DNA of 58,825 nucleotides from Mogibacterium sp. (GTDB lineage: Bacteria; Bacillota; Clostridia; Peptostreptococcales; Anaerovoracaceae). This document shows, piece by piece, positions 1 through 58,825 of the stretch. Position numbers and translations under genes: made by a program. The first letter of the stretch is position 1. Every line of letters begins with the position of its first letter. The DNA lies in the NCBI GenBank assembly GCA_017512365.1, contig JAFWGQ010000057.1:1-58825 (forward strand), written 5' to 3'. The notes beneath the pieces were generated by a model. That model was not told where the DNA came from. It did no database searches and worked only from the letters and a program-made list of their open reading frames with translations.

Positions 1-1
1 A

Positions 2-1297
2 TGTCGAAAAGCGGAACCCGATCCGGAAGAGGCGATGATAGAGGCGCTGACACTCTCATCTTCATCCATATTATCGAGCGGCCTTACGACCATCATAGGC
101 TTCATCGCGCTGGCCACCATGAGATTTCTCATAGGCAGGGATCTTGGATTTGCGCTGGCAAAGGGCGTTGCCATATGCCTCATCGTTACGCTCACATTCA
201 TGCCGGGAGTCATACTCAGCATGTACAGACTGGTGGAAAAGACTGTTCACCGCTCGTTCATGCCGTCGTTCGAGGGCCTGGGGAGAGTCGTGCTCAGGAC
301 CACAGTACCGATGATGATAGTATTCGCACTTGCCGTGATCCCGTCGTACATCTGCAGCGAACGGAATTCATTCTGGTACGGCGGCGAGTATATGTACGGT
401 CCGGAGACCAGGGTGGGGGCTGATCAGCGGAAGATAATAGAGCTGTTCGGCGAAGCGGATACGTACGTTATCATGGTGCCTCGGGGAAAAGAGGGGAAAG
501 AAAGGGCTCTGATCAGAGAGCTCAGAAAGGACGACAGGATCTCATCGATCCTTTCGCCGGAATCCTTCATGGGGACATCCCTTCCGCTGGACATGCTGCC
601 GGATTCTGTGACCGGACAGCTCAGATCTGATAAGTACGACAGGATCGTGCTTACGGTCGCCGAGTCTCCTGAGAGCGAGGCTGCATTCGAACTCGTACAG
701 AACGTCAGGGATACTGCGGATAAGTTTTTTCCGGGAGAGTATTACCTGATAGGCGCCGCGGTCGTCAACTATGACCTCAAACAAGTTGTGACCGGCGACA
801 GGCAGCGGGTGAATATCATAGCCGTACTGGCCATTTTTGCGGTACTGGCGGTCACCATGCGGGGCATACTGCTGCCTCTCATACTGGTGCTTGTAATAGA
901 GACCGCCATATGGATCAACATGTCCATATCTTTCGTCACCAGCTCGTACCTGTTTTACATATCCTATCTCATAGCCAGCCCGGTGCTGCTGGGAGCAACG
1001 GTGGATTATGCGATACTCTTTTCGCAGCGATACAAGGAAAACCGCAGCGCTCCTGGGATGTCTCCGGAAGAGTGTGTACTGAAGACGATAAAAGACAATA
1101 CCGTGTCCATACTGACTTCAGGTCTTACTTTGTCTGTGACCGGATTCCTGCTGGCGATCTTCTCAACGCAGGGCATGATCAAGCAGGTAGGACTCCTGCT
1201 CGGAAGAGGTACGCTGTGCTCGCTCTTTGCGGTCCTCTTCGTACTGCCGGGGTTTCTGATGCTGTTGGACAGGTATATCGTTAAAGAAAAGGAATGA
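2..1297 (+). CDS. MMPL/RND-family exporter, C-terminal part (5' truncated)
   Basis: The reading frame is open from the first bases of the window, so the gene begins upstream; the first visible Met (position 35) lies inside the protein. The visible 431 residues hold the end of one membrane block (an SSxLTTxxGF-type segment and two helices), a soluble extracellular domain of about 150 residues, and a second block of about five helices ending in a short basic tail. The repeated 'ILTSGLT' and 'LLGATVDYAILF' segments are typical of MMPL/RND proteins, which export lipids or hydrophobic compounds using the proton gradient. The substrate cannot be told from sequence. The next gene starts three bases after the stop, so the two are probably cotranscribed. 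Confidence 0.85.
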   Translation, partial: CRKAEPDPEEAMIEALTLSSSSILSSGLTTIIGFIALATMRFLIGRDLGFALAKGVAICLIVTLTFMPGVILSMYRLVEKTVHRSFMPSFEGLGRVVLRTTVPMMIVFALAVIPSYICSERNSFWYGGEYMYGPETRVGADQRKIIELFGEADTYVIMVPRGKEGKERALIRELRKDDRISSILSPESFMGTSLPLDMLPDSVTGQLRSDKYDRIVLTVAESPESEAAFELVQNVRDTADKFFPGEYYLIGAAVVNYDLKQVVTGDRQRVNIIAVLAIFAVLAVTMRGILLPLILVLVIETAIWINMSISFVTSSYLFYISYLIASPVLLGATVDYAILFSQRYKENRSAPGMSPEECVLKTIKDNTVSILTSGLTLSVTGFLLAIFSTQGMIKQVGLLLGRGTLCSLFAVLFVLPGFLMLLDRYIVKEKE

Positions 1298-1300
1298 CAA

Positions 1301-3151
1301 GTGAGAAAAGAGGTACTTGATCTTCGAGAAGAGATGTGGCTTGAGGGCGTGGATGCATATTACATCCCGTCCGGGGATTATCACGCTTCGGAGTACTTCC
1401 CGGAATACTTCAGGACGTGCAGCTTTCTGAGCGGATTCACGGGCGAAGCTGCTGAGATGGTCGTGACGAACGACGGCGCCTGGCTGTGGACCGACGGACG
1501 TTTCTTTCTCCAGGCGGAGAAAGAGCTTGAAGGAAGCGGGATAACGCTCATGAAGTCCGGTGAGGAAGGCGTGCCGACAGTCATCGAATTCCTGAAAAAA
1601 GACGCCGAAGAATACCTCGCGTCTCACAGTGACGAATACTACGTGGGCCTTGACGGAAAAGTCGTCCCGATGAAGTTCGGCAAAGAACTGCTTGAGGAGC
1701 TTGATGAGATCTCCTCGCGGATCGACAGATGGGATGAAGAACTCCAGTGTCATGTGGCCTCTGCAGACATAAAGTGGGAGGAAGACCTTGCCGGCAGGGT
1801 CTGGAAGGACAGACCGGCGTTCAGAACCGGAAGCGTCCGGAGATTACCGCTCAGCTCGGCGGGAGTGTCCGCCGCGGACAAACTGAAAGACATGCGGGCA
1901 GCCATGAAGGATGCCGGGGCTGACTGCCTGCTGCTGACGGACCTTATGGAGATCGCCTGGCTTCTGAACCTCAGGGGCTCGGACGTGCTGCATACACCGG
2001 TGTTCTGCTCCTTTGTTCTTCTGGAGCAGGACAGGATCAGGATATACCTGCCTGACACGGCGAAAAAAGAAGATCTCCCTGATCCTTTTGAAGGAGCATG
2101 CGGATATGAGATAAAGGACTATGAAGACATATACGAAGACGTACGGGGTCTTCCGTCCGGTTCGGCGCTGATGCTCGATCCTGCCACAGCGAACTTCGCG
2201 TTATGCAGCAATATCATGAAGGGCGTAAAGGTGATCGAGGGACTTACCCCGGTCGCGGCAGCCAAGGTCATAAAGAACGGGACCGAGATAGCCTGCGAGA
2301 AGGACGCTCACATAAAGGACGCTGCCGCGGTCATAAAAACGATCAGATGGGTCAAAGCGGCTGTAAGGGAAAAAAATCTGCGCGAGACCGATGTGTCGGA
2401 CCGTGTCAAAGAGGAGAGGTTCGCTCAGGAAGGATGCTTCGATCTGAGCTTTGAGACCATCGCGGCTTACGGGCCGAACGGGGCCATCATCCACTATACG
2501 CCGCAGAGGGGAAGCGACGCTGAACTGAGGCCGGAGGGCTTCCTCCTCCTCGACTCGGGCGGACAGTACGCGGATGGCACGACGGACATCACCAGGACCA
2601 TCGCCCTAGGACATCTTAGCGATCAGATGATCAGGGACTATACACTGGTCCTCAAAGGCCATGTGGCGTTCTCGCGCTTCAGGGTCACTCCTGACATGGA
2701 CGGCACTGAGATCGATGCGGAATCCAGGAAGGCGCTCAGAGAGCACGGACTTGATTTCAATCACGGCGTGAGCCACGGTGTCGGGCATGTGCTCGCGGTC
2801 CACGAGGGACCGTCTTCCGTAGGCCGAAAGAAGCCCGCCGCAGTCAGGATGAAGCCGGGCATGATAATGTCGAATGAGCCAGGAGTGTACAGAGCGGGCG
2901 AATACGGCGTCAGGATAGAGAACATGGTGCTGGCAAAGGACGCCGGAGACGGAAGCGGAGATGTCATAACAGAGCCCCTGACACTCGTGCCGTACGAGAG
3001 AGAGGCGATAGACGTATCGCTTCTTACAGATGATGAGCTCGCATGGATCAACGATTACCACGAAAGGGTACTGGAGACCGTCGGACCGCTTCTTTCCGGA
3101 GCCGACAGGGACTTTCTGGAAAAGGCAGCGGCTCCGATCGTGAGAGAGTAG
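1301..3151 (+). CDS. Xaa-Pro aminopeptidase (M24B, three-domain form)
   Basis: This is a cytosolic metallopeptidase that removes an N-terminal residue preceding proline. It has two creatinase-like N-terminal domains (about 1-300), an M24 pita-bread domain (about 310-540) and a short C-terminal domain, the 600-residue layout of the eukaryote-like aminopeptidase P. All five dinuclear metal ligands are visible: D418 and D429 (in DSGGQYADGTTD), H492 (in SHGVGH), E526 (NEPG) and E540 (RIEN). The GTG start follows the MMPL stop by three bases. There is no signal peptide. A role in peptide or amino-acid salvage is inferred. Confidence 0.92.
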   Translation: MRKEVLDLREEMWLEGVDAYYIPSGDYHASEYFPEYFRTCSFLSGFTGEAAEMVVTNDGAWLWTDGRFFLQAEKELEGSGITLMKSGEEGVPTVIEFLKKDAEEYLASHSDEYYVGLDGKVVPMKFGKELLEELDEISSRIDRWDEELQCHVASADIKWEEDLAGRVWKDRPAFRTGSVRRLPLSSAGVSAADKLKDMRAAMKDAGADCLLLTDLMEIAWLLNLRGSDVLHTPVFCSFVLLEQDRIRIYLPDTAKKEDLPDPFEGACGYEIKDYEDIYEDVRGLPSGSALMLDPATANFALCSNIMKGVKVIEGLTPVAAAKVIKNGTEIACEKDAHIKDAAAVIKTIRWVKAAVREKNLRETDVSDRVKEERFAQEGCFDLSFETIAAYGPNGAIIHYTPQRGSDAELRPEGFLLLDSGGQYADGTTDITRTIALGHLSDQMIRDYTLVLKGHVAFSRFRVTPDMDGTEIDAESRKALREHGLDFNHGVSHGVGHVLAVHEGPSSVGRKKPAAVRMKPGMIMSNEPGVYRAGEYGVRIENMVLAKDAGDGSGDVITEPLTLVPYEREAIDVSLLTDDELAWINDYHERVLETVGPLLSGADRDFLEKAAAPIVRE

Positions 3152-3194
3152 TATAATAGGAAAAACAAAGGGCCGGAAAGAAAGGACGAAAGGG

Positions 3195-4388
3195 ATGAAC
3201 TTCATATTCATATCACCGAATTTCCCGCACACATACTGGCAGTTCTGCGACAGGCTGAAGCGGAACGGGGTAAACGTGCTGGGCATAGGCGACGCGCCTT
3301 ATGACAGCCTCGAAGAGCCGCTCAAAGCAGCGCTCACCGAGTATTACAGAGTAGACAACATGGAGGATTATGACCAGATGTACCGCGCGGTGGCATATCT
3401 GGCACATAAGCACGGCAGGATCGACTGGCTCGAATCCAACACCGAGTACTGGCTCGAGCAGGACGCCCGTCTGAGGGAGGACTTCAACATCACCACCGGC
3501 GTACAGCCGCAGGAGCTTGCGATGTGGAAGAGCAAGTCGGCCATGAAGCCGTTCTATAAGGAAGCGGGCATACCGACCGCCAGAAACCACAAGGTTACGG
3601 ATATCGCCGCGGCGAGGGAGTTCCTCGAAGAGATCGGAGGATTTCCCGTCATAGTAAAACCTGACATCGGAGTCGGCGCCGCGGATACATGGAAGCTCGA
3701 GAACGACGAGGACCTCGAGCGGTTCTACGCCGATCTTCCTCAGCATCCGTATGTGATGGAAGAATTCGTGTACGGGAATATATGGTCGTATGATGCGATA
3801 TGCAACGCGGAGGGAGAGATACTCTTCGAAAGCTCGAACTGGTTCCCGCCTTCCATAGCGGACCTTGTCAATAAAGGCCTGGAGCTTGCCTACTATACGA
3901 CGCCTGAGGTCCCGGCTCAGCTGAAGGAGTACGGGCGAGCGGCCATAAAGGCATTCAGGGTCAGGAGCAGGTACGTGCATTTCGAGTTCTTCCGCCTGAC
4001 GGAGGCGAGAAAGAACCTCGGAGAAGTCGATGACTTTGTCGGACTTGAGGTCAACATGAGACCTGCCGGAGGCTACACGCCTGACATGATGAACTACGCG
4101 CATAACTGCGATGTCTACGAGATATGGGCCGAGATGGCCGCATACAACGAGAGGCGCCTGCCGGATATCGGAGGAGATCAGTACTGCGCTTACGCTTCCA
4201 GAAAGGATATCCACCAGTACAGGCACAGCCATGAAGAGGTGCTCGAAAAGTACGGACACTGCATGAAGATGTGCGAGCGCATGCCTGACGTGCTGTCCGG
4301 CGCAATGGGCAACCAGATGTACACGGCGGTATTCGCCACGATCGAAGAGGTCGGGGAATTCATCAGCTTCGTACAGGAACACGCATAA
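3195..4388 (+). CDS. ATP-grasp family ligase (carbamoyl-phosphate-synthase-like)
   Basis: This 397-residue protein has an N-terminal Rossmann-like pre-ATP-grasp domain (about 1-105) and an ATP-grasp domain (about 110-330). The ATP-lid region includes 'GGFPVIVKPDIGVGA' and the metal-binding strand includes 'GLEVNMRPAGGYTPDMMNYA'. ATP-grasp enzymes join a carboxylate to an amine or thiol through an acyl-phosphate. The substrates here are unknown. A ribosome site (GAAAGGACGAAAGGG) precedes the ATG. The esterase-like gene starts 20 bases downstream, so the two probably act on the same small molecule or peptide. A TATAAT at 3152-3157 may be a promoter, but it has no good -35. Confidence 0.8.
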   Translation: MNFIFISPNFPHTYWQFCDRLKRNGVNVLGIGDAPYDSLEEPLKAALTEYYRVDNMEDYDQMYRAVAYLAHKHGRIDWLESNTEYWLEQDARLREDFNITTGVQPQELAMWKSKSAMKPFYKEAGIPTARNHKVTDIAAAREFLEEIGGFPVIVKPDIGVGAADTWKLENDEDLERFYADLPQHPYVMEEFVYGNIWSYDAICNAEGEILFESSNWFPPSIADLVNKGLELAYYTTPEVPAQLKEYGRAAIKAFRVRSRYVHFEFFRLTEARKNLGEVDDFVGLEVNMRPAGGYTPDMMNYAHNCDVYEIWAEMAAYNERRLPDIGGDQYCAYASRKDIHQYRHSHEEVLEKYGHCMKMCERMPDVLSGAMGNQMYTAVFATIEEVGEFISFVQEHA

Positions 4389-4408
4389 CAGAAGAAAGGG
4401 AAAGAAAA

Positions 4409-5146
4409 ATGAACGATTATTACCATAAGGAATACAGCTGGATACTTGACAGAGAGATGGAGCATGCGGTATTCGGAGACAGCGGCAGATGGGTCGTGGC
4501 CTTCGCGCCTCAGAGCGGTCACACCTATGATTTTCGCAACTTCGGCATGATAGACTCCATCGCGCCGTGGATCGAATCCGGCAAGATCAGGGTCCTCTGC
4601 GTCGACAGCATCGATGAGGAGACATGGTCGGCTGCAGGACAGGACGAAAGATACAGGCTCGAGCAGCAGGAGAGGTGGTTCCATTACGTGACTGACGAGC
4701 TCATGCCGAAATACCTCGGAGAGGGCGAGCGGGCTCTTACTACGGGATGCAGCATGGGAGCGACACACGCGGCGAACTTCTTCTTCCGCAGGCCTGATCT
4801 GTTCTGCGGCATGATAGCCCTGAGCGGCCTTTATGACACGGACTACTTCTTCTTTGACTACAAGGACGATCTGACATACGCGAATTCGCCTATAGAATTC
4901 CTCAGAGGCATGCCGGAAGATCATCCGTGGATGGATCTGTACAGGAGGAGCGCGATCATATTCTGCTCGGGACAGGGCGCCTGGGAGGATGAGATGAGAG
5001 AAGATCTCAACGAACTGGATGTCGTACTGAATGAAAAGGGCATAGAGCACTGGGCTGACTACTGGGGCTACGATGTCAATCACGACTGGCCGTGGTGGAG
5101 AAAACAGCTGCCGTATTTCATGGGACATGTTATCGGCGAACCATAA
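4409..5146 (+). CDS. Esterase-like alpha/beta hydrolase
   Basis: The 245-residue protein resembles the putative-esterase (esterase D/antigen 85) family. A nucleophile elbow 'GCSMGA' lies near residue 113, and a late His in 'NHDWPWW' near residue 229 suits the catalytic histidine. Aromatic residues are frequent. No signal peptide is seen, so the enzyme is probably cytosolic. It follows the ATP-grasp gene by 20 bases with a good ribosome site (GAAAGGGAAAG). A hydrolase beside a ligase could edit, deprotect or recycle the ligase product; that is inference only. Confidence 0.75.
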   Translation: MNDYYHKEYSWILDREMEHAVFGDSGRWVVAFAPQSGHTYDFRNFGMIDSIAPWIESGKIRVLCVDSIDEETWSAAGQDERYRLEQQERWFHYVTDELMPKYLGEGERALTTGCSMGATHAANFFFRRPDLFCGMIALSGLYDTDYFFFDYKDDLTYANSPIEFLRGMPEDHPWMDLYRRSAIIFCSGQGAWEDEMREDLNELDVVLNEKGIEHWADYWGYDVNHDWPWWRKQLPYFMGHVIGEP

Positions 5147-5195
5147 AGATCAGCTGATCACAGATAAAGCAGTGATAATAGTAAGGCAGTTATCA

Positions 5196-5211
5196 CAGGA
5201 GGATGGAAATG
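5196..5211 (+). promoter_or_regulatory. Ribosome binding site deciding the start at 5209
   Basis: AGGAGG at 5197-5202 touches the ATG at 5203 but lies six bases before the in-frame ATG at 5209. The second ATG is therefore the usable start. Confidence 0.7.
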
Positions 5212-5688
5212 AACAGTGAAGAAAGATTCAAAGCGGCTGCGGCCGGCATGGATGAACTCAAGGCAAAGATAGAAGAAGTCAATAAGGCGGTAAAGGAATC
5301 CTTTTCCGGGGGCGCGGCAAACTTCAGATCGGACATGGAGTTCACAAAGTCGAGCATCGATGAGATCTCTGACGAGACAGAAAAAAAGATCGAACTGAAG
5401 GCTGAACAGCAGGTCGATAAGATCATAGATGCCGAAGAGAAGATGGAGGCAAAAAAAGACGCCAGGCTCGAAAAGCGCAGAACGAAGCTTCAGGAACTCC
5501 AGGACAGGATCAATGATCTCGGGCAGGCGTACGCGAAGGCTGATCAGGAAGAGCTGATCATGGGACTCCTCGAATATGCCGATGAATGCCGGGATACAGC
5601 CGTATATATGGCTGACGAAGCCGTGAATGCATACAGGGCAGCGGCGGCGGAACTGGTAAAGTACAACGAAAAGTACGGAAATCAGTAA
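5209..5688 (+). CDS. Hypothetical coiled-coil protein
   Basis: I do not recognise this family. The protein is highly charged and helical, with long Lys/Glu/Ala-rich stretches that predict a coiled coil over most of its length and no membrane segment. An upstream ATG at 5203 directly abuts the AGGAGG, so the ATG at 5209, six bases from it, is the likely start (159 residues). The gene ends just before a strong terminator and the heat-shock promoter. A loose link to the esterase/ATP-grasp pair is possible because no terminator is seen between them. Confidence 0.7.
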   Translation: MNSEERFKAAAAGMDELKAKIEEVNKAVKESFSGGAANFRSDMEFTKSSIDEISDETEKKIELKAEQQVDKIIDAEEKMEAKKDARLEKRRTKLQELQDRINDLGQAYAKADQEELIMGLLEYADECRDTAVYMADEAVNAYRAAAAELVKYNEKYGNQ

Positions 5689-5722
5689 GCGGATCGGGCG
5701 TGAAACGCATACAGAACAAGAC

Positions 5723-5758
5723 AGAGAGCGGATGCAGAAACATTCGCTCTCTTTTTTT
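5723..5758 (+). terminator. Intrinsic terminator before hrcA operon
   Basis: A 12-bp stem (AGAGAGCGGATG paired with CATTCGCTCTCT, one G-T pair), a six-base loop and a run of seven T form a strong Rho-independent terminator. It separates the coiled-coil gene from the heat-shock operon. Confidence 0.9.
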
Positions 5759-5768
5759 CGATAAATAG

Positions 5769-5797
5769 TTGACAAGCACAGCGGAAGCGAGTATATT
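5769..5797 (+). promoter_or_regulatory. Sigma-A promoter of the hrcA-grpE-dnaK-dnaJ operon
   Basis: A perfect TTGACA (5769-5774) and TATATT (5792-5797) are separated by 17 bases. The predicted transcription start falls just before or within the CIRCE operator, so HrcA bound there would block the polymerase. Confidence 0.92.
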
Positions 5798-5808
5798 GTG
5801 AGTTGAGA

Positions 5809-5835
5809 TTAGCACTCTCGCCAAGTGAGTGCTAA
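5809..5835 (+). promoter_or_regulatory. CIRCE operator (HrcA binding site)
   Basis: TTAGCACTC, nine bases, GAGTGCTAA: an exact match to the CIRCE consensus. It lies 12 bases after the -10 element and 30 bases before the hrcA start. It is the only CIRCE element I found in the window. Confidence 0.97.
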
Positions 5836-5865
5836 CAAAAGACAAAACAAAAACGGAGGCGGGAC

Positions 5866-6924
5866 ATGGATCTGAGCGAAAGACAATTACAGATACTGCA
5901 GGCGATCATAACGGATTACGTTGAGAACGCCGAGCCGGTCGGTTCCAGATCGATCGCTAAAAAATACGATCTCGGCGTCAGCCCCGCGACGATAAGAAAT
6001 GAGATGTCGGACCTTGAGGAGATGGGCTATCTGACACATCCCCACACCTCGGCGGGCAGAGTCCCTTCGGACAAGGCATACAGACTGTACGTCAACAACC
6101 TGATGAAAAAGAAGAACCTGAGCGCAAAGGACAAGAGGATGATCAGCGACCGCCTCTCAGCCAGCAGGGATGAATTCGACAGGACCATAAGACATGCCGC
6201 GGAACTGCTGTCCGAGATAACCAATCTGGCATCGTTCGCGATGACGCCGGCCACAAACGAGGAAACGATAAGCTTCATCAGGCTGCTGCCGGTGGACGAG
6301 AGGACACTGATACTCATGATCGTCGGAGAAAGCGGCAACATCACGAACACGACGCTGAGGCTGAAAGTCCCGTATACTCAGGATGCGCTTGACCTTCTGA
6401 GCAAGAACATGACGGTCCGCCACAAGGGACGCACACTGGACGATGTGCTCAAGTCCGAGATCATCGAGGACGTCGGATCGGACATAGAGGCGATGAACTC
6501 GCTTGAAGGAGACGTGATGCCGAGCTTCATCAGGACCCTCGAAGACATGCTCAATGTCAATCTGTACATGGAGGGCATGACCAATATCTTCGATCTTCCT
6601 GAGTACTCGAGCATAGACAGGGCAAGGGACTTCATGGAGCTCTTTGCCAGGAAGGACTGGTTCACCCAGAAGATGCTCGCCAGAGATGACGGCGTCGTGG
6701 TGACCATCGGCGACGAGAACGACACAATGAAGGACTGCACACTGATCACCGCATCCTATCATGTCGACGGCAAGCTGGTCGGAAAGATCGGAGTCATAGG
6801 GCCGACAAGGATGAAATACGACGAAGTCACTTCGATCATGGAGTACCTGACCAACAATCTGAGCGAATCGTTCAGACTGACGGAGGGAAGCGGACCGGGT
6901 GACAGCGGTCAGGAAGACAAATGA
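5866..6924 (+). CDS. hrcA: Heat-inducible transcription repressor HrcA
   Basis: HrcA is the repressor of class I heat-shock genes and binds CIRCE as a dimer. The 352-residue length is normal. The N-terminal winged helix (about 1-75) includes 'VSPATIRNEMSDLEEMGYL' and 'HTSAGRVPSDKAYR'; the remainder is the dimerisation and GAF-like region. The start follows GGAGGCGGG by a few bases. The gene is first in the operon directly behind its own operator, so it should be autoregulated. Confidence 0.97.
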   Translation: MDLSERQLQILQAIITDYVENAEPVGSRSIAKKYDLGVSPATIRNEMSDLEEMGYLTHPHTSAGRVPSDKAYRLYVNNLMKKKNLSAKDKRMISDRLSASRDEFDRTIRHAAELLSEITNLASFAMTPATNEETISFIRLLPVDERTLILMIVGESGNITNTTLRLKVPYTQDALDLLSKNMTVRHKGRTLDDVLKSEIIEDVGSDIEAMNSLEGDVMPSFIRTLEDMLNVNLYMEGMTNIFDLPEYSSIDRARDFMELFARKDWFTQKMLARDDGVVVTIGDENDTMKDCTLITASYHVDGKLVGKIGVIGPTRMKYDEVTSIMEYLTNNLSESFRLTEGSGPGDSGQEDK

Positions 6925-6956
6925 ACCCAGATATCTATTGAAAGGAACATAAAGTA

Positions 6957-7583
6957 ATGTCAAAGGAAAAAGCAAAGCACATCCACATCGAGGATGGCAA
7001 TGCCGAAGAAAAAGAAAAAACGGCTGCCGAAGAGGTGATGGAGGAAGCATCTGAAGGAGCCGAAGCTGAAGAGCCGGAAGAGGAAAAGGCAGAAGAAAAA
7101 GCCAAAGAGAAAGCCGAAGCTGATGCAGAAGCGGAGCCTGAAGAAAAAAAGGAGGAAGCATCTGCCGAAGAGCAGGAATCCGAACGCTACATGCGCCTGA
7201 TGGCGGAGTTCCAGAACTTTAAAAGAAGGGCGGCAAAGGAAAAGAGCGACATCCACGCGTTCGCAAACGAAAGGATAGTCGGAGACCTTCTCCCGGTGAT
7301 GGACAACTTCGAAAGGGCTCTGGAAACGGAGACGGACGATATCGAGGCATACGCCAAGGGCATGCAGCTCATATTCGAACAGATGAAGACAGCCCTCGAG
7401 AAGGCCGGCCTCAAAGAGATAGAAGCGCTCGGGCTCGACTTCGACCCGAACGTGCATAACGCCGTGATGACGGACAATACGGAAGAATACGAAAACGACA
7501 AGATCAGCAAGGTCCTGCAGAAGGGATACAAGCTGAACGACAAAGTGATACGGCCGTCGATGGTCGCAGTGAACAAACGTTAA
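6957..7583 (+). CDS. grpE: Nucleotide exchange factor GrpE
   Basis: GrpE releases ADP from DnaK. The first 65 or so residues are almost entirely Glu, Ala and Lys, a disordered acidic extension that is longer than usual. The conserved coiled-coil and beta domain follows ('RYMRLMAEFQNFKRR', 'DNFERALE', 'NPNVHNAV'-like 'DPNVHNAVM'). The start has AAAGGA ten bases upstream. The gene lies in the standard hrcA-grpE-dnaK-dnaJ order. Confidence 0.96.
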   Translation: MSKEKAKHIHIEDGNAEEKEKTAAEEVMEEASEGAEAEEPEEEKAEEKAKEKAEADAEAEPEEKKEEASAEEQESERYMRLMAEFQNFKRRAAKEKSDIHAFANERIVGDLLPVMDNFERALETETDDIEAYAKGMQLIFEQMKTALEKAGLKEIEALGLDFDPNVHNAVMTDNTEEYENDKISKVLQKGYKLNDKVIRPSMVAVNKR

Positions 7584-7616
7584 CAAATCTTTTCAGACAT
7601 ACAGGAGGAAACAACA

Positions 7617-9506
7617 ATGGGTAAGGTAATAGGAATCGATCTTGGTACAACCAACAGCTGCGTAGCAGTACTTGAAGGCGGTGAGCCTACAGTTATCACT
7701 AATTCGGAAGGAATGAGAACGACGCCTTCGGTGGTATCGTTCACAAAGAGCGGCGAGAGACTCGTCGGCGAAACGGCAAAGAGGATCGCGATCACAGAGC
7801 CTGAGGGCACGGTGTCGTCGATCAAGAGACACATGGGAGAGAACTACACCGTTAATCTGCGCGGAAAGGACTACACGCCGCAGGAGATCTCGGCCATGAT
7901 CCTCCAGAAGCTCAAGGCGGACGCTGAGGCATATCTCGGCGAGAAGGTCACTGAGGCTGTCATAACAGTCCCGGCGTACTTCAGCGATGCTCAGAAGCAG
8001 GCTACAAAGGATGCAGGCAAGATCGCCGGCCTCGACGTAAAGAGGATCATCAACGAGCCTACTGCCGCTTCACTGGCATACGGACTCGACAAGGATACCG
8101 GAAGCCACAAGATCCTGGTTTATGACCTGGGCGGCGGCACATTCGACGTATCCGTGCTCGAGCTCGGCGACGGAGTATTCGAGGTCCTCGCTACGAACGG
8201 CGATACCCACCTCGGCGGAGATGACTTCGACAACGCTCTGGTCAATTTCCTCGCGGACAGCTTCCAGAAGGAGAACGGCATCGACCTCAGACAGGACAAG
8301 ATGGCTCTCCAGAGACTGAAAGAAGCAGCCGAGAAGGCAAAGAAGGAGCTCTCGACAGCTCAGACCACGAAGGTCAACCTGCCGTTCATCGCGGCAAACG
8401 ATGCGGGTCCTCTCCACATGGACATGGACGTCACAAGAGCAAGATTCGAACAGCTCACGAAGGATCTCGTTGACAGGACCATCGAGCCTATGCACAAGGC
8501 AATGAAGGACGCCGGAGTCACATCGGCAGACCTCGCCAAGGTCATCCTGGTAGGCGGTTCGACAAGGATCCCTGCTGTTCAGGAAGCAGTTAAGAACGTT
8601 ACAGGCAAGGAACCGTTCAAGGGCATCAACCCTGATGAGTGCGTAGCCATCGGCGCTGCCATCCAGGCGGGAGTACTCACGGGCGAAGTCAACGACATCC
8701 TGCTTCTCGACGTAACGCCGCTGTCGCTGTCCATCGAGACGCTCGGCGGAGTAGCCACAAAGCTGATCGAGAGGAACACGACGATCCCTACAAAGAAGAG
8801 CCAGATCTTCTCGACGGCCGCAGACAACCAGACTGCAGTGGACATCCACGTGATGCAGGGCGAAAGAGAAATGGCTGCCGGCAATATCACGCTCGGAAGA
8901 TTCCAGCTCAGCGGCATCGCTCCGGCTCCTCGCGGCATCCCTCAGATCGAGGTAACATTCGACATCGACGCCAACGGCATCGTGAATGTAAGCGCCAAGG
9001 ACATGGCTACAGGCAAGGAGCAGAAGATCACTATCACATCCTCGACAAAGCTCTCGGAAGACGAGATCAACGCAAAGATCAAGGAAGCCGAGCAGTATGC
9101 TGAAGAGGACAAGAAGCAGAAGGAAGCAGTCGAGACGAAGAACCAGTCCGAGGGCATGATCTTCGAGATCGACAAGCAGCTCGGCGAGCTGGGCGACAAG
9201 GTCACAGCAGACGAGAAGGCGGCTGTCGAGGCAGCGAAGGACGAACTCCAGAAGGCTGTCGATGCAGGCGATGTCGAAGAGATGAAGACGAAGATGGAAG
9301 CGCTGACAAACGCGTTCTATCCGATCTCGACAAGGATCTATCAGGAGGCTCAGGCTGCTCAGGGCGGCGCAGGAGCTCAGGGATTCGATCCAGGCAACAT
9401 GGGCGGCATGGGCTTCGACCCTAACATGGGCAACATGGGCGGAGCCGGCAGCGTCAATGAAGACGGTTCGGTCGATGCTGACTACGAGGTCGTTGACGAC
9501 GAATAA
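7617..9506 (+). CDS. dnaK: Chaperone protein DnaK (Hsp70)
   Basis: This is the ATP-dependent Hsp70 chaperone. The ATPase domain (about 1-370) shows '[13 protein letters not shown]', '[13 protein letters not shown]' and '[11 protein letters not shown]'. The beta-sandwich substrate domain and helical lid follow. The tail is rich in Gly and Met and ends in DYEVVDDE. The length of 629 residues is normal for Gram-positive DnaK. A strong CAGGAGG site precedes the ATG. Confidence 0.98.
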
Positions 9507-9520
9507 TTGATGATGACATT

Positions 9521-9558
9521 CCGGAGCTGCGGACGCCATGTGGTGATCCGCGCTCCGG
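9521..9558 (+). other. Stem-loop between dnaK and dnaJ
   Basis: CCGGAGCTGCGGA pairs with TCCGCGCTCCGG (one bulged base) around a 13-base loop. There is no T run, so it is more likely an mRNA processing or stability element, or a partial terminator that lowers DnaJ relative to DnaK, than a true terminator. Confidence 0.55.
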
Positions 9559-9582
9559 CATGACAGAAAGGTAAACACATTT

Positions 9583-10734
9583 ATGGCAGACAAGAGAGAT
9601 TATTACGAGGTCCTCGGGGTCAGCAAGAACGCTTCGGATGCTGAGATAAAAAAGGCATATCACAAACTCGCCATGAAGTATCATCCGGACAGGAATCCGG
9701 GAGATAAAACAGCTGAGGAAAAATTCAAGGAAGCCAATGAGGCATACGAGATACTTTCCGATCCTGACAAAAAGGACAAATACGACAGATTCGGGTTCGC
9801 AGGCGTAGACCCGAATTTCGGAGCGGGCCAGGGCGGCTTCGGCGGTTTCGGCGGCTTCGGGAACTTCGGCGGCGGCATGGGCGGCATGGGCTTCGAAGAC
9901 ATCTTCGACATGTTCGGAGGCATGGGAGGAGGCTCAAGGCGCAGATCCAGATCCGGCCCTCAGAAGGGAAGAGACCTGCAGAAGACTGTCACCATCGACT
10001 TCACCGACGCTCTCTTCGGATGCAGCAAGCAGATAGAACTCACGAAAGCAGTCAAGTGCAAGACTTGCGGCGGCAGCGGATGCAAGCCGGGCACGAACAA
10101 GAAGACCTGCGACCAGTGCGGAGGCTCCGGACAGGTGTCCCAGGTAAGCAACACTCCTTTCGGCAGGTTCCAGAACATCACGACATGTTCCAAGTGCGGA
10201 GGCACTGGTCAGATCGTCGAGACTCCGTGCTCAGACTGCGGAGGCGCCGGCGTGCAGAAGAAGACCGTCAAGATCAAGGTGGACATCCCTGCGGGAGTGA
10301 ATACCGACAGCATCGTGACAGTCAGAGGACAGGGCGAGCCGGGAAAGAACGGCGGACCGGACGGCGATCTTTACATCGTCATCAATGTAAGGCCTCACAG
10401 CACATACAAGAGGAGAGGAAACGACCTCTATCTCGATCTGCCGATCACGTTCGATCAGGCGGCGCTGGGCGCGAAGGTACAGGTCCCGGGCTTCGGCGAA
10501 AGCTACAGCTATACGATCACGCCGGGCACACAGACCGGATCCACGTTCAGACTCAAGGGCAAGGGCGTACCTGATATCAGGACGGGCAGAAAGGGCGATC
10601 TGTATGTCAAGGTAACAGTCGAGGTACCTGCAAAGCTCGGCCGAAAAGAGAAGAAGGCCATCGAGGACATGGCAAGTGCAATACCTGCCAGCGCTTATCC
10701 GAAGAAATCGAAGTTCGATAAACTGAAATTCTAG
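9583..10734 (+). CDS. dnaJ: Chaperone protein DnaJ (type I Hsp40)
   Basis: DnaJ is the co-chaperone that stimulates DnaK ATPase activity. The J domain (1-70, with HPD in '[10 protein letters not shown]') is followed by a Gly/Phe-rich linker. Four zinc-binding CxxCxGxG repeats come next ([32 protein letters not shown]), then the two C-terminal beta domains. The length of 383 residues is normal. It is the last gene of the canonical operon, although lon follows on the same strand with no clear terminator between them. Confidence 0.97.
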
Positions 10735-10742
10735 CAATGCTA

Positions 10743-10833
10743 AGGCGGGATGACCCCGGCGTCTCCCGCCTGAAGTGAAATGACAGAACCGGGCGTATCT
10801 CACGAGGACTGCAAACGTCTCTGTGATGCGCCC
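10743..10833 (+). other. Two stem-loops in the dnaJ-lon intergenic region
   Basis: The first hairpin pairs AGGCGGGA (10743-10750) with TCCCGCCT (10764-10771). The second pairs GGGCGTATC (10791-10799) with GATGCGCCC (10825-10833). Neither has a T run, so they look like a structured leader for lon or an mRNA processing site. No good promoter was found here. Confidence 0.5.
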
Positions 10834-10889
10834 TTACTATATCTGAAAGGCGGCCTGAAGGAGGCTGCCGGAAAGGGAAACGGACAAAA

Positions 10890-13187
10890 ATGATAGTAGT
10901 ACCTGTATACAACATAATACTTGCGCCGGGTGCTTCGATCTACATGGGAATAGATCAGATAAAGAAGACGAGCGGAGGCAAGGAGATCACTCCGGGCGAG
11001 AGGGTGGTCCTCATCGTCGCAAAGGAGAATAAGAGCTTCAGCGAGCTCGATGAGAACAGCTTCTATCCTGTCGGCGTTTCTGCTTCGATCACCGAAGTGA
11101 ACAGACAGGGATTCGTTCTGATGAATCTCGGATACAGGGTGGACATCGAGAATATCGAGATAAAACCGGACCACACTATAAGCCTCAGCATCAGCAGGAG
11201 GATGGACATAGAAGATCTGCCGGCTGATGTCGAGAAAAGAAAGACTGAAGAGCTCGTCGAAGAGATGCGCAAATTCGCTTCAGGCTTCGAGTGGGCCGAT
11301 TCGATAGAATACTGGCTCAGACAGATCGACACTCTCGGAAAGGCCGCGAGTGCCGTGTCGCCGTGGATAGACGAGACCAACGAGAGGCGCTACGCCATAC
11401 TCGCCGAGGACAGCAGGGCAAAAAGGGCTGAACTCATAGAAGAGATGATATACGGCTTCCTGGAGGTCGGCCGGATCACGAACGAGGCCATGACCTCCCA
11501 GCAGCAGGAGCATCAGCAGATGTACCGCGAATCGGCGATCAAGAAGCAGATGGAGCACCTCCAGAGGGAACTCGACGAGATGCATCCCGAGAATGTCAGC
11601 GATATCCAGCAGCTCGAACAGAAGATAGCTGAATCCGGCATGAACGAGACCGCCAGAAAGGAGGCCAACAAGGTCCTCAACAGGCTCAAGCAGGAAGGCG
11701 GTCAGGGCGCCGAAGCCGGCATGCTCTACGACTACCTTGATTTCGTGACGGGGCTGTCGTGGAAGAAGGCGGAGCCGCAGCACATAGATCTCACCGAAGC
11801 CAGAAAGATACTCGACGAAGACCACTACGGGCTCGACAAGGTCAAGGACCGCATAATACAGCAGATCGCGGTGATGAACCTCAAGAATAGTCAGGCCGGC
11901 TCTATACTCCTCTTCGTGGGAGCGCCGGGAACGGGCAAGACGAGCATAGGCAGGAGCATAGCGAGGGCTCTTGGAAGAGAATACTCGAGAGTCAGCCTCG
12001 GAGGCGTTCACGATGAGTCGGATATCCGCGGCCACAGGCGCACTTATATCGGAGCGATGCCGGGCAGGATAATGGACGGCATCAGCAAGAGCGGTGTATC
12101 GAACCCCGTCATGGTGCTCGACGAGGTGGACAAGCTCTCGGATTCGTTCCACGGAAGTCCCGCGAGCGCGCTGCTCGAGGTCCTCGATCCGGAACAGAAC
12201 AACACATTCACCGACCACTACATGAACGTCCCGTACGACCTGTCGGATGTGATGTTCATCTGCACTGCGAATACGACCGACACCATACCGGAGCCGCTTC
12301 TTAACCGCATGGAGGTCATACAGTTCAGCGGCTACACCCCGATAGAAAAGCTCCATATCGCCAGGGAGCATCTCGTTCCGAAGTCGATGGAGAGCATGGG
12401 CATACAGCCTGAAGACATGAACGTCACCGACGAGGCGATAGAGACGCTGATATCGGACTACACGATGGAGGCCGGAGTCAGGGGCCTTCGAAAGAAGATC
12501 GACAATCTCTGCCGCATGTTCGCTGTCAAGGTGGCCTCGGATCCGGGAGAGAAGTTCGAGGTGACGCCTGAGACCGTACGCAGCGAGATGGATGAGAGAC
12601 CGGTGATGCACAGCAGGATACTGCCTGAGCCTAAGGCGGGCGTTGTCACTGGCCTTGCCTGGACGCCTGTGGGAGGCGAGATACTTTACATCGAGACCAT
12701 GTTCACGAAGGGCAAGGGCGAGATAATAATCACCGGACAGCTCGGCGATGTGATGAAGGAGTCCGCAAGGATAGCTGTCAGCCTGGTCAAGACACTGTTC
12801 CCCGACAAGGCGGAGCTCTTCAGCGAAAACGACCTCCACATCCATGTGCCTGAAGGAGCGGTCCCGAAGGACGGACCATCGGCGGGAATTGCCCTTACTA
12901 CGGCGATATCCTCCCTCGTGACAGGACACATAGTCGATCCTCATATCGCCATGACAGGAGAGGTTGCGCTTCGCGGCGCAGTGACGCCTATAGGCGGACT
13001 TCCTGAAAAGCTGATGGCTGCCGAGAGAGCGGGCATCACCAGGGTGTTCATACCGAAGGACAACGAGTTCGATCTCAAGGACGTGGCCGGAGAGGTCAGG
13101 GAAAAGATCGAGATCGATACTGTATCTGATGTCGGGGAGGTGCTCAGAGCAACGGGCATACTCGACGCGGCCGGCAAAGCCGCGTAA
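10890..13187 (+). CDS. lon: ATP-dependent protease Lon
   Basis: Lon is a cytosolic AAA+ serine protease that degrades misfolded and regulatory proteins. The order is an N-terminal substrate domain (about 1-190), a coiled coil (about 200-270), an AAA+ module and a C-terminal protease domain. The Walker A is GAPGTGKTS with K350, and the Walker B is MVLDEVDK. The Ser-Lys dyad is S664 in 'KDGPSAGIALTTA' and K707 in 'GGLPEKLMAAERAGI'. The length of 765 residues is slightly below the E. coli form. Its position behind dnaJ suggests stress co-expression, although Lon is not always in this operon. Confidence 0.97.
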   Translation: MIVVPVYNIILAPGASIYMGIDQIKKTSGGKEITPGERVVLIVAKENKSFSELDENSFYPVGVSASITEVNRQGFVLMNLGYRVDIENIEIKPDHTISLSISRRMDIEDLPADVEKRKTEELVEEMRKFASGFEWADSIEYWLRQIDTLGKAASAVSPWIDETNERRYAILAEDSRAKRAELIEEMIYGFLEVGRITNEAMTSQQQEHQQMYRESAIKKQMEHLQRELDEMHPENVSDIQQLEQKIAESGMNETARKEANKVLNRLKQEGGQGAEAGMLYDYLDFVTGLSWKKAEPQHIDLTEARKILDEDHYGLDKVKDRIIQQIAVMNLKNSQAGSILLFVGAPGTGKTSIGRSIARALGREYSRVSLGGVHDESDIRGHRRTYIGAMPGRIMDGISKSGVSNPVMVLDEVDKLSDSFHGSPASALLEVLDPEQNNTFTDHYMNVPYDLSDVMFICTANTTDTIPEPLLNRMEVIQFSGYTPIEKLHIAREHLVPKSMESMGIQPEDMNVTDEAIETLISDYTMEAGVRGLRKKIDNLCRMFAVKVASDPGEKFEVTPETVRSEMDERPVMHSRILPEPKAGVVTGLAWTPVGGEILYIETMFTKGKGEIIITGQLGDVMKESARIAVSLVKTLFPDKAELFSENDLHIHVPEGAVPKDGPSAGIALTTAISSLVTGHIVDPHIAMTGEVALRGAVTPIGGLPEKLMAAERAGITRVFIPKDNEFDLKDVAGEVREKIEIDTVSDVGEVLRATGILDAAGKAA

Positions 13188-13218
13188 AAACCCAGCTTAA
13201 ACTACATAAAAACACACG

Positions 13219-13280
13219 CAGACCGGAAAGGGAATATGTTACAATGGCAGTCTCCGTTCCGGTCTCATATTTGTATGAGA
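13219..13280 (+). promoter_or_regulatory. Promoter region with inverted repeats before the 29-codon ORF
   Basis: An extended -10 (TG-T-TACAAT, -10 at 13240-13245) lies between the arms of an inverted repeat (AGACCGGAA near 13220 and TTCCGGTCT near 13257). A small hairpin (TCTCATA-tttg-TATGAGA, 13263-13280) follows. The arrangement suggests a regulated promoter or a structured leader. No good -35 is visible. Confidence 0.45.
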
Positions 13281-13315
13281 TATCGGAAGAAAATACAACA
13301 GGAGGTTTTATTGCA

Positions 13316-13405
13316 GTGATAAGTTATTACACCTGCGACAAGGCCATGTACGAGGAGAAGTCGAGATACTACAGGATAAGCGGAAAAGACCGCAGAAGAA
13401 GATAG
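13316..13405 (+). CDS. Small 29-residue basic protein (candidate)
   Basis: A GTG-started frame sits ten bases after a perfect AGGAGG and ends in a run of four arginines; the peptide begins MISYYTCDKAMYEE. It has its own putative promoter and a strong terminator 16 bases downstream, so it is a monocistronic unit. I recognise no family. It is basic, with no membrane segment and a single Cys. The transcript could instead be a small RNA, with this frame a coincidence. Confidence 0.5.
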   Translation: MISYYTCDKAMYEEKSRYYRISGKDRRRR

Positions 13406-13420
13406 AAGACTGAATGCAGG

Positions 13421-13450
13421 ACCGGAAGTTCATCAGGACTTCCGGTTTTT
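13421..13450 (+). terminator. Intrinsic terminator after the small ORF
   Basis: A nine-bp perfect stem (ACCGGAAGT / ACTTCCGGT) with an eight-base loop, followed by five T. Confidence 0.88.
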
Positions 13451-13461
13451 CCCCTGCAATG

Positions 13462-13470
13462 TGTTATAAT
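13462..13470 (+). promoter_or_regulatory. Extended -10 promoter for the desulfhydrase gene
   Basis: TG-T-TATAAT is a perfect extended -10, 69 bases before the ATG at 13539 and directly after the preceding terminator. There is no strong -35, as expected for extended -10 promoters. Confidence 0.7.
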
Positions 13471-13538
13471 GATTGCTGATGATTCATGCGGCGCTGCCGT
13501 GATACACAGACCGCTGCTTTTATTATGGAGGACGATCT

Positions 13539-14564
13539 ATGCTGTTTGGACACGAAAAGATAGAGATACTGCACCTGCCTACGCCTCTCGAGCATCTTGA
13601 GAATGTTTCGAAGGATCTCGGCATAGATGTATGGTGCAAAAGGGATGACCTTACGAATCTGGCGACGGGAGGCAACAAGCTGAGGAAACTCGAGTACTTC
13701 CTGAAGGATGCCCTCGATCAGGGCGCCACCATGCTCATCACCGAGGGAGGAGCCCAGACGAATCACGGGAGACTGACCGCTGCCGTCGCTTCGAAATACG
13801 GACTCAGATCGGCCATCATAACAGCTGACGAATATCCGGGAGAGATCAGCGCCAATCTGCTGCTCGACGGAATGCTCGGCTGCGACGTCCACTTCGTAAA
13901 GGACATGGAAAGCGGCAGGCAGAAGGTGATCGACAAATATACCGCGGAAGGCGAGAAGGTATACTATGTTCCTATGGGCGGCTCGAACGAGCTCGGGATA
14001 CTGGGCTATGCGGAGTGCGCGATGGAACTCGACAAACAGGCGAGGGAGGCCGGCATCCCGGAGGCGGTCATATATGTCACGATCGGCAGCATGGCCACAT
14101 ATGTCGGACTTCTGATCGGACTGAAGGAATGCGGCTCGAAGCTCAGACTCGTTGGAGTGAACGTTCTTCCGTACGGAGAAGCCGGACGCGAGGACGAAGA
14201 ACTCCTGAAGGCTCTTGAAGGATACTGCGAAAAGATCAATAAGTTCTACGGCAGGGATTTCGGGATCACGCGTGATGACTTCATCTTTACTACCGCGTAC
14301 ATACACGGAGCGTACAACAATGCCGTCGAAGAGGTGCGGGATGTCCTGTACTATCTGGCGAGGAAGGAAGCGATCATAATCGATCCGTGCTATACGGGCA
14401 AGACCTTCGAGGCCATAGTGGACGGAGCGAAAAAAGGAGCGATACCGAAGGGCTCGCATGTGATATTCATGCACACAGGAGGACTTCCGGGCATATATAC
14501 GAAGCACCACAGAGTCGAGCTTGAAAAAGAGCTCATGCCGTACATGCACATAGAGGATCATTAA
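13539..14564 (+). CDS. PLP-dependent D-cysteine desulfhydrase / ACC deaminase family enzyme
   Basis: This fold-type II PLP enzyme of 341 residues probably breaks D-cysteine into pyruvate, ammonia and sulfide. The PLP lysine lies in 'GGNKLRKLEYF' near residue 49. 'TEGGAQTNHGR' binds the substrate carboxylate, and 'GGSNELGILGYAECA' contacts the PLP phosphate. ACC deaminase and L-cysteate lyase share this fold, so the substrate is not certain. The start has TGGAGG upstream. It could supply sulfide for iron-sulfur or thiocarboxylate synthesis, which is inference. Confidence 0.85.
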   Translation: MLFGHEKIEILHLPTPLEHLENVSKDLGIDVWCKRDDLTNLATGGNKLRKLEYFLKDALDQGATMLITEGGAQTNHGRLTAAVASKYGLRSAIITADEYPGEISANLLLDGMLGCDVHFVKDMESGRQKVIDKYTAEGEKVYYVPMGGSNELGILGYAECAMELDKQAREAGIPEAVIYVTIGSMATYVGLLIGLKECGSKLRLVGVNVLPYGEAGREDEELLKALEGYCEKINKFYGRDFGITRDDFIFTTAYIHGAYNNAVEEVRDVLYYLARKEAIIIDPCYTGKTFEAIVDGAKKGAIPKGSHVIFMHTGGLPGIYTKHHRVELEKELMPYMHIEDH

Positions 14565-14570
14565 CAGGCA

Positions 14571-15740
14571 ATGTCGAGAACCAGCAGAGACGAAGATATC
14601 GAAAGAAGAAGGGCGAAAGCCAGACAAAAGGCGGCGGAGGCAAAAAACAGGCAGGCAGAGGCCGGGCGTGTGAAGAACGTAAAGAAAGATAAGGCGGCGG
14701 TCGTAAAGCTGAGGCTCATAGTGATCGCGGTCCTTGTCGTTTGCCTCATTGCGCTGGCGTTCAGGATCATTTCGTATGTCAGCAGCACATCAAAAGTCCA
14801 CCTCAGTGACGAGGGCCTGACTCACGCGGAGCGCTATGAGGACTTCATCAAGGTGCACGGCATCGATGTCTCGGAATACCAGGAGGATATAAACTGGAAG
14901 AAAGTGAAGTCGAGCGAGGCCGACTTCGTGTTCATACGGGCGGGCTTCAGGAAAGGCGAGTCAGGCGAGCTCATGGAAGACGAAGACTTCGAGGACAATA
15001 TAAAGGCGGCGAAGAAGGCAGGCGTAATGACGGGCGCGTACTTCTTCTCCCAGGCTCTCAGTCAGGAGGAGGCTGTTGAAGAAGCCAATTACCTGCTCGA
15101 TCTTGTCAGACCTTACGACATAGACCTGCCTCTTGCGATAGATTACGAGCTGCTGGACGGCGGCAGGCTTCAGCAGAAGGTCGAGGCGGGCGAGATGCCG
15201 GCAGCTTCGAATTACCATGACATAGTCGTCGCGTTCTGCGAGACCGTTGAAGCTGCGGGATATGAGGCCTGTGTTTACGGGAATTACGACATGCTCACCA
15301 ATTACATGGATTCGACCATACTCGATGACATGGAATTCATATGGGCCGCACAGTACGGCGGTCATTGCGATCTCGAGGGCAATTACATGTTCTGGCAGTG
15401 CGCTGAAGACGCGAAGATCGACGGCATCGACGGAAACGTGGACCACGACATCTGGTATATCGATCCGGACAAGGTATATCCGACCTATGCAAAGGGAAAG
15501 AAGGACGCTGTTTCCATGGGAGAATGCAAGGTGAAGTTCAACAGGGACAGCTACAGGCTGAGCGCCCACAGGGCAAATCCTAAGGTGCAGGTAAGCTGCG
15601 AGGGCAAAAAGCTCAGGGAGGGCACTCACTACGAGATCTCCTTCGTGCGGAATGAAACTGTGGGCACAGGCTACGCGATAATACGCGGCATCGACAGTTA
15701 CAGGGACTGGATAGCGGTCCCGTTCACTATAGTAGAATAG
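14571..15740 (+). CDS. Membrane-anchored GH25 lysozyme
   Basis: The 389-residue protein starts with a basic, Ala/Lys/Arg-rich cytoplasmic segment (about 1-46). One transmembrane helix (about 47-68) follows, then an extracellular GH25 muramidase domain (about 95-300). Catalytic-site residues are visible in 'HGIDVSEYQEDINW' and the DxE of 'LAIDYELLDGG'. A C-terminal beta-rich domain of about 75 residues has no family I recognise. It probably acts in peptidoglycan remodelling. It lies six bases after the previous stop. Confidence 0.88.
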   Translation: MSRTSRDEDIERRRAKARQKAAEAKNRQAEAGRVKNVKKDKAAVVKLRLIVIAVLVVCLIALAFRIISYVSSTSKVHLSDEGLTHAERYEDFIKVHGIDVSEYQEDINWKKVKSSEADFVFIRAGFRKGESGELMEDEDFEDNIKAAKKAGVMTGAYFFSQALSQEEAVEEANYLLDLVRPYDIDLPLAIDYELLDGGRLQQKVEAGEMPAASNYHDIVVAFCETVEAAGYEACVYGNYDMLTNYMDSTILDDMEFIWAAQYGGHCDLEGNYMFWQCAEDAKIDGIDGNVDHDIWYIDPDKVYPTYAKGKKDAVSMGECKVKFNRDSYRLSAHRANPKVQVSCEGKKLREGTHYEISFVRNETVGTGYAIIRGIDSYRDWIAVPFTIVE

Positions 15741-15753
15741 ACAGGGGTGATCC

Positions 15754-16512
15754 ATGAAATTCATAAGCTGGAACGTGAACGGCTTCCGGGCCGTACTTGG
15801 AAAGGGGTTCGAAGACATCTTCAGAGACCTGGACGCAGACTTCTTCTGCCTTCAGGAGACGAAGATGCAGGAGGGACAGGCGAACTTCCATCCCGATGAT
15901 TACTATGAGTACTATAATTTCGCCGAAAAGAAAGGCTATTCAGGAACGGCCGTATTCGTAAAGAAGACTATGGGCGAGCCTCTCTCGGCCGCGTACGGCA
16001 TCGAAGGGGAACATGATGACGAGGGAAGGGTCATAACCCTCGAATACCCGGAGTTCTATCTCATCTGCTGCTATGTGCCGAACGCTCAGGACGGTCTCAA
16101 GAGGATAGATTACCGCTGCGAGTTCGAGGACGCGATGAGATCCTACATGTCCGCTCTGGATAAGAAAAAGCCTGTGATATACTGCGGGGATCTCAATGTC
16201 GCTCACAACGAGATCGACCTCAAGAATCCGGGTCCCAACAGGGGCAACGCGGGCTTTTCGGACGAGGAGCGCGGCAAGATGACAGAGCTTCTGGGAGCGG
16301 GCTTTACCGACAGTTTCAGATACCTTTATCCGGAGACGGTAACTTACTCGTGGTGGTCGTACAGGATGAAGGCCAGAGAAAGGAACGCCGGGTGGAGGAT
16401 AGACTATTTCATCATATCGGACAGGCTGAGAGACAAGGTGAAGGACGCAGCGATACTGACCGACATATACGGCAGCGACCACTGCCCGATAGAACTGGAT
16501 ATCGAGTTCTGA
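15754..16512 (+). CDS. exoA: Exodeoxyribonuclease III (AP endonuclease)
   Basis: This is a base-excision repair AP endonuclease of the ExoA/Xth family, 252 residues. Catalytic motifs are 'SWNVNGFRA', 'LQETKMQ', 'GDLNVAHNEIDL', 'RIDYFIISD' and the final 'GSDHCPIELDIEF'. A ribosome site (CAGGGGTG) precedes the ATG, 13 bases after the lysozyme stop. Confidence 0.96.
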   Translation: MKFISWNVNGFRAVLGKGFEDIFRDLDADFFCLQETKMQEGQANFHPDDYYEYYNFAEKKGYSGTAVFVKKTMGEPLSAAYGIEGEHDDEGRVITLEYPEFYLICCYVPNAQDGLKRIDYRCEFEDAMRSYMSALDKKKPVIYCGDLNVAHNEIDLKNPGPNRGNAGFSDEERGKMTELLGAGFTDSFRYLYPETVTYSWWSYRMKARERNAGWRIDYFIISDRLRDKVKDAAILTDIYGSDHCPIELDIEF

Positions 16513-16562
16513 CTGCATGCAGAACACACCGGGGATTTGTGCAAAAAACATGCATAAATCCC

Positions 16563-16591
16563 TTGTTTTATTTGAGACGGTATCATATAAT
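16563..16591 (+). promoter_or_regulatory. Sigma-A promoter of rpsT
   Basis: TTGTTT (16563-16568), 17 bases, TATAAT (16586-16591). This is a well-formed housekeeping promoter about 50 bases before the start codon. Confidence 0.85.
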
Positions 16592-16640
16592 AGCGCTTGC
16601 GAATTAATGCATTATTTAATGAAAGTGGGGTAAATAACTA

Positions 16641-16910
16641 ATGGCAAACATTAAATCCGCAAAGAAAAGAATCCGCGTAATCGACAAGAAGACAGCAAGA
16701 AACACCAGAGTCAAGAACCACATCAAGGAAGCTGAGAAGGCATTCCTCGCTGCGGTAGAGTCCGGTGACAAGGCTAAGGCCGAAGAGGCTTTCAGACACG
16801 CTGAGAAGAAGCTCATGCAGGCTGCTGCAAAGGGCACATTCCACAAGAACACTGTCTCCCGTAAGATAGGCAGATTCGAGAGAAAACTGAACGCGCTTGA
16901 CGCGAAGTAA
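16641..16910 (+). CDS. rpsT: 30S ribosomal protein S20
   Basis: S20 is a small basic 16S rRNA-binding protein of 89 residues. It begins 'MANIKSAKKRIRVIDKK' and contains the typical 'KGTFHKNTVSRKIGRFERKLN'. It is transcribed alone, between its own promoter and a terminator. In many Clostridia rpsT lies next to lepA; here lepA is 28 kb away. Confidence 0.98.
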   Translation: MANIKSAKKRIRVIDKKTARNTRVKNHIKEAEKAFLAAVESGDKAKAEEAFRHAEKKLMQAAAKGTFHKNTVSRKIGRFERKLNALDAK

Positions 16911-16951
16911 TCTCACCCGTCCCCACACCGCGCATAAGTTAAATGCGCATG

Positions 16952-16980
16952 CAAGCGGAGTGTCTCCCGCTTGTTTTTTT
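16952..16980 (+). terminator. Intrinsic terminator after rpsT
   Basis: CAAGCGG / CCGCTTG stem with an eight-base loop and seven T. A second small hairpin (GCGCAT / ATGCGC) lies just upstream. Confidence 0.88.
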
Positions 16981-17015
16981 GCGCAAAAATTCCATTCTCA
17001 TCAGCACCTGCTTTC

Positions 17016-17024
17016 TGCTAAAAT
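17016..17024 (+). promoter_or_regulatory. Extended -10 promoter of the nine-gene operon
   Basis: TGC-TAAAAT lies 47 bases before the ATG at 17071. The same TGCTAAAAT appears in the tRNA promoter at 53705-53712. No strong -35 is seen. Confidence 0.6.
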
Positions 17025-17070
17025 GTAAACAGTATTAGTACGACGATGCTTTTTCATAAGGAGGAACATT

Positions 17071-20000
17071 ATGTACGATATGCTGTTTTCACCTATGAAA
17101 ATCGGCACGATGACAGTCAAAAACAGGATAGTTATGACTGCCGCGGAATTCAGCCTTGGCGAGCCAAGCGGCAAGGTGACTCCGCGGCTTTCTGATTATT
17201 ATGAAGAAAGAGCCAAAGGGGGAGTCGGCCTGATCATACCGGGCATATGCAGGGTGAACGACATGGCCGGAGCCGCCACATACACCCAGCTGGCCATGAG
17301 CCACGACTATCACATAGAGCCGATGCGTGAGATGGTCGAAAAGCTCCACAGTCACGGAGCGAAGCTGGCGATACAGCTTCATCACGCCGGGCGCCAGGGA
17401 CTTGCAAGCTCGATCAACTCTCTGCCTGCGGTCATACCTGTCGCAGAGCGCGTGCCGAAGTTCATGGATCTGATGTATAAATGCACCCCGGTGCTTCTCG
17501 GCATGGAAGAGAAGGGCATATGCTTCTCGGTGCAGGCGCCTTCAAAGGTGCCGTGTGCTCCTCACGGAGCTGCGCGCATGCACGCTATGAGCAACAGGGA
17601 AGTCAAGAAGCTTATCCAGGATTTCATAGACGCGGCCGAAAGGTGTAAAAAAGCGGAGGTAGACGCAGTAGAGTTACATGGAGCCCACGGCTACCTGATA
17701 CAGCAGTTCCTCTCGCCGTACACCAACCACAGGACCGACGAATACGGCGGCAGCTTCGAGAACCGCATGAGGTTCCTCGAAGAGATAGTCACGGGCATCA
17801 AGCAGCGCTGCGGAAAGGACTATCCTCTGATCGTAAGGCTCACGGTCGATGAGATGTACGACAGGATAGGAAAGCCGGGCACGGGCTATGACCTCGAGAC
17901 TGGCAAGAGGATTGCAAAACGCCTCGAGCAGCTCGGAGTCGATGCCATCAACGTATCGAGTGCCTGCTATGACGTATACAACTGCTGGCTTGAGCCAACG
18001 ACTTATGAGCCGGGATGGAGAAAATATCTGGCCAAAGCGATCAAGGAAACAGTGGACATCCCTGTCATCGCGGCCAACGTGATGCGTACTCCCGAGCAGG
18101 CCGAAAAGCAGCTCCAGGAGGGATATCAGGACTTCGTGGCGTCAGCCAGAGCCTTCATCTGCGATCCTCACTGGCCAGAGAAGGCGCAGTCCGGACATCC
18201 GGAAGACATACAGAGGTGCATAGGCTGCCTCAACTGCATCAGATCGTTCATGACCAACGCGGGCGAAGGAAAGCCCGGCGAATGCGCTCTCAACATGAGC
18301 ATAGCGAATGAGCGCTTCTACTACGACATGCCAAAGGACGGAAGAGGCCGCAAGGTCATCGTCATAGGCGCGGGCCCTTCGGGGCTCACCGCTTCGAAGA
18401 CCATGGCTATGAGGGACTTTGATGTCGAGCTTTACGAAAAGGCGGAGAAGGCCGGCGGACAGGTGATCGCGGCATCATCCGGCAGTCACAAGGAGCGCCT
18501 GTACTGGGCTATAGAAGACCTTCTTAACGCGGCGAAGAAAGAGGGCGTAAAAGTCCATCTCGGAAAGGAACTGACGGCAGAGCAGATAATTAAAAAAGGA
18601 CCGTACGCAGTGATCTGCGCTACGGGCGGCATACCGCTGAGGCCGCACTCGATACCGGGTACTGACAGGGACGACGTCATAGCGGCGCCTGATCTGCTGC
18701 TGGGAAATGCGGCAATAAAAGACAGCAGGGTAATAGTCATAGGATCGGGCATGACCGGCCTTGAGACCACGGAAATCCTGAACGAGCAGGGCAACGAGGT
18801 CACGGTGGTCGAGATGGCAGACGACATCGCACCGGGAGCGTGGTTCCAGCTGATCGACGATGAGATGGAGAGGATAAAGCCTTACGGAACGAAATTCATG
18901 ACGGGCACGAAGCTATGCTCGATAGAGGATGGCGGCGTCATCGTCGAGGACAAGGCTACCGGAGAGCAGCAGAAACTCAAAGCAGATTACGTTGTACTCG
19001 CCATGGGCGTGAGACCGAACACGGCGCTAGCCGACAAACTCAAAGAACTCGGCTTTGAGAACGTTTACTGCACAGGCGACGCCGAGAAGAGCGGCACTAT
19101 CGCGCACGCATGTCACAGCGCGTACGATACGGTGATGAACATAGGAAAGGGGAATAATGAGACCGGAGTCAAAGCTGACGATTCGAAAACTGTAAAGGTG
19201 AAGGAGGCTTCGGCAATGGGCGGAATAAACAGGATAACGGAACTGGTACTGAAAAAGGAACTGAATGAGATCAGGGGCAAAAGCGTCGTGATCACCGGTG
19301 CGTCGAGCGGCATCGGAAAGGAAGTACTCGACAGGCTGGCCGATCCTGCGAAGAATAACAAAGTGCTGGCAACGAGCCGCACCATCGAAAAACTCACGGG
19401 CTACGGAGACAATGTCACGCTTTTCAACAGCGATGTGAGCACAAAGGAGGGCGTTGACGCGCTCTTCGAAAAGGCTGAGTCGATGTTCGGTAAGATAGAT
19501 ATCGTGATCGCGAACGCCGGGGCTCCGTATTACGAGAAGTTCGACTACGTCGACTGGGACCGCATCCAGAACATATTCAGCCTCAATACGATATCGCCTA
19601 TATACACATACACCAAGTATCTTGAGCACCTGAAGGGAAGGGAGGGCCACCTGGCATGGACGATCTCTGCGATGGGCGAGATGGCCATACCGGGCTACGC
19701 TCTTTACACATCGACAAAGTTCGCGATGAAGGGCTTCCAGGAAGCCATAAGGCTCGAGGCTCCGAAGAATCTCAGGCTGACAGCCGTATATCCGGTATCC
19801 ACAGCCACCAACTTCTTCAATGTCGGAGGAAACGGCATCGATGTAGGCAGGCCGTTCCCGGTGCAGAAGGCCGAGCTCGTGGCTGACCGCATGATAGACG
19901 GCATCGAAAAGGCAAAGGAGCACATCTATCCGTGCCGCATCTGGAAACCTTCAAAAGCTCTCATGACAGTAGTGCCTCAGATAAAGAGCTTCTACTGGGG

Positions 20001-20076
20001 CATGGAAAAGAACAGACTGAAAAGATTCCTGAAAAAGAAAGCAGAACTCGAGAACAAACTGGCAGACAAACTGTAG
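17071..20076 (+). CDS. Ene-reductase (OYE/2-enoate reductase type) fused to a short-chain dehydrogenase
   Basis: This 1001-residue protein joins two enzymes. Residues 1-340 form an FMN TIM barrel of the Old Yellow Enzyme type ('LHHAGRQG', 'ELHGAHGYLIQQFLSPYTN'). An iron-sulfur motif follows (C383, C386, C389, C405). FAD and NAD(P) domains start near 428 ('VIVIGAGPSGLTA') and 552 ('VIVIGSGMTGLET'). Up to about 700 it looks like a BaiCD/2,4-dienoyl-CoA/2-enoate reductase. Residues 735-1001 form an SDR with 'TGASSGIG', 'NAGAP' and catalytic Y879/K883. One part should reduce an activated C=C bond and the other oxidise or reduce an alcohol or ketone, possibly on the same substrate. The substrate is unknown. 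An internal ribosome site could also express the SDR alone. Confidence 0.88.
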   Translation: MYDMLFSPMKIGTMTVKNRIVMTAAEFSLGEPSGKVTPRLSDYYEERAKGGVGLIIPGICRVNDMAGAATYTQLAMSHDYHIEPMREMVEKLHSHGAKLAIQLHHAGRQGLASSINSLPAVIPVAERVPKFMDLMYKCTPVLLGMEEKGICFSVQAPSKVPCAPHGAARMHAMSNREVKKLIQDFIDAAERCKKAEVDAVELHGAHGYLIQQFLSPYTNHRTDEYGGSFENRMRFLEEIVTGIKQRCGKDYPLIVRLTVDEMYDRIGKPGTGYDLETGKRIAKRLEQLGVDAINVSSACYDVYNCWLEPTTYEPGWRKYLAKAIKETVDIPVIAANVMRTPEQAEKQLQEGYQDFVASARAFICDPHWPEKAQSGHPEDIQRCIGCLNCIRSFMTNAGEGKPGECALNMSIANERFYYDMPKDGRGRKVIVIGAGPSGLTASKTMAMRDFDVELYEKAEKAGGQVIAASSGSHKERLYWAIEDLLNAAKKEGVKVHLGKELTAEQIIKKGPYAVICATGGIPLRPHSIPGTDRDDVIAAPDLLLGNAAIKDSRVIVIGSGMTGLETTEILNEQGNEVTVVEMADDIAPGAWFQLIDDEMERIKPYGTKFMTGTKLCSIEDGGVIVEDKATGEQQKLKADYVVLAMGVRPNTALADKLKELGFENVYCTGDAEKSGTIAHACHSAYDTVMNIGKGNNETGVKADDSKTVKVKEASAMGGINRITELVLKKELNEIRGKSVVITGASSGIGKEVLDRLADPAKNNKVLATSRTIEKLTGYGDNVTLFNSDVSTKEGVDALFEKAESMFGKIDIVIANAGAPYYEKFDYVDWDRIQNIFSLNTISPIYTYTKYLEHLKGREGHLAWTISAMGEMAIPGYALYTSTKFAMKGFQEAIRLEAPKNLRLTAVYPVSTATNFFNVGGNGIDVGRPFPVQKAELVADRMIDGIEKAKEHIYPCRIWKPSKALMTVVPQIKSFYWGMEKNRLKRFLKKKAELENKLADKL
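19200..19218 (+). promoter_or_regulatory. Internal in-frame ribosome site at the SDR domain boundary
   Basis: GAAGGAGG lies nine bases before an in-frame ATG (19216, Met716), exactly in the linker between the reductase and the SDR domain. It could start a separate 286-residue SDR, or it may be a remnant from before the two genes fused. Confidence 0.5.
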
Positions 20077-20089
20077 AAAGGAAAATGAA

Positions 20090-21238
20090 ATGGCTAATAT
20101 TCATGACATTACCAGAGACCGTTGGATGCTTTACGGCCCGCTCTCAAGAAAGGGCTATGATTGGTGGTGGCATTCGATGACTGCAGAGAACGCCGAGACC
20201 GGCGAAAAGAAAGCGTTCTACATCGAATTTTTTACGTGCAACCCGGCGCTCGCGGAGGACGAGCCAGTGATCGTATGGAACGACCCGGAGGCACAGGCTG
20301 CAGGCAGAAGGCCTTCGTATCTTATGGTCAACGCGGGCTTCTGGGGAGAGGACCACGGACAGCTGCATAGATTCTTCTCGCTTAAAGATGTGGACATACA
20401 CGCCACTGCTCCATACAGCATCGCTGCGGACGACTGCAGGTGCAGCGAGGTGCACACCGAAGGCCATATAAAGGTCACGCCTGAAGAGGCCGAGGCACAT
20501 CCTGAGTGGATGAGCGACGCCGGCGAGATAAGCTGGAAGTTCGACATCCGCAAGGAGATCGCCTTCCACGTCGGATACGGCGCCAGCAAGTTCTTCAGGG
20601 CGATCAACGCCTTCGAGATGTTCTGGCACGCTGAGGGCATGAAATCGGCGTTCACCGGCGAGATCACCCTCAACGGCGTAAAGTACATCCTCAGGCCTGA
20701 AACATGCAACGGCTACTCCGACAAGAACTGGGGCGGCGATTTCACGAGCCCTTGGGTATGGCTCTCTTCCAACAACCTCAAGAGCATGATCAGCGGCAGA
20801 AAGCTGGAGAACAGCGTGTTCAACATCGGCGGCGGCAGACCTAAGGTGTTCGGAATAGCGCTCAACAGGAAGCTCCTGGGAGAGTTCTACTATGAGGGGA
20901 AGGACTATGAATTCAACTTCTCGAAGTTCTGGACTCTGTCGCGCACGAAGTTCGACTGCTGGGAGACCGATGACGAGATCCACTGGCATGTGCTGCAGAC
21001 AACAAAGAACGCCAGGCTTGACACACAGATAAGATGCGCCAAGAAGGAGATGCTCAACATCAAGTACGAGGCTCCTACAGGCTACAAGAAGCACAACAGA
21101 CTGTGGAACGGCGGCACAGGCACGGGTACTCTCAAACTTTATAAACGCTCGCTCTTTGGGCGAAGTGAAAAACTGATCGATGAAGTATACGCCGAGGGCA
21201 TAGGCTGCGAATACGGCGAATACTGCGATCCGGAATAG
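20090..21238 (+). CDS. Tocopherol-cyclase-like / AttH-type lipocalin-fold protein
   Basis: The 382-residue protein resembles the tocopherol cyclase/carotenoid hydratase (CrtC, AttH) superfamily. The best signature is 'DKNWGGDFTSPWVWLSSNN' at about 218-236, the central motif of tocopherol-cyclase-like proteins. It is rich in Trp and beta structure and has no signal peptide. Family members bind or modify hydrophobic, often isoprenoid or quinone-like, substrates. It starts 13 bases after the fusion gene and has a GAAAGGA site, so it belongs to the operon. A hydrophobic substrate for the pathway is a reasonable inference. Confidence 0.65.
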   Translation: MANIHDITRDRWMLYGPLSRKGYDWWWHSMTAENAETGEKKAFYIEFFTCNPALAEDEPVIVWNDPEAQAAGRRPSYLMVNAGFWGEDHGQLHRFFSLKDVDIHATAPYSIAADDCRCSEVHTEGHIKVTPEEAEAHPEWMSDAGEISWKFDIRKEIAFHVGYGASKFFRAINAFEMFWHAEGMKSAFTGEITLNGVKYILRPETCNGYSDKNWGGDFTSPWVWLSSNNLKSMISGRKLENSVFNIGGGRPKVFGIALNRKLLGEFYYEGKDYEFNFSKFWTLSRTKFDCWETDDEIHWHVLQTTKNARLDTQIRCAKKEMLNIKYEAPTGYKKHNRLWNGGTGTGTLKLYKRSLFGRSEKLIDEVYAEGIGCEYGEYCDPE

Positions 21239-21250
21239 GAGAGGAGTCAG

Positions 21251-23227
21251 ATGAGATCCTGCACTGGGAAAATCCTTAAGGTCGATCTGTCCGCAGGAAC
21301 GACCGCAGTCGAGAACATACCTGATGAAGTCTACGAGGCCGTGCTTTCAGGCAAGGGCCTCGGAGCATGGTATCTGTACAAAAACATACCCGCAGGAGCG
21401 GATCCCCTGGGACCTGACAACATCCTGGGCTTCTGCTCGGGAGCGCTTACCGGTACGGGAGCTTTCATGACGGGCAGGTTCACTGTCGTATGCAAAAGCC
21501 CTCTTACGGGAGGCTGGGGCGACGCCAACTGCGGCGGAGTCTTTTCGCCTGCCATAAAGCAGTGCGGCTATGACGCCATATTCATAAGCGGCGTATCCGA
21601 AAAGCCGGTCTATCTGTACTGCGGCAACAAGGGAGCCGAGATAAGGGACGCTTCCGAATACTGGGGCCTTGATGCCGTCGAGGCAGAGAACAGGCTCCTT
21701 GCCGAAAACAGCGGAGGAAAGAAGCCTCGCATAGCCGTGATCGGTCAGGCAGGCGAGAACCTGTCTCTGATCTCGGGCATATGCAATGAAGGCGGCAGGA
21801 TAGCCGGAAGAAGCGGTGTCGGAGCCGTGATGGGCAGCAAGAAGCTCAAGGCTGTCGTCCTCGCGGGCAGCAGAGCCATGCCGTGCGCGGACCCCGCTGC
21901 AGTAAAGGCTCTGTCGAAACAGCTCGGCAGCAAGATCAATAAGATGTGGATCCCTAAAGGACTGGGAGGCGGCATCGGTCTGATGGGGATAGGCATGGGC
22001 AGCAGCCCGTATGTTCTTCCTCTTGACGGATCCATGACTGCATACCTTTTCCGCGAATGGGGCACGCCTTCGAATACTCCTCTTGCCATAACCAGCGGCG
22101 ACGGGCCTCTCAAAAACTGGGGCGCCGGTCCGGCTGAAGTAAAAGGCCTGCGCCTTGCGCTGGACTATAACCCGGAGAAGATAAACAGGATCGAAGAAGC
22201 GAAGTATCACTGCTACTCGTGTCCTCTGGGATGCGGCGGCAGGCTGGATATCTCTGGAGTGAAATACAGCGAATACTACGAGACACATAAACCTGAGTAC
22301 GAAACTCTGCAGGCCTTCGGGCCTCTCTGCGTCAACCGCGACATGGATTCAGTGCTGTACATGAACGAGCTGCTGAACCGTGCCGGCATGGACTCCATAT
22401 CCGCCGGCAATACCGTCGCCTGGGCCATAGAGTGCTATGAGAACGGAATACTCACAAAGGAGCAGACCGACGGTCTCGAACTGAAGTGGGGCAGCTTTGA
22501 GGCCGAGATCGAACTGATCCGGAAGATGATCGCCCGCGAAGGCTTCGGAAACGATCTTGCCGACGGTGTGAAACGCGCTTCAGAAAAGTACGGCGGCAAA
22601 GAATACGCCATGCATGTTGGCGGACAGGAGCCGGGCATGCATGATACCAGAAACGACCCGCAGCTCGGCATACACATGGTGGCAGAACCTGCGCCGGGCA
22701 AGCATACCATAGGCATGGGCGTCCAGTACAACGCCATGTCGCTCTGCGACATATGCAGCTGGGCTCCTCCTGCTTCTCTTCATCCAAAGGCGGATGATCT
22801 CGAAGCGACTGAAACTCTGGCTCTCATATCCAAAGCGAACGCCTGCTACTCGATGCTGTTCGACGGTATCGGGGGCTGTTATTACGCCGAGATGATGGGC
22901 GTCCACATGTATAAAGCGATAGAGTATATCAACGCGGCTGCCGGATGGGACTACGACGGCGATCATTACATGGAGATAGGAGAGCGCATACAGACGATCC
23001 GGCAGATGTTCAATGTAAAGCACGGATATGAGCCGGCTGATGTAAAGCTTCCGAAGCGCATGCAGGGGGAACCGCCCCTTAAGACCGGTCCGCTGAAAGG
23101 GGTCACTCTGAAAAACGACGAGCAGGTCGCGATGCACTGGAAGGCCTTCGGCTGGGACGAAAAGACCGGACACCCGCTTCCTGAGACCATAGAAAAACTG
23201 GGGATAAACAGACTTATGGAGATGTAA
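21251..23227 (+). CDS. Tungsten-containing aldehyde:ferredoxin oxidoreductase family protein (AOR-2)
   Basis: A 658-residue AOR-family enzyme that should carry a bis-pyranopterin tungsten site and one [4Fe-4S] cluster. The N-terminal domain includes 'LTGGWGDANCGGVFSPA' and 'AGRSGVGAVMGSKKLKA'. The cluster ligands are C321, C324, C328 and C360. It is only distantly similar to the other AOR in the window. Its 'GDANCGG' segment recalls BamB, the tungsten subunit of class II benzoyl-CoA reductase, but the assignment is uncertain. An adjacent ferredoxin gene and two dehydratase-like genes suggest low-potential reductive chemistry. The start has a strong AGGAGAGGAG. Confidence 0.85.
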   Translation: MRSCTGKILKVDLSAGTTAVENIPDEVYEAVLSGKGLGAWYLYKNIPAGADPLGPDNILGFCSGALTGTGAFMTGRFTVVCKSPLTGGWGDANCGGVFSPAIKQCGYDAIFISGVSEKPVYLYCGNKGAEIRDASEYWGLDAVEAENRLLAENSGGKKPRIAVIGQAGENLSLISGICNEGGRIAGRSGVGAVMGSKKLKAVVLAGSRAMPCADPAAVKALSKQLGSKINKMWIPKGLGGGIGLMGIGMGSSPYVLPLDGSMTAYLFREWGTPSNTPLAITSGDGPLKNWGAGPAEVKGLRLALDYNPEKINRIEEAKYHCYSCPLGCGGRLDISGVKYSEYYETHKPEYETLQAFGPLCVNRDMDSVLYMNELLNRAGMDSISAGNTVAWAIECYENGILTKEQTDGLELKWGSFEAEIELIRKMIAREGFGNDLADGVKRASEKYGGKEYAMHVGGQEPGMHDTRNDPQLGIHMVAEPAPGKHTIGMGVQYNAMSLCDICSWAPPASLHPKADDLEATETLALISKANACYSMLFDGIGGCYYAEMMGVHMYKAIEYINAAAGWDYDGDHYMEIGERIQTIRQMFNVKHGYEPADVKLPKRMQGEPPLKTGPLKGVTLKNDEQVAMHWKAFGWDEKTGHPLPETIEKLGINRLMEM

Positions 23228-23228
23228 G

Positions 23229-23462
23229 ATGGCGAATGCAAAGAAGATACCGAGCTTTCATTATGAGAACTGCGTGAGCTGCAGCATCTGCGTTCAGGCA
23301 TGTCCGGCCGGAGCGATCGATCTGACAAAGCCGGGCAAGAGCGGCAGATACCGCAATCTCTTTCCCGAACTGGTGAACGAAAGGTGCACAGGCTGCGCCT
23401 TATGCGCAAAAAGCTGCCCGATGGACTGCATCAACATGCAGGCTGTATATGAGACGGAATAG
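23229..23462 (+). CDS. 2[4Fe-4S] ferredoxin-like protein
   Basis: The 77-residue protein has two CxxCxxCxxxC motifs ('CVSCSICVQAC' and 'CTGCALCAKSC'), each binding a [4Fe-4S] cluster. It starts one base after the AOR-2 stop, so it is the likely electron partner or small subunit of AOR-2, or the donor to the dehydratase-like pair that follows. Confidence 0.9.
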   Translation: MANAKKIPSFHYENCVSCSICVQACPAGAIDLTKPGKSGRYRNLFPELVNERCTGCALCAKSCPMDCINMQAVYETE

Positions 23463-23494
23463 ATAAACTTTTAAAGGAAAAAGGGTAGAGAATC

Positions 23495-24691
23495 ATGAGA
23501 GATCTTAAGCACATCCATTATTATGAGGAACTGCTCGAACAGACCGCGAACGAACTGGTGCTGAAGGAGAAGGAGGAAGGCGGCATAGCGGCAGGCTATA
23601 CCTGCTATTATCTGCCTGAAGTGCTCCTTAACTGCGGGAAGGCTTTTTCAGTCAGGCTGAGGGCTCCGAATACCGGTTCCCTCGACATAAGCCAGTACTA
23701 CATGTCGAGCTTCATCTGTGGCTATACGAGAGCACTCTTTGAGAGAGCTTTTGAGGGAGGCATGAACTTCCTCGATTTTTACGCGAGCTCGGACACCTGC
23801 CAGCAGATGGTGCGGGTGGTCGAAAACATAAGAGAACTCGGTCTCATCAGTAATCCGGACTTCGGATGGGGCATCATAGACGCTCCTCTGAAGATAAGCC
23901 CGCACGGTATAAAGCTGTATACCGACCAGATAAGGGACCACATATTGAAGCCGATGTCCGAAAAGTACGGCATCGACATATCCGATGAGTCCATACGTGC
24001 TGCGGTCAGAGAACACAACGAGATGTGTGCCGTTTTCGAAGAGATAACGGAGATGAGAAAACCGGAGGTTCCGGGTATCACACCGAGGGAGTTCCATATA
24101 CTATCACTTGTGAGCTACGCCTGCCCGACCGCTAAGATACTGCCGTATCTCAGAGAGAGCCTTGAGGATCTCAGAGAGCGTAAGCCTGATCCGCCGGGGC
24201 GATGGAGAGCACGCATCGTTGTGGTCGGAAGTGAACTCGACGACTACGGTTTTTCGGAGATACTTGAGAACGCGCGCTGCTATGCGGCGGCCGACCGCTA
24301 CTGCTTCGGATCCTTCCCGGGAAGGCAGCAGATACATCTTACAGAAGATGAGCCCGCTCTCGATCAGGTATGCCGGTTCTATCTTGAGACGAATCAGTGC
24401 CCGCGCTTCATGTCGCAGGAGAAGATAAGAGACAGACGCGAGACCGTGAAAAGACTGGCCGAAGAGTACCATGCCGACGGGGTGGTTATAGAGCAGGCCA
24501 AATTCTGCGACTTCTGGGGATACGAGCGCACTCTGAACACTCAGGTGCTGTCAGAGGAGTACGGGCTTCCGACACTCGGCATAGACCGCGAATATGTGGT
24601 CAGAGGCTCGGGACAGCTTGCTACCAGGATCCAGGCATTTGTAGAGAGCCTTGAATACAAGAAGATAAAGAAGGGCGGTGGAGAGCTGTGA
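23495..24691 (+). CDS. 2-hydroxyacyl-CoA dehydratase/benzoyl-CoA reductase family protein, subunit 1
   Basis: This 398-residue protein belongs to the HgdA/HgdB/BcrB/BcrC family, whose members bind a [4Fe-4S] or double-cubane cluster and receive one high-energy electron. Three well-spaced Cys match family ligands: C75 ('SFICGYTRA'), C102 ('SSDTCQQM') and C338 ('KFCDFWG'). The later segment 'EEYHADGVVIEQAKFCDFW' followed by 'GLPTLGIDREY' is typical of the family. It overlaps the next gene by four bases (GTGA), so the two are translationally coupled and probably form a heterodimer. No CoA-transferase gene is nearby, so the substrate may not be a CoA ester. Confidence 0.85.
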   Translation: MRDLKHIHYYEELLEQTANELVLKEKEEGGIAAGYTCYYLPEVLLNCGKAFSVRLRAPNTGSLDISQYYMSSFICGYTRALFERAFEGGMNFLDFYASSDTCQQMVRVVENIRELGLISNPDFGWGIIDAPLKISPHGIKLYTDQIRDHILKPMSEKYGIDISDESIRAAVREHNEMCAVFEEITEMRKPEVPGITPREFHILSLVSYACPTAKILPYLRESLEDLRERKPDPPGRWRARIVVVGSELDDYGFSEILENARCYAAADRYCFGSFPGRQQIHLTEDEPALDQVCRFYLETNQCPRFMSQEKIRDRRETVKRLAEEYHADGVVIEQAKFCDFWGYERTLNTQVLSEEYGLPTLGIDREYVVRGSGQLATRIQAFVESLEYKKIKKGGGEL

Positions 24692-26226
24692 AAAAGGGCA
24701 AAGCGGATCTTCTCAGAAAGGACACCGGCATCCTTAAGCACAGGGAGTGGCGCGGCATTAGCGACACCGTCTACGACTACAGCCAGTGGTGCCGCCTCTG
24801 GGGAATACTCATAAAATGGGCTGCCTCACATCCGGTGCAGAATGTGAAGGCTGTGATGAGATACCGCTGGATGTTCTCATACATAACTGTCGCGGCCTTT
24901 TTCGACCGCATATGCATGGGTCAGAGGGGAGCCGGACTCAGAGCTGCGCGGAGCAATCTGAACTATCTTGCGAGCGATGTGACGAAGACCCTTACGACCA
25001 TATTCTCGGCCGACATGAATCTTCATCCGGGCAGCAAAAAAGCAAGGGAACTGAACAAAAAGATCATATGCTTCGACGAGCTTCTGCCGGCGATACTCGG
25101 CAAGGGTTTTCCCGGCTGCAGTACCATACTCTTCCAGGAATATCCGATGTATCTGCCGTCCCTGATACACCAGCACAGTCCGGTGCACTACATAGAGCAG
25201 TCCGAGCTGTACGGTCTGCCGGCTGACGTGTGCCCGCTGCCTTCGTTCGAGGCGGGCCTTGCCATAGAAGACGATTTCCCTAAGATCGGCTGCTGCATGG
25301 TCACATCGAACATGCCCTGTGACGGCAGCATAATGACGACCATGATACAGGAAAGGCGCATAGGGCTGCCTTCGGTGCCTCTGAACGTGCCTCTGCGCTG
25401 GAAGGAAGACGAGGTGCAGGACTATGCTGTGGAAGAGATAAAGGAAGCCATATCCTTCATGGAGAAGCACACCGGCCGGAACTACGACTGGGATGCCCTG
25501 ACGGAAGCCTGCAGAATCTGGAACGCTCAGAACGAAGCCAAGTTCGAGAAGTGGGACATGAACAAAACGGATATACCGCCTCACACAGGCTCGTCAGCAT
25601 GGCTGTACAGGATATTCGAGCATCAGGCGGTCTGCGGAGAACCGGCAGCTCTCAGAAACGACCTTAAGGTGAACAGGATACTGCGCAGACAGGTCGCGAA
25701 GGGGAAGTGCCCCAAGACCATACGTCACAGAGCTATAATATGGAACACTCCGGCAAATAACTACGCCAACTTCAACAACTGGCTGCTCGACTGCTGGGGC
25801 ATTGACTCAGTCTGCGAGATGATAGATATACACGGAACGGATCTCATAGATACATCGAGCCGCGAGAGCATGCTGCTCGGCATAGCCGGCATGTACCAGA
25901 CATCCACCATGCGGGCCCATACCAAGGGCGGCAGCGAGGTCATGCTGGACGATCTCTGGGAGAAATACGAAGAATACAATGCTGACATGATAATCATGTT
26001 CGACCAGATATCCTGCAAGGGAGTCGGTGCGATCAACGGACTGTTCGAGGAGGGCGCCATGCATCGCGGCATACCGATGTGCCGGGTGAGGCAGGATCTC
26101 ATGGACCCTACATCGATAACAAGACGCGAGATGAGAAACGATGTGAACGTCTTCATGCTGACTGTGATGAAGGAAGAGCCGCTCGATGCCTCGCTTGTGG
26201 ATTTCGATGATGATAAGAGCTGGTAA
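24688..26226 (+). CDS. 2-hydroxyacyl-CoA dehydratase/benzoyl-CoA reductase family protein, subunit 2
   Basis: At 512 residues this is the larger partner and is longer than usual because of an N-terminal extension of about 60 residues. Family features are the helical 'DWDALTEACRIWNAQNEAKF' segment and a C-terminal half with 'YNADMIIMFDQISCKGVG' and 'RGIPMCRVRQDLMD'. Several extra Cys occur ('GCCMVTSNMPC', 'DCWGIDSVC'), so the cluster content may differ from HgdB. The GTG start overlaps the previous stop. The nearby CooC-type ATPase may activate or mature this pair. Confidence 0.82.
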   Translation: MKKGKADLLRKDTGILKHREWRGISDTVYDYSQWCRLWGILIKWAASHPVQNVKAVMRYRWMFSYITVAAFFDRICMGQRGAGLRAARSNLNYLASDVTKTLTTIFSADMNLHPGSKKARELNKKIICFDELLPAILGKGFPGCSTILFQEYPMYLPSLIHQHSPVHYIEQSELYGLPADVCPLPSFEAGLAIEDDFPKIGCCMVTSNMPCDGSIMTTMIQERRIGLPSVPLNVPLRWKEDEVQDYAVEEIKEAISFMEKHTGRNYDWDALTEACRIWNAQNEAKFEKWDMNKTDIPPHTGSSAWLYRIFEHQAVCGEPAALRNDLKVNRILRRQVAKGKCPKTIRHRAIIWNTPANNYANFNNWLLDCWGIDSVCEMIDIHGTDLIDTSSRESMLLGIAGMYQTSTMRAHTKGGSEVMLDDLWEKYEEYNADMIIMFDQISCKGVGAINGLFEEGAMHRGIPMCRVRQDLMDPTSITRREMRNDVNVFMLTVMKEEPLDASLVDFDDDKSW

Positions 26227-26243
26227 AGGGGAAGAGGACGAAA

Positions 26244-26477
26244 GTGAGAGTGAAGATATTCCCGCCGCGCGGCTGCGACAGAAGCGCCCTTGACGCCAGA
26301 TCCTGGGCCGAAATGCCGGAAGGCAGTACGGTCGGCGATGTGCTGAAACTCATAAAATGCAGCCCTGTAAGGGCAAAGATGCTGCTTGTGAGCGTGAACG
26401 GCGAACGGGCGAAGCTCGGAAGGGTGCTTGATGACGGAGACGTAGTAGGTTTCTTTTCGCCTGTCTCCGGAGGATAG
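26244..26477 (+). CDS. MoaD/ThiS-like sulfur-carrier protein ending in GG
   Basis: A 77-residue beta-grasp protein that ends in SPVSGG, so it can be adenylated and thiocarboxylated. 'GSTVGDVLKLIKCSPVRAKMLLVSVNGERA' and 'LDDGDVVGFFSPV' are typical of MoaD/ThiS. It could donate sulfur for the pterin of AOR-2, or for another product of this operon. A GTG start follows GAGGACGAAA. The likely partner E1 enzyme is at 34.2-34.9 kb. Confidence 0.8.
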   Translation: MRVKIFPPRGCDRSALDARSWAEMPEGSTVGDVLKLIKCSPVRAKMLLVSVNGERAKLGRVLDDGDVVGFFSPVSGG

Positions 26478-26481
26478 GGCA

Positions 26482-26709
26482 ATGGGACACAAAAAGTATG
26501 ATGAAGTCTGGGCGGTAGAGACAGAACGGGTAAAAGCGTTCTTTGATGAGTCCCGCAGCGGTCATAAATGCGATGTTACGGTCATGCCGATGCCGGTCAG
26601 AAGCATCGGACCGGTGAGCGTGCCGCAGACGAGGATCATCATCACCGGAGACGGAGCTGATGAACTTTACAGGAGATTCTGCCTGAAGTTCATGACTGCA
26701 GGAGGTTAG
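26482..26709 (+). CDS. Small protein of unknown function ending in GG
   Basis: I do not recognise this 75-residue protein. It begins MGHKKYDEVWAVETERVKAF and ends KFMTAGG. The C-terminal GG resembles the sulfur-carrier protein encoded immediately upstream, but I cannot see a clear beta-grasp pattern. It contains one Cys (about residue 31) and has no membrane segment. It has a GGAGGA site, lies four bases after the previous gene and four before the ATPase gene, so it is a true operon member and may be a small subunit or a second carrier protein. Confidence 0.75.
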   Translation: MGHKKYDEVWAVETERVKAFFDESRSGHKCDVTVMPMPVRSIGPVSVPQTRIIITGDGADELYRRFCLKFMTAGG

Positions 26710-26712
26710 GCG

Positions 26713-27453
26713 ATGAAAATTTTACTGTGCGGGAAGGGCGGCTGCGGAAAGAGCACCCTTGCGGCCCTTCTTGCCGGGGCGTATGCGGCAGACGGAAGGA
26801 ATGTGCTGGTAGTTGACTGCGATGAGTCGAATTACGGTCTTCACAGGCAGCTCGGCCTTGAGCTGCCTGAAGATCTCACTCATTATTTCGGAGGAAAGAA
26901 AGGGGCGTACAGGGAGTTCGACAGCAAGGGCAGAGTCTTTGAGAAGAAGTGGACTCCTGAGGATGTCCCTCCGGAATATACGAGCCGGAAAGACGGGATC
27001 AGGCTTATCGCCGTCGGAAAGATATCCGAAGCGGGCGAGGGCTGTGCATGCGGCATAGGCTTTCTTGCGAAGGAATTCCTGAACAACCTCGAGACAGGCG
27101 ATAACGACATCGTCATAGTCGATACGGAGGCAGGCGTTGAGCACTTCGGAAGGGGCGTGGACGAGTTTGCCGATGCCATCATAATGGTGGTCGATCCTTC
27201 ATACGAGTCCATACATCTGTCTGAGAAGGTGTGCGACATGTGCCGGGCATTCGGCAAGCCGGTATACATCGTCATCAACAAAGCGGATGAGGCTCAGGAA
27301 AAACTTATAAGAGAGACGATACGTGACAAGGAAGCTGTCATAGCGGCGATACGTCCCGACGCCGGCATCATGGAGGCGGGCCTGAAAGGAGAGCCTCTCT
27401 CTGCGGACATTCCGGCGTTAAGATCCATAAAGGATAAACTTGAAAAAGCCTGA
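26713..27453 (+). CDS. CooC-like MinD/ParA-family ATPase
   Basis: This 246-residue protein has the deviant Walker A motif 'GKGGCGKST' near residue 7, 'VVDCDESN' and 'VIVDTEAGVEHFGRG'. It has a CxC in 'GEGCACGIGFL', as in CooC, the ATPase that matures the nickel site of CO dehydrogenase. No CO dehydrogenase is present in the window. In this operon it more likely matures, or feeds ATP-driven electrons to, the dehydratase-like pair or AOR-2. Dehydratases of this type normally use an ASKHA-fold activator (HgdC type), which is absent here. Confidence 0.85.
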   Translation: MKILLCGKGGCGKSTLAALLAGAYAADGRNVLVVDCDESNYGLHRQLGLELPEDLTHYFGGKKGAYREFDSKGRVFEKKWTPEDVPPEYTSRKDGIRLIAVGKISEAGEGCACGIGFLAKEFLNNLETGDNDIVIVDTEAGVEHFGRGVDEFADAIIMVVDPSYESIHLSEKVCDMCRAFGKPVYIVINKADEAQEKLIRETIRDKEAVIAAIRPDAGIMEAGLKGEPLSADIPALRSIKDKLEKA

Positions 27454-27479
27454 CTGCTGAATGGTAAGCAAAGCATTAT

Positions 27480-27515
27480 AACAGCCCGGAACATCTGGAA
27501 GTGTGCCGGGCTGTT
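27480..27515. terminator. Hairpin between convergent operons
   Basis: A perfect ten-bp stem (AACAGCCCGG / CCGGGCTGTT) with a 16-base loop lies between the plus-strand operon and the minus-strand NADH-module operon. T runs are short on both sides, so it may be a weak two-way terminator. Confidence 0.6.
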
Positions 27516-27541
27516 CTGATGAGTGATATTTGTCCGGATCA

Positions 27542-28294
27542 TCAGACGACTTCGAAGCCGTATGTGCCGGCCATGACTCTCGCCATCCGTTCTTTTCTGC
27601 AGTTGTCGCAGAGGCATTCAGGCTCGTTGCCGCTCCTCTTTGCAGCTTCCGCGATCTGCTCGGGAGTTCCGATGACTTCGCCGCAGCGTTCACAATGGAC
27701 AAGATCGAATGTCTTCCCCCATATAGTACGCGTGTTGAAGTCTTCATTCATCTCTATAGCGTTTGTAGGGCATACCTTGGCGCATGCTCCGCATCCTATG
27801 CAGACGCTGCTCGGATCACCGTAAGGCGTCGATATGGCCTTTGTTATTCCTCTGCTGACCGTAGAGATCGCTCCCACAGAGAGCGAGCCGCAGACCTTTG
27901 CGCAGAGTCCGCACATAACGCACTTCTCTCCGTCCACCTTGAGGAACCGGTCTATGTCAGGCGCCTTGTAGTATCTGCACATCCTCGCGATCTCAGGGCT
28001 CTCCGGAGCGCGCTTTGAAAGAAGCGAGAGTATCATGGCGCGCTCGCGCTGTATCTTCTCGCTGTTGGTCTCGACCTCGATCTCGCTGTTGACAGGGTAT
28101 ACGCACGAAACGACTACGCTTTTGCGTCCGCGGTCGGTGATCTCCACTATGCAAAGCCTGCATGCTCCCATGCCTTCCTCGACGGAATCGTGCTGACAGA
28201 GGGTCGGGATGGTGATCCCGTTGCGGCGGGCTATGTTGAGCAGGAATTCGCCTTTTTCGCAGCTGCATTCTTTGCCGTCGATTTTAATGATCAT
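27542..28294 (-). CDS. NuoG-N/HoxU-like iron-sulfur subunit of an NADH-linked complex
   Basis: The protein starts at the ATG whose residues read MIIKIDGKECSC, giving 250 residues; the longer open frame upstream is a shadow of the next gene. It has an N-terminal [2Fe-2S] domain (CQ, CRLC and 'SCVYPV' ligands) and a middle region that lacks the usual His-Cys cluster. Two [4Fe-4S] motifs follow ('CVMCGLCAKVC', 'CIGCGACAKVC'). A four-Cys tail ('CERC' and 'CDNC') may bind zinc or another cluster. It overlaps the NuoF-like gene by four bases and is the BfuC/HymC-type subunit of the complex. Confidence 0.85.
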   Translation of the reverse strand: MIIKIDGKECSCEKGEFLLNIARRNGITIPTLCQHDSVEEGMGACRLCIVEITDRGRKSVVVSCVYPVNSEIEVETNSEKIQRERAMILSLLSKRAPESPEIARMCRYYKAPDIDRFLKVDGEKCVMCGLCAKVCGSLSVGAISTVSRGITKAISTPYGDPSSVCIGCGACAKVCPTNAIEMNEDFNTRTIWGKTFDLVHCERCGEVIGTPEQIAEAAKRSGNEPECLCDNCRKERMARVMAGTYGFEVV

Positions 28295-30084
28295 CTTTCC
28301 TGCCTCCCTTCTGTAAGCACTGCTCCGAAGCGGCATGTCTCGCGGCAGCTGCCGCAGGATATGCACTTTGAGCTGTCTATGCTGTGAGGAGTCTTGAGCT
28401 CCCCGCTGATGGCGCCTGCAGGGCAGGCCCTTGCGCATGCCGTACATCCGCGGCATGTTTCGGGATCTATCCTGAATGTGGTGAGCTCCTTGCAGACTCC
28501 CGCAGGACATCTGTGTTCTTTTATATGTGCCTCGTACTCGTCCCTGAAGTACTTCAGGGTCGTCAGCACCGGGTTCGGAGCCGACTTCCCCAGAGCGCAG
28601 AGCGAGCAGTCTATCATGGTCTCGCCGAGAGCTTCGAGAAGGTCGAGATCCTCCATCCTTCCGCGTCCCTCGCAGATGTCTGTCAGTATCCCGAGCATCT
28701 GCTTGAGACCCTCGCGGCACGGCGTGCACTTGCCGCACGACTCGCCGCAGAGGAAGTTGACATAATATCTGGCCACATCCACCATGCAGCTCCGGTCGTC
28801 CATGACTATCATGCCGCCTGAGCCCATCATTGCGCCGTATTCCTTGAGGGTATCGAAGTCGACCGGAAGGTCGAGCATGCTCTCAGGGATGCATCCGCCG
28901 GAAGGTCCGCCGGTCTGGACAGCTTTGAACGGTCTGTCGCCCTTGATGCCGCCTCCGATGTCGAATATGAGCTCGCGCAGTGTTGTGCCCATAGGCACTT
29001 CGACAAGACCTGTTCTCTTTACCTTGCCTACCAGGGCGAAAACCTTGGTGCCCTTGCTCTTTTCTGTTCCCACCGAAGCGAACTTCGCTCCGCCGTGACT
29101 GATGATATACGGCACGTTGGCAAGCGTCTCAACATTGTTCAGCACCGTAGGCTGGTTCCAGAGACCTCTCTGCACGGACCTGATGTACTTGGCCCGCGGC
29201 TCGCCGACTTTGCCTTCGACAGACTGCATGAGGGCGGTGGACTCGCCGCATACGAATGCGCCGCCTCCTCGTACGACTTCAAGGTGAAGCTTTCTGCCGG
29301 TACCGCATATATCGTCTCCGATGAAGCCTGCGGCCTCAGCATCCGCAAGAGCCTTCCGGACGTTCTTTACCGCCAGATTGTATTCATCCCTGATATACAG
29401 ATAGCCCTGCTCGGAACCGATCGCAACAGCGCAGATCGCAAGACCTTCGATGACGCTGTGAGGGTCTCCTTCGAGTATGGATCTGTCCATGAACGCGCCC
29501 GGGTCTCCCTCGTCGCCGTTACACGCGACATACTTGGGGAAGTTGTCATAACCCAGGGCGGTACGCCACTTGCGTCCTGTAGGGAAGCCCGCGCCTCCGC
29601 GTCCTCTCAGACCCGATGCGTCGATCTCGTCCATGATCTCTTCCGCTGTCATGCCGAGGGCTTTCTTGAGGCCTTCGTATCCGCCCGCTGCGATATAGTC
29701 TTCGATATGTGCAGGAGAGATCTTTCCGATGTTGCGCAGGGCGATCTTCATCTGAGGAGCGTAGAACGGGTTCTCGTCCTGGCTCTTTACGTATTCGCCC
29801 TTATCATTTTTGTAAAGCAGCTTTTCTATAAGCTCTCCGTTTCCGACAGTCTTTTCAAGTATGTCCTTTACATCGGACACCCTGACATGGTAGTAGGAGA
29901 TCTCGTCGGGAAGGATGGTGACGAGAGGTCCGTTTTCGCAGAAACCGTTGCAGCCTGTACGCTTGATGTCGCATTCGACCTTTATGCCGTCTGCGCCTGC
30001 GGAAAGGCGTTCGAACTCTTCCGCTACTTTTGCGCTGCCGTTTGCGAGGCAGCCGGTGCCGCAGCAGATCCGGATCGTTTTCAT
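28291..30084 (-). CDS. NuoF/HydB/BfuB-like NADH-binding flavoprotein subunit
   Basis: A 597-residue FMN and NADH subunit. It starts with a thioredoxin-like [2Fe-2S] domain ('CCGTGCLANGS', 'GCNGFC'). The NuoF core follows, with 'RGRGGAGFPTGRKW' for FMN, 'GDEGDPGAFMDRS' for NADH and the cluster motif 'CGESCGKCTPCREG'. It ends with a 2[4Fe-4S] domain ('CRGCTACARAC', 'CISCGSCRETC'). This domain set is that of electron-bifurcating hydrogenase and Bfu-family subunits, where the FMN splits electrons between NAD and ferredoxin. It starts three bases after the NuoE-like stop. Confidence 0.92.
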   Translation of the reverse strand: MKTIRICCGTGCLANGSAKVAEEFERLSAGADGIKVECDIKRTGCNGFCENGPLVTILPDEISYYHVRVSDVKDILEKTVGNGELIEKLLYKNDKGEYVKSQDENPFYAPQMKIALRNIGKISPAHIEDYIAAGGYEGLKKALGMTAEEIMDEIDASGLRGRGGAGFPTGRKWRTALGYDNFPKYVACNGDEGDPGAFMDRSILEGDPHSVIEGLAICAVAIGSEQGYLYIRDEYNLAVKNVRKALADAEAAGFIGDDICGTGRKLHLEVVRGGGAFVCGESTALMQSVEGKVGEPRAKYIRSVQRGLWNQPTVLNNVETLANVPYIISHGGAKFASVGTEKSKGTKVFALVGKVKRTGLVEVPMGTTLRELIFDIGGGIKGDRPFKAVQTGGPSGGCIPESMLDLPVDFDTLKEYGAMMGSGGMIVMDDRSCMVDVARYYVNFLCGESCGKCTPCREGLKQMLGILTDICEGRGRMEDLDLLEALGETMIDCSLCALGKSAPNPVLTTLKYFRDEYEAHIKEHRCPAGVCKELTTFRIDPETCRGCTACARACPAGAISGELKTPHSIDSSKCISCGSCRETCRFGAVLTEGRQER

Positions 30085-30087
30085 CGT

Positions 30088-30555
30088 CTAGCCCTCCTTC
30101 CTGTAAGATTCCAATACTTCAGGCAGTTTTTCCATGGTCATCTTGCCGTAGTAGGTATCGTCCACGACCATGACAGGCGCCAGGGCGCACGAACCCAGGC
30201 AGTTGACGAGCTCGAGACTGAAAAGACCGTCATCGGTCGTCTCGCCGTCCGCTATGCCAAGAGCTCTCGTGATGCCCTCGACGAGGGTCATCGAGCCTCT
30301 TATATGGCACGCGGTGCCGTCGCACAGCTTGATGATGTGCTTGCCCTTAGGCTTGAGCGACAGAGCCTTATAGAATGTCGCCATGGAATAGAGAGAGGAG
30401 AGGGGAGTACCGAGGTATTCGGCGAGCGCCTCCAGTCCTTCTCTCGGTATATACTGGAATTCATGCTGCAGATCCTGCATTATCGCCAGACTGTAATGCC
30501 GGTCGGCAGGATAGCTCTGCAGAATATCCATGATTTTATCTTTATCAACAGGCAA
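30088..30555 (-). CDS. NuoE/HydC/BfuA-like [2Fe-2S] subunit
   Basis: A thioredoxin-fold [2Fe-2S] protein with Cys pairs in 'CDGTACHIRGS' and 'CLGSCALAP'. The N-terminal helical part includes 'YSLAIMQDLQHEFQYIPREGLEALAEYLG'. The start is uncertain. The TTG at 30555 gives 155 residues and has AAAGG upstream at 13 bases; an ATG at 30531 lacks a ribosome site; a TTG at 30606 would overlap MoaD. The protein relays electrons near the flavin in the complex. Confidence 0.85.
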   Translation of the reverse strand: MPVDKDKIMDILQSYPADRHYSLAIMQDLQHEFQYIPREGLEALAEYLGTPLSSLYSMATFYKALSLKPKGKHIIKLCDGTACHIRGSMTLVEGITRALGIADGETTDDGLFSLELVNCLGSCALAPVMVVDDTYYGKMTMEKLPEVLESYRKEG

Positions 30556-30577
30556 TTTTTCGTACCAGCCTTTCTGT

Positions 30578-30862
30578 TTAACCCCCTGCGACGACAGGGA
30601 ATACAAGTACGGTATCGGTATCTTTGAGAGGCGTGTCCGTGCCTTCGAGAAACTCTATGCGCCGTCCGTTGACCATGACGATGGAACGTTCGGAAATGCC
30701 GTTTCCTTCAGGCGTCAGAAGCTCCTGCCTGAACTTATCGCCGTATGCATCGGCTATCTGCCGGCAGAGCTCCAGGACAGAAGCAGCCTTCTGCGGCCAT
30801 TCAGTCTCCTTGCAGCCGGCATAAGCCGGATCTCTGAAGTAGGCAAAGAATTTTACCGTCAT
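30578..30862 (-). CDS. MoaD-family sulfur-carrier protein ending in GG
   Basis: A 94-residue beta-grasp protein ending in FPVVAGG. The start at 30862 (MTVKFFAYFRDP) follows AGGAGG by seven bases. MoaD genes often accompany AOR genes and supply the dithiolene sulfurs of the tungsten pterin. A hairpin lies between it and the AOR gene. MoaE, the catalytic partner of MPT synthase, is not seen in the window. Confidence 0.88.
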   Translation of the reverse strand: MTVKFFAYFRDPAYAGCKETEWPQKAASVLELCRQIADAYGDKFRQELLTPEGNGISERSIVMVNGRRIEFLEGTDTPLKDTDTVLVFPVVAGG

Positions 30863-30889
30863 ATAGCGCCTCCTTGAATATGCACCAAA

Positions 30890-30917
30890 TCCGGAAGCGG
30901 CTGACACCGCCTCCGGA
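30890..30917. other. Stem-loop between AOR-1 and moaD
   Basis: TCCGGAAGCGG pairs with CCGCCTCCGGA (one mismatch) around a six-base loop. It has no T run and lies in an 84-base gap of the operon, so it may be an mRNA processing site or a partial terminator. Confidence 0.5.
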
Positions 30918-30946
30918 CCGGTTATAAGTTCGGTATTTACAGTTTA

Positions 30947-32755
30947 TCAGTCAAGACCCAGTTCCGCATCCTTTTCAGGAGTAGGGATACCGTCGGCAGT
31001 CCATCCGCGGACAGCGTAGTACTCGCCGAGCATGGTCTCGAGACCGCTGACCTTGCCCTTGGCAGGCCCGTTCTTCAGCTCCTCTCTCAGCAGGCGAGGA
31101 GGCAGAGTGTCCTTCTCGATGCCGGCTGCGATATTGAACTTCTTCTCGAGGTTCCATATGCGCTCGCCCTTGAGCAGGATGTCCTCGTCGCTTTCATCAT
31201 CCCAGCCGCACGCTTCTCTGAGCATGCCCGCTATCTCCGGCAGACCCTGTCCGAACGTGGTGAACAGGCAGATCCCCGAGGAGTCGCAGAGCGCTGTCAG
31301 ATCCTGGAAGACCTTGAGCATTGCAGGCTTGCCCTCTGTGGTGAGCGGATCCATGGCTACAGGGATACCGAGGACCTCAGGCGAGATCATGTATCCTCTT
31401 ACGTGGCAGCCGCCTCTGTTGGATGTCGCATAGTTGAGCCCGATCCCCTGGATTGCTCGTCCGTCGTAAGCAGGCATCTCCTGCTTCTTTACCGACATCG
31501 AGAGCTCAGGGTGACCGTACTTCTCAGCCATTCTGTATGAGCCGAGTCCGAGCACCTTTCCGAAGCCTTCGCCCCTGCAGGTCATCTCGGTAGCTTCGAC
31601 CATTGCCGCAGCGTCTCCGAATCTCAGAGGGAATCCTATCTCTTCTTCCTTTATGCATCCCATTTCGAAGAGCTCCATCGCGCAGGCGATCGTGCAGCCC
31701 ATCGTGATAGGGTCGAGACCGTACTGGTTGCAGAGGAAGTTGGCCTTGCATACAGCGCCGAGATCATCGACGCCGCAGTCGGAACCGAACGACCAGCCTG
31801 CTTCGTACTCAGGGCCCTCGCCTCTGGACTTGAACGCGCCCTCAGCGATATCGACAAGTCTGCCGCATCCTATCGAGCAGCCGAAGCAGCCCTTGTTGCG
31901 GATCAGGTGTCTTGCGGCGAGAGTCTCTCCTGAAATGTCGTCAGCCTGCGGGAAGAGCGCTCCGTCACGGCCGTTGTTTACAGGAAGTCCGCCGACGCCG
32001 TTTACGATGTTGACGAGTATCATCGTTCCGAGCTGGCCGAGGCCCGCTCCTGTTACAGGGTGAGCCGCAAGCGTAGCTCTGGCATCTGCGCATACATTGA
32101 AGAATGCGTCAGGGTGAGCTACTCTGACCGATTTTGTGCCCTTGACGGCGATCGCTTTGACCTTTTTTGAGCCCATGACTGCGCCGGTGCCGCCTCTTCC
32201 GGCAGCGCGGTTCTTGTCGTTCATGATGGCTGCGAAGAGCACGCCTTCCTCAGCGGCCTTCGAGATCGTTGCGATCCTGAAATTCTCGCCGCATTCTGCA
32301 TAAAGCGCGTCTGTCGCTTCGAATACATCGCTGCCCCAGATCGCCGATGCGTCTCTGAGTTCGACGGTATCGTCGTTGATGTAAAGGTAGACAGGCTTCT
32401 TCGAGATGCCCTCGAAGATAACGCCGTCATAACCTGCGTACTTGAGCTCAGGACCGAAATGACCGCCTGAGTTCGACGCTTCGATGGTCCCTGTAAGAGG
32501 CGACCTGCAGATGACGTTGTAGCGTCCGCCGGATGTAGCGAAAGTCCCGGTCAGAGGGCCTGTCATGAAGATCAGGTTGTTGCCCGGCCCGAACACGTCG
32601 CAGTCAGGTGCGCATTCCTCGCAGAAATACTTTGTTCCGAGACCTCTTGCGCCTACATAATCGTGGGCGTATTTCTCGTTGAGAGGCTCTTTGACGATTT
32701 TTCCGCTTTCAAGATTGACGCGGAGAATTGTTCCTACATAACCGTTGTTCATCAT
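30947..32755 (-). CDS. Tungsten-containing aldehyde oxidoreductase, large subunit (AOR-1)
   Basis: The 602-residue AOR-family enzyme has 'SPLTGTIEASNSGGHFGPELK', a glycine-rich 'AGRGGTGAVMGSKKVKAIAV' and [4Fe-4S] ligands C290, C293, C297 and C327. It oxidises aldehydes to acids using a bis-pyranopterin tungsten site. It starts at an ATG overlapping the stop of the polyferredoxin gene. The set of AOR, polyferredoxin and NuoEFG-like subunits matches bifurcating tungsten aldehyde oxidoreductases described from gut and other anaerobes (Bfu family), which reduce NAD and ferredoxin together. Confidence 0.92.
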   Translation of the reverse strand: MMNNGYVGTILRVNLESGKIVKEPLNEKYAHDYVGARGLGTKYFCEECAPDCDVFGPGNNLIFMTGPLTGTFATSGGRYNVICRSPLTGTIEASNSGGHFGPELKYAGYDGVIFEGISKKPVYLYINDDTVELRDASAIWGSDVFEATDALYAECGENFRIATISKAAEEGVLFAAIMNDKNRAAGRGGTGAVMGSKKVKAIAVKGTKSVRVAHPDAFFNVCADARATLAAHPVTGAGLGQLGTMILVNIVNGVGGLPVNNGRDGALFPQADDISGETLAARHLIRNKGCFGCSIGCGRLVDIAEGAFKSRGEGPEYEAGWSFGSDCGVDDLGAVCKANFLCNQYGLDPITMGCTIACAMELFEMGCIKEEEIGFPLRFGDAAAMVEATEMTCRGEGFGKVLGLGSYRMAEKYGHPELSMSVKKQEMPAYDGRAIQGIGLNYATSNRGGCHVRGYMISPEVLGIPVAMDPLTTEGKPAMLKVFQDLTALCDSSGICLFTTFGQGLPEIAGMLREACGWDDESDEDILLKGERIWNLEKKFNIAAGIEKDTLPPRLLREELKNGPAKGKVSGLETMLGEYYAVRGWTADGIPTPEKDAELGLD

Positions 32756-33225
32756 TACGCCTCCTCTCCGATAAGATCTCTGTACTGAGCGCTTACGGCA
32801 GCTCTCTTGTCATGGATGGTATCCGTGTCAACGAATTCGAGAGCATGACCCGGGCAGAACTTTACGCACTTAGGGTCGCCGTCGCAGAGGTCGCACTTGA
32901 ACACCTTCCTGAGCGTCGGATGATACGAGATGTTGCCGAGAGGGCATGCGTTTTCGCACATCTTGCAGCCGATGCACTTGCTGTAGTTGATGACAACTGC
33001 ATTGTTCTCATTGCGGGTGATGGCTTTGACAGGACATACCTTCATGCAGGACGGCTCCTCACACTGAAGGCACATCATTGGAATAGCTACAGCGGCTTTT
33101 TCGTATTCGAACACATGGACATTGGCGTACTTCGGATTGAATTCGCCGTAGTGGCCGAATGAGCATGCAAGTTCGCATGTGCGGCAGCCGATGCACTTTT
33201 CCGGCTTGATAACTAACTGTTTCAT
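32755..33225 (-). CDS. Polyferredoxin, 4x[4Fe-4S] small subunit of AOR-1
   Basis: The 156-residue protein has 16 Cys in four cluster motifs ('CIGCRTCELAC', 'CLQCEEPSCMKVC', 'CIGCKMCENAC', 'CDLCDGDPKCVKFC'), the AorA/WorS/HycB plan. It carries electrons from AOR-1 to the NADH module. The ATG at 33225 (MKQLVIKPEKC) matches the family start. A GTG at 33255 is in frame but overlaps the GGGAGG motif, so it is poor. The usable ribosome site is therefore unclear. Confidence 0.88.
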   Translation of the reverse strand: MKQLVIKPEKCIGCRTCELACSFGHYGEFNPKYANVHVFEYEKAAVAIPMMCLQCEEPSCMKVCPVKAITRNENNAVVINYSKCIGCKMCENACPLGNISYHPTLRKVFKCDLCDGDPKCVKFCPGHALEFVDTDTIHDKRAAVSAQYRDLIGEEA

Positions 33226-33268
33226 AGTTTCGCGGGCACAGAAAAGGCCCTTCACCTCCCTTGCAAAA

Positions 33269-33282
33269 CACTTTTCAAAGTG
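33269..33282. promoter_or_regulatory. Inverted repeat in the AOR-1 / LysR intergenic region
   Basis: CACTTT-TC-AAAGTG is a short dyad 44 bases upstream of the polyferredoxin start, in an AT-rich intergenic region shared with a divergent LysR gene. It could be a regulator site. No consensus can be shown from one copy. Confidence 0.35.
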
Positions 33283-33350
33283 ACAATTATCTACATCTCA
33301 ATTTTATCTGTTTATATTCCTTAAAATAATATCCGAAGATGTGTTCGATA

Positions 33351-33380
33351 TTGCTTTTTGGAATAAGCGGGGAATAAAAT
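33351..33380 (+). promoter_or_regulatory. Putative promoter of the LysR gene
   Basis: TTGCTT (33351-33356), 18 bases, TAAAAT (33375-33380). The predicted start of transcription would fall on or next to the ATG at 33387, implying a leaderless mRNA. Only AGGGG two bases before the ATG resembles a ribosome site. Confidence 0.5.
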
Positions 33381-33386
33381 AGGGGC

Positions 33387-34268
33387 ATGAACATACAGAA
33401 TCTGAGATATTTTGCGACAGTTGCCAAGCTGGAGAATGTTTCAAAGGCTGCGGAACTGATGCACACATCGCAGTCCTCGATATCCAAGAATATCTTTACT
33501 CTCGAGGAGGAGCTTGGAACGAAGCTTTTTGACAGACACGGCAAAAAGCTGGTGCTTAATGATGCCGGCAAACGCTTCCTGCAGAGCTGCGACAGGATAC
33601 TTCAGGAGACGGAGACAGTGACAAAGGATCTCAGATACATGTCGACCGGTGAGGACAAACTTATCAGGATATGCGCCATAGGTACGGATCCGCATCTGTT
33701 TACATTCATGTCGATGTTCAAAGTCTCTTATCCCGAAGTCGAATATGCAGTAGACACTGCCGCCGAAAGCGGCGGGCTTCCGGACATAAACAGATACGAC
33801 CTTGTAATCTATCCGGATGAACTCAAGTACAGGAAGTTCAAGGGCGTGGACTTTTTTATCGAGAAGCACTTCTTTGCCGTCAGGGTGGACAACCCTCTGG
33901 CAGAGAGGGTGTCTCTTCCCGTAAAGATGATGGACGGAATGCCGATGGTGTTTCTCAACCGCGGACTTGAATACGAATATCCGTATCATGTCTGCATCGC
34001 GCAGAATGTCAGGATGAAATCGGTGAATTTCGTGGATTCAAGGGACCTCCACAGACAGATGATCTCAAACGGCATAGCATCCGGCTTCGTGCCCGAGGGA
34101 AGCGCCGAGATGTACAGGAACGACAGCAGGATAAAACTGCTGCATCTGACCGATGACAGATTCACGAGGCGGATGAAGGCCTGCTTCAAAAGAGAAAAAC
34201 ACCTCTCACTTACGGGGAACGCTTTCAGACAGGCGATGACAGAGTATTTCAATCTGCAAAGCGAATGA
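33387..34268 (+). CDS. LysR-family transcriptional regulator
   Basis: A 293-residue LTTR. The N-terminal helix-turn-helix (about 1-60) has 'LENVSKAAELMHTSQSSISK' and 'TKLFDRHGKKLVLNDAGK'; the rest is an effector-binding domain. It is divergent from the polyferredoxin-AOR-1 operon, the usual place for an LTTR that controls the neighbour. An aldehyde or a downstream acid may be the effector; this is inference. Its 3' end overlaps the E1-like gene on the opposite strand by 20 bases. Confidence 0.93.
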   Translation: MNIQNLRYFATVAKLENVSKAAELMHTSQSSISKNIFTLEEELGTKLFDRHGKKLVLNDAGKRFLQSCDRILQETETVTKDLRYMSTGEDKLIRICAIGTDPHLFTFMSMFKVSYPEVEYAVDTAAESGGLPDINRYDLVIYPDELKYRKFKGVDFFIEKHFFAVRVDNPLAERVSLPVKMMDGMPMVFLNRGLEYEYPYHVCIAQNVRMKSVNFVDSRDLHRQMISNGIASGFVPEGSAEMYRNDSRIKLLHLTDDRFTRRMKACFKREKHLSLTGNAFRQAMTEYFNLQSE

Positions 34269-34935
34269 TATCGAAACTCATGTCCGCCAGAGAGCCTATC
34301 AGGAGGCTTTTCTCCAGAGGCACATCCAGGCCGCACAGGTATCTGATCGCTGCTGCAGCTTCTATCGCTGCACAGGCAGCGGGCGTGACCGCAAGCGATG
34401 CTTTCGAGGAAGGCGCATAGTCTTCGGGATACAGCTGGTGCAGCAGACCTGATCCCGGAGGTACGAGCATTACCTGAAGGTCCCATCCGCAGATCGCGCC
34501 GTGCACTATAGCCAGCCCTGCGTCCGCGGCGGCATCCTCGAGAACGAGTCTTGAGGCCGCGTTATCGAGCGCATCGACAACAAGATCAGCGCCTTCCATC
34601 AGAGCGGCCGCATTTTCTTCAGTCAGGAATTCGCATACAGGCGTCACCTCGATCGACGGATCGACAGCCCTTACGCGTTCGGCAGCAGCAAGAGCTTTCT
34701 TCTGACCGATGTTTCCGGCAGTGCTCAGTATCTGACGGTTGAGATTCGATTCTTCGAACACATCGCCGTCGACAACAGTCAGCGCTCCTGTGCCCATTCT
34801 CGCAAGATGCTCGATGATGTTTCCTCCCAGGCCTCCGCATCCGGCCACAAGGACCCTGCTTTCAGCGATCTTTTTCATGTCCGTTTCGGATAAAGCGAGC
34901 ATACTTCTGCTGTGTCTTTCCTTTATATCATCCAT
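34249..34935 (-). CDS. ThiF/MoeB/HesA-family E1-like adenylyltransferase
   Basis: A 228-residue E1-like enzyme with 'VLVAGCGGLGGNIIEHLARMG', 'VVDGDVFEESNLNRQ' and 'DALDNAASR', which bind ATP and the carrier-protein C-terminus. It lacks the paired CxxC zinc motifs of MoeB and most ThiF proteins, as some HesA-type members do. It should adenylate the C-terminal Gly of a MoaD-like protein; two such proteins and a third GG-ended small protein are in the window. It starts one base after the upstream FAD enzyme stop. Confidence 0.88.
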   Translation of the reverse strand: MDDIKERHSRSMLALSETDMKKIAESRVLVAGCGGLGGNIIEHLARMGTGALTVVDGDVFEESNLNRQILSTAGNIGQKKALAAAERVRAVDPSIEVTPVCEFLTEENAAALMEGADLVVDALDNAASRLVLEDAAADAGLAIVHGAICGWDLQVMLVPPGSGLLHQLYPEDYAPSSKASLAVTPAACAAIEAAAAIRYLCGLDVPLEKSLLIGSLADMSFDIIRFAD

Positions 34936-34936
34936 C

Positions 34937-35869
34937 TCATACCTCTTTTCCGTGCATCAGCTTCCGAGCGAGTTCATGTCCCAGCTTTTCTCCCTGAGCG
35001 GAAGCCCCGTCTGCTATCTCGTGTACGTAGTCCGCGTTTCCGCAGAAGTGCAGCCAGCCGGGATATCCGTCTTCTTTCACGAGTCCCTCTGCAAGCGATC
35101 TGTCGGGCAGAAGGCCGAGAGCCGTGATCAGCGTGTCGCATTCGACATACTCATCTTTGCCGGTATCGGAGTGATGCACAGTCACTCCTTCGAGGCAGGG
35201 GTATCCGTGTATCCGCGTGACCGTGGAATGCAGCATCACGGGGATGTCAAAGGCTTTTATGCATTCCTCCTGATTGCGCTTCATGCCGCCGAGGTGATCT
35301 CCTGACTCTGCCATGCCGGCTACGGTCTTGCCGAGCTGGCAGAACCGCCTGGCCATTATCTGACCGATATCTCCGCTTCCCAGAATAAAGATGCGCTTTC
35401 CTACATCGCGGCCTCCGAGCTCGATCAGCTCCTGCGCTTCGCCCGCGGTGTATATGCCTTCGGGTCTCGTGCCCGGGACCGGCAGCGACCACAGGGGTTT
35501 TTCGGTGCAGCCGGCTGCTATGACGCATTCACTGAAGGATACTTCTGTGATCTCTCCGTATCCTGCAGCGAGAGCAGTCCTGTCCGGTCTTATCTCAAGT
35601 ACGCGGGTGCCGGGCAGATAAACGGCGGAAGTCTTCTCAAAACGACTGAACTCTTTTTCGCTGTATTCAGGTCCCGTCATCTCATTTCCGTAGCGGCCGA
35701 GCCCGAAGCCGCTGTGCACGCACTGGGGCAGTATGCCGCCCGGACGGTCTCTGTCATCGGCGAGAATGACCCTCGCTCCGCATGAAGCTGCTGCAGCTGC
35801 TGCCGCCATTCCGGCAGCGCCGCATCCGATCACCAGTATATCCGTTGTGCGCGTTCCGATACTGCTCAT
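34937..35869 (-). CDS. FAD/NAD(P)-dependent oxidoreductase (GlpB/opine-oxidase-A type)
   Basis: The 310-residue flavoprotein has an FAD-binding start 'ILVIGCGAAGMAAAAAAASCG', the GD motif 'CDTLITALGLLPD' and a second Rossmann motif 'IFILGSGDIGQIMARR'. It resembles the smaller FAD subunit encoded beside anaerobic glycerol-3-phosphate dehydrogenase-like enzymes in many Firmicutes. Its likely partner, the larger BFD-tailed FAD enzyme, is divergent at 36.0 kb. A good GGAGG precedes its ATG. The substrate is unknown. Confidence 0.82.
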   Translation of the reverse strand: MSSIGTRTTDILVIGCGAAGMAAAAAAASCGARVILADDRDRPGGILPQCVHSGFGLGRYGNEMTGPEYSEKEFSRFEKTSAVYLPGTRVLEIRPDRTALAAGYGEITEVSFSECVIAAGCTEKPLWSLPVPGTRPEGIYTAGEAQELIELGGRDVGKRIFILGSGDIGQIMARRFCQLGKTVAGMAESGDHLGGMKRNQEECIKAFDIPVMLHSTVTRIHGYPCLEGVTVHHSDTGKDEYVECDTLITALGLLPDRSLAEGLVKEDGYPGWLHFCGNADYVHEIADGASAQGEKLGHELARKLMHGKEV

Positions 35870-36000
35870 GCATCCTCCCGGGTCATCGTTTTCACAATGC
35901 TATCACGATTGAAGAGGGTCTTCAAATGAGATATATTATCTATTGTAATATCGCTTTGCAGGATATGTGACGGATCCGTCATGCTGAAAGGGCAGAAAAA

Positions 36001-37413
36001 ATGGTAAAAACCGATGTCATCGTAATAGGCGCAGGCCTGCTGGGATGCTTTACTGCAAGGAATCTCATGCGCCGTGAGATCGATGTCATCGTGCTCGAAA
36101 AGGAAAGCGATGTCTGCCGCGGCATCTCAAAGGCCAATACCGGCATCATATACAGCGGGTACGACAGCAGCCCTGGCTCTGAAAAGCAGAAGCTCTGCGT
36201 CCAGGCCAGCGAAGACTTCGACAGACTCTGCAGCGAGCTGGAAGTGCCTTTCAGAAGGACGGGCTCGCTGATGGTCGCGTACGGGCCCCGGGCGGATGCT
36301 GTCATAAAAAGAAAGTACGATGACGGCCTCAGGGGCGGTGTCAAAGGACTGAAGCTCATGAGCGGAAGCGAAGCTGAGGCAGCAGAGCCTGCTCTTGCAA
36401 AGGGCATCACTTCGGCGCTCTATTCGGAAGCAACGGGGACCGTGGATCCCTGGGAGCTGTGCATAGCGGCGTATGAGAACGCACGGGCAAACGGCGCGAA
36501 GTTCATGTTCGGAAGCGCTGTCAGAGACATACGAAGAGAAGACGGAGGCTTCACAGTCGTTACGGATGATGAGTCATACCGTGCAAAGGCTGTCGTCAAC
36601 TCAGCGGGCCTTTCATCAGACAGGATCAGGGAATTGTGCGAAAAGCCTGAGGTGAGATTGTTCCCGACCGCAGCCGACTATATAGTGCTCGACAAAGGGA
36701 CGGGAGCCATCGTGAGCCATATCATCATGCATGAGGGAGAAGAAGGAAAGGGCCTTACTCTCGTGCCGACGGTCGACGGCAACCTGCTCGTCGGTCCGAC
36801 CGTCAGGGAAGCCTCTGAAGATGAGACGGCGGCTCATGACATGAGAACAGAAAAAGAGGGCCTCGATCAGCTGAAAGAGCTCTGCAGCGAGATCATACCG
36901 GGGCTCGATCTTTCAAAGCAGATAAGGACCTTCGGCTCGCTAAGGCCCGACCAGTTCTATGTAACGGAGCAAGGCGGGAGTTATGTAAGGGATGACAGAA
37001 GCATAAAGGACATACGCATAACGGAAGACGACGGGCTCTTCAGTCTCATAGGCGTCAAGACTCCCGGGCTGACGTTCGCGGACGAGCTCGGCAGGGCAGT
37101 CGCCGGAAAGGCAGCGGCCCATGCCGGAAAGACGAAGCATAATGCGGACTTCGACCCGCACAGAAAGGCGATAACAAGAGCGAGAGACCTTACATATGAA
37201 GAGAGGGCAAAGCTCACAGCGGAAGATCCCGCTTACGGAGAGATCGTCTGCGCGTGCATGGATGTCACTGAAGCCGAGGTCCGGCAGGCGGTCGGAAGGG
37301 GGGCAAGGGATTTCGAATCGGTAAAAAGACGGACGGGAGCGGGCATGGGCAGATGCCAGGGCAGCCGGTGCCGCAGAAGGATAACGGAAACAGCGGAGGA
37401 AGGTCATGAGTGA
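36001..37413 (+). CDS. GlpA/LhgO-like FAD oxidoreductase with C-terminal BFD [2Fe-2S] domain
   Basis: The 470-residue protein starts with 'DVIVIGAGLLGCFTARNL', a DAO-family FAD domain as in glycerol-3-phosphate dehydrogenase and L-2-hydroxyglutarate oxidase. A C-terminal BFD-type domain binds [2Fe-2S] (Cys in 'VCACMDV' and 'GRCQGSRC'). It should oxidise a hydroxy acid or glycerol 3-phosphate. Glycerol kinase is 11 kb downstream, not adjacent. It overlaps the moaC start by eight bases, an odd partner for a dehydrogenase and a possible hint that the two are co-expressed. Confidence 0.85.
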   Translation: MVKTDVIVIGAGLLGCFTARNLMRREIDVIVLEKESDVCRGISKANTGIIYSGYDSSPGSEKQKLCVQASEDFDRLCSELEVPFRRTGSLMVAYGPRADAVIKRKYDDGLRGGVKGLKLMSGSEAEAAEPALAKGITSALYSEATGTVDPWELCIAAYENARANGAKFMFGSAVRDIRREDGGFTVVTDDESYRAKAVVNSAGLSSDRIRELCEKPEVRLFPTAADYIVLDKGTGAIVSHIIMHEGEEGKGLTLVPTVDGNLLVGPTVREASEDETAAHDMRTEKEGLDQLKELCSEIIPGLDLSKQIRTFGSLRPDQFYVTEQGGSYVRDDRSIKDIRITEDDGLFSLIGVKTPGLTFADELGRAVAGKAAAHAGKTKHNADFDPHRKAITRARDLTYEERAKLTAEDPAYGEIVCACMDVTEAEVRQAVGRGARDFESVKRRTGAGMGRCQGSRCRRRITETAEEGHE

Positions 37414-37879
37414 ATTCACGCATTTTGATGAAAAGGGCAATGCATGCATGGTGGATGTCTCGGACAAGGATGTTACCAGAAGGAGAGCAACGGCGCAGGG
37501 AACTATAAAGGTGAGCAGGGAGGTCATGGATGCCGTGCTCGGCAGAAAGATAAAGAAGGGCGATGTATTCACGGTGGCCCAGGTAGCGGGCATAGCGGGC
37601 ACCAAGCGTACGTCGGATCTCATACCGATGTGTCATCCGCTGAGCCTCACAAACGCGAAGGTGAGCTTCAGGACCGATGAAGAGGCCTGCAGTATCACCG
37701 CGGTCTGCACTGCCGTCACGGACGGAAAGACCGGAGTCGAGATGGAAGCTCTGACGGGAGTATCTGTCACGCTCCTGACCATATACGACATGTGCAAGGC
37801 CATAGACAAGCGCATGGAGATAAAGGATATACGCCTTGTCGAAAAGACAGGGGGCAAGAGCGGAGATTTCAAATTCTGA
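37406..37879 (+). CDS. moaC: Cyclic pyranopterin monophosphate synthase MoaC
   Basis: MoaC performs the second half of cyclic pyranopterin formation from GTP. The 157 residues contain 'MCHPLSLTNAKVSF' and 'VEMEALTGVSVTLLTIYDMCKAIDK', the family's active-site segments. The ATG overlaps the previous gene and has GAGGAAGG upstream. moaA follows after 114 bases. Confidence 0.96.
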   Translation: MSEFTHFDEKGNACMVDVSDKDVTRRRATAQGTIKVSREVMDAVLGRKIKKGDVFTVAQVAGIAGTKRTSDLIPMCHPLSLTNAKVSFRTDEEACSITAVCTAVTDGKTGVEMEALTGVSVTLLTIYDMCKAIDKRMEIKDIRLVEKTGGKSGDFKF

Positions 37880-37993
37880 TCAGAACGCTGCATTTCCAGC
37901 GGGGCATGCAGTATTTCGATGTTATCGCTAAATGGAATATGCGATTTTCGATTTGGATGTAATATTAATGCCTGAAGTGATAAACTATCAGCG

Positions 37994-38968
37994 ATGGTTG
38001 ACAAATACGGCAGGACAATAGAATACATGAGGGTATCAGTCACTGACAGGTGCGATCTGCGCTGCAGGTACTGCATGCCGCCGGAAGGCTGCGAGAAGGT
38101 GCCTATGAGCAGCATCCTCACATATGAGCAGATAGTGCGCATATGCAGAGTGTCTGCGGATCTCGGCATCAGCCGAATAAAGATCACGGGAGGAGAACCC
38201 TTTGCCAGACTCGGCTGCACCGGCCTGATCAGGGACATCAAGGGCCTTCCCGGAATAGAGCAGGTCACGGTCACCACAAACGGACAGACTCTCGAAAACC
38301 ACATCGAAGAACTGAAGGCGGCGGGAGTCGACGGAATAAACATAAGCCTCGACACACTCGATCCCGGAAGGTTTGCATACATAACGGGCAGAGGCGTGCT
38401 CGAAAAGACCCTGAGGGCCGTTGAACTGGCCGCGGGGTCCGGCATAAAGACCAAGATAAACAGCCTCATAATGAAAGGCTTCAACGAGGATGAGATCACA
38501 GCGCTCGCCGGATTCGCCTTCAGTCGCGGCATAGACGCCCGTTTCATAGAGATGATGCCGGTGGGAGCTGCTGACGCGGGCAGGGGCATGTCGAATGAGA
38601 CCGTCCTGGCTGTTCTGAAAGAAAAATGGCCGGAGCTTGTGCCGGATGAAAGCATCCACGGTAACGGGCCTGCAGTCTATTACAAAAGACCAGGAGAAAG
38701 AGGGGCGATAGGTCTCATAAGCGCGATGCACGGAAAGTTCTGTGAGGAATGCAACCGCGTAAGGCTTACGTCTCAGGGCGAGATAAAGCCGTGTCTTTGC
38801 TACGATACCGGGACGGACATAAGACCTTTCCTTTCGGAGTCCGACGACAGACTGAGGGAAGCTGTAAGGGACGCGATACTTGAAAAACCCGAAGCCCACT
38901 GCTTCGATTCCATGAACGATGCCGGAGGTCATGCCGAGCACCGCCTGATGTCACAGATAGGAGGTTAG
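37994..38968 (+). CDS. moaA: GTP 3',8-cyclase MoaA (radical SAM)
   Basis: MoaA starts pterin synthesis by rearranging GTP. The radical-SAM motif is 'CDLRCRYCMPPEG'. The second cluster motif is 'CEECNRVRLTSQGEIKPC'. The GG tail required for activity is present: the protein ends QIGG. Length is 324 residues. The ribosome site is weak, and a possible TAATAT -10 lies 29 bases upstream in the 114-base gap, so a separate promoter is possible. No Moco riboswitch-like structure was recognised. Confidence 0.96.
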   Translation: MVDKYGRTIEYMRVSVTDRCDLRCRYCMPPEGCEKVPMSSILTYEQIVRICRVSADLGISRIKITGGEPFARLGCTGLIRDIKGLPGIEQVTVTTNGQTLENHIEELKAAGVDGINISLDTLDPGRFAYITGRGVLEKTLRAVELAAGSGIKTKINSLIMKGFNEDEITALAGFAFSRGIDARFIEMMPVGAADAGRGMSNETVLAVLKEKWPELVPDESIHGNGPAVYYKRPGERGAIGLISAMHGKFCEECNRVRLTSQGEIKPCLCYDTGTDIRPFLSESDDRLREAVRDAILEKPEAHCFDSMNDAGGHAEHRLMSQIGG

Positions 38969-38969
38969 C

Positions 38970-39914
38970 ATGGGTAAGACAGGAAAAGTCACAGCCGTAT
39001 GCATAAGTGAAAAGAAAGGAACTCAGAAGAAGGAAGTTCCTTCAGTGACCCTCGTTCCGGAATGGGGCATCGAAAACGATGCACACGCGGGGAGGTGGCA
39101 CAGACAGGTGAGCCTTCTGGCGCTCGAAAAGATAGAAGCCTTCCGCGAAAAGGGAGCGGATGTGGATTTCGGCGCGTTCGGAGAGAACATCATCACAGAG
39201 GGCTTCGATTTCAGAACTCTTCCTGTAGGCACGAGGTTCAGGATAGGAGATGCTCTGCTTGAGCTTTCTCAGATAGGCAAGGAGTGCCACACACACTGCG
39301 CGATATATCATCAGGTCGGAGACTGCATCATGCCGAGAGAGGGAGTATTCACGATCGTGCTTGAAGGAGGCACGGTCAGGGCAGGCGACAGGATCGAGAT
39401 GATCGAAGCCGATCCTGACAGGCCGTTCACCGCGGCATGGATAACGCTCTCGGACAAGGGGGCGGCAGGCGAAAGAGAGGACAGGAGCGGGCCGCTGATC
39501 GGAGAGATCCTTACAGAAGCCGGCTATAACGTGGTCGAAGGCATTCTTATCCCGGATGAACCTGAGGTGCTCATGCGTCATCTCATAAGGCTAGCCGATC
39601 AGAGACAGGTGAATGTCATCTTCACTACGGGCGGCACGGGCTTTTCGCAGAGGGACAGAACGCCTGAGGCCACAGCTGAGGTATGCGACCGCATGACGCC
39701 GGGAATATCCGAGGCGATCAGAGCTTATTCGATGACAAAGACTCCGACGGCAATGCTGTCAAGAGCTGCGGCAGGCATGAGAAAAGAGACTCTCATCATA
39801 AATCTGCCCGGCAGCCCTAAGGCGGTGAGAGAATGTCTGGAATTCCTGATCCATCCTCTCGGACACGGCCTTGAGATAATGCTTGGAAGAGACGGCGAAT
39901 GCGCGCGTCCCTGA
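38970..39914 (+). CDS. MOSC domain fused to MogA-type molybdopterin adenylyltransferase
   Basis: A two-domain protein of 314 residues. Residues 1-145 are a MOSC domain ('GIENDAHAGRWHRQVSLLA', 'FGENIITEGFDF', 'IGKECHTHC'), a fold that binds molybdopterin or persulfide. Residues 150-314 are a MogA/MoaB domain ('ITLSDKGAAGEREDRSG', 'FTTGGTGFSQRD', 'INLPGSPKAVRECLEF'), which adenylates molybdopterin before metal insertion. Its start overlaps no other gene but has AGGAGG. Fusion suggests direct hand-over of the pterin. Confidence 0.92.
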   Translation: MGKTGKVTAVCISEKKGTQKKEVPSVTLVPEWGIENDAHAGRWHRQVSLLALEKIEAFREKGADVDFGAFGENIITEGFDFRTLPVGTRFRIGDALLELSQIGKECHTHCAIYHQVGDCIMPREGVFTIVLEGGTVRAGDRIEMIEADPDRPFTAAWITLSDKGAAGEREDRSGPLIGEILTEAGYNVVEGILIPDEPEVLMRHLIRLADQRQVNVIFTTGGTGFSQRDRTPEATAEVCDRMTPGISEAIRAYSMTKTPTAMLSRAAAGMRKETLIINLPGSPKAVRECLEFLIHPLGHGLEIMLGRDGECARP

Positions 39915-39956
39915 CAATAAACGACAGCTATTTCTTCAGACACAAGGAGGGACTTT

Positions 39957-40826
39957 ATGAAGTTCAGAAAGTTAACTGTCGTTCTTCTCAGCTGCATCAT
40001 GGTATTTGCCTTTGCGGCATGCGGCAGCAAAACGACAGAGGAGACGACAGAAGAGACGACATCAGACGGCGGCGTTCTGATGATGGCTACGACCACGAGT
40101 ACGGAGGACACCGGACTGCTCGACTATCTCAAGCCGCTCTTCAAGGATGACACCGGCATCGACCTTCAGTGGACTGCTGTGGGAACGGGCGAGGCTCTCA
40201 AGATGGGCGAGGACGGACAGGTCGACGTTGTGCTCGTACACGCTAAGTCCAGCGAGGACGAATTCGTTGAAAACGGCTACGGAGTTGAGAGATTCCCGGT
40301 AATGTACAACGATTTCGTGATCGTGGGACCGGCTGATCCGATCGCAAAGACGGATGATGTCACTGCAGTGTTCACGGCCATAAGCGAACAGCAGCTTCCG
40401 TTCGTATCCCGCGGAGATGATTCGGGAACGGACAAGAAGGAAAAGAAGATATGGGAGGAGCTCGGCATCGACCCGACAACGAATCCGAACTACATCGAAA
40501 GCGGAGACGGCATGGGCGCCACTCTTACGATGGCAAACGAGAAGAACGCTTACTGCCTGACAGACAGAGGAACATGGCTCAAGCAGTCGAAGGACTCCGA
40601 GAACGATTATGTCATCGATATCGTATGCGAAGGAGCGCCTCAGCTGCTCAACCAGTACGGCGTCATCGCTGTAAGTCCTGAAAAGTATCCGGACGTCAAC
40701 AACGAGGCTGCCAACAAGTTCATCGAGTGGATCACTTCCGAGAAGGTCCAGAAGCTGATCGGCGAGTACGGCGCGGATGAATACGGTCAGGCTCTGTTCA
40801 CGCCAAACGCAGGGACCGATAACTGA
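39957..40826 (+). CDS. tupA: Tungstate ABC transporter substrate-binding lipoprotein TupA
   Basis: A secreted lipoprotein with the lipobox 'FAAC' near residue 21, followed by a Thr/Glu-rich linker. 'TTTSTEDTGLLDYLKPLF' and 'DVVLVHAKSSEDEFV' are the TupA signatures that separate it from molybdate (ModA) and sulfate binders. Length is 289 residues. A strong CAAGGAGG site precedes it. It captures tungstate outside the cell and passes it to TupB, which fits the two tungsten enzymes upstream. Confidence 0.95.
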   Translation: MKFRKLTVVLLSCIMVFAFAACGSKTTEETTEETTSDGGVLMMATTTSTEDTGLLDYLKPLFKDDTGIDLQWTAVGTGEALKMGEDGQVDVVLVHAKSSEDEFVENGYGVERFPVMYNDFVIVGPADPIAKTDDVTAVFTAISEQQLPFVSRGDDSGTDKKEKKIWEELGIDPTTNPNYIESGDGMGATLTMANEKNAYCLTDRGTWLKQSKDSENDYVIDIVCEGAPQLLNQYGVIAVSPEKYPDVNNEAANKFIEWITSEKVQKLIGEYGADEYGQALFTPNAGTDN

Positions 40827-40834
40827 TATCAGCA

Positions 40835-41518
40835 ATGATCGGATGGCTCAGAGGAGTTTTTACTGATCCTGCTGTGCTGAGTGCGATCAAAGTCACCTTC
40901 GAGATGGCTTTTGCATCCACTCTCATCTCTGCCGTGCTGGGGACCGCATCCGGTCTCTGGCTGCAGAACCACGAATTTGCAGGTAAAAAGACAGTTGTAA
41001 GGATCAACAGGACGCTCATGGGAGTGCCTCCTGTCGTGATAGGACTGCTTGTTTACATGCTGACGATGCGCGGAGGGCCGCTCGGCCCTCTGGCGCTTCT
41101 CTTTACGGTAAAGGGAATGATACTCGCACAGGTACTGATCATAACGCCCATAATAAGCGGTATGGTCTTTTCCTATGCAGAGGCGGCTGTCCCTGAGATA
41201 CGGAATTTCGCAAAGACGATGGGGGCGGACAAGAGGCAGACGGACCGTCTCATCCTGAGCGAGCTGAGAAACGAGATATACTTCTGCATAATAACCGGCT
41301 TCGGCAGAGCGATAAGCGAGGTCGGATCAGTCATGCTCGTCGGAGGCAATATAAAGGGCCATACGAGGACCATGACGACGATGATCTCTCTGCTGAAGAG
41401 CCGGGGGATATATTCCGAGGGCATAGGCCTCGGCGTTTTGCTTCTTGTAATGGCCTTCATACTGCAGACGCTGGCCGATCATGTCAGAAAGGAGCAGATC
41501 CGCGATGAGAATTACTGA
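40835..41518 (+). CDS. tupB: Tungstate ABC transporter permease TupB
   Basis: The 227-residue membrane protein has about five helices. The cytoplasmic EAA-like loop ('FAKTMGADKRQTDRLILSEL') contacts the ATPase. It starts nine bases after tupA and overlaps tupC by 14 bases. Confidence 0.93.
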   Translation: MIGWLRGVFTDPAVLSAIKVTFEMAFASTLISAVLGTASGLWLQNHEFAGKKTVVRINRTLMGVPPVVIGLLVYMLTMRGGPLGPLALLFTVKGMILAQVLIITPIISGMVFSYAEAAVPEIRNFAKTMGADKRQTDRLILSELRNEIYFCIITGFGRAISEVGSVMLVGGNIKGHTRTMTTMISLLKSRGIYSEGIGLGVLLLVMAFILQTLADHVRKEQIRDENY

Positions 41519-42119
41519 ACTTCGCAAGACGGTCGGCAAAACGGATCTGTACATAGAGGATCTGAAAATAGAAAGCGGAAGGATACACGGACTTGTCGGG
41601 CCCAACGGCTGCGGCAAGACGACGCTTTTAAAGCTCATCATGGGAACGGCAGAGCCTGATTCGGGTACGATAGACTATGAAGGCCTGAGACCGGCAGAGA
41701 TCACCATGATGAGCCAGAGGCCGTATCTGATGCATACCAGCGTGTATGAGAACATCATCTATCCTCTGAAGATACGCGGAATCAGGATCGATGATGCTGA
41801 GATAAATGCGCTGCTTGAGCGCGCGGGCATGCTGGAGATAAAGGACCAGTATGCCGGAAGCCTTTCCAGCGGCGAGAGGCAGAAACTGTCGTTTCTGAGA
41901 GCGACAGTATTCCGCCCGAAGCTGATACTCATGGATGAAACTCTGTCGAACCTCGACGCCGAAAGCGCCGGGCTCTTCAGGGAAATGATAATCGAACGTC
42001 ACAGAGATGACGGTTCCACATGGCTCATAGTGAGCCACCAGTGGGACGCGATGAATGAGCTCTTTGACGAGGTGCATCACATGGAGAAAGGGAGGATCGT
42101 TAAAAATGAAACTCCTTAA
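41505..42119 (+). CDS. tupC: Tungstate ABC transporter ATPase TupC
   Basis: The 204-residue ABC ATPase has Walker A 'GPNGCGKTT', signature 'LSSGERQKL' and Walker B 'PKLILMDETL'. The ATG at 41505 has GAAAGGAG ten bases upstream; an ATG at 41481 lies deeper in tupB and lacks a site. The 3' end overlaps the moeA start by 14 bases. Confidence 0.93.
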   Translation: MRITELRKTVGKTDLYIEDLKIESGRIHGLVGPNGCGKTTLLKLIMGTAEPDSGTIDYEGLRPAEITMMSQRPYLMHTSVYENIIYPLKIRGIRIDDAEINALLERAGMLEIKDQYAGSLSSGERQKLSFLRATVFRPKLILMDETLSNLDAESAGLFREMIIERHRDDGSTWLIVSHQWDAMNELFDEVHHMEKGRIVKNETP

Positions 42120-43338
42120 TACAGACACGGTAAAAGAGGCGAGAGACAAGCTGGGCGAACGCTGCAGGGAGACCATGCTGCGCACTGAGATTGTGGGGCT
42201 TCGTGATGCGGCGGGCCGTATCCTTGCCGAAACCATAATTTCGCATGAGAACATCCCGCCGTACAGAAGGTCGATCGTGGACGGCTACGCTGTCATGAGC
42301 AAAGATCTTGCGGCCGCGGGCGACATGATCCCGTCGATGCTGAAGATCACAGGAGAGGTCCTGCTCGGCAGTGACCCGGCCGGGCTCAGAGCGGAGCCGG
42401 GCTGCTGCGTCTATGTGCCGACCGGAGGATATGTCCCGGACGGCGCGGACGCCGTTGTGATGATCGAATACTGCGAACCTTTCGCGGGAGGCATGCTCGC
42501 GGTCTCAAAGTCAGTTTCGGCGGGAGAGAACATCGTCCGGATCGGAGAAGACATGGCGGAGGGCGATACTCTGCTCGAAAAGGGCAGAAAGCTCAGACCT
42601 CAGGACACGGGCGTTCTGGCGGCGGCGGGGGTTTGTGAAGTCAGGGTCTTCGTTCCGTGGAGGGTAAGCATCATATCTACCGGTGATGAGCTCGTGGGGC
42701 CGGGCGAAAAGCCGGGACCGGGGCAGATAAGAGACATCAATACATATACCATAGCGGCGAGGAGCGGCGCGGAGGGATTCGATGTCGTGAGGACAGCATC
42801 TGTCAGGGACGACAGGGACGCCATCGTGAAAGCTCTTGAGACAGCCAGAGACGAAAGCGATGTCGTGATCATGTCAGGCGGCAGCTCTCAGGGTAAGAAG
42901 GACATGAGCGCAGAGCTGATAGGAGAGCTTGCCGACAGCGGAGTACTGACCCACGGCATAGCAGCAAAGCCGGGCAAGCCGACGATAACCGGATTTGACA
43001 GAGCCAGCGCGACTGTATTCATCGGACTGCCGGGGCATCCGGCCGCGGCTCTCATGGTGTACGAGCAGACCCTGATCAGGCTGTGGAGAGAACTGACATG
43101 CCAGCCTGAGGAACGCAGGCTGCGCGCAAGGGTCACGGTAAACGTGCCTGCAGCACCCGGCAGAAGGACGTTCCAGCTTGTCAGACTCAGCGGCGGGGAC
43201 ATGCCCGAAGCCGAACCCGTATTCGCAAGATCGGGCATGATACTGCCTGTGAGCGCGGCCGACGGTTATTTTGAGATGGAAGAGAACAGAGAGGGCGTCA
43301 GGCCGGGAGACATGGTCGATGTCGTCTTATGGAAATAG
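42106..43338 (+). CDS. moeA: Molybdopterin molybdenumtransferase MoeA (first copy)
   Basis: MoeA inserts molybdate or tungstate into adenylated pterin. The 410 residues include 'PPYRRSIVDGYAV', 'STGDELVGPG', 'MSGGSSQGKKD' and 'FIGLPGHPAAALMVYE'. The ATG at 42106 has GGGAGG upstream; an earlier in-frame ATG at 42055 lies deep in tupC. Its position next to tupABC suggests that it uses tungstate. Confidence 0.93.
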   Translation: MKLLNTDTVKEARDKLGERCRETMLRTEIVGLRDAAGRILAETIISHENIPPYRRSIVDGYAVMSKDLAAAGDMIPSMLKITGEVLLGSDPAGLRAEPGCCVYVPTGGYVPDGADAVVMIEYCEPFAGGMLAVSKSVSAGENIVRIGEDMAEGDTLLEKGRKLRPQDTGVLAAAGVCEVRVFVPWRVSIISTGDELVGPGEKPGPGQIRDINTYTIAARSGAEGFDVVRTASVRDDRDAIVKALETARDESDVVIMSGGSSQGKKDMSAELIGELADSGVLTHGIAAKPGKPTITGFDRASATVFIGLPGHPAAALMVYEQTLIRLWRELTCQPEERRLRARVTVNVPAAPGRRTFQLVRLSGGDMPEAEPVFARSGMILPVSAADGYFEMEENREGVRPGDMVDVVLWK

Positions 43339-43350
43339 CGGGGTATCAGG

Positions 43351-45255
43351 ATGAAAAGAAATCTCTATCTGAACACCATGCCTGTCGAGGAGGCGGGAGA
43401 ACTGTACATGAGATCGCTCGGTGACGCTGCCGGGCCGCATACGGAAAAGATAAAGGTGACGGATGCTCTCGGACGCGTCACATCAGAAGCCGTATACGCT
43501 CTTTATTCCTCTCCTCTGTATAACTCGGCGGCGATGGACGGGATCGCAGTCGTATCGTCTTCGACAGAGGGGGCGTCGGAGTCTTCACCTGTGACGCTCA
43601 GGGCCGGAGAGGACTACATGGTAGTTGACACCGGCGATCCGGTCAGAAAGCCGTATGACGCAGTCATCATGGCAGAGGATACCCAGGAGAATGAAGAAGG
43701 AATGATCATACACGCTGCTGCGCCGGCGTGGCAGCACGTCAGACCTGTCGGAGAGGACATCGTGTCCGGCGAGATGATACTGACAAGATGCCACAGGATA
43801 CGCCCGATAGATATCGGGGTCCTGCTCTCCGGAGGCGTGACGGAGATATCCGTTTTCGCGCAGCCGAAAGTCGGCATCATACCGACCGGCACAGAGATAG
43901 TCGAGCCTTACGAGGACCCGAAGGAGGGAGACATCATAGAATCGAACTCAAGGATGTTCGAGGCCATGGTGAAAGAACAGGGCGGCATCCCGAAGAGGTA
44001 CGACATCGTTCCCGATGATTACGAACTGATAAAAAAGAGCGTGCTCAGGGCTCTTGACGAGAACGACATGGTCATAGTCAACGCGGGCTCGAGCGCGGGC
44101 ACTGAAGACTATACCGTGCACGTACTGAGAGAGATCGGCGAAGTATTCGTGCACGGAGTCGCCATGAAGCCGGGCAAGCCGGTCATACTCGCAAAGGCGT
44201 GCGGCAAGCCTGTCATCGGCATACCGGGATATCCGGTGTCGGCTTATCTTGCGGTCGAAAATTTCGTTTATCCGGTGCTCAGGAGCTTTACCGGCATGAA
44301 GGGAAGCTCCGGAAGAAAGATCAGGGCGGTGCTGTCGAGAAGACTCGTGTCGTCCCTGAAGCACAGAGAATATGTGCGCGTAAGAGTCGGCAAAGTAGGG
44401 GACAGATACGTCTGCGCGCCGCTTGCAAGAGGCGCCGGCGCTGCGATGAGCATGGTAAGAGCGGACGGCTTCTGCGTCATACCGCAGGAAGCGGAAGGAT
44501 ACGAAGCGGGTGAGACGGTAGATGTCATATTGTTCCGCACGGCCGAAGAGATCGACAGGACCATAGTGTGCACGGGAAGCCACGACATGCTGCTCGATGT
44601 CATATCCGACCTGATGTCCGGCGAGGCAGAGGGAATAAGGCTGTCGAGCACCCACATCGGAAGCCTCGGAGGCCTCATGGCGCTTCAGAGGGGCGAGGCG
44701 CACATATCTCCGTCGCACCTTCTTGATGAGGAGACGGGCATATACAACGAATCGTATATACGTTCGATCTTCCCCGGCGAGGAGATGGTGCTGCTCAAGG
44801 GCGTCAGAAGGATACAGGGCCTGATGACGGCAAAGGGCAATCCTCTCGGCATCAGAGGCATCGAAGACCTCAAAAGGGTAAGGTTCGTCAACAGACAGAG
44901 GGGCGCGGGCACCAGAGTGCTGCTCGACTACAAACTGAAACAGGCCGGAATAAAGCCGGAGGATGTCGACGGATATGACGCTGAGGCGGCGACACACATG
45001 GCGGTCGCGGCGCAGGTCGCGGGAGGCGAGGCCGACTGCGGCATGGGGGTGTATTCGGCGGCTCATGCGATGGGCCTCGACTTCATACCTGTGGGCGAAG
45101 AGGAATACGATTTCGTCATGAGACCGGAAACTCTCGACATGCCGGAGATGAAGTGCTTTGTCAAGCTTCTCGGAAGCGATGAGTTCAGGGCAAAGCTCGA
45201 TGAGCTCGGAGGATATTCGCTCGAAGGATCGGGAGAGATCATGAAGATAAAATGA
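43351..45255 (+). CDS. MoeA fused to a periplasmic-binding-protein-like domain (second copy)
   Basis: The 634-residue protein has a MoeA module (about 1-405: 'YNSAAMDGIAV', 'GTEIVEPYEDP', 'NAGSSAGTEDYTV', 'GIPGYPVSAYL'). A C-terminal substrate-binding-like domain follows (about 405-634: 'TIVCTGSHDMLLDVISDLM', 'RFVNRQRGAGTRVLLDYKL'). The second domain is related to tungstate/molybdate-binding or LysR effector domains and may bind oxyanion or pterin. This fusion is common next to archaeal and clostridial W/Mo genes. It follows moeA by 12 bases. Two MoeA proteins may separate Mo from W insertion. Confidence 0.92.
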   Translation: MKRNLYLNTMPVEEAGELYMRSLGDAAGPHTEKIKVTDALGRVTSEAVYALYSSPLYNSAAMDGIAVVSSSTEGASESSPVTLRAGEDYMVVDTGDPVRKPYDAVIMAEDTQENEEGMIIHAAAPAWQHVRPVGEDIVSGEMILTRCHRIRPIDIGVLLSGGVTEISVFAQPKVGIIPTGTEIVEPYEDPKEGDIIESNSRMFEAMVKEQGGIPKRYDIVPDDYELIKKSVLRALDENDMVIVNAGSSAGTEDYTVHVLREIGEVFVHGVAMKPGKPVILAKACGKPVIGIPGYPVSAYLAVENFVYPVLRSFTGMKGSSGRKIRAVLSRRLVSSLKHREYVRVRVGKVGDRYVCAPLARGAGAAMSMVRADGFCVIPQEAEGYEAGETVDVILFRTAEEIDRTIVCTGSHDMLLDVISDLMSGEAEGIRLSSTHIGSLGGLMALQRGEAHISPSHLLDEETGIYNESYIRSIFPGEEMVLLKGVRRIQGLMTAKGNPLGIRGIEDLKRVRFVNRQRGAGTRVLLDYKLKQAGIKPEDVDGYDAEAATHMAVAAQVAGGEADCGMGVYSAAHAMGLDFIPVGEEEYDFVMRPETLDMPEMKCFVKLLGSDEFRAKLDELGGYSLEGSGEIMKIK

Positions 45256-45278
45256 CAGGACACAGATGATGTGGCCAT

Positions 45279-45308
45279 GCAGCCGGGGGATGCTCCGGCT
45301 GTTTTATT
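45279..45308 (+). terminator. Intrinsic terminator after the tungsten-cofactor operon
   Basis: CAGCCGG / CCGGCTG stem with an eight-base loop, followed by TTTTATTT. Confidence 0.8.
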
Positions 45309-45324
45309 TGAAGAGCTTTTAATG

Positions 45325-45330
45325 TACAAT
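45325..45330 (+). promoter_or_regulatory. Possible -10 for lepA-hemW
   Basis: TACAAT lies 46 bases before the lepA ATG, after the terminator. TTGAAG upstream is only 11 bases away, which is too close for a normal -35, so confidence is low. Confidence 0.4.
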
Positions 45331-45375
45331 AACTGTGAATAAACCAGCGGAAACTGACCGCAAGAAGAGGTAGGA

Positions 45376-47187
<1,812 letters not shown>

Positions 47188-47194
47188 AGCGGCC

Positions 47195-48406
47195 ATGAAA
47201 AGAGGGATATACATCCATATTCCGTTCTGCGTGAAGAAGTGCAATTACTGCGCCTTTCTTTCGTTCGACGCGTATACGTCTCCGCGAAAGGAATACACCG
47301 ATGCTCTTGTCAGGGAGACAGAGCTCAGGGCTTCACTGACTGAAGACAGGGAGACCGTCGATACTGTATATATCGGCGGAGGCACTCCGTCGGTGCTCGA
47401 TGTGTCGCAGCTCAGAGACATCATGCATGCTGTGAACGAATGCTATGACGTGAAGCCTGACGCTGAGATTACTCTCGAGGCCAATCCGGCAACGCTCGGA
47501 ATCAAGGACGGCGTGACGCTCGCAAAACTCCAGGCATACAGGTACATGGGTATCAACCGCCTGTCGATGGGCGTGCAGGCCATGGACAATGCCAGACTGG
47601 ATCGTCTGGGCCGCATACACACAAAAGAGAACGTGACGCGCGACATGGAGCTCATAAGAAAAAAAGGCTTCGATAACGTCAGTCTCGACCTGATGTTTTC
47701 GGTGCCGGGCGAGACGACGGCTGATGCGCTCGCAGACCTTAAAGAGGTGATCGGCTTCGGGCCGGAGCATATTTCCTGCTACAGCCTGCAGATCGAGGAG
47801 GGCACTCCATTCGGCGACATGGCGGCGAATGGAGAGCTCATCGAGGTGTCCGATGAAGAGGACAGGGCGACATACCATGAGATATGCAGGATACTCAGGG
47901 AAAGCGGCTACGAGCATTATGAGATAAGCAATTTCGCAAAGCCGGGATACAGGTCGCGTCACAACAGCCTCTACTGGAACATGGACGATTACATCGGCCT
48001 GGGACTGGGGGCAAGCGGTTTTACAGGCGGCGTGCGGTATAAGAACACTGAGGACCTTGAGGAGTACATCGCTCTCATCAGCGAGGGCAGACTCCCGACA
48101 GCCGAAGAGCATGTCAACACGGCGTTCGACAACATCAGTGAAGCGGTGTTCACCGGTCTCAGGAGAACAGAGGGCGTCACTTATGAAGAGGCGGCGGATG
48201 CGTATTTCAGGGCGCCTGACGCGGAAGGCAGCAGACCGGAGGACAGTGAAGCCTGCAGAGATCTTTTCCGTAAGGTGTTCGCTGAGGCGGAGAAGGAGGC
48301 TGAAGAATATGCGGAGCGCGGACTCCTTATCATCGATGAGAAAGGCCTGAGGCTCACGGAGCAGGGCATAGATATAAGCAATTCCATAATGTCGCTGTTT
48401 GTATAA
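47195..48406 (+). CDS. hemW: Radical SAM heme chaperone HemW
   Basis: A HemN-like radical-SAM protein that delivers heme rather than acting as coproporphyrinogen oxidase. The motif is '[14 protein letters not shown]', with '[11 protein letters not shown]' for SAM. Length is 403 residues from the ATG at 47195; an earlier in-frame ATG lies inside lepA. It has the extra Cys of the HemW motif (CxxxCxxC plus 'NYCAF'). Confidence 0.94.
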
Positions 48407-48420
48407 GAGAGGGCAGAAGC

Positions 48421-49905
48421 ATGAAGAAGTACATAATGGCGCTCGACCAGGGCACTACCAGTTCAAGGACCATCATCTACGACAAGGCGGGAAAGATCAT
48501 CTCTGTGGTGCAGAGAGAATTCACGCAGATATTCCCTCACGAGGGCTGGGTGGAGCACGACGCGATGGAGATATGGGCGTCCCAGATGGGAACAGCCCAG
48601 GAGGCTCTTCTGAAGGCGGGCCTGACATACAAGAACATCGCCGCCATAGGCATAACCAACCAGAGAGAGACGACCGTCGTCTGGGACAGGGAGACGGGAG
48701 TGCCTGTGTACAACGCCATAGTGTGGCAGTGCAGGAGGACGGCCGACTACGCCGCAAAGCTCAAGCCTCACGAGGACATGATAAGAAAAAAGACCGGACT
48801 TCTTGCCGATCCGTACTTCAGCGGAACCAAGCTCGCGTGGATACTCGAGAACGTGCCCGGCGTCAGAGCAAGGGCTGAGAAGGGCGAACTCCTCTTCGGC
48901 ACCATCGAGTGCTGGCTGATCTGGAAGCTTACAGGCGGGAAGGTCCACGTGTCCGACTATTCGAATGCCTGCAGGACGATGCTCTTCGACATAAACACTC
49001 TGAAATGGGACGAGGAGCTCTGCGGACTTCTGAACATTCCGATGTGCATGCTTCCTGAACCTGTGGAGTGCTCGGCCGTTTACGGAGAGACCATCGATGA
49101 GATCTTCGGAGGTCCTGTTCCGATCACCGGCTCTGCAGGTGACCAGCAGGCGGCGCTCTTCGGAGAGGCATGCTTCAGTGAAGGAGAGATCAAGAGCACA
49201 TACGGAACGGGTAATTTCCTCCTGATGAATACGGGAGACAAGCCCGTCATGTCGAAGAACGGCCTTCTGACCACCATCGCCTGGGGCCTTGACGGCAGGG
49301 TCACATACGCGCTCGAGGGTTCTGTATTCATCTGCGGAGCCGCGGTGCAGTGGCTGAGGGATCAGATGAGGTTCTTCAGGGACGCCGCGGAGTCGGAGGA
49401 GATAGCCGACAGCGTGCCGGATGCGGGCGGAGTATACGTGGTGCCGGCATTCGTGGGACTCGGAGCGCCGTACTGGGAACCTGAGGCGAGAGGAGCGATG
49501 TTCGGCATCACCAGAGGAACGACGCGTGAACACATCGTCAGGGCGACACTGCAGTCGCTGGTATATCAGAACGAGGACCTCATGTACGCGATGAAATGCG
49601 ATACGGGGATGGAGATAAGATCCCTGAAGGTCGACGGCGGCGCTGCGATGAATGACCTTCTCATGCAGTTCCAGGCCGACATATCCGATGCGGACATCGT
49701 AAGATACGCCTCGATAGAGTCGACATCTCTCGGAGCGGCTTATCTCGCAGGTCTTGCCGTCGGATATTATGAGAGCCTGGACGATATAGTCGCAAGCAAG
49801 AAGATAGCAAAGACATTCAGACCATCGCTAGGTGAAAAGGAGAGGATGGAAAAGATCGAAGGCTGGCACAGAGCGGTCAAAGCTACGATAGCATTCAACG
49901 AATAG
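48421..49905 (+). CDS. glpK: Glycerol kinase
   Basis: A 494-residue FGGY kinase that phosphorylates glycerol. It shows '[15 protein letters not shown]', 'ITNQRETT', '[11 protein letters not shown]', '[16 protein letters not shown]' and '[12 protein letters not shown]'. It starts 14 bases after hemW and may be cotranscribed. A GlpA-like oxidoreductase is 11 kb upstream. No glycerol facilitator gene is visible. Confidence 0.96.
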
Positions 49906-49933
49906 CGTCACAGGGACTGTAAGGGGAAACAGG

Positions 49934-52900
49934 ATGATCAGGCGATCCGTATCAGGAAGAATAATCACGGTGCTTCTGGCGGTCATGCTGGTGACCGCTT
50001 TTCCTGCGCCGATAAACGCGGCGGGAGAAGATCAATGGTATGATTCGATCCCTTCGATGCTCTCGGCGGGGCAGTACGAGGAAGGAGTCGTGATCGCGGG
50101 AATAGACATGTCGAAGGCCGTAAGACCGGAGGACCCGGGCTCCGCTCTGGAGACTAAAAAACTGCGGGCAGCCTCTGAAGCAATCATGACTGTGGATGCC
50201 GGCGATGCATCGGCGGACAGTGATCTGCTCTCGTGGCTTCGCCGGCTGAAGGACTGGCTCACCGGCAGGAACGCCGACGGTGTCTGCATCACTTCGATCA
50301 GGCGGAAAGACATGACGACCGAACAGATCCTCAGGACGCTGGCGGATGATGACAGCGTCGTTTTTGCAGAGCCTAATTATATAAAAAGTCTGGAATCACT
50401 GAGTGGCAATGATCCTGCAGACCAGGGAGATGCAGCCGCAAACGCTGCTGCGAGGGAAGCAAGCGCACTTCAGTGGAGCTCGAGCGAAAGTGCGACTCTC
50501 CATGCGGCCGGAAAAAACGGGAATGTTTCCATGAAGGTCCCCGGCTGGCCCGCAGGAAGCAACATGGAACATAAGATCATAGCTGCGGTCGTAGACATGC
50601 CGGTGGATTTTACGAATCCGGATCTGGAGGGAGTCGCATATACCTTCAGTCCTGAGCAGCAGGCACTGCTTGGCTGCGATGACCACGGATTCAATGCTAT
50701 ATGGGAGTCGAAGAACGGCAAACTGGATTATGACGGAGCGGGAAGCCACGGCACCCATGTCGCGGGCATTATCGGCGCAGAATGGGACGGCCGCGGCATA
50801 AGCGGCGCAGGATCGAAAGTAGAGATCGTGTCCGTCCAGAACAGCAAGGACGGCATGACTTCACTGATCGACTCGCTGAACGGCTACAGCTTTATAAAGA
50901 ATGCTGTCGATATAGGGATCAAAATACGCATAGTGAACAACTCATGGGGCCTTCAGCAGTCCAGCAGGGCTCTCGACGCTGCGGTCACGGAGCTGGGAGA
51001 ACACGGCGTCATCAGCTTCTTTGCCGCCGGAAATGACGGCGATGACCTCAATGCCATGAGTACTATCGTCTCCACGCTGGGAAACAATCCGTACGCTGTC
51101 ATCGTGGCTTCGACCAAACCGGACGGAACTATCTCGGATTTCAGCAGCTACGGCAGAGGGATAGTAACGCTCGGAGCTCCGGGCGAGTGCATACTTTCAT
51201 GCATACGTCCTGCAGAAGCGGAGTACATGCCTGTGCTGTCAGGGACCAATAAGGTGTACGAGAACTTCGAGAGCGACGGTGCGGCAAAGGTGAAACTGTG
51301 TCAGGTCGGATATAATGAAGACGGTTCGCCGGATTCCGATGGTGTGGTCAGCGGAACTGACGGCACTGTGGTCACCGGTCCCGCTGAACTGGGTTTTGAA
51401 GGACAGAAGGTGCTGAAGATCAGGTTCGACAGGGCTCATCTCGGAGGAGACTACGGAAGGACTTTGGCTGTCAGGATGGACTTTGAATTCAGCCAGAAGA
51501 GATCTTTCACATCCAGCGACGGCGTCGGATTTGCGTTCGGCGGAAAAGGGACATTTTTCCCTGAATCGACCGAGATCGCCGGAAAGCCTGAAAGCAGGAC
51601 TGAAACCGACCACTGCTACAATTATCCCGGCAGCTGGGGATCATACTCATATACCTTTAAGGAAAACATCAGCGCGGATAAGCTTTCTTTCATATGCCAG
51701 ATCTATGTACCGAAAGATGAAGATGAAGTATACTTCGATGCGATAGGCATAGGCGATGAAAAGCAGCCGTATGCATTCATGTCCGGAACTTCGATGGCGA
51801 CTCCCGCCGCTGCAGGCGCCGCTGCTGTGATCGCTTCAAGACATCACGATGAACTGACCGGAATGGACTCCGCTTCGGCAAAAAAGCTGGCGAGCCTCGT
51901 CCGCTCAAGCGTCAGGCCAAATGCTTCGCTTGCGGGCAAAACGAGCACGGGCGGCATAATAGATCTGACTGTGGATGAGAAAGATAATGCCCGGGCTGAA
52001 ACGCCGGGGCCGGATATCACAGACCTGACGATAAGCGGCAGGACCGTCACGCTTACGGGAGCAAATTTCGGTGAAACCGGAGGGAGCGTGAAAGTCGGCA
52101 AATACGTGCTCGGAGCCCCTTCGGATGCAGGTTCGTCTGTCACCAGGTGGAGCGGCAGCAAGGTCGTCCTCACTCTTGATAAAGATTTCGAGGGCATCAT
52201 CGAAGCCGTCCTGACCGCTTCGAACGGCAAGAAGGACACGATCGTAAAGTATATCAGCAAGAGCAGCAATATATTTGAAAAGGATCATCACATAGGAAGC
52301 GATACCGGCAAACCGTTCGTGTTCGATGAGCCGGGACCGTCAGACCCGGGTGCGGAGACCCTGGGGGATTTTGAGACTTCAGGCATACTCGCCGCGGGGG
52401 ACGGCAGACTCTGGTATCTGCCTAATGTCGCCAAAGTAGAGGTGAACGCTGCATGCAAAAATATGTACTCTTATGACCCGGTCAGCGGCTCATGGTCGGT
52501 ATGTCCGGCTCTTCCGGAATGGATAAGGATAGCATCAGGGACATGGTTTGACGGAAGGATATACGTCAAGGGCACAACTGCCTATGTCGATGACAGCGGC
52601 ACCATTCCTTACTCCGACCCTTACACCGGGAAACCATACGGGACATGTGTATATTCGTATAAGCCGGGCGACAGCAGCTGGACGAAATGTTCTTCTGAAG
52701 GGGTCGCGCCTGAGCTGACTCTTTTCGCTGCGGGCGGCAGGCTCATGCTTGCGGGAGCGACAACGGAGGAATCAAAAGATGAGTCAGCCGGAAGCTATCC
52801 TTCCGTGCGAGGATACGATCCTGCTTCCGGAGCGGGAAAGCCTCTCGGACATCTGCCGTGCTCCGCGATAAAACCTAAGGCCGCATATGCCGGAGGACAT

Positions 52901-53623
52901 GTATATCTGTTCGACTTTGAGAGCGGGAAACTGTTCGTTCTCGACGGCAGCATGTCCGCAGGCAAGGAGGATGTGATAGGACTGCCGGAGTTCTGTCTGG
53001 GTGATACGGGCGGCAAGAGCCTTCGTGAATACGATCTCGCGCTGCTGTCTTACGGAGACATGCTCATACTGACAGGCCCTGCGGCAAATGGCGGTCCGTC
53101 GGACACGTTCACGCTCTATGACGGCGAAAGATCCTTAAGCCCGTTCAGCAGGCGCGTCTCTGACGCCAAGGTGCATATGCCGGCTGCGGCCGTTCTTGAC
53201 GGCAGGCTCTACGTCATCGCCGCTTCAGCATTCGAGCCTGACCTGAGGATATTCAGATCGACCGCGCTCCCGAAGCCTGATGCGGAGCGCTTCACGATAA
53301 CATACGATCTGAACGGCGGAAGCTTTGACGGAAGCGCAAAGGCCATAAGGGAAGTTTATGAAAAAGGAACCGTCATCTCCGTGCACGAAGCTCCGGAAAG
53401 GGAAGGGTACGTTTTCAGATACTGGAAGGGCTCCCGTTACGATCCGGGCGATGAATATACTGTCACGGAGAACCATACATTCACGGCGCAGTGGGATAAG
53501 AAGGGCGCAGGAGGAGGCGGCACCCGTACCGGAGACGGATCTCATCTGCGGATCTGGGCACTCTTCGCTTTTCTTGCGGTTCTGGGGATAGCTGCCATGG
53601 CGGTCATTCGCAGAAGAAGATGA
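49934..53623 (+). CDS. Large secreted subtilisin-like (S8) protease
   Basis: The 1229-residue exported protein has a signal peptide (about 1-29) and a prodomain-like region. The S8 domain has catalytic D221 ('VVDMPVDFTNPDL'), H272 ('SHGTHVAG'), oxyanion N367 ('AAGNDGD') and S620 ('GTSMATPAAAG'). A 250-residue insert lies between N367 and S620, probably a beta-rich domain. Later come an IPT/TIG-like region (about 690-775), a kelch-like stretch and an InlB B-repeat (about 1115-1190, 'YDLNGGSF'). The C-terminus has a TGD motif, one membrane helix and RRRR, which recalls a sortase-type anchor without a full LPxTG. Probable role: cell-surface proteolysis. The start has AAGGGG upstream. Confidence 0.9.
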   Translation: MIRRSVSGRIITVLLAVMLVTAFPAPINAAGEDQWYDSIPSMLSAGQYEEGVVIAGIDMSKAVRPEDPGSALETKKLRAASEAIMTVDAGDASADSDLLSWLRRLKDWLTGRNADGVCITSIRRKDMTTEQILRTLADDDSVVFAEPNYIKSLESLSGNDPADQGDAAANAAAREASALQWSSSESATLHAAGKNGNVSMKVPGWPAGSNMEHKIIAAVVDMPVDFTNPDLEGVAYTFSPEQQALLGCDDHGFNAIWESKNGKLDYDGAGSHGTHVAGIIGAEWDGRGISGAGSKVEIVSVQNSKDGMTSLIDSLNGYSFIKNAVDIGIKIRIVNNSWGLQQSSRALDAAVTELGEHGVISFFAAGNDGDDLNAMSTIVSTLGNNPYAVIVASTKPDGTISDFSSYGRGIVTLGAPGECILSCIRPAEAEYMPVLSGTNKVYENFESDGAAKVKLCQVGYNEDGSPDSDGVVSGTDGTVVTGPAELGFEGQKVLKIRFDRAHLGGDYGRTLAVRMDFEFSQKRSFTSSDGVGFAFGGKGTFFPESTEIAGKPESRTETDHCYNYPGSWGSYSYTFKENISADKLSFICQIYVPKDEDEVYFDAIGIGDEKQPYAFMSGTSMATPAAAGAAAVIASRHHDELTGMDSASAKKLASLVRSSVRPNASLAGKTSTGGIIDLTVDEKDNARAETPGPDITDLTISGRTVTLTGANFGETGGSVKVGKYVLGAPSDAGSSVTRWSGSKVVLTLDKDFEGIIEAVLTASNGKKDTIVKYISKSSNIFEKDHHIGSDTGKPFVFDEPGPSDPGAETLGDFETSGILAAGDGRLWYLPNVAKVEVNAACKNMYSYDPVSGSWSVCPALPEWIRIASGTWFDGRIYVKGTTAYVDDSGTIPYSDPYTGKPYGTCVYSYKPGDSSWTKCSSEGVAPELTLFAAGGRLMLAGATTEESKDESAGSYPSVRGYDPASGAGKPLGHLPCSAIKPKAAYAGGHVYLFDFESGKLFVLDGSMSAGKEDVIGLPEFCLGDTGGKSLREYDLALLSYGDMLILTGPAANGGPSDTFTLYDGERSLSPFSRRVSDAKVHMPAAAVLDGRLYVIAASAFEPDLRIFRSTALPKPDAERFTITYDLNGGSFDGSAKAIREVYEKGTVISVHEAPEREGYVFRYWKGSRYDPGDEYTVTENHTFTAQWDKKGAGGGGTRTGDGSHLRIWALFAFLAVLGIAAMAVIRRRR

Positions 53624-53683
53624 CGCCGTCCGTACCGGGAGAAACCTCCGTGTAAAGTTTTAAAAATAATACTGAGGAAACTG

Positions 53684-53712
53684 TAGACAATCATCAGGCT
53701 TTCTGCTAAAAT
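53684..53712 (+). promoter_or_regulatory. Promoter of the tRNA-Glu gene
   Basis: TAGACA (53684-53689), 17 bases, TAAAAT (53707-53712) preceded by TGC: both a -35 and an extended -10 are present. Confidence 0.8.
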
Positions 53713-53741
53713 ACCATTTGCGCACGAAATAGCGCAGATGT

Positions 53742-53816
53742 GGCGCATTGGTCAAGAGGTCAAGACGTCGCCCTCTCACGGCGGAATCCAGGGTTCGATT
53801 CCCTGATGCGCTACCA
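53742..53816 (+). tRNA. tRNA-Glu (anticodon CTC), CCA encoded
   Basis: The 75-base gene folds into a full cloverleaf. The acceptor stem GGCGCAT pairs with ATGCGCT (one G-T pair). The D-arm is GTC...GAC. The anticodon stem surrounds CTC at 53775-53777. The T-arm is CAGGG-TTCGATT-CCCTG, and CCA is encoded. Sequence resemblance to bacterial tRNA-Glu is strong. It is a single-gene unit between a promoter and a terminator. Confidence 0.95.
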
Positions 53817-53821
53817 CGCTG

Positions 53822-53850
53822 ACGGCTTCTACACGAAGCCGTTTTTTTTT
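53822..53850 (+). terminator. Intrinsic terminator after tRNA-Glu
   Basis: ACGGCTTC / GAAGCCGT stem with a five-base loop and a run of nine T. Confidence 0.92.
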
Positions 53851-53877
53851 CGGCCGATGTCCCCATGGCCACATCCG

Positions 53878-53886
53878 TGATAAAAT
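53878..53886 (+). promoter_or_regulatory. Extended -10 promoter abutting the MATE gene start
   Basis: TG-A-TAAAAT ends nine bases before the ATG at 53896. The transcript should begin only a few bases from the start codon, and no ribosome site is present. Confidence 0.6.
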
Positions 53887-53895
53887 ATACGAGTT

Positions 53896-55287
53896 ATGAT
53901 AGAAAAGATAAAAAAGATATTTCTTCCAGGCAAGCCCCCGGCTGAGCTTCTGGGCACAGAGCCGGTAAATACGCTGCTGCTCTCACTGGCAATACCATCA
54001 GTGATCGCCATGATAATGCAGGCGCTCTACAATACCGTTGATTCGATGTATGTCGCAAAGATCAACAGCGAAAGTCTGGCGGCCGTCACGCTGGCTTTTC
54101 CGGTCCAGATGATAACCGGGGCTCTGTCGACAGGCATTGGCGTCGGCATCAATTCGAGCATTTCGAGACATCTCGGCTCGGGCGAGCCCGAACAGGCATC
54201 GAAGGCTGCGGGCAACGGGATAGTTCTGGGTTTCGGCACTGTGGCCGTAATGGCTCTCTTCGGGATATTCGGAGCTGAGCCTTTCATCAGGATGTATACC
54301 AGCGACCCGGATATCATAGTGATGGGCACGACATATGTGCGTACGATCTCGCTTCTGGCATTCGGATCCATATTCACGCAGATCACTTTCTCGGTTCTCC
54401 AGGGCTCGGGCAACATGGTCGTGCCGATGGTATCGCAGCTGGCGGGGGGATTCTGCGTCATTTTCCTCGATCCTGTATTCATCTTCGCACTGAAGCTCGG
54501 TGTCCTCGGGGCCGCGATAGCGTCAAGCCTTTCGCAGGCGATAGCCATGGCGATCGGCTTCTACGGGATATTCAGGGTCAACAGGGCCAATCTTCCGGTC
54601 ACGTTCAGAGGCTTCAGGCCCGACTTCGGACTGATGAAGGATATCCTGGCTGTCGGACTGCCTTCAGCACTGACGCAGGCGACCACTTCTATAGTGTCCG
54701 GCATCATGAACAAGCTGATCGCGGGATACGGAGTAGCGGCCATCTCGGTATACGGAGGCTATGGCAAGTTCAGCAGCTTCGGCACGCTTCCGATATTCGG
54801 CGTGACGAGGGGAATGACTCCTATACTCGGATACTGCACGGGAGCAAAGGACGGAAAGCGCTTCATCGAGACGAGAAACCTCGCGATGAAGTACGCGTCG
54901 GTATTCGCGGTGCTCACCTGCATGCTCTTCGTGATCGCTCCGGGGATAGTGCTGCATCTCATCAGCGCCACACCGGAGATGGAGACCGTGGGAATGCGTG
55001 CTTACCGCATACTCGGAATGCCGATGGCGCTCTACGGGGTGAGCATAGTGCTGGCGCAGGAGTTCCCTCCGGCAAGGAAGTCGTACATAACGACAATACT
55101 CACTCTCGCCAGACAGGTCGGCTACATGGTGCCGCTGTGCACGCTGTTCTCGAAAAAATGGGGCATAACGGGCATATGGGCAGGCTATGCTGCCGCTGAT
55201 GTTATCAATTTCATAGTTGTAATAATAGTTGCCGGATGGTTCAGACGAAAGGTGATAGAAAAATGGGAAAAGACAGCTACAGACTGA
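53896..55287 (+). CDS. MATE-family multidrug exporter
   Basis: The 463-residue protein has about 12 membrane helices and the MATE repeat ('MIMQALYNTVDSMYVAK', 'GVGINSSISRHLGSGEPEQASKA'). It probably exports drugs or metabolites by Na+/H+ antiport. No Shine-Dalgarno is visible before its ATG. The following gene starts inside its 3' end. Confidence 0.92.
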   Translation: MIEKIKKIFLPGKPPAELLGTEPVNTLLLSLAIPSVIAMIMQALYNTVDSMYVAKINSESLAAVTLAFPVQMITGALSTGIGVGINSSISRHLGSGEPEQASKAAGNGIVLGFGTVAVMALFGIFGAEPFIRMYTSDPDIIVMGTTYVRTISLLAFGSIFTQITFSVLQGSGNMVVPMVSQLAGGFCVIFLDPVFIFALKLGVLGAAIASSLSQAIAMAIGFYGIFRVNRANLPVTFRGFRPDFGLMKDILAVGLPSALTQATTSIVSGIMNKLIAGYGVAAISVYGGYGKFSSFGTLPIFGVTRGMTPILGYCTGAKDGKRFIETRNLAMKYASVFAVLTCMLFVIAPGIVLHLISATPEMETVGMRAYRILGMPMALYGVSIVLAQEFPPARKSYITTILTLARQVGYMVPLCTLFSKKWGITGIWAGYAAADVINFIVVIIVAGWFRRKVIEKWEKTATD

Positions 55288-57209
55288 TGATAACCTCCCT
55301 TTACGAAGGGGACTCGCGTGACAGCGTGGAGTATTACTACGCAAAGGAAGGCGAAAAGAACATGTACTGCGACGCTCTGCTCTCAGCGGAGGCGAGCAGC
55401 AAATACATACTCGCGAACTACAGGATAGACGAGATCGTTACTCTGGGCAGCAAGACCACATTCGACCCGGGAGACGAGATCGTTCAGATGGTCCTCAGAG
55501 AGGGCAGCACGTTCTATTCCTCGGATATCAAAAGCATGTCGACTTACAGCCTCCTCAGATACAGGCTCGCCCAGTATCTCGATGGTCTGAGGATAGAGGA
55601 GCAGGACATGAGAGATCTGCTGCCGGAGGAAGAACAGGAAAAAGTGATGCAGGCTGTCAGGAATGCCTTCAGGGACAGTACACAGGGCAACGACAGAGCC
55701 AAATTCAGCCGCTTCTTCGACATGCTCAACAGAGACGGAGAACTGCGGAAATCTGTTGTAAAGCACATGGTCGACGCGCCGGGATCCGACACAAAAGATA
55801 TAGAGTCGTATCGCAGATGGGCGCTCAACTGGGTGTACAGCGAGATGAACGAGTCATCAAAAATGACGGCGCTGGAATCCAACGATGATGTAAAGATACG
55901 CTTCGTCCCGACAGGAGATGTAGGTTCGCTTGCATTCGCGGTCAGCTTTTTCGAAGATTTCCTGTATGCCAACGACAGGATCGGAGATGACACGGACATC
56001 GAGCTGTTTATCTGCATCCAGAGCGAGGACGCGGACGATACATACGCTCTGATGAGCCTCATGGACCTCATAAAGGCCATGCCGGGCAACCGCATCAAGA
56101 TCAAGCGCGTCGTGACCAGTGCGCGCGATCTGGGAGAGATAGCAAGCGATATCTCGGACAGCACAGATCTGTACGGAGTCTCGGAACTGGTAGCCGGGGC
56201 GAGGTCCTTCCTCAGATCGGGCAAGACGGACATGCTCTCAAATTACTGGAACATGCACAGGACGGATAATGATTACATCGACCGTCTGCTCAATGCGATG
56301 AGGAATATCGATATAGGAATATCTCTCTGCGACATATCAGATATCGAAAGGGGTATCTCCAGTCTGCGCAGGCTGTTCTCAGAGGAAGAGTATGCGGCGG
56401 GACCGAGCGTGGTCGAGCAGTATTTCGGCTTCATCATACTGGCCATCAAGGAAGATTACGGTTCTATCCTTGCCGGGGACAGGATGGAGAACATAGAACT
56501 CATCAAATGGGCCTACAGGAAGGGATTCTGGCAGCAGACGCTGACGCTGATCGAGTCGAAGGCCCCTCAGGACTTCATCGACAACGGCATCTATTATTAC
56601 AGTGACGGTGAAAAATCAAAGGAATATGCAATAAAGACATTCGGAAATACTTTCTACGAGCTCAAGCCTTTCGAAAAGTACAAGCTCGATGACATTTCAC
56701 ACTACTTCGTCAAGTTCTACGGAAGAGGCAGGGTCAGGCACATGCATAGTGAAGAGGAACAGGTGCAGAAGTATACCGCTCTGAGGATAGACGATCTGAA
56801 CACTCATGAAAAGGGTGTCCTCAGGGCGCATACCGACTGCCCGGATGAGAATGCGCTCGGAGACCTGCTGTATGCGTATTACAAGGTCGGCAATGTGAGA
56901 AACGCGACTAATCACGCGGAAAACGGCGGATCGGGGGGCTTCGGCGGACACAGGGATGACAGTGATGTCAGCGAACGCATGAGCATGATCAGGCAGTCGG
57001 TAGAAGGATTCATATACTCGTATGACAAGGTGATGGAACTGATCGGAGAGAACGGCGGACAAAAAGTCGTAGAGGTGACCAACGATGAGATCAGGTCGTA
57101 TGCGAATACCCTGAAACACAGGGAATTTGAAAGATACGACAGGAAAGATCAGGACGGCAGGGAAGAACGGCCGGATAAAACAGAACAGCCGGATAAAACA
57201 GAACAGTAA
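55263..57209 (+). CDS. Probable CARF-HEPN domain protein (TM1812/Csx1-like), not CRISPR-linked here
   Basis: I recognise this only by general features. The N-terminus ('YRLMITSLYEGD', 'IDEIVTLGSKTTFDPGD') and a central 'RFVPTGDVGSLAFAVSFF...' region followed by 'IELFICIQSEDADDTYAL' look like a CARF/Rossmann sensor fold. The C-terminal helical part has R546-N-A-T-N-H551, the R-x4-H catalytic motif of HEPN ribonucleases. In CRISPR type III systems such proteins are activated by cyclic oligoadenylate. No cas genes or CRISPR array lie in this window. The ATG at 55263, with GAAAGGTGAT upstream, gives 648 residues and overlaps the MATE stop by 25 bases. The tail carries an 18-base tandem repeat. 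Confidence 0.55.
   Translation: MGKDSYRLMITSLYEGDSRDSVEYYYAKEGEKNMYCDALLSAEASSKYILANYRIDEIVTLGSKTTFDPGDEIVQMVLREGSTFYSSDIKSMSTYSLLRYRLAQYLDGLRIEEQDMRDLLPEEEQEKVMQAVRNAFRDSTQGNDRAKFSRFFDMLNRDGELRKSVVKHMVDAPGSDTKDIESYRRWALNWVYSEMNESSKMTALESNDDVKIRFVPTGDVGSLAFAVSFFEDFLYANDRIGDDTDIELFICIQSEDADDTYALMSLMDLIKAMPGNRIKIKRVVTSARDLGEIASDISDSTDLYGVSELVAGARSFLRSGKTDMLSNYWNMHRTDNDYIDRLLNAMRNIDIGISLCDISDIERGISSLRRLFSEEEYAAGPSVVEQYFGFIILAIKEDYGSILAGDRMENIELIKWAYRKGFWQQTLTLIESKAPQDFIDNGIYYYSDGEKSKEYAIKTFGNTFYELKPFEKYKLDDISHYFVKFYGRGRVRHMHSEEEQVQKYTALRIDDLNTHEKGVLRAHTDCPDENALGDLLYAYYKVGNVRNATNHAENGGSGGFGGHRDDSDVSERMSMIRQSVEGFIYSYDKVMELIGENGGQKVVEVTNDEIRSYANTLKHREFERYDRKDQDGREERPDKTEQPDKTEQ
57171..57206 (+). 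repeat. 18-bp tandem duplication at the end of the CARF-like gene
   Basis: The 18-base unit CCGGATAAAACAGAACAG is present twice in a row (57171-57188 and 57189-57206) directly before the stop. It adds the hexapeptide PDKTEQ twice to the protein tail. It looks like replication slippage and may vary between strains. Confidence 0.95.
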
Positions 57210-57223
57210 AGGACTCTTGAGAC

Positions 57224-58468
57224 ATGAAAGCCACCGGAAAGCTGCTGGGAGCTATACTCGATCTGGGACGGGAGATGATGGTCACCGGTGCCGAGGTATG
57301 GCGTGTAAAGGGACTTCTTGTCCAGATGTTCGATGCATACTGCTTCAAGGAATGGGAAGTATGGATCGTAGCGAGCTTCATGGCGTCCAGCGTACATACC
57401 TGGGATGACCGGGAATACACGGAAATAAGGACCATCGAAGACCGCAGCTATGATCTTGACAAGCTGGAGCGTCTCTACAGCCTGGCCGAGGAAATGATCC
57501 GGTCTCCGGTCAGCGTCAATACTATGAGGATGAAGGTCGATGAGATAATTGAAAGACCCGGACAGCCTGAGATCCAGAAGTATATAGCTGCGATCATGGC
57601 GGGCGTAGGTTTTGCGGTCTTTTACAGCGGCGGTCTTCCGGAGGCCCTTGTTGTGGCGGTCATGTCCGTCGTCTTCATGCTTTACAGCCGGCGCATGGGC
57701 AGTGTGATCGATACACGTCTGGCGTTCAATGCCGCAGGAGCCTTTGTCATGGAGACGATAGCTCTTACAGCCGCAGCATGCGGCATAGGAAGCGATATCG
57801 CTGCTGTCACAACAGCGGCGATACTCCTCCTTGCGAGCGGCATCGGCTTTGCGAGAGGTATCGGGGACTTTATTCACGGTGACACTCTTGCCGGAGTAGG
57901 AGAAACATCGAATGCCCTTCTCGGAGCAGCAGGGATCGCCATCGGCATCTATATTTCGATGCTGTTCTTCACCAGCTTCCTTAGGCAGGATATCTTCGTG
58001 GAGAACACCGTGAACCGCATTGCCGACCCGGCGATACAGCTGATCTCGTGCACGATCGGATGCGCCGGATTCGCTCTGATGTTCGGCGCCAGAAGGCGGG
58101 CGCTGCCTTTTTCGGTTATAGGATCATTCCTCACCTGGACAGTATTTCTTGTTGCCGTGAACCGTTTTTCCTGCACGTCCTTTACTGCGACGCTGCTGAG
58201 CTCATGCTTTGTAGCGCTGTATGCAGGCGCGGTAAACGCGGTCACGAAGATACCGTCGGCCATATTCCTCACCTCGTGCGTGTTCCCGCTGCTGCCGGGA
58301 TCCAGTCTTTACTATGCTGTCTACGGACTCGTATGTGAAAACATGGATATGTTCCGATCCCATGGAAGGGCGATGCTGCTTACATCGATCGGCATAGCGC
58401 TTGGGTTCATAATCGTGAATAATCTGATCCATATCATCAGAAGGGTGTTTTTCAGCGAAGCGTCGTGA
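57224..58468 (+). CDS. Threonine/serine exporter family protein (ThrE type)
   Basis: The 414-residue protein joins the two halves found separately in some bacteria: an N-terminal domain starting with a soluble part of about 110 residues ('GREMMVTGAEVWRVKGLL') and about ten membrane helices. The start has GGACTCTTGAG at a suitable distance and lies 14 bases after the CARF-like gene. It probably exports threonine, serine or related compounds. Confidence 0.85.
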   Translation: MKATGKLLGAILDLGREMMVTGAEVWRVKGLLVQMFDAYCFKEWEVWIVASFMASSVHTWDDREYTEIRTIEDRSYDLDKLERLYSLAEEMIRSPVSVNTMRMKVDEIIERPGQPEIQKYIAAIMAGVGFAVFYSGGLPEALVVAVMSVVFMLYSRRMGSVIDTRLAFNAAGAFVMETIALTAAACGIGSDIAAVTTAAILLLASGIGFARGIGDFIHGDTLAGVGETSNALLGAAGIAIGIYISMLFFTSFLRQDIFVENTVNRIADPAIQLISCTIGCAGFALMFGARRRALPFSVIGSFLTWTVFLVAVNRFSCTSFTATLLSSCFVALYAGAVNAVTKIPSAIFLTSCVFPLLPGSSLYYAVYGLVCENMDMFRSHGRAMLLTSIGIALGFIIVNNLIHIIRRVFFSEAS

Positions 58469-58554
58469 TCAGCGCATGCGCGGCAGGACCCGGAAAAATG
58501 AGTCAAATAAAGAGCAGTCCGCGGGACAATGTCATTAAGTTAAGCGACTAAGAG

Positions 58555-58592
58555 ATACTCTCTTATCAGAAATGGTGAGAGGGTATTTTTTT
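58555..58592 (+). terminator. Intrinsic terminator after the ThrE-like gene
   Basis: A 13-bp stem with G-T pairs (ATACTCTCTTATC / GGTGAGAGGGTAT), a six-base loop and seven T. Confidence 0.85.
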
Positions 58593-58603
58593 CTTCTCAA
58601 TGC

Positions 58604-58655
58604 TCGCGCGCCTTTAAGCCCTCCCCCTTGGAACCCGCCCTCTCCAGGCGCGCGA
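58604..58655. repeat. GC-rich inverted repeat
   Basis: TCGCGCGCCT (58604-58613) and AGGCGCGCGA (58646-58655) are perfect 10-base arms around a 32-base pyrimidine-rich loop. This is a stable stem-loop between the terminator and the next promoter region. Its function is unknown. Confidence 0.8.
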
Positions 58656-58671
58656 ATTATCTGAAAAACAC

Positions 58672-58718
58672 TTGACACTACGGCCGTTTTGTGCGGCCGC
58701 TTTTATTGGCCATATATT
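58672..58718 (+). promoter_or_regulatory. Promoter candidates upstream of the last gene
   Basis: TTGACA (58672-58677) has no -10 at the right distance. A TATATT (58713-58718) lies in the loop of the palindrome, with TTGTGC (58689-58694) 18 bases upstream. A promoter whose -10 sits in the palindrome spacer would be blocked by a protein bound to the arms. Confidence 0.45.
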
Positions 58719-58737
58719 AAAGCCAATAAAAGCGGCC
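58695..58737. promoter_or_regulatory. Large perfect palindrome (probable operator)
   Basis: Arms GGCCGCTTTTATTGGC (58695-58710) and its exact complement (58722-58737) are separated by 11 AT-rich bases. Its 16-base arms are longer than needed for a terminator, there is no T run, and it lies 48 bases before a start codon. An operator for a dimeric regulator, or a mobile-element end, are the two main explanations. Confidence 0.6.
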
Positions 58738-58785
58738 AATTTAGCAGAGGTAAGACACACGCTCAATGCGAAAGGAGGTATTAAG

Positions 58786-58825
58786 ATGAATGCGGCATGT
58801 GTAAAGCAATCTCTGCTTGATCAAA
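58786..58825 (+). CDS. Start of an unidentified gene (truncated by window end)
   Basis: An ATG follows AAAGGAGG by seven bases and opens a frame reading MNAACVKQSLLDQ to the end of the window. Thirteen residues are too few to identify it. It lies behind the large palindrome and may encode the regulator of that site. Confidence 0.6.
   Translation, partial: MNAACVKQSLLDQ

Follow-up and report, generated by a model that had tools for sequence, protein, structure and literature searches.

The individual parts of the locus described here are known. Ene-reductases of the FadH/OYE type (2,4-dienoyl-CoA reductase, NCR, BaiCD and BilR), tocopherol cyclase (PF14249), the WorL/WorS-type aldehyde:ferredoxin oxidoreductase (AOR) with its small FeS partner, the class I benzoyl-CoA reductase BzdNO of Aromatoleum sp. 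CIB and the ATPase CooC are the closest described systems, and counterparts of all of them were found among nine genes, g1 to g9, in the window, the whole stretch of 58,825 nucleotides of Mogibacterium sp. DNA analysed here. No description of the nine-gene combination was found in the open PMC library, in agreement with an earlier note on this DNA that had matched it to no known pathway.

The old-yellow-enzyme (OYE) part of g1 shares with the FadH/OYE ene-reductases the FMN barrel, the FAD domain, the four FeS cysteines and the His-X2-His-X-Tyr site that mark a FadH-type enzyme. It differs from them in the short-chain dehydrogenase (SDR) that is fused or adjacent to it, in roughly 38 additional residues before position 155 (from alignment offsets) and in scores below the cut-offs of the 25 NCBIfam models among the matches listed. 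Its best solved chain in phmmer was 2-naphthoyl-CoA reductase (6qkg), followed by FadH (1ps9). Residues H203, H206 and Y208, whose roles we assume to be those of YqjM-type enzymes, and C383, C386, C389 and C405 of the OYE, as well as N839, S866, Y879 and K883 of the SDR, were invariant in 22 of 22 sequences. The match of g2 to the tocopherol cyclase profile covers residues 145-376 of the protein and positions 121-334 of 335 in the profile; unlike tocopherol cyclase, g2 is bacterial, 382 aa long and has an N-terminal part without a match. A search for a solved relative of g2 found none (best E 0.17), and its family makes it a candidate cyclase, isomerase or hydratase of a hydrophobic ligand, or a binding protein for one. 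A class-wide search for g1 at E 1e-200, in which only two candidates were scored in each genome and copies may have been missed, found it in at least 2 of 391 genomes, and a phylum search for g2 at E 1e-10 in 4 of 398, the window's own genome included in both.

The AOR, g3, is closest to PfAOR, and its matches to solved chains (1aor, E 2.3e-95, vs BamB 4z3w, E 3.1e-46) indicate that it resembles ordinary AOR more than BamB. Its module shares with the WorL/WorS type the AFOR_N and AFOR_C domains, a ferredoxin of its own, a MoaD and often a ThiF nearby, and differs in lying within an ene-reductase operon. CooC and g9 are both P-loop ATPases, and a C-X-C motif was seen in g9 by eye; in contrast to CooC, g9 adjoins g8, and its likeness to CooC is one of sequence.

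Layout of the predicted operon

The nine open reading frames all lie on the plus strand between 17071 and 27453 (Table 1), with gaps from g1 to g9 of 13, 12, 1, 32, −4, 17, 4 and 3 bases, respectively, so that the close spacing claimed in the earlier note was confirmed. Its family assignments were likewise borne out by the Pfam profiles, with g8 remaining without a match and CooC being the best solved relative of g9, and its description of one block of these families was upheld. A purine-rich stretch resembling a ribosome site was judged by eye to precede every start, most weakly at g5. A T-run hairpin at 16951-16974 lies 3' of rpsT and 5' of the operon; a site resembling a promoter comes next (16995-17024). 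Over positions 16500-28000 on both strands, promoter-like matches were not enriched (7 vs a shuffle mean of 7.1) and terminator-like matches were (20 vs 9.8 in shuffles).

Table 1. Features of the operon and of the possible supply genes in the window
Feature	Position	Strand	Basis
rpsT terminator-like hairpin and promoter-like site before g1	16951..17024	+	Consensus matches only
g1, old-yellow-enzyme ene-reductase (FMN/FAD/[4Fe-4S]) fused to short-chain dehydrogenase	17071..20076	+	Pfam Oxidored_FMN, Pyr_redox_2 and adh_short
g2, tocopherol-cyclase-like protein	20090..21238	+	PF14249 (Tocopherol_cycl), 35.7 bits vs cut-off 26.6
g3, predicted tungsten-type aldehyde:ferredoxin oxidoreductase	21251..23227	+	AFOR_N and AFOR_C
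g4, ferredoxin with two 4Fe-4S motifs	23229..23462	+	Pfam match; directly 3' of g3 in 17/17 core loci
g5, BzdN/DCCP-like subunit with six double-cubane [8Fe-9S] site cysteines	23495..24691	+	HGD-D
g6, BzdO/MbdO-like subunit, long extension at the N-terminus, three invariant cysteines	24688..26226	+	HGD-D
g7, ThiS/MoaD-type sulfur carrier with GG end	26244..26477	+	PF02597
g8, 75-aa protein with GG end	26482..26709	+	No Pfam/NCBIfam match
g9, CooC-like P-loop ATPase, CbiA-type	26713..27453	+	phmmer 3kje, E 7.8e-18
ThiF/MoeB-type protein, possible g7 partner	34249..34935	-	PF00899
MoaA-like, MOSC-like and TupA-like genes (pterin and tungstate supply)	37994..40826	+	PBP_like_2 for the last; names by eye

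Recurrence of a six-gene core

Six genes recur together: the OYE, the SDR (fused or separate), the tocopherol-cyclase-like protein, the AOR, the ferredoxin and the MoaD-like carrier. Gene order was taken from a tblastn map and not from ORF calling because antisense ORFs are misleading in high-GC loci (e.g. L168-L170). On this map the core was complete in 17 of 25 sequences, which had been selected mostly for carrying g1; the 17 include L023 (genome G202), which was counted although its AOR frame has one stop. The core genomes fall in two groups of Clostridia, mainly herbivore-gut, and in the second group the OYE and AOR show 67-69% and 71-72% identity, respectively. All 17 core loci carried g2, and in the 16 other than the window g7 lies directly 3' of g3-g4. 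The ferredoxin is likely the electron partner of g3, and g7 probably serves the pterin of g3 as sulfur carrier. The OYE, SDR, g2 and AOR diverge together, their pairwise distances correlating at 0.95-0.98 over 17 genomes without species-tree control. The distances of g5-g6 to these four showed a lower correlation (0.64-0.77, again without species-tree control), and values around 0.7 may reflect mere common descent.

Six further core loci also have a homologue of the ThiF/MoeB-type gene (L023, L132, L134, L169, L170 and L182). The MoaA-, MOSC- and TupA-like genes sit 10-13 kb past the operon in the window, and near the core homologues of all three were found in L132 and of TupA in L028. Genes for an Fe-type alcohol dehydrogenase and an amidohydrolase were found in 9 and 10 of the 17 core loci, respectively, which fits alcohol/aldehyde chemistry; the window operon itself has neither. 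The g8 gene follows g7 also in L022, L133 and L183, and among the 25 mapped sequences g9 adjoins g8 only in the window and L183; g8 and g9 are occasional extras to the core.

The nine genes in window order were found only in the window (34 g6 loci searched, 25 sequences mapped). The nearest copy, L018/L183, which is one contig fetched twice, has eight of the nine and lacks g1. The presence of all nine in the window alone is what would be expected if there were no nine-gene pathway and OYE-SDR-g2, AOR-ferredoxin-MoaD, g5-g6 and two accessory genes shared one promoter by chance in the window species, an explanation that we consider unlikely but give real weight. In its favour, or against the pathway proposed below, L189 carries g3-g4-g7 but neither g1 nor g2, and in L018, L027 and L188 the OYE-SDR part is absent or much of it lost, the AOR module being kept wholly or partly; the core is therefore separable. 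The OYE and SDR stand without the remaining core genes in L171, L172, L173 and L085, distant copies of g2 in other genera stand without the core, and genome G161 has OYE, SDR and g2 with no g6 match. Moreover, for 23 of 34 g6 loci the retrieved sequence, which was short in some cases, showed no g1-g4 or g7 orthologue. Against chance assembly, the six-gene core is kept across both groups, at the OYE and AOR identities given above, and 12 of 25 sequences have g5-g6 no farther than about 2.6 kb from core genes or what remains of them, in one of three arrangements: upstream, inserted or convergent. In the 34 g6-bearing genomes, g1 (at least 65% identity) and g3 (at least 72%) were both present in 17, one alone in 7 and neither in 10 (Fisher p 0.0014, uncorrected for kinship); OYE matches of 39-47% identity were left out as paralogues, and G198 and G206, which hold g1 remnants, were entered as g1-negative. 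Thus the single nine-gene pathway proposed in the earlier note held only in part: six genes recur as a block, whereas g5-g6 form a module of their own, which in the window is inserted between the ferredoxin and MoaD genes, and g8-g9 come and go.

The g5-g6 reductase pair

The first solved-chain matches of g5 and g6 were BzdN and MbdO, respectively, and their sequences place them in the benzoyl-CoA-reductase/2-hydroxyacyl-CoA-dehydratase family. Like BzdNO, they are a heterodimer-type pair of HGD-D subunits with six [8Fe-9S] cysteines in the small subunit and three invariant cysteines in the other. In g5, C37, C75, C102, C270, C302 and C338 were present in 19 of 19 alignment rows and align with the BzdN cysteines that hold the double-cubane [8Fe-9S] cluster (ligand numbers from PMC11971306). 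In g6, C182, C211 and C443 were present in 19 of 19 rows, and a fourth cysteine in 18. C182 aligns with BzdO Cys95, C211 lies within one residue of BzdO Cys128, and C443 aligns with an MbdO cysteine, the BzdO alignment ending before that point; the three are predicted to hold a [4Fe-4S] cluster. In contrast to BzdO, g6 is considerably extended at its N-terminus. The acid/base pair of BzdO is Glu65 and the catalytic His131; in a weak alignment (E 0.005), which does not cover the region of Glu65, Gly213/Ser214 stand at the expected place of His131, with no equivalent of the histidine seen. In contrast to the bzd system, no BzdPQ-kind ATPase gene is among the nine, and g5 scored higher on the NCBIfam double-cubane-protein model than on BzdN (106 vs 53 bits, both far under the cut-offs). 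The only NCBIfam match of g6 was to the same model (31 bits, far under cut-off), which thus gave the best score for both proteins.

A 2-hydroxyacyl-CoA dehydratase small subunit was ruled out for g5 by its full set of six double-cubane ligands; in HadC (3o3m_B) there is no cysteine at C270, and at C37 the nearest one is three columns off. A double-cubane homodimer protein was rejected for the pair, g6 having its three invariant cysteines and not the double-cubane set. Many weak g6 and g8 matches were discarded as chance or as distant family members. A BadF-type activase gene adjoins a paralogous g5-g6 pair on contig C43 of the window's own genome. BadF/BcrAD-type matches over cut-off occurred in 31 of 35 genomes, but also in 8 of 14 control genomes. 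Four paralogous pairs of the g5-g6 type were found in one genome.

Candidate substrates and the proposed pathway

With moderate confidence, we propose that the cluster serves herbivore-gut Clostridia as a peripheral pathway, acting on an oily plant compound that is probably not CoA-activated. An oily substrate is suggested by the family of g2, that of tocopherol cyclase, and by a gene for a FadL/TodX porin that lies some 300 bases upstream of OYE-SDR-g2 in the outlying copy L065. This copy is on a contig of 5.3 kb, possibly contamination, in a MAG whose family we take to be monoderm. The hydrophobic compound suggested in the earlier note thereby gained indirect support. Within 10 kb of the core, no acyl-CoA ligase (PF00501 only) was found in 16 of 17 core genomes, several of whose contigs end within that distance, which argues against a CoA-activated aromatic. 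The exception, G211, has a partial AMP-binding match over cut-off about 3 kb from the core; on the core contig of G201 such a match lies at a distance of about 100 kb, and the remaining 15 core contigs are free of them. Elsewhere, AMP-binding genes are present in all 17 genomes.

Another reading is that a polycyclic or phenolic compound is reductively dearomatised by a naphthoyl-CoA-reductase-like OYE, with g5-g6 acting as a Birch reductase akin to class I benzoyl-CoA reductase. This would account for the best solved chains of the OYE, g5 and g6 and for the BzdN cluster cysteines kept in g5. We consider it doubtful because the nearby ligase is absent in 16 of 17 genomes, g3 is closer to AOR than to BamB and His131 was not seen in the weak g6 alignment, and these points weaken the possibly aromatic compound of the earlier note; the preference of g5 and g6 for the double-cubane-protein model, although sub-cut-off, also speaks against it. 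The resemblance of the OYE to 2-naphthoyl-CoA reductase remains in favour of an aromatic substrate.

The Lactobacillus plantarum scheme for fatty acids uses CLA-DH, CLA-ER and a hydratase/isomerase, and the SDR, OYE and g2 could take these roles in a saturation of polyunsaturated fatty acids (rumen biohydrogenation). The rumen distribution, the FadL gene of L065, a related OYE in L130 that is fused to an acetoacetate-decarboxylase (ADC) domain beside an SDR gene, and the G794 OYE, which adjoins an ADC-looking gene (by eye), would agree with this. However, an MCRA-type hydratase was found in none of the 17 core genomes, the core showed no ADC gene and the AOR would have no clear part, so that this too seems a poor prospect. 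Reduction of plant sterols or other 3-oxo-delta4 rings, as in 5beta-reduction with a hydroxysteroid dehydrogenase, would agree with the equal scores of the OYE on mycofactocin-OYE, BaiCD and bilirubin-reductase models and with 17beta-HSD11 (second) and HSD13 (lower) among the solved relatives of the SDR. It is quite improbable, since the OYE scores (396-398 bits) are far below the NCBIfam cut-offs of 750-825, and the AOR and alcohol dehydrogenase would lack a clear role.

In the proposed pathway for an oily plant compound, the SDR would oxidize an alcohol to a ketone or enal, and back, and the OYE, fed by NAD(P)H via FAD and [4Fe-4S], would saturate the C=C next to the carbonyl, with His203/His206 holding the carbonyl oxygen and Tyr208 donating a proton; the OYE-SDR fusion would hand the intermediate on. 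The g2 protein may bind the oily chain and isomerise, hydrate or cyclise the substrate, and the AOR with its ferredoxin would convert aldehyde to acid and thereby release electrons of low potential, g7 carrying the sulfur for the AOR pterin. Joined to the pathway in the window genome, g5-g6 would form a radical reductase that is separate and driven by ATP, in which electrons would pass from the double-cubane relay in g5 to the catalytic [4Fe-4S] in g6. The BadF-type activase on C43 probably serves as the ATPase of this pair, and g9 possibly aids cluster loading.

To our knowledge, no bacterial genes have been assigned to phytanic acid and dihydrophytol formation in the rumen. Phytol derived from chlorophyll is the leading candidate substrate, though only tentatively named, and its route would run from phytol through phytenal and phytanal to dihydrophytol or phytanic acid. 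Phytanic acid, phytanal and dihydrophytol are described as products of phytol in the rumen (PMC7551613). The cluster would suit an oily enone, enal or allylic alcohol of any kind, and phytol is not singled out. It is rather improbable that the cluster is dedicated to a chlorophyll- or terpenoid-derived prenyl compound (e.g. phytol) with g5-g6 as a double-cubane radical reductase acting on the free, non-CoA substrate. With the operon, an anaerobic pathway for oily plant compounds in herbivores has a concrete candidate that can be expressed, and g5-g6 point to a lineage of two-subunit gut-bacterial reductases with a full double-cubane cysteine set, which opens the reach of the double-cubane cluster to testing. 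By title, 15 of the 34 g6 loci name a herbivore or the rumen, 9 name neither, and the other 10 are RUG isolates, presumably of rumen origin.

Layout and gene families of the operon

The nine genes of the operon were found to be tightly packed, with intergenic gaps from g1 to g9 of 13, 12, 1, 32, -4, 17, 4 and 3 bases, and a purine-rich, ribosome-site-like stretch was judged by eye to precede each gene. Between rpsT and g1 lies a hairpin resembling a terminator, together with a promoter-like site. Profile searches bore out the families named in the earlier note, with two refinements. The g7 product is a ThiS/MoaD sulfur carrier. For g5 and g6, the top solved chains were BzdN and MbdO, respectively, both of them class I benzoyl-CoA reductase subunits, and the double-cubane-protein (DCCP) model was the top NCBIfam hit for both genes, with a score below its cut-off. 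No family match was obtained for g8 in the profile searches.

In g1, the OYE residues H203, H206 and Y208 and the cysteines C383, C386, C389 and C405 were invariant in 22 of 22 sequences, as were the SDR-tetrad residues N839, S866, Y879 and K883 in the SDR portion. Presumably the His pair binds the carbonyl oxygen and the Tyr is the proton donor, as in YqjM-type enzymes. The second AOR set, which adjoins the operon in convergent orientation, resembles bifurcating multi-subunit (Class IV) tungsten oxidoreductases.

Locations of the operon and of related features in the window and in compared loci (L numbers)
Location	Strand	Feature
Window 17071-27453	+	Nine-gene operon, g1 to g9
Window 27542-32755	-	Second AOR, accompanied by NuoE/NuoF-type and 2Fe-2S/4Fe-4S genes
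L065:185-1522		FadL/TodX porin (PF03349, 218 bits); split OYE, SDR and g2 follow after about 300 bases
L027:3202-3846		OYE-SDR part missing or truncated by large deletion; other operon genes kept
L188:11408-12771		As for L027
L018:3340-3510		As for L027
L178:8159-9549		g8 relative (62%) directly adjoining a radical-SAM/SPASM protein
L117:12428-18484, L118:905-3734		Contig 43 cluster of the window's own genome (G000): two g5-g6-like (BzdNO-like) pairs, BadF-type activase, CooC-like ATPase, CdhC-like, HtpG-like
L120:1000-15791		Like cluster of G169: three BzdNO-like pairs, BadF-type activase, CooC-like ATPase, CdhC-like, HtpG-like
L130:7104-9917		OYE-like ORF, about 940 aa; SDR gene adjoining
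L130:14099-16921		As above; the one ORF tested, OYE fused to acetoacetate-decarboxylase domain
L131:9331-12162		OYE-like ORF, about 940 aa; SDR gene adjoining
L187:4108-10761		OYE 48% identical to g1 (G794); adjoins apparent acetoacetate decarboxylase, glycyl radical enzyme and activase (by eye)
L174:1-4948		OYE about 45% identical to g1 (G216); CoA-transferase-like gene (by eye) about 1.7 kb off

Recurrence of a six-gene core

The cluster is a recurrent assembly of familiar enzyme kinds, all of its genes except g8 belonging to known families, and no earlier description of the combination was found in the open PMC literature. None of the terms flavin oxidoreductase, 2-hydroxyacyl, short-chain dehydrogenase, CooC and MoaD occurs in the main text of the WOR classification paper (PMC13328260).

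When the window genes were mapped on 25 sequences, comprising the window and 24 further loci picked mostly for carrying g1, OYE, SDR, g2 (tocopherol-cyclase-like), AOR, ferredoxin and MoaD were all present in this order in 17. The window differs in that g5-g6 sit between ferredoxin and MoaD. Among the other eight, the block was cut by the contig end in L049 and L065, g1 was missing from L183 (the same contig as L018), L027 bears a large deletion, and L171, L172, L173 and L085 contained OYE and SDR only. Among the loci read, the Mogibacterium-like ones encode OYE and SDR in a single open frame, and the others in two separate genes. An Fe-type alcohol dehydrogenase and an amidohydrolase were found within or adjoining the block in 9 and 10 of the 17 core loci, respectively, and the window has neither. 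The core fell into two groups, labelled Mogibacterium/Clostridiales and Oscillospiraceae/Ruminococcaceae; in the latter, mapping of the window genes gave 67-69% identity for OYE and 71-72% for AOR. In 197 sampled genomes of the window's family, g2 was present at 90% or more in three (G000, G135 and G091), all of which had g6 at 84% or more, and G169 had g6 and no g2. G161 had OYE, SDR and g2 (about 60-68%) with no g6 match.

The distance correlations among OYE, SDR, g2 and AOR were 0.95-0.98 in 17 genomes, compared to 0.64-0.77 between these genes and g5-g6, both sets being uncorrected for the species tree. Searching named genomes for g6 returned 34 loci, with titles indicating a herbivore or rumen (15), a RUG isolate, which we take to mean rumen (10), or neither (9). 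No orthologues of g1-g4 or g7 were seen in the locus DNA retrieved for 23 of the 34. At the genome level, g1 (at least 65% identity) was present in 21 of the 34, AOR (at least 72%) in 20 and both together in 17. The g5-g6 pair was located upstream of g1 in L020-L023, L028 (with an amidohydrolase intervening), L029, L044 and L049. It precedes what remains of the core in L027, sits between ferredoxin and MoaD in L183 as in the window, and is convergent with the core about 2.5 kb away in L170.

The OYE-SDR gaps in L027, L188 and L018 reflect either genuine loss or assembly from mixed strains. L189 contained AOR, ferredoxin and MoaD and lacked the OYE-SDR part. The g8 gene also comes after g7 in L022 and L133, and g8 and g9 were neighbours only in the window and L183 among the mapped loci; a g9 relative (69%) lies on G135 contig 12, apart from other operon genes. 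The L178 stretch holding a g8 relative had no AOR orthologue. The g8 protein may be a substrate or carrier in its own right.

Putative cluster ligands and possible activation of the g5-g6 pair

Six cysteines of g5 were conserved in every one of the 19 rows, which include paralogues, and align with BzdN cysteines; the [8Fe-9S] ligands of BzdN are reported as Cys36/73/100/263/293/327 (PMC11971306). In g6, three cysteines were kept in 19 of 19 rows: C182 aligned with BzdO Cys95, C211 was at most one residue from BzdO Cys128, and C443 aligned with an MbdO cysteine. No counterpart of BzdO His131 was visible in g6, where the alignment was weak. Judged from these alignments, the pair appears to agree with BzdNO in its cluster ligands, and not clearly in its catalytic residues. 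Assignment as it stands to the 2-hydroxyacyl-CoA dehydratases was rejected because their small subunit HadC (3o3m_B) has no cysteine aligned to C270 of g5 and its nearest to C37 of g5 is three columns off, and assignment as it stands to DCCP because DCCP requires the cysteine set in both subunits.

Four g6-type genes (36-100% identity) are present in the window's own genome, one each on contigs 30 and 40 and two on contig 43, and every one of them has a g5-type gene next to it. The BadF-type activase on contig 43 indicates that an ATP-driven activator is available in trans, so that g9, the CooC-like ATPase, need not be the activator. The activase, ATPase and CdhC-like families were assigned on the L120 cluster, and HtpG-like by eye; the CdhC-like protein (A-cluster family) of these clusters has about 245 aa.

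Candidate substrates and related OYE loci

An oily compound is a candidate substrate, as suggested by the membership of g2 in the tocopherol-cyclase family and by the FadL/TodX porin upstream of OYE-SDR-g2 in L065, a short, perhaps diderm-derived contig from a MAG assigned to the same family as the window. The leading candidate is phytol, because a prenyl alcohol would engage OYE, SDR and AOR in turn, and because tocopherol cyclase binds a phytyl chain. It is also favoured by the reported conversion of phytol to dihydrophytol, phytanal and phytanic acid by rumen microbes (PMC7551613). A route like that of Lactobacillus to CLA would accord with the related OYE of L130, which carries a fused acetoacetate-decarboxylase domain, but the MCRA hydratase was absent in all 17 core genomes. 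Activation to a CoA ester is disfavoured because a search limited to AMP-binding genes found none closer than 10 kb to the core in 16 of these 17, with some contigs ending sooner; in the remaining genome, G211, such a gene lies about 3 kb from the core, and AMP-binding genes occur elsewhere in all 17.

Further OYE relatives were observed in L130, L131, L187 and L174, the last of which is not a core locus.
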